Positions 1-64,000 of a DNA stretch of 64,000 nt are shown in pieces. The DNA comes from Sorghum bicolor. Taxonomy: Eukaryota > Streptophyta > Magnoliopsida > Poales > Poaceae. Made by a program: the position numbers and the translations under genes. The stretch lies in assembly GCF_000003195.3 (NCBI RefSeq), contig NW_018396400.1, positions 205,976 through 269,975 of the forward strand, read 5' to 3'. The notes under the pieces are model-generated. The model was not told the origin of the DNA. It ran no database searches and worked only from the letters and a program-made list of their open reading frames with translations. Every line of letters starts with the position of its first letter. Positions within the stretch are counted from its first letter, which is position 1.

Positions 1-830
1 GCAAGGCTTTAGGTTTAGGTGTGGTGCACACTTGGTAAACCTAGCACTAGGCAGCTCAGAGATAGTCCTTAGATCGAGAGGAACAAACTTCGTTTTGGAG
101 CGATCGCATTTCGACGAAGTTTGGGTGCCCAAAGGGGCACCGGACACTGCACCGGACGCTCTGTGAGTGCGTCCGGTGAGGTCCTTAGCCGTTGGAACAG
201 TGCCATGCTTAGGGTTAGGCACCGGACGCTCGCACCGGACTCACCGGGTAGCGTCCGGTCCCATACCCAGGGAGGTTGCAAACCTGCCCCGAGCACCGGA
301 CGCTAGCACCGGACGCACCGGGTAGCGTCCGGTCCCATGCGCAGGGAGCATGTAAATCTTCCCCGAGCACCGGACGGTGCACCGGACGCTGGAAGTTAGT
401 GTCCGGTGACCTGTCAGAAGCAAGTACAGTTAGCCGTTATGAAGCACCGGACGCTCGGTGCAGTGCGTCCGGTGCAACATAATGTGCGTCCGGTGACCCC
501 GTTTTCAGTGGAAAACGGTTGGTCGACCTTTGGACTTCGTGGATAGTATTTATACTCCTCCACCTCGTCCATGAGAGCTCCCTTGCCCATTTGAACATCA
601 GAGAAACTTGTTGTGGAGCAAGAGAGTAGCAAGAGCCTAGAGAGGATTGAGAATTGAGTGATTTCTTGAGAGAATCATTCTCTAGTGAGTTCCAAGAGTC
701 AAGTGTGCATCCACCACTCTCTAGAGCCTTGTTTGGATCAAGTGAGAGTTCTTTGCTTGTTACTCTTGGTGATCGCCATCACCTAGACGGTTCGGTGGTG
801 ATTGGAGGCACGAAGACCGCCCGGAGTTCT
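1..830 (+). mobile_element. Fragment of a Sirevirus-type Copia LTR
   Basis: This stretch has the architecture of the LTRs at 32767-35255 and (reversed) 37573-39452: a GC-rich block full of CACCGGACGC and GCGTCCGGTG, then a TATA-like stretch (TATTTATACTCC near 547-558), then the phrase 'TTGTTACTCTTGGTGATCGCC...ACCTAGACGG' near 758-790, which has close counterparts in both other LTRs. It differs enough from them to be another subfamily. The left part runs off the window and the right part enters the assembly gap, so neither LTR end nor an internal region can be seen. No coding region is supported. Confidence 0.62.
139..496. repeat. CACCGGACGC / GCGTCCGGTG palindromic motif cluster
   Basis: The decamer CACCGGACGC and its reverse complement recur about a dozen times, often as facing pairs that could fold as hairpins. 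Between them lie longer near-repeats such as 'GGTCCCATGCGCAGGGAG'. The same clusters lie inside the LTRs at 33608-34100, 38492-38888 and 46855-47262. CACCGGAC-type palindromes are a known conserved feature of Sirevirus LTRs. Confidence 0.8.
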
Positions 831-1087
831 NNNNNNNNNNNNNNNNNNNNNNNNNNNNNNNNNNNNNNNNNNNNNNNNNNNNNNNNNNNNNNNNNNNNNN
901 NNNNNNNNNNNNNNNNNNNNNNNNNNNNNNNNNNNNNNNNNNNNNNNNNNNNNNNNNNNNNNNNNNNNNNNNNNNNNNNNNNNNNNNNNNNNNNNNNNNN
1001 NNNNNNNNNNNNNNNNNNNNNNNNNNNNNNNNNNNNNNNNNNNNNNNNNNNNNNNNNNNNNNNNNNNNNNNNNNNNNNNNNNNNNNN
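831..1087. other. Assembly gap (257 N)
   Basis: Run of N. The left flank is LTR sequence and the right flank is satellite in mid-monomer, so the gap hides an LTR/satellite junction. Reading frames drawn through it are meaningless. Confidence 0.99.
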
Positions 1088-4000
1088 GAGTATCATCGGG
1101 TGCATCCAAAATGGTTTCTTAGCCTATGATGCATTAGGCGCAAACTGTGTACCTATCTTGCACCAAAACTAACTCTGTCTCCAAAAAGACCAAAGCGAGA
1201 TTCCATATGACACATGTCATCTAGAAGTTCTATTGCGATGCATCCAAATAGATTTCTTAGCATATGGTATGTTCCATGAAAACCGTGCACCTATCTTGCA
1301 TCAAGATTAGCACTATCTCCAAACAGATCAAACTGACCTTCCACTTGAGCCTCTTCACCTAGGAGTACTATCTGGTGCTTCCACAATGGTTTCCGAGCCT
1401 ATGGTGCATTATGCACAAACCTTGCACCAATCTTGCACCTAAACTGTCTCCAAACAGATTGAAGCAAGATTCCATATGACACACATGATCTAGGAGTTCT
1501 ATCGGGTGCGTCCAAATTGATTTCTGAGAATACGGTACGTTCCATGCAAACCGTACACCTATCTTTCATCAAGATTAGCACTATCTCCTAACAGACCGAA
1601 CCGAGCTTTCACTTGAGCCTCTTCACCTAGGAGTACCATCGGGAACTTCCACAACAATTTCTGAGCCTATGGTGCACTGGGCACAAACCATGCAACTATC
1701 TTGCACCGAAACTAATACTATCTCCAACTGGACGGAAGCGAGATTCCATATGATACACTTCATCTAGTAGTTCCATCGGGTGCATCTACAGTTCCATCAG
1801 GTGTGTCCAAATTGATTTATGAGCATATGGTATGTACCATGCAAACCGTGCACCTATCTTGCATCAAGATGAGAACTATCTCCAAACAGACAGAACCAAG
1901 ATTCTACATGAGCCTCTTCCCCAAGGAGTACCATCGCGTGCGTCCAAAATAGTTTCTTAGCCTATGGTGCATTTGGCACAAACCGTGTACCTATCTTGCA
2001 TCGAAACTAACACTATCTCCAAAGAGACTGAAGTGAGATTCTATATAAAACACATCATCTAGGAGTTCTATTGGGTGCTTCCAAATATATTTCTAAGCAT
2101 ATGGTACGTTCGATGCAATTCGTGCACCTATCTTGCATCAAGATTAGCACTATCTCCAAACAAAGCAAACTGAGCTTCCACTTGAGCCCCTTTACCCAGG
2201 AGTATCATCGGGTGCATCCAAAATGGTTTCTTAGCCTATGATGCATTAGGCGCAAACTGTGTACCTATCTTGCACCAAAACTAACTCTGTCTCCAAACAG
2301 ACCTAAGCGAGATTCCATATGACACATGTCATCTAGGAGTTCTATTGGGTGCGTCCAAATGGATTTCTTAGCATATGGTAGGTTCCATGCAAACCGTGCA
2401 CCTATCTTGCATCAAGATTAGCACTATCTCCAAACTGATCCAACCGACCTTCCACTTGAGCCTCTTCACCTAGGATTATCATCGAGTGCTTCCATAATGG
2501 TTTCTGAGCATATGGTGCATTATGCGCAAACGATGCACCAATCTTCCACCTAAACTAACAATGTCTCCAAACAGGTTGAAGCGAGATTCCAAATGACACA
2601 CATGATCTAGGAGTTCTATCGGGTGAGTCCAAATTAATTTATGAGAATATGGTACGTTCTGTGCAAACCGTACACCTATCTTTCATCAAGATTAGCACTA
2701 TCTCCAAACAGACCGAACCAGGGTTTCACTTGAGCCTCTTCACCTAGGAGTACCATCAGGAACTTCCACAACGATTTCTAAGCCTATGGTGCACTGGGCA
2801 CAAACCATGCAACTATCTTGCACCGAAACTAATACTATCTCCAACTGGACGGAAGCGAGATTCCATATGATAAACCAAATGGATTTCTTAGAATATGGTA
2901 TGTTCCATGAAAACCGTGCACCTATCTTGCATCAAGATTAGCACTATCTCCAAACAGATCAAACCGACCTTCCACTTGAGCCTCTTCACCTAGGAGTACT
3001 ATCGGTTGCTTCCATTATGGTTTCCGAACCTATGGTGCATTATGCACAAACCATGCACCAATCTTGCACCTAAACTGTCTCCAAACAGATTGAAGCAAGA
3101 TTCCATATGACACACATCATCTAGGAGTTCTATTGGGTGCGTCCAAATTGATTTCCGAGAATATGGTACATTCCATCCAAACCGTACACCTATCTTGCAT
3201 CAAGATTAGCAGAATCTCCAAACAGACTGAATGGAGCTTTCACTTGAGCCTCTTCACCTAGGAGTACCATCGGGAACTTCCACAATGGTTTCTAAGCCTA
3301 TGGTGCACTGGGTGCAAATCATGCACCTATCTTGCACCGAAACTAATACTATCTCCAACTGGACCGAAGCGAGATTCCATATGACACACTTCATCTAGTA
3401 GTTCCATCAGGTGCTTCTAGCAGTTCCATCGGGTGTGTCGAAATTGATTTCTAAGCATATGGTATGTTCCATGCAAACCATGCGCCTATCTTGCATCAAG
3501 ATTAGAACTATCTCCAAATAGACCGAACCAAGCTTCCACTTGAGCCTCTTCACCAAGGAGTGCCATCGGATGCGTCCAAAATTGTTTCTTAGATTATGGT
3601 GCATTAGGTGCAAACCATGCACCTATCTTACATCAAAACTAACACTATAACCAAATGGACCGAAGCAAGATTCCATATGACACACATCATCTAGGAGTTC
3701 TATCCGGTGTGTCCAAATTGATTTCTAAGCATATGGTATGTTCCACGCAAACCATGAACCTATCTTGCCTTAAGATGAGCACTATCTCAAAACAGACCAA
3801 ACCGAGCTTCCACTTTAGCCTCTTCACCTAGGAGTATCATCGGGTGCTTCCACAATGGTTTTTGAGCCTATGGTACATTAGGCGCAAACCGTGCACCTAT
3901 CTTGCACCGAAACTAACATTGTCCCCGAACAGACCAAAGCGAGCTTCCATATGACACACATTATCTATGAGTTCTATCGGGTGCATCCAAATTGATTTCC

Positions 4001-6189
4001 GAGCATATAGTATGTTCCATGCAAACCGTACACCTATCTTGCATCAAGATTAGCACTATCTCCAAACCAAGCTTTCACTTGAGCCCATTTACCTAGGAGT
4101 ACCATCGCGTGCGTCCAAAATTGTTCCTTAGCCTATGGTGCATTAGGCACAAACCGTGCAGCTATGTTCCACCAAAACTAACACTATCTCCAAAGAGACC
4201 GAAGCGAGATTCTATATGACACATGTCATCTAGGAGTTCTATTGGGTGCGTCCAAATGGATTTCTAAGCATATGGTATGTTCCATGCAAACCATGCACCT
4301 ATCTTGCATCAAGATTAGCACTATCTCCAAACAGATCGAACCGAGCTTCAACTTGAGCCTCTTCACCTAGGTGTATTATCGGGTGCTTCCACAATGGTTT
4401 CTGAGCTTATGGTGCATTATGCGCAAACTATGCATCAATCTTGCACCTAAACTAACGCTGACTCCAAACGGACCGAAGCGAGATTCCATATGACACACAT
4501 CATCTAGGAGTTCTATCAGGTACGTCCAAATTGATTTATGAGAATATGGTATGTTCGATGCAAACCCTACACCTATCTTGCATCAAGATTAGCACTATCT
4601 CCAAAGTCCAAACAGAACAAACTGAGCTTTCACTTGAGCCTCTTCACCTAGGAGTACCATTGGGAACTTCCACAACGGTTTCTGAGCCTATGGTGCACTG
4701 GGCACAAACTATGCACCTATCTTGCACCGAAACTAATACTATCTCCAACTGGACCGAAGCGAGATTGCATATGACACACTTCATCTAGTAGTTCCATCAG
4801 GTGCTTCTAGCAGTTCCATCGGGTGTGTCGAAATTGATTTCTAAGCATATGGTATGTTCCATGCAAACCATGCGCCTATCTTGCATCAAGATTAGAACTA
4901 TCTCCAAATAGACCGAACCAAGCTTCCACTTGAGCCTCTTCACCAAGGAGTGCCATCGGATGCGTCCAAAATTGTTTCTTAGATTATGGTGCATTAGGTG
5001 CAAACCATGCACCTATCTTACATCAAAACTAACACTATAACCAAATGGACCGAAGCAAGATTCCATATGACACACATCATCTAGGAGTTTTATCCGGTGT
5101 GTCCAAATTGATTTCTAAGCATATGGTATGTTCCACGCAAACCATGAACCTATCTTGCCTTAAGATGAGCACTATCTTAAAACAGACCAAACCGAGCTTC
5201 CACTTTAGCCTCTTCACCTAGGAGTATCATCGGGTGCTTCCACAATGGTTTTTGAGCCTATGGTACATTAGGCGCAAACCGTGCACCTATCTTGCACCGA
5301 AACTAACATTGTCCCCGAATAGACCAAAGCGAGCTTCCATATGACACACATTATCTATGAGTTCTATCGGGTGCATCCAAATTGATTTCCGAGCATATAG
5401 TATGTTCCATGCAAACCGTACACCTATCTTGCATCAAGATTAGCACTATCTCCAAACCAAGCTTTCACTTGAGCCCATTTACCTAGGAGTACCATCGCGT
5501 GCGTCCAAAATTGTTCCTTAGCCTATGGTGCATTAGGCACAAACCGTGCAGCTATGTTCCACCAAAACTAACACTATCTCCAAAGAGACCGAAGCGAGAT
5601 TCTATATGACACATGTCATCTAGGAGTTCTATTGGGTGCGTCCAAATGGATTTCTAAGCATATGGTATGTTCCATGCAAACCATGCACCTATCTTGCATC
5701 AAGATTAGCACTATCTCCAAACAGATCGAACCGAGCTTCAACTTGAGCCTCTTCACCTAGGTGTATTATCGGGTGCTTCCACAATGGTTTCTGAGCTTAT
5801 GGTGCATTATGCGCAAACTATGCATCAATCTTGCACCTAAACTAACGCTGACTCCAAACGGACCGAAGCGAGATTCCATATGACACACATCATCTAGGAG
5901 TTCTATCAGGTACGTCCAAATTGATTTATGAGAATATGGTATGTTCGATGCAAACCCTACACCTATCTTGCATCAAGATTAGCACTATCTCCAAAGTCCA
6001 AACAGAACAAACTGAGCTTTCACTTGAGCCTCTTCACCTAGGAGTACCATTGGGAACTTCCACAACGGTTTCTGAGCCTATGGTGCACTGGGCACAAACT
6101 ATGCACCTATCTTGCACCGAAACTAATACTATCTCCAACTGGACCGAAGCGAGATTGCATATGACACACTTCATCTAGTAGTTCTATCG
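1088..6189 (+). repeat. 137-bp centromeric satellite array 1 (CEN38/SCEN-like)
   Basis: Tandem monomers of about 137 bp: 'CTATCTTGCA' at 1291 and its counterpart 'CAATCTTGCA' at 1428 are 137 bp apart, and the phase continues through the array. Type A (CATCAAGATTAGCAC...GAGCCTCTTCACC) and type B (CACCGAAACTAAC...CCATATGACACA) monomers alternate to give a dimer of about 274 bp. A third variant has 'CACCTAAACTAAC'. Some monomers carry an extra 14-20 bp from an internal duplication of 'GTTCCATCGGGTG' (near 1785, 3417, 4807). An abrupt phase break at about 2872-2876 marks a deletion junction. Length and sequence fit the sorghum/sugarcane centromeric satellite; the family name is from recognition, not a search. 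Confidence 0.88.
3401..6180 (+). repeat. Tandem duplication of a 1,390-bp higher-order unit
   Basis: 3401-4790 and 4791-6180 are copies offset by exactly 1,390 bp, about ten monomers plus one 20-bp internal insertion. By eye I find only three differences, all C in copy 1 and T in copy 2 (in CTAGGAGTTC/CTAGGAGTTT, TATCTCAAAA/TATCTTAAAA and CCGAACAGA/CCGAATAGA). Neighbouring monomers differ far more, so this is a very recent unequal exchange. The Tat element begins 9 bp after copy 2 ends. Confidence 0.93.
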
Positions 6190-6650
6190 TGTCGACGAAA
6201 GCTAGTCGGCAGTCTACCTTGGGGTATACCCACGGTAGTAGTTTATCGGCAGACAGGTCCGCAAGCTACGAACTCGATGGTGACGCAAGACACAAACAAG
6301 GTTTTTATCCAGGTTCGGCCGCCGTGTGGGCGTAATACCTACGTCATGTGTCTGATTGTATTGGATTGAGTTGAGTTGAGATGAGATGTCTATGGGGGGC
6401 CCTTGCCTCTCTTTATATAGTCTAGAGGGTAGGATTACAGATCTAGAAACTAATCCTAGTCGATTACAATTGCCATAGATAGCATGATATCAATTCTATT
6501 CTAACCGACTAGAATCTTGCTTGGTCTACACGTCTTGTTTCCTTGCGCGAGACTCCGGGTAGTTGGATCAAGCCCCACGTCTTCCTCGTGATGGACCAAG
6601 TCTCTTGGTCCAAGTCTAGCCGTAAGGGTATAGGGGTTTATACCCCCACA
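6190..6650 (-). repeat. 3' LTR of the minus-strand Tat element
   Basis: Read on the minus strand it starts TGTGGGGGTATAAACCCC and ends CGTCGACA, the usual TG...CA ends. It matches 17639-18101 apart from scattered substitutions and small indels. It contains the same TATATAAAG box (6411-6420, minus) as the 5' LTR. Confidence 0.93.
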
Positions 6651-7776
6651 GCTAGTCCCCGAGCACCATGTATTGTGATGTAACACGCCATCTTGAACTT
6701 CTTCGACCAGTGAGGCTTGACGTCTTCAATAAGCAGGAAAGTCGCCCAAACAGTTGCAACGGTATTTTAACCAACTCAAAAGATAGTGGATCAACATCGA
6801 CATCGAAGAAACAGGTTGTTTGAAGAATGAATGGTGCTCTTAATCAAAAAAGATTTCTTTCCTGGTGAAGTGTGCCCACTTTACTTTTCTGAAAAGTATA
6901 GACCTCAAAAAAGCAAGCATATTCACCGTAAGGTGAAGTGTGCCCACTTAGTCTCTGAGCCTGGTAGTAGGTGACGTAGGCACATGGTGCCAGGGTCTAA
7001 AGAGAAAAACCACATAGAAAATCTGATATTGTGATGCATCGCCAGTTGCATCGTACCGATGTAGTCCCCGAGCTTGCTGGAAGGCGAAGCATGAGCCTTG
7101 TAGCAAGGTCTAAATAGTTAAAACTATCCAATTAAACGTTATGCAATTGCATTTTCCAAGCCAAGGGCGCGTCATACTTGCTTGCGACTGAATGGGAACA
7201 ACCAACCGGTCCCCGAGCACGTCTTGCTCGACGATTGGTATGGCCCCCGGATTTTCTAAAGGTCAGACTAGTCAAAATGGGCAAACTGGTCGACCAGTCC
7301 CCGAGCATATCATGCTCGGTGGTCGGTATAGTCCCCAAATTGTCGATTGGGTGAACTGGTCGGCCAGTCCCCAAGCATATCATGCTCGGTGGTCGGTACA
7401 GTCCCCAGATTGTCGATTGGGCGAACTGGTCGGCCAGTCCCCGAGCATATCATGCTCGGTGGTTGGTACAGTCCCCGAATTGTCGATTGGGCGAACTGGT
7501 CAGCCAGTCCCTGAGCATATCTTTTGAAAAAATCGTATCGCTGTATTAATGTGCGATGTGACGGAGCATCCTGCCATATTGTCAGTCGGTTGCATAAAAA
7601 GGAGCGCCTGCTAATTGTATAGCCGCTCTTTGCGTGGGCCAAGAAAAGGAAACCAACAATCATTCCGAAAAGTCGCCGAATTAACTGCGATAATTCTTGA
7701 AAACCAAAACGCCACAACTGCCGCAAGATCCGCCCATTTCCCCAAAATGCGGGAAGTGGAAAAGGTGGGTTTGCTG
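6651..7776. other. Spacer between 3' LTR and antisense gene
   Basis: No gene is seen. On the minus strand the bases next to the 3' LTR read CATGGTGCTCGGGGACTAGC, a weak polypurine-tract candidate. An 18-bp direct repeat (GGTGAAGTGTGCCCACTT) lies at 6864-6881 and 6932-6949. The 70-bp minisatellite (listed separately) and the upstream region of the antisense gene complete it. Confidence 0.6.
7231..7520. repeat. 70-bp minisatellite with hairpin core
   Basis: 'GAGCATATC' recurs at intervals of exactly 70 bp with matching sequence between (cores at about 7301, 7371, 7441 and 7511), and a more diverged copy precedes them. The core CCGAGCAT-ATC-ATGCTCGG is a perfect 8-bp inverted repeat around a 3-nt loop. 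Each unit also holds TGGTCGG, so the array contributes copies of the element's over-represented TGGTCG hexamer. It lies about 260 bp upstream of the antisense gene's TATA-like box. Confidence 0.85.
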
Positions 7777-7784
7777 TTATAAAG
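7777..7784 (+). promoter_or_regulatory. TATA-like box of the antisense gene (TTATAAAG)
   Basis: GTTATAAAGGGC lies 138 bp upstream of the first ATG (7915) of the plus-strand antisense gene, a plausible distance for a transcription start plus a short leader. The other Tat element has a TATA-like box in the equivalent place (60293-60302). Confidence 0.5.
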
Positions 7785-7914
7785 GGCTCGATGTTGTGTT
7801 CATATTTTTACCCAGCAGTTACGTAGCAGCCTCCTTCCTTTGCCATTACTGCCTCCTGCCTTCGCCATCCCCAGCATCCTCAACTCCCAGCTCAAAGCTT
7901 TTCCTACTGCGACA

Positions 7915-10900
7915 ATGGCGAAGAGTGATTCGAAGAAAAGGGCCGAGATGATGGCCAAATAGTGGAAGAAATCTCGGAGCACCACGAGGTCCCTCAACGA
8001 CCTCGTCGGAATGGGAGTTCTGCACAACCAGGAGCTCGGCGGCTGGAGGGCACCAGAGAGAGTTACCCCGACCCCCACGCCGGTGAGATCGTAGTTTTTG
8101 AAGATTGCTTCAAAAGGGGATTTGGGGTTCCCGTTCATCCTTTTCTTCAAGGTCTTCTCCCTTACTATGAGATCGGGATTTGCAATCTGCATCCAAACTC
8201 TATTCTCCTTATCTCTACCTTCATCCATTTGTGTGAAGCCTATGTTGGGATAGAACCACATTTCGATCTCTTCCGCTATCTATTCTGTTTGAGGAAGAAG
8301 GGAGCAGTTGGGGGCTCCAAGATTGCAGGTGGAGTATACCTCAATCTTCGCGACGGGATGAAGAACCGTTACCTCAGCTACGCATGGAACACCTCCCTCA
8401 CCAAGTGGTACAAGAGGTGGTTCTACATCAGGGAGGAGCCGGGCAGCGCCACGTTCTGCGACGTCGGCTACATTCCCGAGAAGAGGGTTAGCTGGACTGA
8501 TCATCCAGAGTATACTGGTGAAGTGTCAGAGCTGATGAGCCTGATCGACTGGTCCCGCCTAGACAGACCAGGAGTGGTCGGGAATTTCCTCGCCTGACGA
8601 GTGATGCCTTGACAGAGGAGGGTGCACTCGGCGTACGAGTACGCGGGAAGCCAAGACCCGACCAGGATGCACCGGGACAGCTTGGAGAAATCAGATATCC
8701 AGTGGAGGATGAATGAGTTATTCAACCTAGCTGACAATAACTTCATTTGTAGTGATGACCGGATGCATGCCTTCATGCTAGGCCGACTAGCTCCTAAGGT
8801 AAATGGATACCCTAGTTTATTTGTAATGCTATTTGAATGATATAGCCTTTTGATTGATGACTTGTCGCCTTTGTACCGCAGATAGGAGATATTGACCGGT
8901 GCACAGTGTATGTGTCGCTGGCACCTGGTATGGACCATCCTGCTAGGGTACACCCACCAGTAGACAATGCTCCTCGGTGTCTCCAATACACCAGTAGCGA
9001 CGAGGAGCAGAGTTGTCCAGCGTCGACCACAGATGACAGAGTAGCTGGGAAAAGGCCGATGGCTGTGGAGCCATCCTCCACGGAACCAATTCCATCGGGA
9101 ATGGTTGCGGACCCTTCGGTGGGCCAAGGCTCGACCAGCCATGCCCCCAAGCGTCGCCGGCTTGTGAGGATTGTCGACGACGACAACGAAGAGGACGAGA
9201 CGGCCCCGTCCTTGGTCTGGAGACCACGGAGTCGCCCTAACGTCGCGCCGATCGATGCTGATCGGGTAATCAGGGACCCACCTGCCGCGCACGTCGAGCC
9301 GATACGTCCTAGAGGAACAGAAGCGGTCGCGGCGGCTAGGCGGACCAGGAGAAGGTTCTTCACGGCGGCACACCGGAGCTCCGACCTATAAGTTCGAAAA
9401 AGTGTCTCTGCGCTCTCTTTGTTTTTTACGAGGTTTGATGTTAGTATGGTAATCTGCATTAACTCTTCTTTGTTAGTGCAGCCTCGGATGTTGATCCGGG
9501 CAACACTGCCGGCTTGAGGACAACCGAGTCGGCAGTTGCTGATGACAATGCCACCGAGCAGACCGTCCGCGAGCAGTCAGCAGAGCAGACCGCAGTTGCG
9601 GCCACGGCAGAGGCTGCCGAGGAGAAACCGGCCTAAGACGAGGCTAGGGTGAGCACCCCGGCGAGGGGCAATGAGACCGCGGGGATGCCTCTCCCAAGCA
9701 GCGTTGCAGAGGAGGGAGACAGGATCCCAACCCCCCTCCAGCTGAAGAAGAGAGGGGTCCAACTCCAGCCCCAGCACAGGCTTCCACGCCGGAGGGCTCC
9801 CCTAGCCGGGGTAAGGGTCCTATGATACCCGTTGCCGTGGCTAGGGGTAGCGCGGAGGGCGAGGAGGTCCGCACGGCCTCTGATGACGAAGTGGAGGAGA
9901 TCCAGAGGCATCCCCACGATGGTCGCCAACATGTTTACGTGTGGCGCCAGTGTGGGGACCACTGGGCCGGCCACGAGGAGATCGCCGAGACCGAGGAGGC
10001 GGCGAGGGTAGAGCGCGCTGCTAAGCGGCTCATTGATGAAGTTAAGGTGAGTGGTCTTGTATTCTGCTGGAGTATGTATATATTGTTGCTTGTTCATTGT
10101 GCGATATGTATATTTCTCGTAGGGTGCAATAAAAACGGCGAAGTACCAAAAAAGGTGCTTCGACCAAATCGAGGGTGTGGTCTCTGAGAACAAGGCCTTG
10201 ACTGCAGAGGTGGACCGCCTTCTACTAGAGGCCGAAAGGGAGGCGGCCGAGAAGGCGGCTCAGGAGGAGCGTCTGCTGGACCTGACTCGGCGACTAGCCG
10301 ATAAGGACCGTGAGAAAAGGGGTAGGTCAAGTTATGTGAGCAGTTGCGGTTAACCGTGTGGTCGGTTTTGATGACCAACAATTATTACTTCAGGTCTGGA
10401 GGAGGAGATCGAGCGTCTCCAAAAAGAGAGGAACCAGCTCGACCAAGAGCGTGCCAGTGCGCTGGAAACCAGGCGCAAGGTTGGCGAAGAGCTGAAGACC
10501 AGGAGTCGGGAGCTCATTGGTAAGAGCTATTTTGTCCTTTTCGACCACACAGTTCTATCTCTTTTTTATATTGCCGTAGCATGTTGCTGACTGTGTGCTT
10601 GGTTTTTCATCAAAACTTTGTCATAGTGCTTAAAGCCAACACTAAGAAGCACCTAGATGAGCTGGTCAAGGAACGGGACTCTTGGAAGACGAACTGTATC
10701 AAGCTCTGGAAAAGAGTTGCCCCAGTACTTGACCTGATCAGCCCCGAGCTCCCCGAGGACCAGCCCCGCGCACCGAAGCCGACCCCGGTCGAGAAGGCGC
10801 AGCAAGCGTGGGGCTGGCTTCAGTAGTTCGTCAAGGATGCCGGGGAGTGTGCCGGAGCACACGTCCTCAGCATGGTACGCGCTCACTACCCCCTGGTCGA

Positions 10901-11039
10901 TCTGTCCCGGCTGGAGAGGGGATATCCCAAGGAGGTTGGTTCGAAGGAGGTAGATGACCTTTGCATCAGCCTGCTCGACCTATCATCGACGGTGATCGGC
11001 GATATAAATCTCTGCGGGATGTCAACCCCCCCGGATTAG
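7915..11039 (+). pseudogene. Antisense accessory gene of the Tat element: PF04195-like domain plus coiled coil, six exons, broken
   Basis: It runs opposite to gag-pol, in the place where Tat elements carry an extra antisense ORF. Exons inferred from GT-AG borders: 7915-8798, 8882-about 9391, 9481-10046, 10123-10321, 10394-10519 and 10627-11039. Exon 1 encodes 'FKRGFGVPVHPFLQGLL', 'LHPNSILLISTFIHLCEAY' and 'HFDLFRYLFCL', which I recognise as the 'putative gypsy type transposon' domain (Pfam PF04195). Exon 2 is basic and acidic. Exons 4-6 encode a charged coiled coil (LDLTRRLADKDREKR, EEEIERLQKERNQLDQERA). The intron between exons 4 and 5 splits a Gly codon and keeps the frame. Damage: TAG at 7960-7962, a frameshift near 8058, TGA at 8595-8597 and 8607-8609, a TAA and a frameshift in exon 3, TAG at 10824-10826. 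Its function is unknown. The border between exons 2 and 3 is the least certain. Confidence 0.75.
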
Positions 11040-11489
11040 CCGGAATCAGATAGGTCGACCAGGGAGTTGTCGGGGGCGTCGATTGTAGGAGATAGGCCGT
11101 CGACGCCTGCGGTCTCGACCAGCGAGGCGCCGGTGGCCCTGACCCCTTCGGCGGGACGAGAGAGCCGTGCGGGAGATCGGCCTGAGCAGTAGGCTCATAG
11201 TGTAGTCTCTAGGAGTAGACCAGAAGCCGCCCAGGGGGTGTTTATTGTAAACTTTGTATATATAAAGTTTGTAATAAAGTCCGAATTTTGAGAACCATGG
11301 TTTTGAGCGCTGTAAATAAATTTGCTTGTGTGATGTATCACTGAATCATGCTGATTGCCCTTGAGTAGCTTGTCAAGGAAAATTATTGTAGTACTTGTCG
11401 AGTATTCTGCATATGTAAAAGTATATAGCAAAAAGGCAAACCTTATTATTATTCATCAAAAAGTATTTACAAGTAAAATGTACTGAAAC
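11040..11489. other. Spacer between convergent antisense gene and pol, with AATAAA
   Basis: No gene. On the plus strand AATAAA at 11273-11278 lies about 234 bp after the antisense gene's stop codon and is a polyadenylation-signal candidate. The region is AT-rich, unlike the GC-richer exons on both sides. The two transcription units converge here. Confidence 0.5.
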
Positions 11490-12860
11490 TTAGGGATAGA
11501 AGCGATGTAGTTTGTCTATGTGCCAGGAGTTGGGCAAGCGTGTTCCATTTGGGTACGCCAGTCTATAAGATGTAGGGCGTGTAACTTCGGTGACCACAAA
11601 AGGTCCTTCCCAGGGTGTAGATAACTTGTGCATTCCCTCCTGGCTTGTTTTCCATTTGAGTACCAGATCACCGACCACGAAGGAGCGGTCTTTGACGTTC
11701 CTATTGTGGTATCGTCGAATGGCCTCGAGATACTTTACTGTTTGAAGGCAAGAAGTTAGGCGTCTCTCTTCCGTGCAATTGATTTCAAGTTCTCTGGCGA
11801 GGTCTGCTGAAGACTGGTCGAAATGTTCGACTCTTGGAGATCCAAAGACTACATCCGAGGGGAGCACTACCTCGGCCCCATAAACCATAAAATAGGGAGA
11901 TACGCCTGTGTTCCGACTAGGCTGTGTTCGGAGACCCCAAACCACGGCTGGTAACTCTTTCATCCACCGCCCTGGTGCCCTGTCGTTTTCCATGTACAAC
12001 CTTTTCTTTAGAGCATCAATAATCATTCCATTTGCTCGCTCGACTTGACCGTTGGCTCGCAGATGGGCTACCGACACGTACTTTATGACTATGCCTCTGT
12101 CATCATAGAAGTTCTAGAATGTAGTGCCAGGGAACTGAGTGCCTAGACCGGTGTTTATGCTGTTGGGAACCTCGAATCTATGTATGATTTGATTGAGGAA
12201 TTCCACGGCCTTCTCGGAAGTCGCTTTGACCAGTGGCATGTACTCGATCCACTTCGAGAACTTGTCGATTAGCACGAACACGAATTTGTAGTTGCCGGGA
12301 GTCGGTTTGAATGGCCCGATCATGTCAAGACCCCAACAGGCGAATGGCCAAGACGACAGAATCGTCTGGATCTCATGAGCGGGTACGTGGGTCTGTTTGG
12401 CGAAGAACTGACATCCTTCGCAATGCCGGACCAGTTTCTCGGCGTCGGCGACTGCGGTTGGCCAGTAAAAACCTGCTTGGAAGGCCTTTCCGACCAGTGT
12501 TCTAGAGGCGGCGTGGTTGCCACAGGATCCAGCATGTATGTCATCCAATAGCTTGATGCCATCATCTTGAGCTATGCACTTTAGCAAGACTTCTGAGTTT
12601 GCATTCTTGCGCATAAATCTGCCATCGACGAGTATGTAATTTTTGGAGCCTCGAATGAGACGCTCATTCTCTGTTTTGTCTTGGAGACCCGATCCATCCA
12701 AAAGGTACTTAACAAAAGGAGTGCGCTAGTCATGACCGCTGGCTGTCGGAGTGGCGTCCCCTACGAGCAGTGTCTCGTTGGATGGTGTATCGACCAGGTC
12801 CATTCCGACGCTTGGTGTGTGAATGTCCTGAACAAAAACACCTTACGGAACCTCGGCCTA
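11490..12860 (-). pseudogene. Tat integrase (broken)
   Basis: Minus-strand frame with a zinc-binding N-terminus (HAGSCGNHAASRTL, then HCEGCQFF), a core with WGLDMIGPFKP (first catalytic Asp) and NGQVERANGM (catalytic Glu), and a C-terminal part with LVLKWKTSQEG and WEGPFVVTEV. Where the second catalytic Asp is expected the sequence reads NTGLGTQF, with no Asp. In-frame stops lie at 12858-12860 (TAG), 12843-12845 (TAA), 12726-12728 (TAG) and 12114-12116 (TAG), with the frame unchanged across all four. It would insert the element's DNA copy into the chromosome; this copy cannot. Confidence 0.88.
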
Positions 12861-13429
12861 GGATGATCCTATCTTTGATAGCGCATCCGCTGCTTGATTC
12901 TTGTCCCAGACCACGTGGATGTACTCTATGCCGTAAAAATTAGATTCCCACCTCCGGATTTCTTGGCAGTACAGGTCCATCTTCTCGTGAGTCATGTCCC
13001 ACTCCTTATTTAACTGGTTGATGTCCAGGGCAGAGTCGCCGCAGACGTAAAGGTGCTTAACTCCCAGCTCGACAGCCAATCTCGGATGCCGTGCAGGCAT
13101 GCTTCGTACTCGGCGACATTGTTGGATGCTGGGAAGAGGTCCGAAGGACGTAGCGTAGTTTGTCCTTGTTTGGTGAAATGAAAAGGATGCCGGCACCAGC
13201 GCCATTAATGTTTAAAGAACCGTCGAAGAACATTGACCAGTGACCGAAGATATCTGGTGAGGGAGGTGCGTTGAGATCCGTCCATTCTGCGATGAAGTCG
13301 ACCAGAGCTTGAGACTTGACAGTTGTCCGACTCTGGAAATCTAATGAGAATGGACATAGCTCCATGGCCCATTTTACAATCCTACCATTGGCGTCCTTGT
13401 TGCACAAAATGTCGCCCAACGGGAAACTC
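12861..13429 (-). pseudogene. Second, archaeal-type RNase H of the Tat pol (frameshifted)
   Basis: [20 protein letters not shown] has the first catalytic Asp in the FDGS context of the extra RNase H of Tat elements. The frame then shifts within about 13100-13250. The C-terminal half (CGDSALDINQLNKEWD, HVVWDKNQAADALSKI) continues in another frame. A second RNase H after the normal gypsy RNase H is diagnostic for the Tat lineage. Confidence 0.82.
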
Positions 13430-14560
13430 GTGGTAACTAAGACGCGATGGCCATCGAAGTAGTGCTTCAGCTTCCTTGAAGTGATTAAGATGGCGTAGAT
13501 TAGCTTTTCTATCTGGGGATACCTAGTCTTAGATTCATTTAGGACTTCGCTTATGAAGTATACTGGTCTCTAGACTTTGTAGACGTGGCCTGGTTCATCC
13601 CGCTTGACCACAAGCACCGTGGAAACGACCCGATCAGTTGCTGCTATATAGAGGAGCAGGTCCTCATTAGGTTGAGGTGTGGTGAGGACGGGTGGTGAGG
13701 TGACGAAAGTTTTGAGCTGGGTGAACGCAGTGTCGGCCTCTTCTGTCCAGGAGAACTTTTCCGATGCTTTCCGAAGTTTAAAGAAGGGAAGCCCTTTTTC
13801 CACCAGCCTAGAGATAAACCGGCTGAGAGCTGCCATGCACCCCGTGAGCTTTTGAATGTCTTTGACATTCGTGGGTGGTCGCATATCGAGCACTGCCTTG
13901 ACTTTTGAGGGGTTTGGCCGTATGCCGTCGCGACTGACGACGTTGCCGAGCAGTATACTAGAGGGAACACCGAAGATGCATTTTTTGGGGTTAAGCTTCC
14001 ACTTGTATTTATTTAGCACTTTAAAAGTGTGGTCTAAGTTGTCGATCAGGGTGCTTGTGTCCCTGGTTTTGATGACAACGTCGTCGACGTAGGCCTCGAC
14101 GAGGTCGTCACGTATCTCGTTGTGGAGGCATTGCTGAATAGCGCGTTAATAGGTGGCTCCGGTGTTTTTGAGTCTGAAGGACATGGTGGTGTAGCAATAC
14201 GCACCGAAAGGAGTGATGAAGGAAGTTTTGATCTGGTCGTCTTCCTTTAGCGAGATCTGGTGGTAACCAGAGTAACAGTCGAGAAAAGAGAGTAGTTCGC
14301 ATCCAGCCGTTGAATCGACCACCTCGTCGATACGGGGGAGACCAAAAGGATCTTTAGGACAGTGTTTATTGAGATCAGTGTAATCAACGCACATTCTCCA
14401 TTCATTATTCCTTTTTCTTACAAGGACTGGATTGGCGAGCCAATCGGGGTGATACACTTCTTTAATAAATCCGGCTGCTAAAAGCCGTGTAATATCTGTC
14501 CTAATAGCCTCCTTTTTGTCACGAGCGAACCGTCGTAGCTTCTATTTGATAGGTCTTGCG
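13430..14560 (-). pseudogene. Tat reverse transcriptase and gypsy RNase H (broken)
   Basis: The RT signature is clear: NPVLVRKRNNEWRMCVDYTDLN, FLDCYSGYHQISL, then AYVDDVVIKT near 14080 with the YVDD catalytic motif, followed by the thumb/connection (CIFGVPSSILLGNVVSRDGI) and a gypsy RNase H ([29 protein letters not shown]). In-frame stops are TAG at 14542-14544, TAA at 14146-14148 and TAG at 13570-13572; the frame is otherwise open. This enzyme would copy element RNA into DNA. Confidence 0.9.
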
Positions 14561-14784
14561 GTCTTTGAGACGTTTAAGGAGTGCTTGATCAGGCTTCGTG
14601 GGACGCCGGGCATGTCTACAGGTTTCCATGCGAAGACGCTTACGTTGTCCCTTAGAAACCTAACGAGCGCGTCTTCCTATTTGGCGTCCAGGTTGGCCCC
14701 GATGAGAGGTGTCTTCTCTGGGCTGCCATCGACCAGTTGTACTTCCTTGTGCTCTTTGGACTTGGAGTTTTTTCTTGGAGTCTC

Positions 14785-15398
14785 CTACTCGGGTAGTTGG
14801 AGCTGGTCGGGTGGAACTTGCGTGGCTTGTGCTACTGTTTCTGCCATGCGAATCGAGAGGTCAATTGCCTCGGTGATCTTGAAGCTTTCTTCTTCGCAAG
14901 TATATGCGGTGTAGACGTTGCCTCTGATAGTTAAGATGTCCTTCTCAGTTGGCATCTTGAGGACCAGGTATGAGTAGTGCGGAACTGCCATGAACTTTGT
15001 AAGCGAAGGACGGCCGAGGATTGCATGGTAGGTCCCGTCGAAGTCGGCGAGCACCCTGGTTCTCGGATGGCGGCCCACTGGTCCTGCCTGTTGAAGGAAA
15101 TCTCTCGGTGCGACTAGGGAGGGAATTTAGGATCGGCGATAAGGCCATCGGTGGTGTCCACATTAAGGCAAGCCCTCTTCAAGAGATTTCTTTCTCGTTT
15201 TGACTCGATGGAGACTTTGCCTACGAAGATGGAGTGTACCACATCGGTGGGACTGACATATTGGTGCCGTGGGTCCCTATCCTGGTCATCGTCTTCGTCT
15301 TCCTGACTGCGTCTGTCCTGTTTCCTGTTTTTCTTGGCGGTATCCCCCTGAGCGGCTCGCTGTGTGTAGACGCTTTTGAGGACACGACATTCTTCCAT
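14785..15398 (-). pseudogene. Tat aspartic protease remnant lacking its active site
   Basis: The upstream part has a CCHC-like stretch ending in HTMEECRVLKS and a following linker. The downstream part has FDGTYHAILGRPSLTKFM and SYLVLKMPTEKD, which belong to the C-terminal half of this protease family. No Asp-Ser/Thr/Gly-Gly catalytic triplet lies between them; the two parts join abruptly near 15060. I infer an internal deletion of the catalytic core. Confidence 0.72.
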
Positions 15399-15572
15399 CG
15401 TATGATTGGACTTGGGATGGAGTTGGCACGGTCCTTTCAGCGTCTTGTTGTAGTCTTCCTGGTAGTCCCGCCGTCCGTTGGGACGCTTGACTGTGTTTAC
15501 CTCGTGATCGTTGTCGCGAGGTCGCTTGCCTCTGAAATCGTCGCGATTGTCACGACGCCTGTCCCACCCTTC

Positions 15573-17317
15573 TCAGTGGTCGCGGTTGTCACCGCGGTGG
15601 GGATTCTGGTTGTCGAAACGCCCGCGGCTGTCGTCTCGTCGGGGAGGCTGCTCGGCTCTTCTTACATCTTCTCGGATGAGCTTTTCTGTGTCGTCGGCGT
15701 CGGCGTAGTTTTTGGCCGTGGCGAGGAGCTCGGCAACCGTGGTTGGCCTTTTGCGCAGTAGCTTGCTTCTCAATACTTCATGGAAGCATAGGCCCTTGAT
15801 GAAGGCCGATATAGCCTCGTCGTGAGAAATCTTCGAAATCTTGAGGCGCATATCTGAGAAGCGTCGGATGTAATCACGCAAGGGCTCATTCTTCCTGTCC
15901 CTTATCCTTTCGAGATCGTATTTGTTTCCGGGCTGCTCGCAGGTAGCAATGAAATTATCAATAAATGCCTGGCGCAATTCTTCCCAAGAATCGAAAGAGT
16001 CCTCGGGTAGACCGAGGAGCCATTGGTGGCCGGCTTGGTCAAGGACAACTGGGAAGTAGTTTGCCATGACGTGCTCGTCCCCTGCAGCTGATCGGACTGC
16101 AATCTCGTAAAGAGTGATCCAATTTTCGAGATTCTCCTTGCCATCGTACTTTTTAAGCTTCTCAAGCTTGAGGTTGCGAGGCCATACGACTTGGCGAAGG
16201 TGTGAGGAGAACTGTCTTAGGCCAGGGGGCCATGTGCTGCATCGTACTCGATGCGTTGCACGTTTTCGTGTATTGCTCGTTCCGTAATGCGCCTATTGAT
16301 GGGTTCGCGGACATCCCTAGCAGGGATGTTGTGTCATAGGTCTCGGTCTTGGTTCACCTCCTGACCACGTCCATGCCTTTGTTTGTGGTAACTGTCAGCG
16401 TCCCGACCACGATTGTCGCAATGGGTGTTCTTCCTTCGATTGTTGATAGGTGAACGGCTATGATGGTGCCCACCGGATCGCGGTGAGGTTCGGCTGCGGT
16501 GAGTCTGATCAGAGGTGACCTCCATATAGGAGACAGCTTGGACCCTTTTAAGCAGAGTGGCGGTCTGTCCCATGGCGGTGATCAGATGTGCTCGTATATT
16601 GGATTGGATGCCTTGGTACTCAGGAGTATCGGGGAGTCGATCCAGGTTTGCCATGGCTACAACCACGTTGGCGCTTGGTGTCTTGTAGACTTGCTGATTT
16701 TCGACCATGTCGAAAGCGTCGCTAAGGTTGTGTGGGGCGAGTTGCCGCTCCTCATCTGCTCACCGCAGAGCACGATCGGCGTTACGCTGTTCGCGCTGTT
16801 GTCTTTGTTCGTCGGTTTCGCCGTCGACAACTGGTTCATCATTGCTGACGTTAAAAACCAGATCTCCTCGTTGGGGTGGAAAGACTGCAAAGCAGGAAAA
16901 AACCGGGGGGTAAGGTGGTAGATCCAGGTTGTAGTCTTCGTCCTCGGGGTGTAAAACCTCGGTAGGGACAGATCCTGTACTAGAGTTTGTGCTGGTAGCC
17001 TTGTCGTCTGGTAGTGTTCGGATAGACACCATGTTGACAAAGTGACGAGTTGACCCACTGATTTGCCCTGGCGACAATCCCATCTTCCCGAATAGAGAAT
17101 TGGTATGCCGCGAAAACTGATCAGCCGTGTTTTTTAGACCGTGAGGGAAGTTCTGGTCTGGTGAGACTGTCCTGAACTTGACAGCCCATCCCGTGGTGGT
17201 CGATGTTATTGTTAGGGACGTCTCTAGTCGTTCGTGCATGGAGACACGAGTTGGTCGACGGGAGTCAAAAAAATTTGATGTTGTCGCCTGATCGGGCTTG
17301 CGTGAAATCGAATCCAC
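15573..17317 (-). pseudogene. Tat gag (broken)
   Basis: Three minus-strand stretches in different frames (17317-16760, 16708-16334, 16067-15573) make up a gag. The last holds the retrotransposon gag domain (WLLGLPEDSFDSWEELRQAF, YDLERIRDRKNEPLRDYIRR, AFIKGLCFHEVL) and an Arg/Asp-rich tail (PPRRDDSRGRFDNQNPHRGD). Gag would form the virus-like particle and bind element RNA. The start is uncertain because another open stretch lies upstream to 17525 in a further frame. Confidence 0.85.
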
Positions 17318-17618
17318 CAGGTTGGAGGCTTCGAGAAGTTTGCGGTCGGCGCGATCGAGGGCTTGAAGAAGATCCGAGTTGTCGACTCGCTTTGCCCTGT
17401 AGCGAGGGAGCAGAGGTCGGGTCCTCGGAGCCGGCGTGATCGGAGCCGACGTCTCTACTATCCCACATTAGATCTGGGTTTCTTTCGGAGCCGTGGTCGT
17501 AAGGCCGCCACCACGAGTTGTCCAAGTGATCTACCCGACAGTGAACGTGAGACCTTCAGCCACGGCCGTGGAAGCTAGGATGATGACCATCTTGTTCGTC
17601 TGGGAAGCTGTACGCACA

Positions 17619-17637
17619 CCCCCTACCTAGCGCGCCA
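17619..17637 (-). other. Primer-binding site candidate
   Basis: Directly inside the 5' LTR the minus strand reads TGGCGCGCTAGGTAGGGGG. It starts with TGG, complementary to a tRNA 3' CCA end, and sits at the expected place. I do not assign the tRNA. Confidence 0.6.
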
Positions 17638-17638
17638 C

Positions 17639-18101
17639 AGTCGATGAAAGCTAGTCGGCAGTCTACCTTGGGGTATACCCACGGTAGTAGTTTATCGGCA
17701 GACAGGTGCGCAAGCTACGAACTCGATGGTGACGCAAGATACGGACAAGGTTTTTATCCAGGTTCGGCCGCCGTGTGGGCGTAATACTTACGTCCTGCGT
17801 CTAATTGTATTGGATTGAGTTGAGTTGAGATGAGATGTCTATGGGGGGTCCCTTGCCTCTCTTTATATAGTCCAGAGGGCAGGGTTACAGATCTAGAAAC
17901 TAATCCTAGTCGATTACAATTGCCATAGATAGCATGATATCAATTCCTATTCTAACCGACTAGAATCCTGCTTGGTATCCACGTCTTGTTTCCTTGCGCG
18001 AGACTCTGGGCAGTTGGATCAAGCCCCGAGTCTTCCTCGTGATGGACCAAGTCTCCTGGTCCAAGTCTAGCCGTAAGGGTATAGGGGTTTATACCCCCAC
18101 A
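17639..18101 (-). repeat. 5' LTR of the minus-strand Tat element
   Basis: The minus-strand start TGTGGGGGTATAAACC lies at 18101. The inner end reads CATCGACT where the partner LTR reads CGTCGACA, so the terminal A has changed. At 463 bp against 461 bp the LTR is short for a Tat element. It is followed by a primer-binding site and gag. Confidence 0.93.
17861..17870 (-). promoter_or_regulatory. LTR TATA box (CTATATAAAG)
   Basis: On the minus strand the LTR reads ACTATATAAAGAGAGGCAAGG, a good plant TATA box in the first half of the LTR, as expected for the element's own promoter. The identical box is kept in the 3' LTR at 6411-6420. Confidence 0.7.
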
Positions 18102-21100
18102 CATCGGGTGCTTCTAGCAGTTCCATCGGGTGTGTCTAAATTGATTTCTAAGTATGTTCCATGCAAACCATGCGCCTATCTTGCATCAAGATTAGAACTA
18201 TCTCCAAACAGACCGAACCAAGCTTCCACCTGAGCCTCTTCACCAAGGAGTACCATCGGGTGCGTCCAAAATGGTTTCTTAGATTATGGTGCATTAGGTG
18301 CAAACCATGCACCTATCTTACATCAAAACTAACACTATCTCCAAATGGACCAAAGCAAGATTCCATATGACACACATCATCTAGGAGTTCTATTAGGTGT
18401 GTCCAAATTGATTTCCGATCATATGGTATGTTCCACGCAAACCATGCACGTATCTTGCCTCAAGATTAGCACTGTCTCAAAACAGACCAAACCGAGCTTT
18501 CACTTGAGCCTCTTCACCTAGGAGTACCATCGGGTGCTTCCACAATGATGTCTGACCCTATGGTGCATTAGGCGTAAACCGTGCACCTATCTTGCGCTGA
18601 AACTAACATTGTCTCTAAATAGATCAAAGCGAGACTCCGTATGAGACACATTATCTAAGAGTTCCATTTGGTGCGTCCAATCTGATTTTTGAGCATATGG
18701 TACGTTCCACGCAAACCATGCACCTATCTTACATTAAGGTTAGCACTATGTCCAAGCAGACCGAACCAAGCTTCCACTTTAGCCTCTTCACCTAGGATTA
18801 TCATCGGGTGCTTCCACAATGGTTTCTGAGCCTAAGGTGCATTAGGCGCAAATCGTGCACCTATCTTGCACCGAAACTAACATTGTCCCCGAGCAGACCA
18901 AAGTGAGCTTCCATATGACACACATTATCTACGAGTTCTATCAGGTGCATCCAAATTGATTTTTGAGCATATGGTATGTTCTATGCAAACCGTGAACCTA
19001 TCTTGCATCAAGATTTGCACTGTCTCCAAACCAAGCTTCCACTTGAGCCCCTTTACCTAGGAGTACCATCGTGTGCGTCCAAAATGGTTTCTTAGCCTAT
19101 GGTGCATTAGGCATAAACCGTGCACCTATCTTGCACCAAAACTAACACTATCTCCAAAGAGACCGAAGTGAGATTCTATATGACACACATCACCTAGGAG
19201 TTCTATAGGGTGCTTCCAAATGGATTTCTAAGCATATGGTACGTTCCATGCAATTCGGGCACATATCTTGCATCAAGATTAGCACTAAATCCAAACAAAC
19301 CAAACTGAGCTTCCACTTGAGCCCCTTTACCTAGGAATATCATCGGGTGCATCCAAAATGGTTTCTTAGCCTATGATGCTTTAGGCGCAAACCGTGTACC
19401 TATCTTGCACCAAAACAAACTATCTCTAAATAGACCGAAGCGAGATTCGATATGACACATGTCATCTAGGAGTTCTATTGGGTGCGTCCAAATGGATTTC
19501 TAAGCATATCGTATGTTCCATGCAAGCCATGCACCTATCTTGCATCAAGATTAGCACTATCTTTAAACAGATCGAACTGAGCTTCAACTTGAGCCTCTTC
19601 ACCTAGGAGTATTATCGGGTGCTTCCATAATGGTTTCTGAGCTTATGGAGCATTATGTGTAAACCATGCATCAATCTTGCACCTAAACTAACGCTGACTC
19701 CAAACGGACCGAAGCGAGATTCCATATGACACACATCATGTAGGAGTTCTATCAGGTACATCCAAATTGATTTCTGAGAATATGGTATGTTCCATGCAAA
19801 CCATACACCTATCTTGCTTCAAGATTAGCACTATCTCCAAATAGACAAAACCAAGCTTTCACTTGAGCCTCTTCACCTAGGAGTACCATCGGGAACTTCT
19901 ACAACAGTTTCTGAGCCTACGGTGCACTGGGCACAAACAACACACCTACCTTGCACCGGAACTAATACTATCTCCAACTAGACTGAACTGAGATTCCATA
20001 TGACACACTTCATCTATTAGTTGCATCAGGTGCATCAAGCAGTTCCATCGGGTGTGTCCAAATTGATTTCTGAGCATATGGTATGTTCCATGCAAACCGT
20101 GCGCCTATTTGGCATCAAGATTAGAACTATCTCTAAACAGACTGAACCAAGCTTTCACTTGAGCCTCTTCACCAAGGAGTACCACCAGGTGCCTCCAAAA
20201 TGGTTTCTTATGGTCCATTAGGTGCCAACCGTGCACCTATGTTGCACCGAAACTAACACTATCTCCAAATGGACCGAAGCAAGATTCCATATGACAGACA
20301 TCATCTAGGAGTTCTATCGAGTGTGTCCAAATTGATTTCTAAGCATATGGTATGTTCCATGCAAACCGTACACCTATCTTACATCAAGATTAGCACTATC
20401 TCAAAAGAGACCAAACCAAGCTTCCACGTCACCTCTTCACCTAGGAGTATCATCGGGTGCTTCCACAATAGTTTCTGAGCCTACGGTGCATTAGGTGCAA
20501 ACCATGCACCTATCTTGCATCAAAACTAACATTGTCTCCAAACAGAACGAAGCGAGATTCTATATGACACACATTATCTAGGAGTAGTATCGGGTGCATC
20601 GAAATTGATTTCCGAGCATATGGTACGTTCCATGCAAACCGTGCACCTATCTTGCATCAATATTAGCACTATCTCCAAACCGAGCTTCCACATGAGCCCC
20701 GTTACTTAAGAGTACCATCATGTGCGTCCAAAATGTTTCTTAGCCTATGGTGCAATAGGCACAAACTGTGTACCTATCTTGCACCAAAACTAACTCTATC
20801 TCCAAAGAGGCCAAAGTGAGATTCTATATGACACACATCATCTAGGAGTTCCACTAGGTGCTTCCAAATAGATTTCTAAGCATATGGTACGTTCCATGCA
20901 ATTCGTGCACCTATCTTGCATCAATATTAGCACTATATCCAAACAAACAACTGAGCTTCCACTTGCGCACCTTTACCTAGGAGTATCATCGGGTGCATCC
21001 AAAATAGTTTCTTAGTCTAAGATGCATTAGGCACAAACCGTGTACCTATCTTGCACCAAAACTAACTATATCTCCAAATAGACTGAAGCGAGATTCCATA

Positions 21101-23033
21101 TGGCACATGTGATCTAGGAGTTCTATTGGGTATGTCCAAATGGATTTTTGAGCATATGGTACGTTCCTTGCAAACCGTGCACCTATCTTGCATCAAGATT
21201 AGTACTATCTCCAAACAGATCGAACCAAGCTTCCACTTGAGCCTCTTCACCTAGGAGTATCATTGGGTGCTTCCACAATAGTTTCTGAGCCTATGATGCA
21301 TCATGCGCAAATCGTGCACCAATCTTGCACCTAAACTAACACTATCTCCAAACGGACCAAAGCAAGATACAATATGACATACATCATCTAGGAGTTCTAT
21401 CGGGTGCGTCCAAATTGATTTTTGTGAATATACTATCTTCAAGTAGACCGAAGCGAGATTCCATATGGCAAACTTCAGCTAGTAGTTCCATCGGGTGCCT
21501 CTAGCAGTTCCATCGGGTGTGTCCACATTGATTTCTAAGCATATGGTATGTTCCATGCAAATTGTGCACCTATCATACATCAAGATGAGAACTATCTCCA
21601 AACAGACCAAACCAAGCTTCCACTTGTGCCTCTTCACCAAGGAGTACCACCGGATGCGTCCAAAATGGTTTCTTAGACTATGGTGCATTAGGTGCAAACC
21701 GTGCACCTATCTTGCACCAAAACTAACACTATCTCCATATGGACCAAAGCAAAATTCCATATGACGCACATAATCTAGGAGTTCTATCGGGTGTGTCCAA
21801 ATTGATTTCCGAGCATATGGTATGTTCCATGCAAACCATGCACCTATCTTGCATCAAGATTAGCACTATATCGAAACAGACCAAACCGAGCTTTCACTTG
21901 AGCCTCTTCACCTAGGAGTACAATCGGGTGCTTCCACAATGGTTCCGACCCTATGGTGCATTAGGCGCAAACCGTGCACCTATCTTGCACTGAAACTAAC
22001 ATTGTCTCTAAATAGACCAAAGCGAGACTCCATATGACACACATCATCTAAGAGTTCTATTGGGTGCGTATAAATTGATTTCTAGGCATATGGTATGTTA
22101 CATGCAAACCGTGCACCTATCTTACATCAAGATTAGCACTATCTCGAAACAGACCCAACCGAGCTCCACATCAGCCTCTTCACCTAGGAGTTCTATTGGG
22201 TGCTTCCAAATAGATTTCTAAGCATATGGTACATTCCATGCAATTCATGCACCTATCTTTCATCAAGATTAGCACTATCTCCAAACAAACGAAACTAAGC
22301 TTCCACTTGAGCCCCTTTACCCAGGAGTATCATCGGGTACATCCAAAATGGTTTCTTAGCCTATGATGCATTAGGCCCAAACTGTGTACCTATCTTGCAC
22401 CAAAACTAACTGTCTCCAAACAGACCGAAGCGAGATTCCATATGACACATGTCATCTAGGAGTTCTATTGGGGTGCGTCCAAATGGATTTCTTAGCATAT
22501 GGTACGTTCCATGCAAACCGTGCACCCATCTTGCATCAAGATTAGTAGTATCTCCAAACAGATCGAACCGACCTTCCACTTGAGCCTCTACACCTAGGAG
22601 TATCATCGGGTGCTTCCACAATGGTTTCTGAGCCTATGGTGCATCATGCGCAAACCATGCACCAATCTTGCACCTAAACTAACATTGTCTCAAAACAAAG
22701 AAGAGAGATTCCATATGACACACATCGTCTAGGAGTTCTATCGGGTGCGTCCAATTTGATTTTCGAGAATATGGTACGTTCCATGCAAACCATACACCTA
22801 TCTTGCATCAAGATTAGCACTATCTCCAAACAGACCGAGTCTAGCTTTCACTTGAGCCTCTTCACCTAAGAGTACCATTGGGAACGTCCACAATGGTTTT
22901 CTGAGCCTATAGTGCACTGGGCACAAACAATGCACCTATCTTGCACCGAAACTAATACTATCTCCAACTGGACCAAAGCGAGATTCCATATGACACACTT
23001 CACCTAGTAGTTCCATCGGATGCTGATGCGAAC
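18102..23033 (+). repeat. 137-bp centromeric satellite array 2
   Basis: Continues array 1 in the same orientation and phase after the Tat element. It holds A/B dimers with higher-order landmarks: the internal 14-20 bp insertion (CTAGCAGTTCC) near 18115, 20035 and 21492, and the variant 'TTGTCTCTAAATAGA' near 18607 and 22008. The stretch 20320-20900 shares private variants with the start of array 6. No gene is seen; short open frames are satellite shadows. Confidence 0.88.
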
Positions 23034-23937
23034 CCGCTTGGGTTTTTGCCCGATCTTTTGATGAGAGACGGGGATAACTCGATTGGTGGATGGAGATGAC
23101 GTTCACGGCCCGACTACAGCCCTCAAGACCGCGCCTTAGCAACCGATACACCACGTCCAATAGCCGTCACGATCTTGTGGAGCGCGACAACCAGCCCCTA
23201 GGGCTCCCGTCCTGCAAGCAATCGAAGAACTAGCAAGAACGAGGAAACCAGCACTGAATTTGCAAGATGAATTGAAGGTTTCAAACTGAATCTGAATCAA
23301 CAATGGGGTTCCGAAGACAAGGAGACGGGCGGCTGATCCTGCACGCGCGCCTACAAGCAAGTAGCGAAGGCTAAACTTGATCTAAACAAAACCCAACGAC
23401 CATGGCGACTCTAGAGGGATATAAGTAGATGGATTGACGACCAAAGAGGTGTTGGGGTCGTCCTCCAACCCTAGGACGCGTCTCTAATGGACCCAACTTG
23501 ATACATGGGCCATCAGCCCAAAATGAGGTGACGCAGCACCCTGGACAGCAAGACCTATCGATGGTAATTGGATCATTGCCGCTGCTGCCGAACAGGTATT
23601 GACGTGGGACTTGATTCATATGAAAGTAGACTTGATAAGCTTTCCAACAAGTCCTGAAGCGCCTGAATCCAAATCCGTATGCAACCGTGGTAACGGTCAC
23701 AAGTTGGCGCTTCGCTGCTGTCCGAATCCAGCGAGCGTGAGTTCTTCTCCCTTTCGGTCTTCTCCTTGGTTCCTAATCAAAACAAGAGTGCACACGTTTC
23801 CATTGTCTAAACAAGATGGACACGAGCTTATCAAGGAACTCACTTGATTATTAAGTTGACGAACACGAGCACGAGTAAGAGGACCAGCTATAGGTTGTGT
23901 CGGAGAGGATGTATCGCTGGTGTTGATGTCCTCATTA
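23034..23937 (-). mobile_element. 5'-truncated gypsy-like LTR retrotransposon fragment
   Basis: Non-satellite insert of about 904 bp. Read on the minus strand it opens with a short coding remnant (PTQPIAGPLTRARVRQLN), typical of the end of gypsy polyproteins just before the 3' LTR, then runs through LTR-like sequence to GGGTTCGCATCA. The plus-strand left end TGATGCGAACCC gives a proper TG terminus. No 5' LTR or pol core is present. The flanks GATGC (23029-23033) and GGTGC (23938-23942) resemble a 5-bp target duplication with one mismatch, and the satellite phase continues. I cannot name the family; a chromovirus or other gypsy clade is possible. Confidence 0.6.
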
Positions 23938-26900
23938 GGTGCATCTAGCAGTTCCATCGGGTGTGTCCAAATTGATTTCTGAGCATATGGTACGTTCCAT
24001 GCAAACCATGCATCGAGATTAGCACTATATCAAAACAGACCAAACCGAGCTTTCACTTGAGCCTCTTCATCAAGGAGTACCATCGGGCGCTTCCACAATG
24101 GTTTCTGACCCTATGGTGCATTAGGTGCAAACCGTGCACCTATCTTGCACTGGAACTAACATTGTCTCTAAATAGACCAAGCGAGACTCCATATGACCCA
24201 CATCATCTAAGAGTTCTATTGGGTTTGTACAAATTGATTTCTAAGCATATGGTATGTTCCGAGTAAACTGTACATTCCATGCAAACTGTTCAATAAATCA
24301 TGCGTCAAGATTAGCACTATCTCCAAACTGAGCTTCCACTTGAGCCCCTTTACCTAGGAGTAATATCACGTGCGTCCAAAATGGTTTCTTAGCCTATGGT
24401 GCATTAGGCACAAACCTTGTACCTATCTTGCACCAAAACTAACACTATCTCCAAAGAGACCGAAGTGGGATTCTATATGACACACGTCATCTAGGAGTTC
24501 TATTGGGTGCTTCCAAATAGATTTCTAAGCATATGGGATGTTCTATGCAATTCGTGCACCTATCTTGCTTCAAGATTATCACTATCTCAAAACCGAGCTT
24601 CCACTTGAGCCCATTTACCTAGGAGTACCATCGCGTGCGTCCAAAATGGTCAAATCGTGTACCTATCTTGCACCGAAACTAACACTTTCTCCACACAGAC
24701 TGAAGTGAGATTCTATATGACACACATCATCTAGGAGTTCTATTGGGTGCTTCTAAATAGATTTCTAAGCATATGGTACGTTCCATGCAATTCGTGCACC
24801 TATCTTGCATCAAGATTAGCACTATATCCAAATGAACCAAACTGAGCTTCCACTTGAGCCTCTTTACCCAGGAGTATCATCGGATGCATCCAAAATGGTT
24901 TCTTAGCCTATGATGCATTAGGCACAAACCGTGTACCTATCTTGCACCAAAACTAACTCTGTCTCCAAACAGACCGAAGCGAGATTCCATATGACACATG
25001 TCATCTAGGAGTTCTATTGGGGTGCGTCCAAATGGATTTCTTAGCATATGGTATGTTCCATTCAAACCGTGCACCTATCTTCCATCAAGATTAGCACTAT
25101 CTCCAAACAGATCAAACCGACCTTTGACTTGAGCCTCTTCACCTAGGACTATTATCGGGTGCTTCCATAATGGTTTCCGAGCCTATGGTGCATTATGCGC
25201 AAACCATGCACCAATCTTGCACCTAAACTAACACTGTCTACAAACAGATTGAAGTGAGATTCCATATGACACACATGATCTAGGAGTTCTATCGGGTGCG
25301 TCCAAATTGATTTCCGAGAATATGGTACGTTCCATGCAAACCGTACACCTATCTTGTATCAAGATTAGCACTATTTCTAAATAGACCGAACTGAGTTTTC
25401 ACATGAGCCTCTTCACCTAGGAGTACCATCGGGAACTTCCACAAAGATTTTTGAGCCTATGGTGCACTGGGCACAAACCATGCAACTATCTTGCACCGAA
25501 ACTAATACTATCTCCAACTAGACCGAAGCGAGATTCCATATGATGCACTTCGTCTAGTAGTTCCGTTGGATGCATCTACAGTTCCATCGGGTATGTCCAA
25601 ATTGTTTTCTGAGCATATGGTATGTTCCATGCAAACCGTGCACCTATCTTGCATCAAGATTCGAATTATCTCCAAACAGACAGAACCAAGATTCCACTTG
25701 AGCCTCTTCACCAAGGAGTACCATCGTGTGCGTCTAAAATAGTTTCTTTGCCTATGGTGCATTAGGCACAAACAATGTACCTATCTTGCACCGAAACTAA
25801 CACTATCTCCAATGAGACCGAAGTGAGATTCTATATGACACACGTCATCTAGGAGTTCTATTGGGTGCTTCCAAATATATTTCGAAGCATATAGTACGTT
25901 CCATGCAATTCATGCACCTATCTTGCATCAGGATTAGCACTATCTCCAAACAAAAGCAAACTGAGCTTCCACTTGAGCCCCTTTACCCAGGAGTATCATC
26001 GGGTGCATCCAAAATGGGTTCTTAGCCTATGATGCATTAGGCACAAACTGTGTACCTATCTTGCACCATAACTAACTCTGTCTCCAAACAGACCGAAGTG
26101 AGAATCCATATGACACATGTCATCTAGGAGTTCTATTGGGGTGCGTCCAAATGGATTTCTTAGCATATGGTATGTTCCATGCAAACCGTGCACCTATCTT
26201 GCATCAAGATTAGCACTATCTCCAAACAGATGGAACCAACCTTCGACTTGAGCCTCTTCACCTAGGAGTATTATCGGGTGCTTCCATAATGGTTTCCGAG
26301 CCTATGGTGCATTATGCGCAAACCATGCACCAATCTTGCACCTAAACTAACACTATCTCCTACTGGACTGAAGCGAGATTCCATATGATACACTTCATCT
26401 AGTAGTTCCATCGGGTGCATCTACAGTTCCATCGGGTTTGTCCAAATTGATTTCTGAGCATATGGTATGTTCCATGCAAACTGTGCACCTATCTTGCATC
26501 AAGATTAGAACTATCTCGAAACAGACAGAACCAAGATTCCACTTGAGCCTCTTCACTAAGGAGTACCATCTTGTGCGTCCAAAATAGTTTCTTAGCCTAT
26601 GGTGCATTAGGCACAAACCGTATACCTATCTTGCACCGAAACTAACACTATCTACAAAGAGACCGAAGTGAGATTCTATATGACACACGTCATCTAGGAG
26701 TTCTATCGGGTGCTTCCAAATATATTTCTAAGCATATAGTACGTTCGATGCAATTCGTGCACCTATCTTGCATCAAGATTAGCACTGTCTCCAAACAAAA
26801 GCAAACTGAGCTTTCACTTGAGCCCCTTTACCCAGGAGTATCATCGGGTGCATCCAAAATGGTTTCTTAGCCTATGATGCATTAGGCGCATACTGTGTAC

Positions 26901-28940
26901 TATCTTGCAGCAAAACTAACTCTGTCTCCAAACAGACCAAAGCGAGATTCCATATGACACATGTCATCTTGGAGTTCTATTGGGGTGCGTCCAAATGGAT
27001 TTCTTAGCATATGGTATGTTCCATGCAAACCGTGCACCTATCTTGCATCAAGATTAGCTCTATCTCCAAACAGATCGAACCGACCTTCCACTTGAGCCTC
27101 TTCACCTAGGATTATCATCGGGTGCTTCCATAATGATTTCTGAGCATATGGTGCACTGGGCACAAACCATGCAACTATCTTGCACCAAAACTAATACTAT
27201 CTCCAACTGGACCGAAGCGAGATTCTATATGATACACTTCATCTAGCAGTTCCATTGGGTGCATCTACAGTTCCATCGGGTGTGTCCAAATTGATTTCTG
27301 AGCATATGGTATGTTCCATGCAAACCGTGCACCTATCTTGCATCAAGATTAGAACTATCTCCAAACAGACAGAACCAAGATTCCACTTGAGCCTCTTCAC
27401 CAAGGAGTACCATCGTGTGCGTCCAAAATAGTTCTTAGCCTATGGTGCATTAGGCACAAACCATGTACCTATCTTGCACCGAAACTAACACTATCTCCAA
27501 AGAGACCAAAGTGAGATTCTATATGACACACGTCATCTAGGAGTTCTATTGGGTGCTTCCAAATATATTTCGAAGCATATAGTACGTTCCATACAATTCA
27601 TCCACCTATCTTACATCAAGATTAGCACTATTTCCAAACAAAAGCAAACTGAGCTTCCACTTGAGCCCCTTTGCCTAGGAGTATCTTCGGGTGCATCCAA
27701 AATGGTTTCTTAGCCTATGTTGCATTAGGCACAAACTGTGTACCTATCTTACACCAAAACTAACTCTGTCTCCAAACAGACCGAAGCGAGATTCCATATG
27801 ACACATGTCATCTAGGAGTTCTATTGGAGTGCGTCTAAATGGATTTCTTAGCATATGGTATGTTCCTTGCAAACCGTGCACCTATCTTGCATCAAGATTA
27901 GCACTATCTCTAAACAGATCGAACCGACCTTCCACGTGAGCCTCTTCACCTAGGATTATCATCGGGTGCTTCCATAATGGTTTCTGAGCCTATGGTGCAT
28001 TATGCGCAAACCATGCACCAATCTTGCACCTAAACTAACACTGTCTCCAAACATATTGAAGCAAGATTCCATATGACACACATAATATAGCAGTTCTATC
28101 GGGTGCGTCCAAATTGTTTTCCGAGAATATGGTACGTTCCATGCAAACCGTACACCTATCTTGCATCAAGATTAGCACTATCTCCAAATAGACTGAACCG
28201 AGCTTTCACTTGAGCCTCTTCACCTAGGAGTACCATTGGGAACTTCCACAACAATTTCTGAGCCTATGGTGCACTGGGCACAAACCATATCTTGCACCGA
28301 AACTAATCCTATCTCCAACTGGACCGAAGCGAGATTCCATATGATACTTAATCTAGTAGTTCCATCGGGTGCATCTACAGTTCCATCGGGTGCATCTATA
28401 GTTCCATCGGGTTTGTCCAAATTGATTTCTGAGCATATGGTATGTTCCATGCAAACCGTGCACCTATCTTGCATCAATATTAGAACTATCTCCAAACAGA
28501 CAAAACCAAGATTCCACTTGAACCTCTTCACCAAGGAGTACCATCGCGTGCGTCCAAAATAGTTTCTTAGCCTATGGTGCATTAGGCACAAACCGTGTAC
28601 CTATCTTGCACCGAAGCTAACACTATCTCCAAAGAGACCGAAGTGAGATTCTATATGACACATGTCATCTAGGAGTTCTATTGGGTGCTTCCAAATATAT
28701 TTCTAAGCATATGGTACGTTCGATGCAATTCGTACACCTATCTTGCATCAAGATTAGCACTATCTCCAAACAAAGCAAACTGAGCTTCCACTTGAGCCCC
28801 TTTACCTAGGAGTATCATCGGGTGCATCCAAAATGGATTCTTAGCCTATGATGCATTTGGCGCAAACTGTGTACCTATCTTGCACCAAAACTAACTCTGT
28901 CTCCAAACAGACCAAAGCGAGATTCCATATGACACATGTC
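23938..28940 (+). repeat. 137-bp centromeric satellite array 3 with variable higher-order units
   Basis: Same satellite and orientation. The internal insertion marker (CTACAGTTCCATCGGG and relatives) recurs near 25575, 26415, 27263 and 28373, spacings of about 840, 848 and 1,110 bp, which fit six or eight monomers plus the insertion. At 28373-28400 the insertion itself is doubled. The array ends abruptly in a B monomer at TGACACATGTCA, where the Sirevirus fragment begins. Confidence 0.87.
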
Positions 28941-29508
28941 ACAAGTAAAGCCTCAACCTAAGCCACAAGTTGAGCAAGAAAAGAAGCCCAAAGCTCAAGT
29001 CAAGTTCAACCATCACGGTGACTTGATGAAGAAGAAGAAGAAAACAAGAAGGGGTGGAAGAGCAAGGCATCCAATGCAAATCCAAGATGCCAAGATGATG
29101 AGCAAGAATCAAGACAAGAAGAAAGCGTATGCTCACATCATATGTTTTGAGTGCAAGAATGAGGGACACTTTGCCTCGAGGTGTCCTACCAAGCTTGAGA
29201 AGAAGGCTCAAGCAACCCTCAAGAAGCAAGGCAATGAGAAGCAACACATGAGCAAGGAAGAAAAGGCTCAATCAAAGAGAAGTTGCTACTTATGCCGGGA
29301 AAGGGGACACATGGCTCATTCATGTCCCCTAGGTAATAGTTCTAAGCCTATTTCAATTGATAACCATAATATGCTTAGAAAGGATGATGATGGTACCTCT
29401 ATGGTTGCTATTGCAAAACATCCCGCTATTCATACTAAGGCATCGCCTAAGTATGTTGCTCACTTGAGAGGACCCAAACTAGTTTGGGTACCATCAAAAG
29501 GTGGATGA
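28936..29508 (+). pseudogene. Gag C-terminal remnant with two CCHC zinc knuckles
   Basis: 190-residue open frame; the real gag part begins about 28941 and the first codons come from satellite. It is Lys/Gln-rich with two perfect CX2CX4HX4C knuckles, CFECKNEGHFASRC and CYLCRERGHMAHSC, used by gag to bind RNA. It ends LRGPKLVWVPSKGG followed by TGA. The same GPK-VWVP signature ends the gag of the Copia element at 43798, and this supports the assignment. The N-terminal gag domain is missing. Confidence 0.82.
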
Positions 29509-32500
29509 TTGTTTGTAGGTACCATCAGCATTGGAGACTTGATTCAATTGATCCTATAATTGTTCATCATATGATTGAGTTAAGTATTGAAGCCTAGTGC
29601 ACAACCAAACCCAATGCCATGACAAGATAGTGAAGTCCAAATGTGCTATAATATACAAGTGTCACATTCAAGTTGTGGTGATTTATTGGATTATTTGATG
29701 GCTTGCAAATACATGAGTTGAAGCTTGCAAATTGGATGATCATAAGCTAACCAAGGTATATCTTTGTTGATCACATTCATTTGGGTGCATATGAGTTGAT
29801 CGAATTGGATATATATGCAATGTTGCTTGCTATAAGATGATTGAATGGATTAAATGGTTAGCAATGAAGTTTGGATTGATTTGAGTTGAATAAATTCATG
29901 AGATGACTTTTAATAAGTGGATTGAATTGATATATGTCTTATGAGAGTATTCAATCAAGTCGATTTCAAGTTTGGTTCAATTTGAACAAGTATAGCTCAA
30001 TTACTTGAAATCTGCCAAATATTGAAAACCTGAGCTAGCAAATATCAAGTCTGAGTTTGAGTGACAAAATCTATTTGGAATGGCTTGAAATTTGGTATGC
30101 ATGCTGTGCACTTATCATAGAAGATGCTGTAAAAATCTCATGAAAATTGGATGAGGGATACTTCGGTTTTGGAGTAGATCTTATCAGCTATAGTGCAGCA
30201 GTTTTCAGCATGTAGCAGTGGTGGAAGAATTGAAATCTGGTAGCAATCTAGAAGTCAAATGAAGCTCAGATTTTTACAGCTGCTAGATGACTTAGTGAAT
30301 CACATCTCCACCAAATTTCGTGATATTTGGATCTGTACATTGTGAGATATTGATATTTCTTTAAAGGGTACAGAATCTGCCAGAAAAGTGACAATTATTG
30401 GATTGATCTAAAGTCACTTCAATTGAAAGGTCCTCAAGTTGGAAACATGTTTACAAGTGTTTAAGGCACCTAAGTTTGGTTTTGAATTGATCTATAAGTA
30501 GGACAAGTAAAAAGCACAAGGGCATTTGGTTGTGGAATGTACTTAGTGTACACATTTAGTACTCAAATTGAAGATCAAGATCGAACTCAATATGAAGGTA
30601 AAGTTTAAGTTCTAGTGAGTATTGATGACAAATTGGTAGAAAGAAAAGGACTTAAACAAGTAGAAAGAAAAGGACTTAAAAAAGGGGGAATTCATGGTTA
30701 CTCATCACATTAAGTCCGTCACTTGAATCAATCAATCAAAGCAATTCAAGTAAGTATCAAAAATAGTTCTTTAGAGAGAGGTCACTTCTCCCTATGTGAG
30801 GGGCGTGCCGCCCGAGGAGTGGGTAAACCAAGTGTGGTGCTTGGAAGGCTAACATGGAAGTGGTGATCTAAAGGACATTTGAGATGCTTAGTTGAAGCCA
30901 TGAAAAGGATTGATCAAGAAAGCAAGCTACAACCCAAACGAGAGCTAATCATGCTATTTCAAGTGATATTCTTAGTAGTTCTCTCATGCAAGCAATGATC
31001 AAAAGAAGAAGCAAGCCAACGACAACAAGATAGTGCACTTGATCATAAAGTGGTTTTCCATTCATATGTGTGAAGATTTGATCTATCAATTGGCATTTAT
31101 AATTGATCTTCACCAAGCTTATTAATTGGACTTCACATTGCTATTGGAGAAATGAATTGGAATCTATGTGACTATCCTCTTCTCCAACATAGCAAAGGTA
31201 TCATTGTAATGTGCATGATCATTTCATCCCTTACTAGTATGCGGTTAGTGCATATAGTACATGCTTAATAGGATCATGCATGTCAAATGAAAAGTTTTAA
31301 ATTCATAAACCTACCACTATTGCTTGAATGATTAGTTGATCTAGTGGTATGTATATGAGTTTGTTCATGCGCTAGTAAACCTAAGTACTTGATCTATTTT
31401 GGATTGTTAACAAGTGACAAGTACAACATTGGCAAGATAACCCTTAATGTGAGGTGTGAAAAAGCTTGTCATTGGTTCAAACCGGACTTGGAAGCTTAGG
31501 CAAATCAACATAGTTCAAGTCAACAATTAGAAGCTCATGATGATTAGAGTACAAGAACAAGACAACAATGCAAATGGTATCTAAATTCAAATGTTTCTTC
31601 AATTGGTATCCAACAAATGGTACTCATGATGATAACAAATGTTCAAGATAGCAAACAAGTGGTTCCATACTAGAAGACCTTATTGGTAGAAGAATCCCAT
31701 ATGGTATCAAACAAGATATTTCAAGTGATATCACATTTATACATATGGTATCTATCATACAAGAAGGTGGTTCCACAAGTGATCCTCAACTTTAAGTGAT
31801 CATCAAGCAAAGAAAGTTCCCTCACCAACAAGATTGACAAGTGAATGACCCATGCTATGACATAGGGGGAGTGCCCCACCAAAAGGTATCAAGGTCAAAG
31901 ATCCTATGTGGTATCTCAAGAGAAATTCAAGTAATGTCATTCCAACACATATGGTGATGTCCATAAAAATTGCAAGATTCAAGCCTCAACCATCTATCCC
32001 CATGCAATCCTTTGTCACAATGAGATTCACACTTTTTCAATTGGTATCAAGTGATTTAATTGGTATCACATACCTTTTATGGAAACTGATGACAAAGGGG
32101 GAGAAGTTGGAACAAAGATATGATCATGGGATAAGTTGGACAACAAAATATATGTTTCAAGGGGGAGAGATCAAAGATGGACATGGACAAGGGAGCAACA
32201 TTAAAAAAATGATGGATCAAAATTCTTGGACAAAAGTAAAGCACACAAGTAGGGGGAGCAAGCTCATGAACCTTGTTTGTTTGCATTTGATTTGTGCATA
32301 TTCATGTGCTTGCTTGCATTGCATAAGTTTTTAAATTCAATATGCATGCTTGTGTGGTGTATGCTAGTTATAGACTTGATTGATGATATGATAACTAGCA
32401 TACATAGGTTGGTAGCTAGACTTGTGTTCTTCAAGTAAAGACTAGACTCTTGCTTTTAATGTTGATCTCATGGGGTTTCTAGTGTTTTTGTTGTCTAGCT

Positions 32501-32750
32501 ACACATGGTGCTAAGGATGGTGCACATTGAATGCTTCAATTGATATCGAATTTGGTATCGAGCTACAAAGGTTTATTCTATACACCTTAGCACTTAGTAG
32601 GGTTTTGTGGTGCTTATCCAAATCTTGACATAGAGCTTAAATGTTGGATAAGTAGCATAAAATCCAAATCAAGTTAGCAATTAACACTTGTGTGAAGTGC
32701 TATCTTGAAAAAGCTTAATTTCCATATCTTTGTAGAGTTGTCATCAATTA
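29509..32750 (+). other. Non-coding internal region with repeated polypurine motifs
   Basis: AT-rich, with no convincing gene. Purine-tract motifs resembling the true polypurine tract occur near 30683 (AAAAAAGGGGGAATTC), 31862 (ATAGGGGGAGTG), 32094 (CAAAGGGGGAGAAG), 32157 (CAAGGGGGAGAG) and 32251 (AGGGGGAGCAAG). Such multiplication is known in Sireviruses. A direct repeat 'AGTAGAAAGAAAAGGACTTA' lies near 30636-30680. The open frame at 31906-32334 has no recognisable domain and is not called. Confidence 0.7.
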
Positions 32751-32751
32751 C

Positions 32752-32765
32752 CAAAAAGGGGGAGG
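32752..32765 (+). other. Polypurine tract
   Basis: CAAAAAGGGGGAGG directly before the LTR start (TTGAAAGGTCC). It is the standard priming site for plus-strand DNA synthesis and matches the tract of the other Sirevirus in the window. Confidence 0.85.
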
Positions 32766-33607
32766 TTGAAAGGTCCTTGTTTGGTTTTGGTAATTGAGTG
32801 ACAACTTAGGTGAACTAATAGTGTTTATGTGAGATACACAGGAGATTAGTCCACAGGTGATGATATGATGATGGAGGAGCTCATTGCATATGAGACATGA
32901 CATGGAGTCATGTGACCAAGGTGGAGAAGATCAAGATGAAGCTTGGCTCGATGGACCGGTTGCAAGAGTGAAGGGCAAGTCAGAGGCTTTGAAGCGAGGG
33001 ACGACGTGTGACGGTGAAGCTTGAGCAAGACTTGGCGCCGATGGACTGAGGCAACGGTGAAGAGCAAGTGAGGTCAAGATCGATGAACCAATACGGTCAC
33101 ATGATGATATGAAGTGGATCATATCATTTGGTGATTGGTTGGTGCATGTGTTGCATCAACATTGGAGTAGATGGAATGGAAAGCGCAAGGCAAAGGTATA
33201 ACCTAGGGCTTTTCCATTTCACCGGTCATAGGTGTGTAGAGAAGTTTATGACCGGATTTAGGATAGATGGCCATACTATCAAGAGGGGCAAACTTGTTTG
33301 CATATCGGTCATCTAGTGCCACTTGAGCGATCTAACTTTGCATACGTGTTAGGATCGAGTGGCGTGGCAAGTTGAGAGGCTAACTCCTTTGGGAAAATGT
33401 TTGTGAAAATGCTAACACACTTGCACATGGAGGTGTACACTTGGTGGTGTTGGCACATTTACAAAGGAGGTGGAGTTCCTAGGGTTGAGAGGGGTTTGGG
33501 TTCCTCTCTCCCTCCCGCCGAGCTTGCGAGGCGAGATTCGGCGCTTTTGAGAAAATTAAGTGCATATTTTATATTGCGCCGGTGGGAATTTTGGAGAAGT
33601 CGCAGGC

Positions 33608-34100
33608 ACCGGACGCACTGCGTGGAGGCACCGGACGCTGGCCTTTAGCGTCCGATGTATTGTCGGGTCTGTCTAGAGTGCACCGGACGCACCGGAGTGA
33701 GTCCGGTGCTCAGCGTCCGGTGTGCAGGCGGTTTGGTGACCCTCTCTGCGCATGAGTCCGGTGAGCACCGGACGCTCAGGGTGCGTCCGGTGGCTCGCGT
33801 CCGGTGACCCTACGCGTTTTCAGACCTCTCCGAGTTTAGGACCGGTGTGCACCGGACACGTCCGGTGGCAACTTGCTCAGCGTCCGGTGGCTCGTGTCCG
33901 GTGACCCTACCAGTTTGCGGAGCTCTCTACGCACGAGTCCGGTGTGCACCGGACGCGTCCGGTGGTGCTGTGCAGGCGCGCGTGCACAGTAGCCGTTGGA
34001 AGCAACGGTCGAGTTCAAACGGCTAGTGACACGTGGCTAACGCCTGAGCACCGGACGCTAGGAGTTTAGCGTTCGGTGGCTACATGTGAGCGTCCGGTGC
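33608..34100. repeat. CACCGGACGC / GCGTCCGGTG palindromic cluster in LTR
   Basis: Around twenty copies of CACCGGAC or GTCCGGTG, often facing each other within 10-30 bp, just upstream of the LTR TATA box. The density and the position before the promoter match the other Sirevirus LTRs here. Confidence 0.85.
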
Positions 34101-34150
34101 CCTTGTGTTTTGCCCAGTGAAGGGGCAACGGCTAGTTTAGCCCTTGGGGC

Positions 34151-34158
34151 TATAAATA
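34151..34158 (+). promoter_or_regulatory. LTR TATA box (TATAAATA)
   Basis: GGGGCTATAAATAGAAG, just after the CACCGGAC cluster. The middle LTR of the minus-strand Sirevirus has GGGCTATAAATAAG at the same relative place, supporting it as the core promoter. Confidence 0.75.
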
Positions 34159-35255
34159 GAAGTGGTGGCCGGCCTTGGCTGGCAGAGAGCACCCTTGGGA
34201 CTTAGTGTCCATGCTTGGGGAGTGCTAGGAAAGCCTCTAACTCACTTGGGCTTGCAAGAGTGCGAATCAATAGTGAGTGAGTGATTCTAGTGCGTTGCAT
34301 TGAGAGATTGCATCGAGTGGCACTAGGTGTTCGTGTTGCAAGCCGGTGGTGCTTGTTACTCTTGGAGGTTGCCACCTCCTAGACAGCTTGGTGGCTTGTG
34401 ACTCCGTCGAAGCACGCAAGGAGATTGTGCGGTGCTCAGGAGAAGAGATTGTGAGGGGTACGGTGCTCACCCTGCGGGGATCGTGAAGAGCAACTCTAGT
34501 TGAGCGAGACGTGAAGAGCGACAAATGGTCTAGCCGGGTCAAGTGCTAGAGCTTGTGGTAAGCACTCCACGTGGGAGAGTGTGACTTGCGGGTCACCACT
34601 AGCAAGAGGACCGGCGGCAACCTTGGAGCTTGTGTCAACGGGGACGTAGCTTGGTGGCAACCAAGTGAACCTCGAAAGAAAATCATCATGTCAACTTTGT
34701 TCTTCCCGTTGGTTTGCAAGTCCCTAACACAAGCTTGTTCTTACTTTCATATACTTGTGCTTGTGTAGTGGCTCTTGTAATTAGTTAGCTTGTGTAGCTT
34801 GCTAGTTACCTTCTTGCTTATGTAGCTAGAAGTAGTTCCCTTGCGTGACTAACTTGGTTTGTGTAACCTTGTTAGTCACATTGCTTAGTTTGTGTAGCTA
34901 AGTACTTTTGCGCTCTCTAATTTGGCATTGGTTGCCTTGTTGTTGAGCTTTGCTAGTGAGCTTAGGAGCTTTGTGCTTTTGCTTACTAGTTGTGTAGAAG
35001 CTCCTCGGTTTGCAAAGTACTAGTGGCATAGGTTTGTGTGACCTTGCTCCTAGAATTGGTTAGGCGAGCTCTTGCTAAGGTTGCACTTTGTTTGCTTGTT
35101 TAGGATCTTTTACAAGGTGCTAGAGAACTTAGATAGAGGGGTGTAGTCTTGGCTAAACTGATAGTTTTAATTCCGCATTTGTTTCAGTTACCCGGCGTAA
35201 TAATTTTTAGAAAGGACTATTCACCCCCCTCTAGTCCGCCATCTCAACCCTTCAG

Positions 35256-36555
35256 TGCTTCCACAATGATTTCCGACCCTATGGTGCATTAGGCGCAAAC
35301 CGTGCACCTATCTACCACTAAAACTAACATTGTCTCTAAATAGACCCAAGCGATAATCCATATGACACATGTCATCTAGGAGTTCTATTGGGTGCGTCTA
35401 AATGGATTTCTGAGCATATGGTACGTTCCATGCAAACCATGCACCTATCTTGCATCAAGATTAGCACTATCTCCAAACAGATCGAAAAGAGCTTCCACTT
35501 AAGCCTCTTCACCTAAGAGTATTATCTGGTGCTTCTACAATGGTTTCTGAGCCTAAGGTGCATTATGCGCAAACCATGCACCAATCTTGCACCTAAACTA
35601 ACACTGACTCTAAACGGACCGAAGCGAGATTCCATATGACATACATCATTTAGGAGTTCTATCGGGTGCGTCCAAATTGATTTATGAGAATATGGTACAT
35701 TCCATGCAAACCGTACACCTATCTTGCATCAAGATTAGCACTATCTCCAAACAGATAGAACCGAGCTTTCACTTGAGCCTCTTCACCCAGGAGTACCATT
35801 GGCAACTTCTACAACAATTTCTGATCCTATGGTGCACTGGGCACAAACCACGCGCCTATCTTGCACCAAAACTAAAACTATCTCCAACTGGACCGAACCG
35901 AGATTCCATATGACACACTTCATCTATTAGTTCCATCAGGTGCATCTAGCAGTTCCTTCGGGCTTGTCCAAATTGATTTCTGAGCATATGGTACATTCCA
36001 TGCAAACCGTGCGCCTATCTTGCATCAAGATTAGAACTATCTTCACCAAGGAGTACCACTAGGTGCGTCCAAAATGGTTTCTTAGACTATGGTACATTAT
36101 GTGCCAACCGTGCACCTATCTTGCACCGAAACTAGCACTATCTCCAAATAGACCGAAGCAAGATTCCATATGACACACATCATCTAGGAGTTCTATCGGG
36201 TGTGTCCAATTATGATTTTTGAACATATGGTATGTTCCATGCAAACCATGCACCTATCTTGCCTCAAGATTAGCACTATATCAAAATAGACCAAACCAAG
36301 CTTTCACTTGAGCCTCTTCATCTAGGCATACCATCGAGTGCTTCCACAATGTTTTCTGACCCTATGGTGCATTAGGTGCAAACAGTGCACCTATCTTGCA
36401 CTGAAACTAACATTGTCTCTAAATAGACCAAAGCGAGACTCCATATGACACACATCATCTAAGAGTTCTGTTGGGTGCATCCAAATTGATTTTTAAGCAT
36501 ATGGTATGTTCCATGCAAACTATGCACCTATCTTACATCAAGATTAGCACTATCT
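35256..36555 (+). repeat. 137-bp centromeric satellite array 4
   Basis: A segment of about 1.3 kb in the same orientation. It shares private variants with array 5 in the same order ('AGACCCAAGCG', then 'GATCGAAAAGAGC' or 'CATCGAAAAGAGC', then 'TTCTGTTGGGTGCATC'), so the two are copies of one higher-order unit. It ends inside an A monomer at ACTATCT, fused to a truncated gag with a shared TCT. Confidence 0.87.
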
Positions 36556-37513
36556 TGTTCTTCTTCTTGTGCTCATCATGATCACTATCGTATGGACAAT
36601 CCGCCACAATATGATCGGGGCTCTTGCACTTGTAGCATAGCCTCACATATTCCTTGTTCTTGGAGTTGTCCCTTCTCTTTCTTGTATGGTAGCCCTTCTT
36701 CTTCATCATCTTACCAAACTTGCGGACGAAGAGTGCTAGTGCTTCATCATCACTATCATCATTAGAGCACTCCTCATCACATGATTCTTCCTTCTTGGCC
36801 TTGCCCTTGTTCTTGCTCTTGGATGAAAAGCTAGCTTTGAATGCTACACTCTTCTTCTTCTTCTTCTTATCATCATCATCCTTCTTCATGACCTCATCAT
36901 CATCATTGTCATTGTATTGATCTTCGGTCATGACATCTCCAAGTACCTCATTGGGAGATACACCTGTCAATCCACCTCTAAAGATGATTGTTCTCAATGT
37001 CTTGAACCTCTTGGGCAAGCACATCAAGAACTTGTGAATGAAGTCCTCATCTTTCACTTTCTCACCAAGGCCCTTGAGATCATTGATGATGACTTGGAGC
37101 CTATAGAACATCTCTGGTATAGACTCATCATCCTTCATCTTGAAGTTTGAAAGCTTGTCCTTGAGCATATACAACTTGGCACTTTTTACCGTTGTAGTGC
37201 CCTCATATGTTTCTTCAAGCCTTGTCCACACTTCACTAGCCTTCTCAAGATCTTTGACTTGTTCAAATACCTTTGAATCAATGCCATTGTATATTGTGTT
37301 GAGAGCCATAGTATTGCATTGCTTGTTTGCTCTGTCATTGTCGGTGGGGTTAGCCGGATCAAGAATCACAAAGTCATTTTCGGTGACTTCCCACACTCTA
37401 TCATTTATTGATCCAAGATACATTTTCATCTTTCTCTTCCAATAGTCAAAAGAACTTGTGCCATCAAAGAACGGTGGTTTGCCCCCAACATGGTTGAACA
37501 CTATTTGAGCCAT
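36555..37513 (-). pseudogene. Truncated second gag copy, fused to satellite
   Basis: Starts MAQIVFNHVGGKPPFFDG like the complete copy at 45870 and is nearly identical through the Lys/Asp-rich region and the zinc knuckle CYKCKSPDHIVADC. After KKKNK it runs into antisense satellite, so the open frame ends in satellite-derived residues at 36533. The break point shares TCT between gag and satellite, the sign of an illegitimate (microhomology) deletion. Confidence 0.93.
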
Positions 37514-37558
37514 AATTTGAGCACCGAGGTTGTTAAGCCTTCACAAACGGTGACCACG

Positions 37559-37570
37559 GCTCTGATACCA
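37559..37570 (-). other. Primer-binding site, second copy
   Basis: The minus strand reads TGGTATCAGAGC two bases after the LTR end, the standard plant Copia site complementary to the 3' end of initiator tRNA-Met. Its presence downstream of the 3' LTR shows that the middle LTR also served as a 5' LTR. Confidence 0.93.
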
Positions 37571-37572
37571 CT

Positions 37573-39452
37573 TGAAAGGTCCTAATATGGCTAGTGGGGG
37601 GGTGAATAGCCTATTTAAAAATTCTACAAACTCACTAGAGCAAGAGGTTAGTAAAAAACAAAGCGAAGCTTTTTGCTCTAGCTCTAATGGGGTGTTTGCA
37701 AGCCACCTATCGAACAATTCTAGTTGATATAATCGCTAGGCACACAAGAGCTATGTCACTACTTACACTAGAAAGCTACCTAAAGTTTCTATACAAGTAA
37801 GTAAGCTACTCTAGTTTGCGGGAATGTAAAAGAGTGGATGAGATAATTATACCACCGAGTAGAGGATGAACAAATCACCAATATAAACAATCAAGCACCG
37901 GGAGAATGCCAATCAAATACAATTGAGACACCGATTTTTCTCCTGAGGTTCACGTGCTTGCCGGCACGCTATGTCCCCGTTGTGTCGACCAACACTTGGT
38001 GGTTCGGTGGCTAAGAGGTGTAGCACGAACCTCGTCCTCACTAGGACACCACAAGAACCTACCCACAAGTGAGGTAACTCAATGACACGAGCAATCCACT
38101 AGAGTTACCTTTCGGCTCTCCGCCGGGGAAGGTACATGACCCCTCACAATCACCGAGAGATGGCCACAAACAATCACCAACTCGTGCCAATCCTCCTCCG
38201 CTGCTCCAAGCCGTCTAGGTGGCGGCAACCACCAAGAGTAACAAGAAAACCGCAGCTAGAACGATCTCCAAGTGCCACTAGATGCAATCACTTAAGCAAA
38301 TGCACTTGGAATCACTCCCAATCTCACAAAGATGTATAATCTATGAAGGAGATGAGTGGGAGGTGTTTGCTTAGGCTCACAAGGATGTCTAGTAGTCAAG
38401 AAAGCCAAGAGAGTGGGCCCCAAGCCAGCCAAACACTTATTTATAGCCCTTCAAACAAATAGAGTCGTTGGCTCTTTCACTGGGCGAAATACGGGATCAC
38501 CGGACGCTCAGCCCTTGCGTCCGGTGCTCCAACGTCAGCCACATGTCGCCTTTTGAACTTCTCGTGTCAGAGTCTAACGGTCACCTGCAGTGCACCGGAC
38601 GCTGAGCAAGTTAGCACCGGACGCGTCCCGTGCACACCGGACTCATGCGCAGAGAGTTCCGCAAACCTGCGGGTCACCGGACGCTAAGCACCGGTAGCGT
38701 CTGGTGCTCACCAGACCCATGCGCAGAGAGGGTCGAAAAACGCCCGCACACCGGACGCGCACCACCGGACGCTCAATCCAGTGTCCGGTGCCTATCGTCC
38801 GGTGCCTTACCCTAGCTGGGCCAGGCACTGTCTGCACCGGACGCTCAGACTCAGCGTCCGGTGCTCCAGAAGCCAGCGTCCGGTGAGTCTCCAAATTTCC
38901 CTCCGGCGCAATAGAAAATATGCACTTCATTTTCTCAAAAAGCGCCGAATCCCAACCCATCCTCTCTCTACCCTTCAAACTCCACCTCCTTCTCAAAGTG
39001 TGCCAACACCACAAAGTGTAAACCAACATGTGCACGTGTGTTAGCATTTTCACAATCATTTTCTTTGAAGGAGTTAAGTTAGCTCACTAGGTTCTAAATG
39101 CATGCACATGAATAATGACACCTAGTGGCACTTGATAACCGCTTAGCCAAAGAATTCCCCTCTTTATAGTACGGCTATCTATCCTAAATGTGATCACACC
39201 CTCTATGGTGTCTTGATCACCAAAACCAAAACCCTAAGCAATACCTTTGCCTTGATCTCCATAGGGTTTTGTTTTTCTCTCTCTTCTTTTCCAAGTTGAG
39301 CACTTGATCACCTTGTGGTCATCACCATCATCACCATGATCATCTCTTGCTCCATCACTTGGCATGTACCAACCTCATTAAGTCTACACACACTTAGCAT
39401 AGAGGTTAGTATTAGGGTTTCATCAATTATCAAAACCAAACTAGGGCTTTCA
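37573..39452 (-). repeat. Middle LTR of the Sirevirus tandem (3' LTR of the complete unit)
   Basis: 1,880 bp; starts TGAAAGCCC and ends GGACCTTTCA on the minus strand. It has the CACCGGAC cluster at 38492-38888 and an intact TATA box (minus GGGCTATAAATAAG, near 38441-38448). It differs from the outer LTR mainly by small indels in the palindrome cluster: about 19 bp and 30 bp are absent here, and about 9 bp (a CATCACCAT-type repeat) are extra. Confidence 0.94.
38492..38888. repeat. CACCGGACGC / GCGTCCGGTG palindromic cluster in LTR
   Basis: Many direct and inverted copies of the decamer, as in the other Sirevirus LTRs. The indels that distinguish this LTR from 45930-47850 fall in or next to this cluster, suggesting slippage or hairpin-mediated change. 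Confidence 0.85.
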
Positions 39453-39466
39453 ATCTCCCCCTTTTT
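39453..39466 (-). other. Polypurine tract
   Basis: The minus strand reads AAAAAGGGGGAGAT directly before the LTR start, the same design as the tract at 32752. Related CTCCCCCT motifs on the plus strand near 39598, 40020 and 40106 are the repeated upstream copies. Confidence 0.85.
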
Positions 39467-40563
39467 GGTAATTGATGACAACCCTTTTTACAAAGATTTT
39501 CAATAAAATTTTCTTGGATTCATGTTGCTTGCCCAAGCATTTTACCATGTGCAAAGATTATGGAGAAGTTTCATAAACCCAAAATTGGTAGCAATTGCTC
39601 CCCCTACATATGTGCTAAGAGTTTGGATTTGAAAGCTTGCACATATGCTTGAATAGGAAATATAGGAGTCAATTTCTACCAAAAGATGCTAAGGTGTAAA
39701 GAATGGACCTTTGAAGCGTGATACCAATCAGAGTTGCCAATGCACACCACCCTTAGCACCATTAGTAACTAGACATTCACAAAACTAGAACACCCCGTGA
39801 GATCAACATTATAAACAAGGTTCTAGTACCACTTGTGAAACAAATAAAGGTCTAGTTAAACTAACTATGTATGCTAGTTCTTCATTTCATCAATCAAGCC
39901 TACAACTAGCATACACCACACAAGCAAGGTATTGGAGAGAAGGCTTCTAAAGCTAATGCAAATGCAAGCAAACATATGTGATGCACCTTCAAATGCAACA
40001 TACAAGTTTATGAGCTTGCTCCCCCTACTTGTGTGCTTCAAAATTTTAATTGATCCCCTTCTTTTATTAAGTTACTCCCCTATCTTAAATCTTTGGGAAA
40101 TTCTCTCCCCCTTTGTCATCAAAGACCACCAAAGGTGAGCTCAAATTTTAGATAGGTTAGTGTGAAACCATGTGAAGTGAGATCATTTTCCCAAATTGGT
40201 CCAATCTAGATTAATTGCCTAAGATATTTAACTAGGTTTGAACCAAGGACAAGCTTCTTCACACCTCCAAATAAGGGTTATCTTGTACCATGTTGAGTTA
40301 AACACTTATAGCTCATATTCTAGATCAAACACTAGGATTGCAAGCCCACAAACATGTCATATGCTACCACTAGATCAAGTCAAGCATAGAAGCAATAGTG
40401 GTACCATACAAGCATCAAATTCGTTTGATTTTCATGAATGAGCCTAAGACATGTAAGGAATGACTAGATGCACTAAACACATCCTTAGCAAAGATGGATG
40501 ACATGTCAAACAATTTTACCTTGCTTTGCTCGAAGGAGAGGCACGTCATATAGTGGGGGTGCA
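39467..40563 (-). other. 3' non-coding region of the Sirevirus
   Basis: About 1.1 kb between the pol stop and the polypurine tract. It holds three or more extra polypurine-like motifs and no supported ORF. There is no envelope-like gene, which some Sireviruses carry here. Confidence 0.7.
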
Positions 40564-43500
40564 TCAACACATATTTGAGAAGTCAAGTATGTTCAATTCA
40601 TTCCTTAGCTTGCAAAACCTCTTCTCATCAAGTGGCTTGGTGAATATATCGGCAAGTTGATCATCGGTGCCTATACTCTCAATGCAAATGTCCCCTTTTT
40701 GTTGGTGATCTCTTATGAAGTGATGGCGGACATCTATGTGCTTTGTTCTTGAGTGTTGAACCGGATTGTTGGTGAGCTTCACGACACTTTCATTGTCACA
40801 TAGCAATGGCACTTCTTTGAAATTGATTCCAAAATCTATCAATGTTGCCTTCATCCATAGAATTTGTGCACAACAACTACCGGCCGCAATGTACTCCGCT
40901 TCGGTGATTGATAGTGCAACACTATTTTGCTTCTTGGATGACCATGAGACAAGTGATCTACCCAATAGTTGACATGTGCCCGATGTGCTTCTTCTCTCAA
41001 CTTTGCATCCCGCATAGTCCGAATCGGAATATCCAACAAGTTCAAACTTTGCACCTTTGGGATACCACAAACCAACATTTTTTGTATGCTTCAAGTACCT
41101 CAATATTCTCTTTGTTGCTTTCAAATGACTTTCTCTTGGTGAGGCTTGGAATCTTGCACACATGCATACACTAAACATGACATCCGGTCTTGATGCAGTC
41201 ACATAGAGTAGGCTTCCAATCATAGACCGATATAACTTTTGATCCACCATATTTCCACTCGTATCACTATCTAGGCTTCCATTTGTTCCCATTGGAGTGC
41301 TAATTGCCTTTGCATCATCCATTCCAAACTTCTTTAGCATGTCTTTTATGTACTTGCCTTGACTCACAAATGTGCCATTCTTCAATTGCTTGATTTGAAG
41401 ACCAAGGAAGTAACTAAGCTCTCCAATCATTGACATCTCAAACTCATTAGCCATCATGTTGCCAAACTCCTCACAAAATTCTTGGTTGGTTGATCCAAAT
41501 ATGATATCATCAACATATATTTGCAACACAAACAAGTCCTTGCCAATCTTCTTGGTGAAGAGAGTGGTGTCAACCTTGCCCATCTTGAAACCTTTAGAGA
41601 GTAAGAAATCTCTCAATCTCTCATACCATGCTCTAGGTGCTTGCTTCAAACCATACAATGCCTTTCTTAGCTTGTAAACATGGTTGGGTTTCTTGTCATC
41701 TTTAAAACCGGGAGGTTGCTCAACATAAACTTCTTCATTGATATAGCCATTGAGAAATGCACTCTTCACATCCATTTGGTATAGCTTGATATTATGAGCA
41801 CAAGCATAGGCCAACAAGATCCTAATTGCTTCCAATCTTGCAACCGGGGCATATGTTTCACCAAAGTCAAGACCTTCAACTTGAGTATAGCCTTGTGCTA
41901 CCAATCTTGCTTTGTTCCTTACAACTATCCCATCTTGATCTTGCTTGTTACGAAAGATCCATCTAGTACCAATGACATTGTGATCACTAGGCCTCTCAAC
42001 TAATTCCCGTACTTGATTTCTCTTGAAGTTGTTAAGCTCTTCATGCATAGCATTGACCCAATCAACATCTCTCAACGCTTCATCAATTTTCTTAGGCTCA
42101 ATGTGAGACACAAAGGAGAAATGCTCACAAAATGATGCTAATCTTGATCTAGTTTGCACTCCTCTTTGGATGTCACCAATGATATGATCTAATGGATGAT
42201 CTCTTGCAATATTTGTTGATTGGAGTATTTGCACTTGATTGCTTGCACTTGGTTGATCATGAGATGATGTACTAGTTTGTTGATCTTGCACTTGACTACC
42301 ACTTGTACTAGCTTGATTTTGATCATGAGAACCACTAGCTTGCACATTAGAGGTAGGAAGCACTTGATCTTTGTCATCTTCAACATCAATCACCTCTCTT
42401 GGCCTTAAATCACCAATATCCATATTCTTCATTGCATCGGCCAATTGAGTGCCTCTCACATCATCTAGATTCTCTTCTTCCTCTTGAGAGCCATTGGTTT
42501 CATCAATCTCAACATCATGTACCTCCTCAAGAGTACCACTAGTAAAATTCCAAACTCTATAAGCTTTGCTAGTAGTGGAGTAACCAAGCAAGAAACCTTC
42601 ATCACATTTCTTTTCAAATTTACTCAATCTAGTGCCTTTCTTCAATATGTAGCATTTGCAACCAAAAACCCGAAAGTATGCAATGTTGGGCTTTCTTCCA
42701 TTCAAGAGCTCATATGGTGTCTTCTCCATCATTGGGTGACAATAGAGTCGGTTGCTATAGTAGCAAGCCGTGTTGATTGCTTCGGCCCAAAAATAATTAC
42801 TCACATTGTATTCACTCAACATTGATCTTGCCATGTCAATCAAGGTTCTATTCTTTCTCTCAACAAGACCATTTGATTGTGGAGTGTACTTGGCCGAGAA
42901 TTGATGCCTAATGCCAAATTCATCACAAAGCTCATCAACTCTTGTATTCTTGAATTCACTTCCATTGTCACTTCTCACTTTCTTGATGGTTGTTTCAAAC
43001 TCATTGTGTATTCTCTTGACAAATGATTTGAAGGTTGCAAAAGCATCACTCTTGTCACTAAGAAAGAATACCCATGTGTATCTTGTGAAATCATCCACTA
43101 TCACAAATCTATATTTATTTCCACCAATGCTTGTGTATGTGGTTGGTCCAAATAAGTCCATGTGCAACAACTCAAATGCCTTGCATGTACTCATGATGCT
43201 CTTCTTTGCATGAGTGTTGACAACTTGTTTTCCGGCTTGACATGCACTACAAAGCTTGTCTTTCTCAAATGTGACATCTTTCAAGCCTCTAACAAGATCA
43301 TGCTTGACTAACTTGTTTAATTGTTTCATTCCAACATGACCAAGCCTTCTATGCCATAACAAACCCAAGCTAGATTTAGTGAGCAAGCATGTAGATAATT
43401 GAGCTTCACTAGCATTGAAATCAACCAAGTATAGATTCTCATATCTAAATCCTTTGAATATCAAGTTAGAGCCATCTACACTTATGATCTCTACATCATC

Positions 43501-43755
43501 AACTCCAAATATGCATTTGAAACCAAGATCACAAAGTTGAGCTACGGATAACAAGTTGAAGTTCAAGCTCTCTACTAGTAGCACATTGGAAATGCTCAAG
43601 TCATTAGATATAGCAATTTTACCAAGCCCTTTGACCTTGCCTTTGCCATTGTCACCAAATGTGATACTATCAACACCATGATCATCATTTGGCTTGATTG
43701 AATTGAACATTCTTGAATCACCGGTCATGTGTTGTGTGCACCCACTATCAAGCAC
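40564..43755 (-). CDS. Copia pol polyprotein: protease end, integrase, reverse transcriptase, RNase H (open throughout)
   Basis: 1,063 codons without a stop. Order by residue: protease active site [12 protein letters not shown] (about 2-13); gag-pre-integrase zinc region [13 protein letters not shown]...CSACQAGK (about 133-178); integrase core with [21 protein letters not shown] and [11 protein letters not shown] (D,D,E; about 195-305); RT from [11 protein letters not shown] with [32 protein letters not shown] and the catalytic [12 protein letters not shown] (about 600-790); RNase H with [20 protein letters not shown] and CDNESVVKL, ending with [11 protein letters not shown] and [12 protein letters not shown]. 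Integrase before RT is the Copia order. The listed first codon is GTG within HWVLDSG; translation would come from gag upstream, in the same frame but past two stops. It is the only undamaged large enzyme in the window. Confidence 0.95.
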
Positions 43756-43797
43756 CCAATGCCTTCCTCCGGCTTTATAGTTTACCTACAAAACAAA

Positions 43798-44898
43798 TCA
43801 ATGTTTCTTAGGTACCCATACTTGCTTGGGTCCTTGGAGGTTAGTGACCAAGCTCTTTGGTACCCAAATGGCCTTCTTCTTTGGACCCACAATTGGTGTA
43901 CCAACAAACTTAGCATGCACACCCTTCTCACCCTTGGTAAGTACATAACAAGAATCAAGTACATTAGCATTTTTCTTGTTCTTGTTCATTTTATTGCAAT
44001 TAAGCTCTAAGTGCCCAACTTTCTTGCATTTGTTGCAATACCAACCATTGCTCTTCATAAAGCTAGGCTTGTGAGTTGCAAAGGCTTTCTTGCCCTTCTT
44101 GGGGGTATAGCCTAATCCCTCTTTATTGAGAGAAAACCTTTGGCTACCCAAGCACTTTAGCAAGCGGGCCTCACCACCATAGGCTTTGCCTAGGGCGTGA
44201 GTGAGCTCATCCACCTCTCTCTTGAGAGTCTCATTCTCAACCTTTAGTGAGGTATCACAAGTGACACTAACACTAGAAGTAGAGGTAGAGTTGGTGGTGG
44301 TGGATGAAGACCTACATGAAGAGTTAGTGGCAACAACAATAGGTGGGTTGGGTGATTCTTTAATTAAGTCACATGTTGTGCCCACATCACATGATACAAC
44401 AACCTTTTCCTTGTTCTCTTCTAACAACAAGGAGTGAGCTTTCTCAAGCTTGGTGTGAGCCTTGCCAAGCTTCTCATGGGCTTCCACTAGCCTCTCATGA
44501 TTAGCATTGAGCTCATCAAAGGATTGCTCAAGAGCTTTTAACTTCTTGGCCAATTCTTTGCACTTCTTGTTTTTAGATTGAATAAGTGAGTCGGCTTGTT
44601 CTAGCATGTCCATGAGTTGTTCATTAGTGAATTCATTTTCATCATCACTATCACTATTATGTTCATGTTCACTTTTACTTTCACTCTCATCATATTGTAC
44701 CTTGTGGCCCTTGGCCATGAAGCATGAAGGAGTGTCGAAGAGTGACGGCTTGTTGATAGCAATGCTTGCAAGTGCCTTCTTATTGGATGCTTTGTCATCA
44801 TCACTTGAATCATCATCCGAAGAGGCATCACTATCCCATGTCACAACAAAGGATCCACCCTTCTTCTTCTTCTTGAAGACCATCTTCTTCTCCTTCTT
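43798..44898 (-). CDS. Sirevirus gag, C-terminal half: acidic region, coiled coil, zinc knuckle
   Basis: In the same frame as 44899-45870, separated only by the TAA at 44899-44901. It opens with a Lys/Ser/Asp-rich stretch, then a long heptad-rich coiled coil (LMDMLEQADSLIQSKNKK, AHEKLGKAHTKLEKAHSL), a Ser/Thr-rich linker, a knuckle CNKCKKVGHLELNC, and the terminal signature WVPKSLVTNLQGPKQVWVPK. It ends at TGA (43798-43800). A gag with coiled coil is usual in Sireviruses. With the internal TAA this part would not be made unless the stop is read through. Confidence 0.88.
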   Translation of the reverse strand, partial: KKEKKMVFKKKKKGGSFVVTWDSDASSDDDSSDDDKASNKKALASIAINKPSLFDTPSCFMAKGHKVQYDESESKSEHEHNSDSDDENEFTNEQLMDMLEQADSLIQSKNKKCKELAKKLKALEQSFDELNANHERLVEAHEKLGKAHTKLEKAHSLLLEENKEKVVVSCDVGTTCDLIKESPNPPIVVATNSSCRSSSTTTNSTSTSSVSVTCDTSLKVENETLKREVDELTHALGKAYGGEARLLKCLGSQRFSLNKEGLGYTPKKGKKAFATHKPSFMKSNGWYCNKCKKVGHLELNCNKMNKNKKNANVLDSCYVLTKGEKGVHAKFVGTPIVGPKKKAIWVPKSLVTNLQGPKQVWVPKKH

Positions 44899-45870
44899 TT
44901 ATTTCTTCTCCTTCTTGTTCTTCTTCTCATGCTCATCATGATCACTATTGTATGGACAATCCGCCACAATATGATCGGGGCTCTTGCACTTGTAGCATAG
45001 CCTCAAATATTCCTTGTTCTTGGAGTTGTCCCTTCTCTTTCTTGTATGGTAGCCCTTCTTCTTCATCATCTTACCAAACTTGCGGACGAAGAGTGCTAGT
45101 GCTTCATCATCACTATCATCATTAGAGCACTCCTCATCACTTGATTCTTCCTTCTTGGCCTTGCCCTTGTTCTTGCTCTTGGATGAAGAGCTAGATTTGA
45201 ATGCTACACTCTTCTTCTTCTTCTTATCATCATCATCCTTCTTCATGACCTCATCATCATCATTGTCATTGTATTGATCTTCGGTCATGACATCTCCAAG
45301 TACCTCATTGGGAGATACACCCGTCAATCCACCTCTAAAGATGATTGTTCTCAATGTCTTGAACCTCTTGGGCAAGCACATCAAGAACTTGTGAATGAAG
45401 TCCTCATCTTTCACTTTCTCACCAAGGCCCTTGAGATCATTGATGATGACTTGGAGCCTATAGAACATCTCTGGTATAGACTCATCATCCTTCATCTTGA
45501 AGTTTGAAAGCTTGTCCTTGAGCATATACAACTTGGCACTTTTTACCGTTGTAGTGCCCTCATATGTTTCTTCAAGCCTTGTCCACACTTCACTAGCCTT
45601 CTCAAGATCTTTGACTTGTTCAAATACCTTTGAATCAATGCCATTGTATATTGTGTTGAGAGCCATAGTATTGCATTGCTTGTTTGCTCTCTCATTGTCG
45701 GTGGGGTTAGCCGGATCAAGAATCACAAAGTCATTTTCGGTGACTTCCCACACTCTATCATTTATTGATCCAAGATACATTTTCATCTTTCTCTTCCAAT
45801 AGTCAAAAGAACTTGTGCCATCAAAGAACGGTGGTTTGCCCCCAACATGGTTGAACACTATTTGAGCCAT
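44899..45870 (-). CDS. Sirevirus gag, N-terminal half
   Basis: 323 codons from MAQIVFNHVGGKPPFFDG. The N-terminal domain (SFDYWKRKMKMYLGSINDRV, VWTRLEETYEGTTTVK, FIHKFLMCLPKRFKTLRT) is the UBN2-type gag domain of plant Copia elements. A Lys/Asp-rich low-complexity stretch and the knuckle CYKCKSPDHIVADC follow. It stops in a run of Lys/Glu codons at TAA, after which the frame stays open to 43798, so the complete gag was probably one 690-codon frame. The start is supported by the primer-binding site 46 bp upstream. Confidence 0.92.
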   Translation of the reverse strand: MAQIVFNHVGGKPPFFDGTSSFDYWKRKMKMYLGSINDRVWEVTENDFVILDPANPTDNERANKQCNTMALNTIYNGIDSKVFEQVKDLEKASEVWTRLEETYEGTTTVKSAKLYMLKDKLSNFKMKDDESIPEMFYRLQVIINDLKGLGEKVKDEDFIHKFLMCLPKRFKTLRTIIFRGGLTGVSPNEVLGDVMTEDQYNDNDDDEVMKKDDDDKKKKKSVAFKSSSSSKSKNKGKAKKEESSDEECSNDDSDDEALALFVRKFGKMMKKKGYHTRKRRDNSKNKEYLRLCYKCKSPDHIVADCPYNSDHDEHEKKNKKEKK

Positions 45871-45915
45871 AATTTGAGCACCGAGGTTGTTAAGCCTTCA
45901 CAAACGGTGACCACG

Positions 45916-45927
45916 GCTCTGATACCA
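45916..45927 (-). other. Primer-binding site (initiator tRNA-Met type)
   Basis: TGGTATCAGAGC two bases inside the 5' LTR on the minus strand, the standard plant Copia primer site. Confidence 0.95.
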
Positions 45928-45929
45928 CT

Positions 45930-47850
45930 TGAAAGGTCCTAATATGGCTAGAGGGGGGGTGAATAGCCTATTTAAAAATTCTACAAACTCAATAGAGCAA
46001 GAGGTTAGTAAAAAACAAAGCGAAGCTTTTTGCTCTAGCTCTAATGGGGTGTTTGCAAGCCACCTATCCAACAATTCTAGTTGATATAATCGCTAGGCAC
46101 ACAAGAGCTATGTCACCACTTACACTAGAAAGCTACCTAAAGTTTCTATACAAGTAAGTAAGCTACTCTAGTTTGCGGGAATGTAAAAGAGTGGATGAGA
46201 TAATTATACCACCGAGTAGAGGATGAACAAATCACCAATATAAACAATCAAGCACCGGGAGAATGCCAATCAAATACAATTGAGACACCGATTTTTCTCC
46301 CGAGGTTCACGTGCTTGCCGGCACGCTATGTCCCCTTTGTGTCGACCAACACTTGGTGGTTCGGTGGCTAAGAGGTGTAGCACGAACCTCGTCCTCACTA
46401 GGACACCACAAGAACCTACCCACAAGTGAGGTAACTCAATGACACGAGCAATCCACTAGAGTTACCTTTCGGCTCTCCGCCGGGGAAGGTACAAGACCCC
46501 TCACAATCACCGGGAGATGGCCACGAACAATCACCAACTCGTGCCAATCCTCCTCCGCTGCTCCAAGCCGTCTAGGTGGCGGCAACCACCAAGAGTAACA
46601 AGAAAACCGCAGCTAGAACGATCCCCAAGTGCCACTAGATGCAATCACTCAAGCAAATGCACTTGGAATCACTCCCAATCTCACAAAGATGTATAATCTA
46701 TGAAGGAGATGAGTGGGAGGTGTTTGCTTAGGCTCACAAGGATGTCTAGTAGTCAAGAAAGCCAAGAGAGTGAGCCCCAAGTCAGCCAAACACGTATTTA
46801 TTGCCCTTCAAACAAATAGAGCCGTTGGCTCTTTCACTGGGCGAAATACGGGATCACCGGACACTCTTAAAGGGGCACCGGACGCTCAGCCCTTGCGTCC
46901 GGTGCTCCAACGTCAGCCACGTGTCACCTTTTGAACTTCTCGTGTCAGAGTCTAACGGTCACCTGCAGTGCACTGGACGCTGAGCAAGTTAGCACCGGAC
47001 GCGTCCGGTGCACACCGGACTCATGCGCAGAGAGTTCCGCAAACCTGCGGGTCACCGGACGCTAAGCACCGGTAGCGTCTGGTGCTCACCGGACCCATGC
47101 GCAGAGAGGGTCGAAAAACGCCCGCACACCGGACGCGCACCACCGGACGCTCAAGCCAGCGTCCGGTGCCTATCGTCCGGTGCCTTACCCTAGCTGGGCC
47201 AGGCACTGTCTGCACCGGACGCTCAGACTCATCGTCCGGTGCTCCAGAAGCCAGCGTCCGGTGAGTGCTTCTCAGCGAGAAACACTCCCGTGACTTCTCC
47301 AAATTTCCCTCCGGCGCAATAGAAAATATGCACTTCATTTTCTCAAAAAGCGCCGAATCCCAACCCATCCTCTCTCTACCCTTCAAACTCCACCTCCTTC
47401 TCAAAGTGTGCCAACACCACAAAGTGTAAACCAACATGTGCACGTGTGTTAGCATTTTCACAATCATTTTCTTTGAAGGAGTTAAGTTAGCTCACTAGGT
47501 TCTAAATGCATGCACATGAATAATGACACCTAGTGGCACTTGATAACCGCTTAGCCAAAGAATTCCCCTCTTTATAGTACGGCTATCTATCCTAAATGTG
47601 ATCACACCCTCTATGGTGTCTTGATCACCAAAACCAAAACACTAAGCAATACCTTTGCCTTGATCTCCATAGGGTTTTGTTTTTCTCTCTCTTCTTTTCA
47701 AGTTGAGCACTTGATCACCTTGTGGTCATCACCATGATCATCTCTTGCTCCATCACTTGGCATGTACCAACCTCATTAAGTCTACACACACTTAGCATAG
47801 AGGTTAGTATTAGGGTTTCATCAATTATCAAAACCAAACAAGGGCTTTCA
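45930..47850 (-). repeat. Outer 5' LTR of the Sirevirus
   Basis: 1,921 bp, TG...CA ends, closely matching 37573-39452. It includes a palindrome cluster at 46855-47262 with two short segments missing from the middle LTR. Its TATA position reads GGGCAATAAATACG (near 46798-46803) where the middle LTR has GGGCTATAAATAAG, so the core promoter of the only LTR placed to drive the full unit is altered. Satellite resumes at 47851. Confidence 0.93.
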
Positions 47851-49083
47851 ATGGTGCATTAGGCACAAACCGTGCACCTATCTTGCACTGAAACTAACAT
47901 TGTCTCTAAATAGACCCAAGCGAGAATCCATATGACACATGTCATATAGGAGTTCTATTGAGTGCATCCAAATGGATTTCTGAGCATATGGTACGTTCCA
48001 TGCAAACCATGCTCCTATCTTGCATCAAGATTAGCACTATCTCCAAACATCGAAAAGAGCTTCCACTTGAGCCTCTTCACCTAGGAGTATTATCGGGTGC
48101 TTCTACAATGGTTTCTGAGCCAATGGTGTATTATGCGCAAACCATGCACCAATCTTGCACCTAAACTAACACTGACTCCAAACAGACCGAAGCGAGATTC
48201 CATATGACACACATCATCTAGGAGTTCTATCGGGTGCGTACAAATTGATTTATGAGAATATGGTACATTCCATGCAAACCGTACACCTATCTTGCATCAA
48301 GATTAGCACTATCTCCAAATAGACAGAACTGAGCTTTCACTTGAGCCTCTTCACCTAGGAGTACCATTGGGAAATGCTACAACAGTTTCTGAGCCTATGG
48401 TGCACTAGGCACAAACCACGCACCTATCTTGCACCAAAACTAATACTATCTCAAACTGGACCGAACCGAGATTCCATATGACACACTTCATCTATTAGTT
48501 CCATTAGGTGCATCTAGCAATTCCATTGGGTGTGTCCAAATTGATTTCTGAGCATATGGTACGTTCCATGCAAACCGTGCGTCTATCTTGCATCAAGATT
48601 AGAACTATCTCTAAACAGACTGAACCAAGCTTCCACGTGAGCCTCTTCACCAAGGAGTACCACCAGGTGTGTCCAAAATGGTTTCTTAGACTATGATGCA
48701 TTATGTGCAACCGTGCACCTATCTTGCACTGAAACTAACACTATCTCCAAATGTACTGAAGCAAGATTCCATATGACACACATCATCTAGGAGTTCTATC
48801 TATTGTGTCCAAATTGATTTTTGAGCATATGGTATGCTCCATGCAAACCATGCACCTATCTTGCATCAAGATTAGCACTATATCAAAATAGACCAAACCA
48901 AGCTTTCAGTTGAGCCTCTTCACCTAGGAGTACAATCGAATGCTTCCACAATGGTTTCTGACCCTATGGTGCATTAGGGGCAAACCGTGCACCTATATTG
49001 CACCAAAACTAACATTGTCTCTAAATAGACCAAAGCGAGACTCCATATGACACACATCATCTAAGAGTTCTGTTGGGTGCATC
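47851..49083 (+). repeat. 137-bp centromeric satellite array 5
   Basis: Same orientation; colinear with array 4 by shared private variants. It is interrupted at 49083 by the plus-strand Tat element, whose target duplication GCATC forms the last five bases. Confidence 0.88.
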
Positions 49084-49779
49084 TATTGACACCGTTTTTA
49101 GACACGTGTCCATGATTGGAAAAGTATGGGTCGGCAAGATAAGACGGCAGTGCTTGATCTACAGGATGAGTTGCCGATGAGGATGGTTGCCGATGGAGGG
49201 ATGGTTGAATGTGACTAAGTCCATAGGTGGTGATGTGTCTGTGCCGATGGCTACGACAAGGGAGTCTACCGATGATATGGGGGAAGAATCTAGAAGTTGC
49301 CGATCGGTTTGTGGAGGTGTTCCAGCTTGTCATGGGGGGATAGTTTTATGTTTTCCTTAGTTATTTAAATCGTTTTGTATACGGATTCTGTGTAATTTGG
49401 AATTCGAGTTCTAGTCATGTCTGGTTGTAGCTCTTTGAGCAGGGTATAAATGTAAACCCTAGGGCCTTGTAATGAGATATCGATCAATCAATCAAACACA
49501 AGTTTTTACTCATATTCCAGCATCTACTTTTTTGACGACTTCGTCATATTTTCCTTTTTTTACTACGAGTTCTTAGGAATTCGTCAACTTGAGCTTGGCG
49601 TATTCTCAAGTTACGCGTGAGTACCTCTTGGCCGTGACATCCGGGCGCATCGCTGTTGTCAGGACCAAAGTATTCGAGTTACCACCTTTGCCGATAGTAA
49701 GGTCAAATCGGCTGGCACGCCTTAACGTTTGAATCGGGTATTAGCCCTTTGTGTTTGCAGATCCGCTTTTGCACCAACA
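49084..49779 (+). repeat. 5' LTR of the plus-strand Tat element
   Basis: 696 bp, ending GCACCAACA. The partner begins TGTTGACACC while this copy begins TATTGACACC, a G-to-A change in the terminal TG. It contains a TATA box at 49445 and six copies of the ATCGGC/GCCGAT hexamer. Confidence 0.95.
49445..49451 (+). promoter_or_regulatory. LTR TATA box (TATAAAT)
   Basis: GCAGGGTATAAATGTAAACC in the 5' LTR; the 3' LTR keeps it as GCAGGATATAAATGTAGACC (61157-61163). It is a plausible core promoter for genomic RNA. Confidence 0.65.
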
Positions 49780-49782
49780 CAT

Positions 49783-49801
49783 CTTTTGGCACGCCCAGTG
49801 G
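49783..49801 (+). other. Primer-binding site candidate
   Basis: A few bases after the 5' LTR comes CTTTTGGCACGCCCAGTGG, with TGG at the expected position for pairing with a tRNA 3' end. The tRNA is not assigned. Confidence 0.5.
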
Positions 49802-49826
49802 GACAGATTCAAGATCAAGGTCAACA

Positions 49827-52711
49827 TGTCGACTTCTGAGTTTGATCAGGAGAACGTCATCCCCGTGACGGAAGCCAATCTCAAGGATGAGCAGAAGCAA
49901 GCTATTGCTAAAGCCATGGAGGATTACAAGCAACAATGCCTAAAGTCCTTCAGCATGAACAGGAGCGGCGAAGTGATCCAGAAGGATGCACTACCGGCAC
50001 CTCGGCAGGTTACTTTTGAAGCCAATCCTGGTAAACTTCAAGAGATGGTTGACAGTGCTATCAACCATGCTTTGATCAACCAAGCTGGTGTACTGTCCAA
50101 TACGGTTTTCAATGTCATGGCCAGAACCTTCAAGGAAGGACAATTACCACCAGATTATGTGGGCCCCTCTCATCATCAGCCAGGGTCACCGATGGTCACG
50201 GCTCCATCGGCTGCTACAGCCGCTGCGGGTGCACAAACTACCGTTCCTCCAAGTACGTTGGGAATTACTAATGCACAATCTATGCTGATGACAACAAATC
50301 CACCGACTTCAGATGAGCAGATTAGACTCACCACGGATCTATTGGCATCGGCGATGTCAGGCCTGGTACCTCCTCCCAACTGGTGGGGTTATGGTATGCC
50401 CCTAGAATACTTGAAGACACCTGGCACGTCTCAGGCAACTGATATGAGAGGTAAAGGTCCTATGGCATCGGCACCCCCAAATATGCCGATGAACCAGAGT
50501 CCCCAGTATACTACAACTACTACTGCAAGACCTTACACTGGGAATTCTCAAGCTCCAACGTTCCAGATGCCTAACGCATCGGCAGACTCAATGCTGGTGC
50601 AACAGAGGTCTATGACTCAACCAGGGTATGTCAATTCAATGATAATGCCCAATTATCAGTCATCGGCAGGACCTATGCCGATGAATGCCAATACTGGATG
50701 GCTTGGGTAGCAAGTCTTTCCACAAACACCCCAACATAGTCATCAAGCTACCGGGTTCCAGCAAGGATAGATCTATCCCGGGTTCCAGAATCACGGAATC
50801 CCTAACCAACCAATGAATCTCGGGCAGCAGATTGGTGGGCAACAGCTTGGTGGTCCGCAGATTGGGGGCCAAATGATTAACCCAATGTTCCATGCAGATC
50901 GCGCACCGCATAGATACGTGGAAGCTTACCAGCAGGTGCCAGATCCGCAACCACCTCATCGGCAAGATGCCGATGCTTATTGGGCCGATAAGATTGCTGA
51001 AGTAATGAGGGACCAATTTGGGATAAAACCCAAAGTCAACACTTACTCTTATCGGACACCGTATCCTCCCGCATATGATTTGATCCCGCTTCCAAATCGG
51101 TACAAGGTACCGGATTTTACTAAGTTCTCTGGGCAAGATGACACGTCGACCATGGAGCACGTCAACAGGTTCATCATTCAATGCAGTGAAGCTGGTAACA
51201 GGGACGAGTTAAGGGTTCGCTTATTCTCATCGTCGTTGTCTGGATCGGCTTTCACCTGGTTTATATCATTACCTCCCAATTCAGTGATTACTTGGGCCGA
51301 TCTGGAGAAACAATTCCACAAATACTTCTTTTCTGGGGTCCATGAGAAGAAGATCACCGATTTGGTCAAATTGAGACAGCGCAATGATGAATCGGTTGAA
51401 AGTTTTGTGCAGAGGATACGGGAAGTCAAGAACAAATGCTATAGTCTGGTTCTGGATGATCGGCAGCTAGCCGATTTGGCCTTCCAGGGTTTATTGCCGC
51501 ACATAAGGGACAAATATGCATCTCAGGAGTTTGAAAGCTTAAGTCATCTGGTGCAGAGAATCTCTGATCAACACATCAAGCCGTTTGAACCCAAGAGAGC
51601 ATGGAATAAAAAGGTATCATTTGTGGATGAAGCGGCAAGCTCAGACTCTGACGAAGAACCAGTCATCGGCTTGGCAGAATGGGTGAAAAATAAGAAGCCG
51701 ATGTCTTGTCCTTTTGGACATAAAGAACCAGAGAAGTTCGCGTTTGACACTGCTAAGGCCGATAGGATATTGGACTTTCTACTTCAGGAAGGTCAGATCA
51801 AGCTGTCACCTAATCACGTGATCCCATCGACTGAAGAATTAAAAAGGATGAAATATTGCAAGTGGCACAATGCAACTTCTCACGACACTAATGAGTGCAA
51901 GGTTTTCAGACAGCAACTGCAATCGGCTATAGAGTCTGGAAGAATCAAATTTGACAGTTCCAAAACCCAGAAGCCAATGAAGATCGATCAACATCCTTTC
52001 CCAACGAACATGTTGGATGCTAAGGGAAAGGCTAAGGTCTTAACATCAGAAGCAGCCGAAAGAAGTGCATCGGTGGATCCTCAGCATCAGGTCACTACTG
52101 CCGACGCGAGAGGAAGGGGCTTGATCCAGGAAGGAACTAGCTCAAGAAGGCCTCCCCGATCTGGTATCGTTATAACTCACAGAAGACCTCGGGAAACTTG
52201 GCAGCAGCGTGAGGATCGATATCGGCGCCAGCAGGAAGATTATCGTCGGGAAGAAGAAAGACGCCGACAGGAGTGGAATCGGCATAGGGATCACTGGAAT
52301 TGCCCGTTCTTCATCCATTGTTGGGAGGAGAATATCAAGCTTCCCACTGTCAGAGATTGTCCTGAGTGCAACGGTTATGATCGGTATAGGTCCGATCGAC
52401 GCTATCACGACGATAATCGGCGATCTAATGGGCCGATTAGAGGAAGAGCATCCGTTCACGATCGGCTGGGGGGCAGGCTCAGTGTGCACGACAAGCTTGG
52501 CGATCGTGTTGGATATTTTCCCAGGAACCAGGAAGAACTTGAAGAAATGGCTAATGCACGGGTTCCCGACGAGTTCATATTTTGCAGGGATGCCAATACG
52601 TATCGGATGGAGTCAAGGGAAAATCGTCGCCCAGCGGCAAGGCAGCAGCAACTTCCTCCATTTATGTTTAGAGGGGTTGACCAGGACACAGAAGAGAAGA
52701 CTGCAGCGTGA
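49827..52711 (+). pseudogene. Tat gag with two premature TAG stops
   Basis: The frame opens at MSTSEFDQENVIPVTEANL and continues to 52711 apart from TAG at 50708-50710 and 50768-50770. It has a long Pro/Gln/Met-rich N-terminal region (NMPMNQSPQY, NLGQQIGGQQLGGPQIGGQ). The retrotransposon gag domain follows (VPDFTKFSGQDDTSTMEHVN, LSGSAFTWFISLPPNSVITW, LKQ-like EKQFHKYFFSG, RQRNDESVESFVQRIREVKN). Next come a Cys/His stretch (YCKWHNATSHDTNECKVF) and an Arg-rich tail. The last residues before 52711 are probably out of frame, because the following protease frame starts near 52670. Confidence 0.88.
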
Positions 52712-53467
52712 ACGGCGAGAAGGGTTAAGCAAGGGCGAGAACTCTGGCCAGTCTGGGGATCAGCAGCAATCAGATCCCAAGGGGGAAGGTCCATCGGCAG
52801 ATGTCAACATGGTCTTTATGTTGCCGATGGAGTTCCTTGCGCCATCCAGTGATGATGAGTTAGAGTTTTCTGATCAGATAGCTCAGTTAGCTCTAGATCC
52901 GATGACAGCCATCTTCGAGAAGCCTGCCGATGATGAAAGGCAACATCTTAAGGCTCTGTTTGTCAAAGGAAGGGTTGATGGTCAGCCGATGACCAAGATT
53001 TTAATTGATGGTGGGGCTGCTACCAATATCATGCCATATACAGTGTATCGGAAGCTTGGAAAAGGAGATCAGGACCTGACCAAGACCGATATGATGCTCA
53101 AGGACTTCGAGGGCAATGTATCCCCAGTTAAAGGAGCTATCTGCGTAGAATTGACCATCAGTAGCAAAACCTTGCCGACGACCTTCTTTGTGATCAGTGG
53201 AAAAGGGGCTTACAATCTTCTGCTAGGAAGAGATTGGATTCATGCCAATTGCTGCATCCCATCTACAATGCACCAGTGCTTGGTCTAGTGGGTGGGTGAC
53301 AAGATTGAAATTGTCCCGGGAGACTCTTCATATGTTATTGCATCGGCGAAAGCAGACACCTATGAAAGGACTAGGTGTATTTCAGGAGAAGCTTGGGAAA
53401 AGGATTTCCTCAAGGTTGCCGATTATGAAATTCCACCGATCCAAGCAGTCGGTTCTGAGGATGCTTT
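52670..53467 (+). pseudogene. Tat aspartic protease region
   Basis: In the frame after gag: GLTRTQKRRLQRERR, then VKGRVDGQPMTKILIDGG with the active-site DGG, AATNIMPYTVYRKLG, and the LLGRDWIHANCCIPS segment typical of this protease. TAG at 53286-53288 interrupts the end, and a one-base change in a T-run near 53463-53467 puts the downstream RT in another frame. It would cut the polyprotein. Confidence 0.85.
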
Positions 53468-53470
53468 TTA

Positions 53471-56400
53471 ATGGATAGGTTCGCCGATGATGGAAAATTA
53501 GGCCAGGGATTCACATCGGCCGATGATCTAGTAGAGGTAGATATATGTAGTGGTAATAAGCCTAGACCCACTTTTATTAGTGCTAAATTAGATTCTGAGT
53601 GTAAGCAACAATTAACCAATTTGTTAAAGGAATATAGAGATTGCTTTGCTTGGGATTATACTGAGATGCCTGGTTTGGACCGATCAATTGTTGAACATCG
53701 GTTACCTATCAAGTCTGGATTTTGGCCACATCAGCAGCCGGCTCGCCGATGTAATCCTAATATCCTCCCTGATATTAAGGCCGAAATCACCAAACTTATT
53801 GAAGCCAAGTTTATTCGGCAGTGTCGGTATGCCGAATGGATTTCCAATGTTGTTCCGGTCTACAAGAAGAACGGGAAGCTTCGGGTCTGCATTGATTTTA
53901 GGAATCTCAATAAAGCTACGCCGATGGATGGATACCCAATGCCAGTTGCCGATCTGCTAGTTGACGCCGTGGCTGGGCATCGGGTTATTAGCTTTATGGA
54001 TGGCAATGCAGGATACAATCAAATATTCATGGCTGAAGAAGATATTCCAAAGACCGCATTCAGATGCCCTGGTCATGTTGGATTGTTTGAATGGATAGTT
54101 ATGACCTTTGGTTTAAAGAATGCTGGTGCTACTTATCAAAGGGCCATGAATTTTATATTTCATGAGTTCATCGGCAAGCTGGTGGAAATTTATATTGATG
54201 ATATGGTGGTTAAGTCTGGAGATTTCACAAAGCATCTTGCCGATTTGCGAAAGGTGTTGGAATGCACAAGGAAGCATGGTTTGAAAATGAATCCCAATAA
54301 GTGTGCATTTGGTGTATCGGCAGGACAATTTCTTGGTTTCATGGTGCACCAACGGGGGATTGAAATTAGTCGAAGATCTATTGATGCCATTAATAAGATA
54401 GTGGCCCCTACCAACAAGACCGAGCTCCAGTCCTTGATCGGCAAGGTAAATTTTATCAGAAGGTTTATATCTAATTTGTCTGGTAAAATTCGTGCTTTCA
54501 GTCCTCTTCTTAAGCTAAAGGCCGATCAAGAGTTTGTTTGGGGAAAGGAACAGTAGTTGGCTCTGGATGAAATCAAGAATTATTTAGTGAATCCTCCAGT
54601 TCTAATTCCACCTCAGCAAGGGAAGCCCTTCAGATTGTATTTGTCTACCGATGGGATGGTCATCGGTTCGGCTTTAATTCAAGAGTTTGAAGGAAAGGAG
54701 CGTGTAATTTATTATTTAAGCAGGAGGTTGATTGATGCTGAGACCAGGTATTCGGCTATTGAGAAACTGTGCTTGTGCTTATTTTTCTCTTGTATCAAGT
54801 TAAGGCACTACTTGTTATCGGCCGAATGCACTGTTATTTGCAAGGATGATGTGGTCCGGTACATGCTGTCCATGCCGATTATGAGTGGCAGGATCGGTAA
54901 ATGGATTTTGGCGCTGTCGGAGTTCGATCTGCGTTATGAATCGGCTAAGGCAGTTAAAGGGCAGATTATGGCCAATTTTGTAACTCAACATTGCGGTACA
55001 GTGGAGGCTTTGGAAATTGTACCTTGGACGTTGTTCTTTGATGGATCCACATGTGACCGGGGGGCAGGAATCGGTATAGTATTAATTTCCCCTCGGGGGA
55101 GGAGGTATGAGTTTTCCTTGCCGATTGTTGCCACGTCGACGAATAATCAGGCTGAGTATCAAGCTTTAATAAAGGGATTGGAATTGTTGAGGGAAGTTCA
55201 TGCTGATGCTGTTGAGGTCTTCGAAGATTCTATGTTGGTTATAAATCAATTGGCTAGAAGCTATGAATGCCGAAGTGAAGTTCTCATAACTTATTACGAG
55301 CAGAGTATGCAATTATTGAAGGAATTCAAGGATTTCCGATTAGAGTATGTTCCTCGATTGCATAATGAAGAGGCCAATCGGTTGGCTCAGCATGCCTCGG
55401 GATATCAGCCTATGATTGATGCAATATCGGCGATTGGTGCCGATGATTGGAGAAAAGAAATCGTTGATTATTTGAAAGATCCATCTAAGAGAGTTGAAAG
55501 GTGAGTTCAGTTTCAAGCCACCAAGTATGTGCTCCTCGAAGATGAATTGTACTATCGAACTATTGATGGGATTCTTCTCCGATGCTTGGGTGATGATGAA
55601 GCTAGAAGTTTGATGGGAGAAATCCATGAAGGGGTATGTGGAGCACATCAGTCCGCTTTCAAGATGAAGTGGATGATTAGGAGGAAGGGATATTATTGGC
55701 CGACTATACTTGAGGATTGCTGTAAATATTTCAAAGGGTGTCAAGGGTGTCAAAAGTTTGGTAATATTCAAAGGGCGCCTGCATCGGCTATGAATCCTAT
55801 TATAAAGCCTTGGCCGTTCCGAGGATGGGTTATTGATTTGATCGGCCAGATTTATCCACCATCTAGCAAGGGGCATAAGTTTATTGTAGTTGCCACCGAT
55901 TATTTCACTAAATGGGTTGAAGCTATTCCTTTGAAAAAAGTCACATCGGCCAATATGATTGATTTTGTGAAAGAGCATATCATTTACCGATTTGGGATTC
56001 CTCAAACAATTACTACCGATCAGGGCACTATGTTCACATCAGGGGAGTTTGATGAATTCGCAATCGGTATGGGGATTAAAGTGTTAAACTCTTCTCCTTA
56101 CTATGCTCAAGCTAATGGGCAGGCCGAGGCGTCTAACAAAGGAATTATCAAGCTTATCAAACGAAAAATTGAAGAAAATCCTAAGCGGTGGCACACATTG
56201 TTAAATGAAGCATTATGGTCCTATCGAATGGCTTGTCATGGATCAACCAAGGTTTTACCCTATCAGTTGGTGTATGGACATGATGCAGTGTTGCCTTGGG
56301 AAATTAAGGCTGGATCTAGGCGACTATCTTTTCAAGATCAATTGGCTGCCGATGATTATGCCACTTTGATGACCGATGAGTTAGATGATCTAGCAGGACA

Positions 56401-56704
56401 TCGGTTAAAGGCTTTAATGAGTATAGAAGAAAATAAGAAGAGAGTTGCTAGATGGTATGACAAGAAAGTGAAGGCTAAGGAGTTTGCCGATGGAGACTTA
56501 GTGTGGAAATTAATTTTACCGATCGGGACTAAAAGTTCAAAGTTTGGAAAGTGGTCTCCTAATTGGGAGGGTCCCTATCGGATAAGTCGATCGGCTCCTG
56601 GTAACGCCTACATTTTAGAAACTCTCGAAGGAGTTGAATTTCCCAGAGCATTAAATGGCAAATATTTAAAGAAGTACTACCCCAGCATATGGGTCGATGC
56701 ATAA
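53471..56704 (+). pseudogene. Tat pol: RT, RNase H, archaeal-type RNase H, integrase, with two stops
   Basis: One frame interrupted only by TAG (54554-54556) and TGA (55502-55504). RT: NGKLRVCIDFRNLNKATPMD, SFMDGNAGYNQI, and EIYIDDMVVKS with YIDD in place of the usual YVDD. First RNase H: LYLSTDGMVIGSALIQ, ETRYSAIEKLCL. Second, archaeal-type RNase H: WTLFFDGSTCDRGAGIGIVL, NNQAEYQALIKGL, EDSMLVINQLA; where its last catalytic Asp is expected the text reads NEEANRLAQ, with Asn. Integrase: zinc region HEGVCGAHQ...CQGCQKFG, then WVIDLIGQIYPP, TTDQGTMFTS and NGQAEASNKG, the D,D,E set complete. A C-terminal LVWKLILPIGTKSSKFG and NWEGPYRIS follow. Two RNase H domains mark the Tat lineage. Confidence 0.93.
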
Positions 56705-57005
56705 AAGTTTAAATGCCGATAACACTCCTATTGGCTGGATTAAAATGTATCTGGGGCCGGATTTAATGTTTCAAAAGATGCCGATAACAATCCTATCGGC
56801 TAGACTAAACGTCAAGAAGGCTGGGAAGCAGAGAGAAGCAAGTATCTTGCCGATGAAGGGCTCATATGTTTAGCAGCGCTTCGATGGCCGATATGGCACG
56901 TAGGCGGATTTGGTTGGCTGCTTCTATTTCTTTAATGTCTTCATCAGCAGAACCTTCTATCGGCTTCAACTTCTTCAGCTACAATGCTTTGCGACCATGG
57001 GCATT
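56705..57005. other. Spacer between convergent pol and antisense gene
   Basis: About 300 bp without a gene. It holds six or so copies of the ATCGGC/GCCGAT hexamer, a high density for such a short stretch. I see no AATAAA for either transcript. Confidence 0.55.
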
Positions 57006-59992
57006 TCACTCTTGCTCAAGGAGTCTGATGGTTTCTGGCAATTGATTCTCTTCCTGTTGGGCTTGGGATAGGGCATCCTCCACTTGCTTGAGTTCTGCCA
57101 ATAGGGCTTCTCGTTTTGCCGATAGGTCAGAGATCTTCTGCTTCAGTGTGTCTCCAAAGGATTTCAGAATGCCGATGTTCTTGTGCTTCTCATCGGTCAG
57201 GAGCTTTTCTTTCATCATCTCCTCAGAAAGTTGGGTCTGAGCAGCTCTATCGGCAAGGCGTTGGGCAGCTTTCTGATACTGCAGCTGACGACTCTCCAGA
57301 TGTGCGGCCTGGAAGAGGATTTCTTCAGCATCGGTAGGAATCTGGCCTCTGAGGGTTTTGAACAGAGCCTTGGCCAGGTCAGAGTTATCGACCAGTTGAG
57401 CCGTGTCTTGATGGAGGAGAGCCGACAGTTCTTCCAACTTTGCCCTGATCTCTGCCGATGCGATCCCAACTGCCCGGGAGGAACTTGCTTCCTCACCTTC
57501 ATCTTGAGAGATGTCAATGGCAAAGGAAAATAGGCTGTTGGGAGAATCCTGTTCCTGAAAAGGAAAACAAAGTGAGTCATTCTATGGTTAGAGCATCGGC
57601 AAATAATACTGATGGAGATTGGATGGCTTACTTGCTTCAAGGCAATCTCTCGCCTTTGACTGGAAAATGCCGATGAAGCCACGGGTTGATCGGCCAGAGT
57701 TGCCGATGGAACTACGTCAGCTGAAAGTTAACAGAAGGGGTTATAAGGCCAAAAAAGAATAAGTTCATCGACAGTAATGTTATAAAAGTGTGTTACCTTG
57801 AGGAGGGACGATGCTTGTCTGGATTGAAGAAACTACCGATGATATGATTGAACCTGCCGGATCGGTAGTTTGCTCGCCTACCTCGGCTGATGTGTCTTCT
57901 GGCTGGGGTGCTTCTAATTGGGGTTCTTCTAGCTGGGGTTCTTCCGCTTGTGGTGCTTCTTGCGGTTGAGGAGGAGATGGTACTTGCTGAGTCTCTGTTT
58001 CTGGGGGAGAAGGAGAGGATTCCACCGGAATGGGAGATACCAGAGGAGGAGGAGGAGTTGCTACTCTCTGGCGCTTCGCCTGTGCTCTGGTACTCTTGGC
58101 ACCCTTTCTCTTTTGCTAGCTGGATTGGGGGGCATCGGCACCTTTGCTTTTGGTCCTTGTCGATGCACTGGTTTGCTGATACAGAAAAGAAAATTTGTGA
58201 GTACCAATGTAGCAGATGTAAAAGGAAGATCGGTATAAATGAAGAGGTTTGGCAATTACCTTGAAAGCCTGTGCTAGAGTGGAAGCAGCTACCGATGGTG
58301 ATGTCTGAGTTCTCCTGGTGGTAACTTTCTTGAGGCGTATGCCTCGATGCACGATGGCGGCCAGGGTAGGAGCGTTGTGGCCGATTGAAGAGATGGGACC
58401 TGATGCAAACAGATCAATCGGCTTGCCACTTCTACTGACCGATGGAGGGGTGTTATCAACCTGCAAAACGGTACAAAAGTAAATCACCGATGGAAATGAA
58501 ATTGGGAGAATTGAAACATCGGTTTAAAGACACTTACAGTATCATTGGGGACTTTGTACTCGGGATCGATCATACCACGGTACGTGAGGGCCGATTTGTA
58601 GAATAGATGCTCCTTCCATTCTGCCCACCACTGCTTGTACGCTTGAGTGATGAAGGCGGCTGGAACCCACTCCGATAAGTCTACGTCTGTATCGGCACCC
58701 GATGGCAGTTGGGCTACTCGAATCCATTCAAGGAGGCTGGTGATGGTTTCCCTGGGCTTTATCACATCGGCATAACAGAGTGCAATCGGCAGCTGGCCGA
58801 AAGCTAACTGATGAGCTAGTGCCAATGGATTGTAGAACTCATAAGTCTGGGGGGAGGTTTTCCCACTACCAAAGAAGGTCACCGGTATGACTCTGGGAGT
58901 CACCAATGCCATCATTACTTCGTTGTCCTTGTCAAGAGCATCGTTGAACGGGTTGAAAACTAGAGGAAACATAGTGTCTGGGTCATCATAAGCCAACCAT
59001 GCTCGCTCATCTCTGGCCAAACCTTCGTACAAGGTTTGGAAGAATCGGCTAACTTGATCTGGATTACCCCCTGTACCAGGCAGAACTATGACAGCTTCAC
59101 CGAAGTTCAAGGGAGGGTGTGTTGCCGATTCTTCTTCATCCAGTACATAGTCCTCGGCTATGTCCCTTGGAAAGCGCTGTGCAAAGAGGTCGAACTCAAG
59201 GCGCTTGTGCATGTGGAGGCTGAGCCACATGTTGATGAACCACCAAGGACCTCCTAAGTTACCGATAGACTGGCCGAGTAGGAGTTTCCTCGTTACTTGG
59301 TGGAGGAGGTGATAGGCTGCTCCGAGCAGGTATCGGCCGAGGGGGAATCGGCCACCATTGGCCAGATTTTCTGCTGCTGCTAGGTAAACGGAGGTTGGTC
59401 CTGCTGATCGGCCGCAAAAAACGAACTTATCTAACCACATGTTCAAGAAGCAGGTCTGCTCTTTTATGTTGACAGGGCTTGTTCGGCTGTATTTCTGGAT
59501 GTACCCTGACCAACCGCCGATAGCACGAGTTTCTACCTTGGCCTTGGGTTTGGTATCGAAGAAATGGGTGCTATCGGCAGAAGATACATCTAGGCCAGTA
59601 AGCATGGCCACATCGGCAAGTGTAGGGGAAGCAGGGCCGTGGCCAAAGACAAAGGCATTGAGTGTGTCTGACCAGAAGTATGATACAGCTATCAACAGTG
59701 ATTCATTCCTATGCATATCGGCAATGGACAACCTAATGTATTGGTCTAGCTTTCTATCGCCCCATTGGACTTCATTTGAGTTACTGACCCTCAAAAACCA
59801 ATCCGTCCATCCTACAGTAGGGCTGGGCCAAGAACGGAAAGTATCCTTCCACAGATCCAAAGAAAAGTTCTCGGTCCTAAAAGGAATCCTGTTGGTTTCT
59901 GCGTTAATGAGATCGGTTGGATCTGGATCCCCTAACGGGCCAAGGCATTGAAGGTGTGGTTGATCGGTGGGGATGACAATTTTGTTAGACAT
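57006..59992 (-). pseudogene. Antisense accessory gene of the Tat element: plant mobile domain plus coiled coil, five exons, one stop
   Basis: Runs opposite to gag-pol. Exon 1 (59992-58538, 485 codons from MSNKIVIPTDQPHLQCLGP) has the look of a plant mobile domain (PMD, PF10536; aminotransferase-like): SLIVAV-like SLLIAVSYFWSDTLNAFV, PASPTLADVAMLTGLDV, NLGGPWWFINMWLSLHMHKR, ARDERAWLAY. GT-AG borders give exons 58460-58260, 58175-57797, 57720-57632 and 57554-57006. Exons 1 and 2 end in phase 0, exon 3 in phase 1 and exon 4 (89 nt) back in phase 0; the frame holds through all four junctions, which is strong evidence the introns are real. The middle is Pro/Gln/Glu-rich (PPQPQEAPQAEEPQLEEPQL). 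The end is a coiled coil (KQKISDLSAKREALLAELKQ). The only stop inside is TAG at 58116-58118. PMD proteins MAIN and MAIL1 of Arabidopsis act in silencing; the role here is unknown. Confidence 0.82.
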
Positions 59993-60292
59993 TTCCTAGT
60001 GGTTTTGGAGGTAGAGAAAAAAAACACAAAGAAAGGAAAAGAAAATGTTCAGTAAGATGGATTGTGGATGAACAGGGGTGCGAGAAAAAGTACAAGAGAT
60101 GGAGTGAAGAACTGACCTCAGGAACGATGAAGTTGACGGCCATCTTGCCACGGGGAGGATGATTGAGGGCTTCGAAGTTGGTGAAGAAAGGACTTCGTCG
60201 GAGATCTTGGGGATCTTGAATAGCGCCGCCGCCGGGAAAGTAAAGTTGGGGTTGTGGAATGATGTGATGGAGAAGGAGTACCCGAGAAGGAA

Positions 60293-60302
60293 CTATTTAT
60301 AG
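60293..60302 (-). promoter_or_regulatory. TATA box of the antisense gene (CTATAAATAG)
   Basis: The minus strand reads GTCCTATAAATAGTTCCTTC about 300 bp upstream of the antisense ATG. It is a near-ideal plant TATA box placed to fire away from the 3' LTR into the antisense gene, and it is outside the LTR, so the gene appears to have its own promoter. Confidence 0.65.
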
Positions 60303-60780
60303 GACAAAACGGGCAAGGGTAAAATTGACTTATCTCTTCGCCGTATCCGTGAAATCCGAGGGTACTCAGGTAGATATGGTAACTGTTCGCGCGGTAATCA
60401 AGGGATTGTGCAGTTGATTTGACAGGAAGCGGTCATTATCCAGAGATATTTTACTGCGTGGGATCTCTAGGTCGGTCCATCGGCAGCACCTTGTAACGGT
60501 CATATTGCCGATAGGCGAATAAAGTGGAGATAGCCGTTTGGGAGGATAAGATATGGACGTCCTGGTCAGCACATCGGCAAGTCCCTGTGAAGGTAATATT
60601 GCCGATGCGCGACTAAAATGGAAATGTCCGTTTGGAAAGTTGAGGATTCTGAGGAATCTGCGGAAGAATCAAATCAAAGTTGTTCAGATTAAGGCTGTCG
60701 GTTACCAGATTGGGAGCATTAATTGCGGAAAGGCATCATTACTGTAGAGAATTTCGGAGCATTAATGATTTCATACTCCG
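60303..60780. other. Spacer between antisense promoter and 3' LTR
   Basis: No gene. It holds two similar stretches ('CATCGGCAGCACCTTGTAACGG...TTGCCGATAGGCG' near 60479 and 'CATCGGCAAGTCCCTGTGAAGG...TTGCCGATGCGCG' near 60572). Each is a pair of inverted hexamers about 25-30 bp apart, so this upstream region carries duplicated inverted motif pairs. Confidence 0.6.
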
Positions 60781-60795
60781 AAATTGGGGGGCATG

Positions 60796-61490
60796 TGTTG
60801 ACACCGTTTTTGGGCACGTGTCCATGATTGGAAAAGTATGGGTCGGCAAGATAAGACGGCAGTGCTTGATCTACAGGATGAGTTGCCGATCAGGATGGTT
60901 GCCGATGGAGGGATGGTTGAATTTGACTAAGTCCATAAGTGGTGATGTGTCTGCGCCGATGGCTACGACAAGGGAGTCTGCCGATGATATGGGGGAAGAA
61001 TCTGGAAGTTGCCGATCGGTTTGTGGAGGTGTTCCAGCTTGTCATGGGGGGATAGTTTTATGTTTTCCTTAGTTATTTAAATCGTTTTGTATACGGATTC
61101 TGTGTAATTTGGAATTCGAGTTCTAGTCGTGTCTGGTTGTAGCTCTTTGAGCAGGATATAAATGTAGACCCTAGGGCCTTGTAATGAGATATCGATCAAT
61201 CAATCAAACACTAGTTTTTACTCATATTCCAGCATCTACTTTTTCGACGACTTCGTCATATTTTCCTTTTTTACTACGAGTTCTTAGGAATTCGTCAACT
61301 TGAGCTCGGCGTATTCTCGAGTTCCGCGTGAGTACCTCTTGGCTGTGACATCCGGGCGCATCGCTGTTGTCAGGACCAAAGTATTCGAGTTACCACCTTT
61401 GCCGATAGTAAGGTCAAATCGGCTGGCACGCCTTCACGTTTGAATCGGGTATTAGCCCTTTGTGTTTGCAGATCCGCTTTTGCACCAACA
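60796..61490 (+). repeat. 3' LTR of the plus-strand Tat element
   Basis: 695 bp, TGTTGACACC...GCACCAACA, differing from the 5' LTR by a limited number of substitutions. It is preceded by the purine-rich AAATTGGGGGGCATG (60781-60795), the polypurine-tract candidate. Seven copies of the hexamer. Confidence 0.95.
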
Positions 61491-64000
61491 GCATCCAAAT
61501 TGATTTCTAAGCATGTGGTATGTACCATGCAAACTGTGCACCTATCTTACATCAAGATTAGCACTATCTCAAAAGAGACCGAACCAAGCTTCCACTCAGC
61601 CTCTTCACCCAGGAGTATCATCGGGTGCTTCCACAATGGTTTCTGAGCCTATGGTGCATTAGGTGCAAACAATGCACCTATCTTGCACCAAAACTAATAT
61701 TGTCTCCAAACAGACCGAAGCAAGATTCTATATGACACACAATATCTAGGAGTAATATCGGGTGCATCGAAATTGATTTCCAAGCATATAGTACGTTCCC
61801 TGCAAACCGTGCACCTATCTTGCATCAAGATTAGCACTATCTCCAAACCGAGCTTCCAGTTGAGCCCCTTTACCTAGGAGTACTATCATGTGTGTCCAAA
61901 ATGTTTCTTAGCCTATGGTGCGATAGGCACAAACTGTGTACCTATCTTGCACCAAAACTAACTCTATCTCCAAAGAGAGCGAAGTGAGATTCTATATGAC
62001 ATATGTCATTAAGAGTTCTATTAGTTGTGTCTAAATTAATTTCTAAGCATATGATACGTTCCATGCAAACCAAGCACCTATCATGCATCAAGATTAGCAC
62101 TATCTCCAAACAGACCAAACCGAGCTTCCACTTGAGCCTGTTCACCTAGGAGTATCATCGGGTGCTTCCACAATGGTCTTTGAGCCTATGTTGCATTAGG
62201 CGCAAACCATGCACCTATCTTGCATCGAAACTAACACTGTCTACAAATGTACTGGAGCGAGATTCCATATGACACACATCATCTAGGAGTTCTATTGGGT
62301 GCGTCCAAATTGATTTCTGAGCAGATGGTATGTTCCATGTAAACCGTGCATCTGTCTTGCTTCAAGATTAGCATTATCTTCGAATAGACCAAACCGAGCT
62401 TTCACTTGAGCCTCTTCACCTAGAAGTACCATTGGCTGCTTGGACAATGGTTTCTGATCCTATGGTGCATTAGTTGCAAACCGTGCACCTATCTTGCAAC
62501 GAAACTCACACTGTCTCCATACAGACCAAAGCGAGATTCCATATGACACACGTCATTTAGGAGATCTATAGGGTGCTTCCAAATTGACTTCCGAGCATAT
62601 GGTACATTCCATGCAAACCATCCACCTACCTTGCATCAAGATTAGCACTATCTCCAAACTGAGCGTCCACTTGAGCCCCTTTACCTAAGAGTACCATCGC
62701 GTGCGTCCAAAATCTACCTATCTTGCACTAAAACTAACACTATCTCGAAAGAGACCGAAGTGAGATTCTATATGATACATGTCATCTAGGAGTTCCATCG
62801 GGTGCCTCCAAATAGATTTCTAAGCATATGCTACGTTCCATGCAATTCGTGCACCTATCATGCATCAAGATTAGTACTATCTCCAAACCAAGCTTCCACT
62901 TGAGCCCCTTTACCTAGGAGTACCATCTCGTACGTCCAAAATGGTTTCTTAGTCTATGGTGCATTAGGCACAAACTGTGTACCTATCTTGCACCAAAACA
63001 AACTGTCTCCAAATAGACCGAAGCAAGATTCCATATGACACTTGTCATCTGGGAGTTCTATTGGGTGCGTCTAATTGGATTTCTGAGCATATGGTACGTT
63101 CCATGCAAACCATGCACCTATCTTGCATCAAGATTAGCACTATCTCCAAACAGATCGAACCGAGCTTCCACTTGAGCCTCTTGACCTAGGAGTATTATCG
63201 GGTGCTTCCACAATGGTTCCTGAGCTCATGGTGCATTATGCGCAAACCGTGCATCAATCTTGCACCTAGACTAACACTAACGCCAAACGGACCGAAGCGA
63301 GATTCCATATGACACATCATCTAGGAGTTCTATCAGGTGCGTCAAAATTGTTTTCTGAGGATATGCTACGTTCTATGCAAACCGTACACCTATCTTGCAT
63401 CAAGATTAGCACTATCTCCAAACAGACAGAATCGAGCTTTCACTTGAGCCTCTTCACCTAGGTGTACCATCGGGAACTTCTACAACAGTTTGTGAGCCTA
63501 TGGTGCACAGGGCATAAACAACGCACCTATCTTGCTCCGAAACTAATACTATCTCCAACTAGACCGAACCGAGATTCCATATGACACACATCATCTATTA
63601 GTTCCATCAGGTGCATCTAGCAGTTCCATCGGGTGTGTCCAAACGGATTTCTAAGCATATGGTACGTTCCATGCAAACCGTGCACCTATCTTCCACTTGA
63701 GCCTCTTCACCTAGGAGTATCATTGGGTGCTTCCACAATGGTTCTGAGCCTATGGTGCATTATGCGCAAACCGTGCACCAATCTTGCACCTAAACTAACA
63801 CTATCTCCAAACAAACCGAAACAACATTCCATATGACACACATCATCTAGGAGTTCTATTGGGTGCATCCAAATTGATTTCTGAGAATATGGTACATTCC
63901 ATGCAAACCGTACACCTATCTTGCATCAAGATTAGCAGAATCTCCAAACAGACTGAATGGAGCTTTCACTTGAGCCTCTTCACCTAGGAGTACCATCGGG
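61491..64000 (+). repeat. 137-bp centromeric satellite array 6
   Basis: Continues array 5 across the Tat insertion (GCATC then CAAATTGATTTC). Its first 600 bp share private variants with 20320-20900 ('TATCTCAAAAGAGACC', 'ATCGGGTGCATCGAAATTG'). Runs off the window. Confidence 0.88.

What the first reader, a model, noticed from the sequence alone, without database searches (positions are those of the whole stretch)
49084..61490. The plus-strand Tat element is saturated with one hexamer, ATCGGC/GCCGAT
Counting by eye I find about 97 copies in 12.4 kb (LTRs 6 and 7, gag-protease about 29, pol about 22, 3' half with antisense gene about 33). About 6 are expected for both strands of a hexamer in random sequence. 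Copies occur in both orientations, in LTRs, spacer, sense exons and antisense exons, so neither codon use nor one repeat unit explains it; the flank is often TGCCGATG / CATCGGCA. They stop at the satellite borders. The other Tat element has only about six. The closest known parallel is Arabidopsis VANDAL DNA transposons, whose VANC proteins remove silencing by binding short motifs that have multiplied in the cognate element. A gypsy element with its own motif plus its own antisense PMD gene could be an independent system of that kind, or the motif could be a host-factor or Gag binding site.
Basis: partly seen in the sequence, partly recalled or inferred. Interest (0 to 1): 0.9.

Follow-up and report, generated by a model that had tools for sequence, protein, structure and literature searches.

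The report
Retrotransposon carpeted with one DNA motif
A large family of plant jumping genes carries about one copy of the same short DNA word every 125 bases, inside and outside its genes, and has kept those copies through evolution, as if the whole element were a landing strip for a DNA-binding protein, possibly one that it encodes itself.

Summary
GCCGAT/ATCGGC occurs 99 times (51 and 48) in 49084-61490; about 5 are expected (Markov 1). In ten ORF segments there are 70, against 14 when synonymous codons are shuffled. The excess runs from LTR to LTR, in all codon phases and both strands, with no repeat unit around it. The site reads about (T)T(G/A)CCGAT(G).

It is a family trait under selection at the DNA level. 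Of 38 loci cut out by their PMD protein, blind to the motif (one is the window itself), 38 carry 24-42 copies in 3-4.5 kb. Five copies 80-86% identical to this one keep 64-78% of its motifs but 23-41% of control hexamers. In the PMD exon, synonymous variability is 0.04 at motif sites and 0.25 at controls. After insertion, motif CpGs decay as fast as other CpGs in the strictest test, somewhat less in looser ones.

Best reading: the family keeps a carpet of double-stranded DNA binding sites for its own benefit. Its antisense PMD protein is the leading candidate reader, perhaps countering silencing as VANC does in VANDAL transposons. Neither binding nor anti-silencing is shown. Nine paper searches showed no report of such a carpet.

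The parts
49084..49783 (+). 5' LTR with 6 GCCGAT/ATCGGC sites
   Evidence: 49075-49783 is 96.8% identical to 60787-61495 over 710 aligned bases; 6 motifs against 0.23 expected
49745..52711 (+). gag region (two open frames, 49745-50710 and 50771-52711), 23 motif sites
   Evidence: Retrotrans_gag PF03732 E 3.5e-15 in the second frame; 7 and 16 motifs against 1.25 and 2.8 under synonymous shuffling
52713..53288 (+). aspartyl protease frame, 4 motif sites
   Evidence: PF13975 at the gathering cut-off, 28.3 against 28.2 bits; motifs 4 against 0.9
53459..56704 (+). RT, RNase H plus additional RNase H, integrase; 23 motif sites
   Evidence: PF00078, PF17917, PF13456, PF00665; motifs 11+6+6 against 2.6+1.6+0.8 under synonymous shuffling
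56865..58523 (-). 3' exons of the antisense gene (proline-rich and basic linker, then a C-terminal region matched by P0012, a protein annotated with PF07197), 13 motif sites in 56865-58483
   Evidence: tblastn of P0012, P0095, P0098 and others; motif counts. PF07197 itself was not found by direct hmmscan of 57006-57581
58484..59995 (-). PMD exon of the antisense gene, open over 503 residues, 13 motif sites
   Evidence: PF10536 E 8.2e-17, 61.8 bits against a cut-off of 34.9; motifs 13 against 2.4
59996..60786 (.). spacer between antisense gene and 3' LTR, 4 motif sites
   Evidence: 4 against 0.34 expected, highest of 300 simulations also 4
60787..61490 (+). 3' LTR with 7 motif sites
49084..61490 (.). 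99 GCCGAT/ATCGGC sites plus 37 ACCGAT/ATCGGT sites, flank preference T at -2 and -1 and G after the core

Best explanation
The element is a Tat-type Ty3/gypsy retrotransposon whose whole length is an array of single, dispersed binding sites of the form (T)T(G/A)CCGAT(G) for a sequence-specific double-stranded-DNA-binding protein. Shown by sequence: the excess, its independence of codons, strand and region, its presence in every PMD-bearing locus cut out, and its conservation beyond the protein code. Inferred: that the protein acts to the element's benefit, because lineages that went on replicating kept the sites.
For: Counts and controls. Almost no information in the flanks beyond -2 and +6, and spacing like random placement (CV 1.04; simulated 0.83-1.20), so single sites and not a repeat unit. 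Balanced strands, 48:51, binomial p 0.84, as expected of a dsDNA site. Motif-blind family check: 30 of 30 loci cut out (of 85 listed) with the PMD exon have 25-39 motifs in 4.5 kb (one is the window itself); 6 of 6 cut out (of 56 listed) with the rice-type protein P0088 have 32-42; L058 has 35 in 4.0 kb and L059 has 24 in 3.0 kb. The 8 kb next to L056 (622 bases of them shared with it; pol and gag by position, not annotated) have 65. Conservation: shared with this copy 0.64-0.78 against 0.23-0.41 for control CpG hexamers in five copies of 80-86% identity, and 0.26 against 0.10 in a sixth at 76%; higher than controls in all six regions, LTR to spacer; L021 against L056 at 81% identity share 30 of 35, controls 109 of 310. 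PMD exon: motif hexamers kept 0.863 in 27 copies against 0.425 for control and 0.540 for all other hexamers; synonymous third-position variability 0.040 against 0.249 and 0.196. Post-insertion CpG decay in the strictest columns 0.042 against 0.048, n.s. (looser columns under evidence against). PMD precedent: MAIN/MAIL1-dependent genes share a promoter DNA motif in Arabidopsis (PMC7156037, passages read).
Confidence: 0.42

Rival explanations
1. The sites recruit a host nuclear protein (an activator, a pioneer factor, an insulator or a replication factor) and the PMD gene is unrelated to them.
For: A 6-9 bp asymmetric dsDNA site kept by selection says nothing about whose protein reads it. Closely paired motifs also occur outside the family: 4 of the 8 loci cut from a genome-wide pattern search (L002, L003, L005, L008) show no DNA match to the element. 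The core is close to, but not, the RCCGAC site of plant DREB factors (recalled); GCCGAC has only 7 copies.
Against: A promoter factor would need sites in the LTR, not evenly through gag, pol and antisense exons.
Confidence: 0.25
2. The sites are read by another element-encoded protein (Gag, integrase or the C-terminal antisense product), for instance to compact or protect cDNA or to steer integration relative to own copies.
For: Gag and integrase meet element cDNA over its whole length, which would explain full-length coverage.
Against: Gag usually meets single-stranded RNA, where one orientation would be expected; strands are balanced 48:51. TatA has gag and integrase domains (integrase hits below Pfam's cut-off) and no GCCGAT carpet.
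Confidence: 0.13
3. RNA-level function: forward and reverse copies in one transcript pair with each other and fold or dimerise the genomic RNA.
For: Both orientations are present in equal number, so many 6-9 bp pairings are possible.
Against: Neighbouring opposite orientations are not in significant excess (57 of 98, p 0.13); LTR sites are mostly one orientation (5:1 and 6:1); flanks are asymmetric and short.
Confidence: 0.07
4. Mutational or compositional artefact: codon use, an amplified unit, or a methylation-protected word.
For: TE DNA is compositionally odd, and other elements here have over-represented words. In columns at least 70% or 80% CpG, motif CpGs decay less than others (p 1.4e-5 and 0.026).
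Against: Synonymous shuffle, region test, flank logo and cross-copy conservation; no difference in CpG decay in columns at least 90% CpG and none in non-CpG C-to-T and G-to-A changes (0.027 and 0.029).
Confidence: 0.03
5. The PMD protein reads the sites, but in the reverse sense: it holds its own family down (copy-number control) rather than activating it.
For: Host PMD proteins MAIN and MAIL1 silence TEs (PMC5418596 and PMC7156037, passages read).
Against: A brake is less easily kept by selection on single replicating copies. The subfamily of L052, L054, L055 and L056 has the most sites (40-42 in 4.5 kb) and looks recently active by its 94-98% identity; but L053, also without a stop, has 32, so site number does not simply follow intactness.
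Confidence: 0.1

Closest known systems
VANDAL21/VANC21 and VANDAL6/VANC6 of Arabidopsis (PMC5735166, PMC10398659; passages read)
   Same: A TE family with a short DNA word multiplied in its own sequence; in VANDAL the TE's own protein binds it (YAGTATTAY for VANC21) and removes methylation from the element.
   Different: VANDAL is a DNA transposon; its motifs lie in noncoding tandem repeats, and VANC21 was not detected on the exon control sequences. Here the element is an LTR retrotransposon, the sites are single, dispersed and as dense in exons as elsewhere, and binding is untested.
Ogre/Tat Ty3-gypsy elements with an extra ORF encoding PMD (PMC6317226; passages read: PMD in 57% of Ogre elements)
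   Same: Additional RNase H between RNase H and integrase; an extra gene with PMD, here antisense between pol and 3' LTR.
   Different: A saturating motif was not mentioned in the passages read.
Retand elements with antisense TRP28 (Transposase_28) genes (PMC11963269; abstract and passages read)
   Same: [quoted passage not shown] tandem repeats in about half.
   Different: Different domain; the Retand-like element of this window (TatA, PF04195 hit) lacks the GCCGAT carpet.
MAIN/MAIL1 PMD proteins and the 'DOWN' promoter motif of Arabidopsis (PMC7156037; passages read)
   Same: PMD proteins connected with a short DNA motif and with TE silencing.
   Different: Host genes acting in silencing and gene expression; the motif's letters are in a figure I could not see, so no comparison was made.

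Membership tests
Tat clade of Ty3/gypsy (Ogre/Retand side) | LTRs with gag, protease, RT, RNase H, integrase in gypsy order | tested here: met
Tat clade of Ty3/gypsy (Ogre/Retand side) | additional RNase H between RNase H and integrase (angiosperm Ogre and Retand, PMC6317226) | tested here: met
   In 54557-55504, RT_RNaseH matches residues 22-123 and RVT_3 residues 161-280, followed by the integrase frame
Tat clade of Ty3/gypsy (Ogre/Retand side) | primer binding site type (tRNA-Arg in Ogre) and RT phylogeny | not tested
   no PBS search or RT tree was made; Ogre rather than Retand rests on the PMD gene alone
PMD protein family (PF10536) | score above the curated cut-off | tested here: met
   61.8 bits against 34.9
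VANC/VANDAL anti-silencing system | encoded by a Mu-like DNA transposon | tested here: not met
   LTR retrotransposon domains
VANC/VANDAL anti-silencing system | short motif strongly accumulated in the cognate element | tested here: met
VANC/VANDAL anti-silencing system | motifs in noncoding tandem repeats | tested here: not met
   single dispersed sites in exons and elsewhere; only one short array with a motif in each LTR
VANC/VANDAL anti-silencing system | element-encoded protein binds the motif and removes methylation | not testable with these tools
   needs protein and methylome data
VANC/VANDAL anti-silencing system | related families with a different protein have a different motif | tested here: inconclusive
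   PMD down to 62% protein identity keeps the core, with GTCGAT raised to 28 (7 in TatB; Fisher p 8e-6 on GTCGAT against GCCGAT), partly explicable by decay in an old copy

The most novel reading that the evidence does not exclude
An LTR retrotransposon family has turned its entire 12-kb genome, genes included, into a self-recognition array: its own antisense PMD protein binds about 100-140 short sites along each copy, so that the family tells its own DNA from all other DNA and escapes or manages silencing as a unit. This would be an anti-silencing or self-marking system that arose independently of VANC, and it would explain why Ogre-type elements carry PMD genes at all.
Probability: 0.38. Interest if true: 0.95.

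Novelty: new variant of a known kind. Interest (0 to 1): 0.85.

Why it matters
Antisense extra genes of plant LTR retrotransposons, PMD among them, have had no known function (PMC7264820, PMC6317226, PMC9289625; passages read). A motif that the family keeps, even at synonymous codon positions, gives a direct handle: test whether the PMD protein binds it. If so, two open questions become one experiment, namely what PMD genes do for retrotransposons and how a retrotransposon family can counter silencing in a sequence-specific way. It also shows that protein-coding sequence of a transposon can be shaped by DNA-level selection for a short word over its whole length, which matters for reading selection and age from such elements.

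Tried and rejected
Codon explanation: rejected by synonymous shuffling and phases. Tandem or duplicated unit: rejected by flank logo and spacing and by Tandem Repeats Finder, which reports only one short array with the motif in each LTR. Mutational cold spot as the whole explanation: in columns at least 90% CpG, motif CpGs decay like others, but in columns at least 70% or 80% CpG they decay less, so I reject it as the main cause only; an earlier attempt failed because loci lay in both orientations. In one search motif sites were defined by majority, which favours low variability; one search repeats the test with sites defined by the window copy alone and is the one relied on. A general 'every element has its own carpet' idea: the copia-like element has CACCGGAC clustered in its LTRs, and TatA has a weaker excess of CGACCA, 35 against 6.4 overall but 12 against 6.6 in coding sequence under codon shuffling; neither is comparable. 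Protein shadow in distant PMD proteins: at 30-45% identity motif-compatible residues are 0.27 against 0.18 for other hexamers, not significant in the permutation; in three proteins at 45-55% it is 0.17 against 0.34, the other way. So no statement on when the motif arose. Relatives in viral and bacterial contig collections: none confirmed. Structure and fold search of PMD: uninformative; the only sequence match in the PDB at E 0.1 was a myosin-GCN4 fusion, E 0.003, taken as a coiled-coil match. Dimer-like orientation or spacing of sites: not significant.
Full report
WHAT WAS CLAIMED AND WHAT IS THERE. The window lies at G000:C14:205976-269975 of a 709-Mb assembly. C1 is 80,884,392 bases long, which I recall as chromosome 1 of Sorghum bicolor; the 137-bp satellite around the element looks like the sorghum/sugarcane centromere repeat (recalled). 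Between two satellite blocks sits an LTR retrotransposon, 49084-61490, whose LTRs are 96.8% identical. GCCGAT or ATCGGC occurs 99 times in it, 51 and 48, and 14 times in the rest of the window.

MORE THAN CHANCE. Against Markov models fitted to the element itself the expectation is 5.1 (order 1) or 10.9 (order 2), and 55.6 at order 3; GCCGAT is the first hexamer in all three orders tested. In ten coding segments on both strands, shuffling synonymous codons so that protein and codon use stay the same gives 14.0 motifs against 70 found; the sites use all three phases in both orientations, and one short segment has none. Each LTR, gag, protease, pol, both parts of the antisense gene and the spacers exceed their own Markov-1 expectation by roughly 12-fold or more; the spacer before the 3' LTR is the weakest (4, equal to the highest of 300 simulations), and the 41-base stretch after the 5' LTR has none. 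The flanks carry information at -2 and -1 (T) and at +6 (G) and almost none beyond; spacing is like random placement (CV 1.04, simulated range 0.83-1.20). ACCGAT, 37 copies against 4.7, is the strongest other variant. So these are single sites of the form (T)T(R)CCGAT(G), not copies of a unit.

THE ELEMENT. Gag, protease, RT, RNase H with a second RNase H before the integrase, and on the opposite strand between pol and 3' LTR a gene whose first exon has the plant mobile domain (PF10536, E 8.2e-17). Relatives in Miscanthus and rice extend this gene through a basic and proline-rich linker to a coiled-coil-like C-terminal part. This is the domain layout of the Tat lineage, on the Ogre side by its PMD gene (PMC6317226, passages read); PBS and RT phylogeny were not tested. 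The other Tat element of the window has the TRP28 gene typical of Retand (PF04195; PMC11963269, abstract and passages read) and no GCCGAT carpet; its own top word, CGACCA, has 35 copies against 6.4, and 12 against 6.6 in coding sequence under codon shuffling.

THE MOTIF IS A FAMILY TRAIT. A search of the same genome with the PMD exon scored 85 loci out of 5,707 candidates, all at 89% protein identity or more. The 30 that were cut out have 25-39 GCCGAT in 4.5 kb, 30 of 30, one being the window itself. With a rice-type PMD protein (P0088) 56 loci were listed and six cut out; these are 78-84% identical in DNA to this copy and have 32-42 motifs in 4.5 kb, 6 of 6. Two outliers that I chose from the hit lists, L058 and L059, have 35 in 4.0 kb and 24 in 3.0 kb. 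These 38 loci were chosen without regard to the motif. By my count 39 of the 56 rows have no stop in the matched stretch, 31 of them with a 512-residue frame. Of the four loci cut out that are 94-98% identical to each other, L052 and L055 have one stop each and L054 and L056 none; they carry 40, 42, 40 and 42 motifs. L053, also without a stop, has 32. The 8 kb next to L056, 622 bases of them shared with it, have 65. A second rice-type protein (P0095) listed 57 matches at 27-40% identity (36-40% over the PMD part), several of them at places already seen; its loci could not be cut out, and only L059 was taken from that list. No PMD family with a different word was found, but the searches score only the best candidates.

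SELECTION ON THE DNA WORD. Six further copies, chosen by the motif pattern in their LTRs, were compared with this one. In the five that are 80-86% identical, 64-78% of the window's motifs are kept, against 23-41% for pooled control hexamers with one CpG and the same GC content; total counts in the aligned parts are 84-101. The sixth (L015/L016, 76%) has 29 in the aligned part and keeps 26% against 10%. Region by region in the five copies, kept motifs and kept controls are: LTR 21/26 and 91/188; gag 80/115 and 279/934; pol 107/146 and 410/936; antisense 3' part 56/85 and 146/600; PMD exon 49/64 and 99/427; spacer 13/19 and 81/332. Between subfamilies at 81% identity (L021 and L056) 30 of 35 are shared, controls 109 of 310. 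In the PMD exon, with sites defined by the window copy and 27 other copies scored, motif hexamers are kept in 0.863, control hexamers in 0.425 and all other hexamers in 0.540; synonymous third-position variability is 0.040, 0.249 and 0.196. The copies are related, so they are not independent trials. One of the 13 sites is an exception, kept in 0.37. PMD proteins at 60-75% identity keep residues compatible with the motif at 0.84 of the sites against 0.45 for other hexamers; at 30-45% it is 0.27 against 0.18, not significant, and in three proteins at 45-55% 0.17 against 0.34.

MOSTLY NOT A COLD SPOT. If the word were simply protected from methylation-driven mutation, fossil copies should decay less at motif CpGs. 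Among 27 copies, CpG to TpG or CpA changes are 27 of 640 motif cells and 62 of 1,291 other cells in columns with at least 90% CpG (p 0.64). They are 65 of 986 and 239 of 2,693 at 80% (p 0.026), and 65 of 986 and 365 of 3,248 at 70% (p 1.4e-5). Looser columns also hold differences between lineages, where selection acts. Non-CpG C-to-T and G-to-A changes are 0.027 and 0.029; all non-CpG changes 0.019 and 0.027. The difference in conserved columns is small or absent, while between lineages it is large, so I take the sites to be kept mainly by selection on copies that go on replicating. A modest protection is not excluded.

MECHANISM. Balanced strands, no orientation preference between neighbours, equal density in exons and spacers, and an asymmetric 6-9 bp word point to a double-stranded DNA binding protein that acts along the whole element, not at a promoter and not on RNA. 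Selection in replicating lineages points to a benefit for the element. Who reads it is not shown. The PMD protein is my first candidate. The gene is kept in the family; PMD proteins of the host act in TE silencing and are tied to a promoter motif in Arabidopsis (PMC7156037, PMC5418596, passages read); and TatA, in which no PMD was seen among the ORFs scanned, lacks the carpet. Against it: no confident fold and no known DNA-binding domain, and the association is partly built into how loci were found. The most diverged lineage, L015/L016 (PMD 62% identical), has more GTCGAT (28 against 60 GCCGAT, versus 7 against 99 here, p 8e-6). It is an old copy (LTRs 91%), so decay may contribute, although the CpG-decay forms are fewer there (19 and 19). 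L058 prefers A to G after the core (16:9 against 21:45, p 0.008). These may be first signs of drifting specificity.

COMPARISON. VANC proteins of Arabidopsis VANDAL transposons bind short words multiplied in their own element and strip its methylation (PMC5735166, PMC10398659, passages read). The present case resembles that in the accumulation of a word within a TE family that carries its own candidate reader. It differs in the class of element, the protein family, and above all the layout: VANC sites sit in noncoding tandem repeats, these are single and lie in exons too. It is therefore not a member of that system; whether it works like it is open. Nine paper searches showed in their listings no report of such a carpet in an LTR retrotransposon; most subscription papers and all preprints are outside that library.

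VERDICT. Real, strong, and not explained by anything ordinary that I could test. The finding that a retrotransposon family keeps a dense word through its coding sequence against synonymous drift is the firm part; the PMD reader and anti-silencing are a testable proposal.

Noticed in passing
36553-47852 and 33607-34092: An element with 2.95-kb repeats (copia-like by the look of its pol frame, no family search made) has CACCGGAC strongly over-represented (28 against 0.1 in 36553-47852), but clustered in blocks of about 400-500 bp, not dispersed. The same word clusters at 138-488 and 33607-34092.
   Followed up: partly
6191-18101: The Retand-like element (Transposase_28 hit at 7929-8597) has a 5-fold excess of CGACCA (35 against 6.4), partly in a 70-bp tandem repeat at 7278-7521; coding copies 12 against 6.6 under codon shuffling.
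   Followed up: partly
L015 and L016: Most diverged lineage: core relaxed to RYCGAT (GC 60, AC 32, GT 28, AT 22), with stronger G after the core; two PMD-like stretches in one locus.
   Followed up: partly
L058: Subfamily in which A rather than G follows the core (16:9), a possible drift of site preference.
   Followed up: partly
L052, L054, L055, L056: A PMD-bearing subfamily, 94-98% identical in DNA among these four loci, with the highest motif density of the loci cut out (40-42 in 4.5 kb).
   Followed up: partly
about 49268 and the same column of the 3' LTR: One LTR site reads ACCGAT in the 5' LTR and GCCGAT in the 3' LTR, so one of the two changed after insertion; the two forms can turn into each other.
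   Followed up: no
P0006: A predicted Miscanthus floridulus protein joins the PMD to an rve integrase domain, probably a nested insertion or a gene-model fusion.
   Followed up: no
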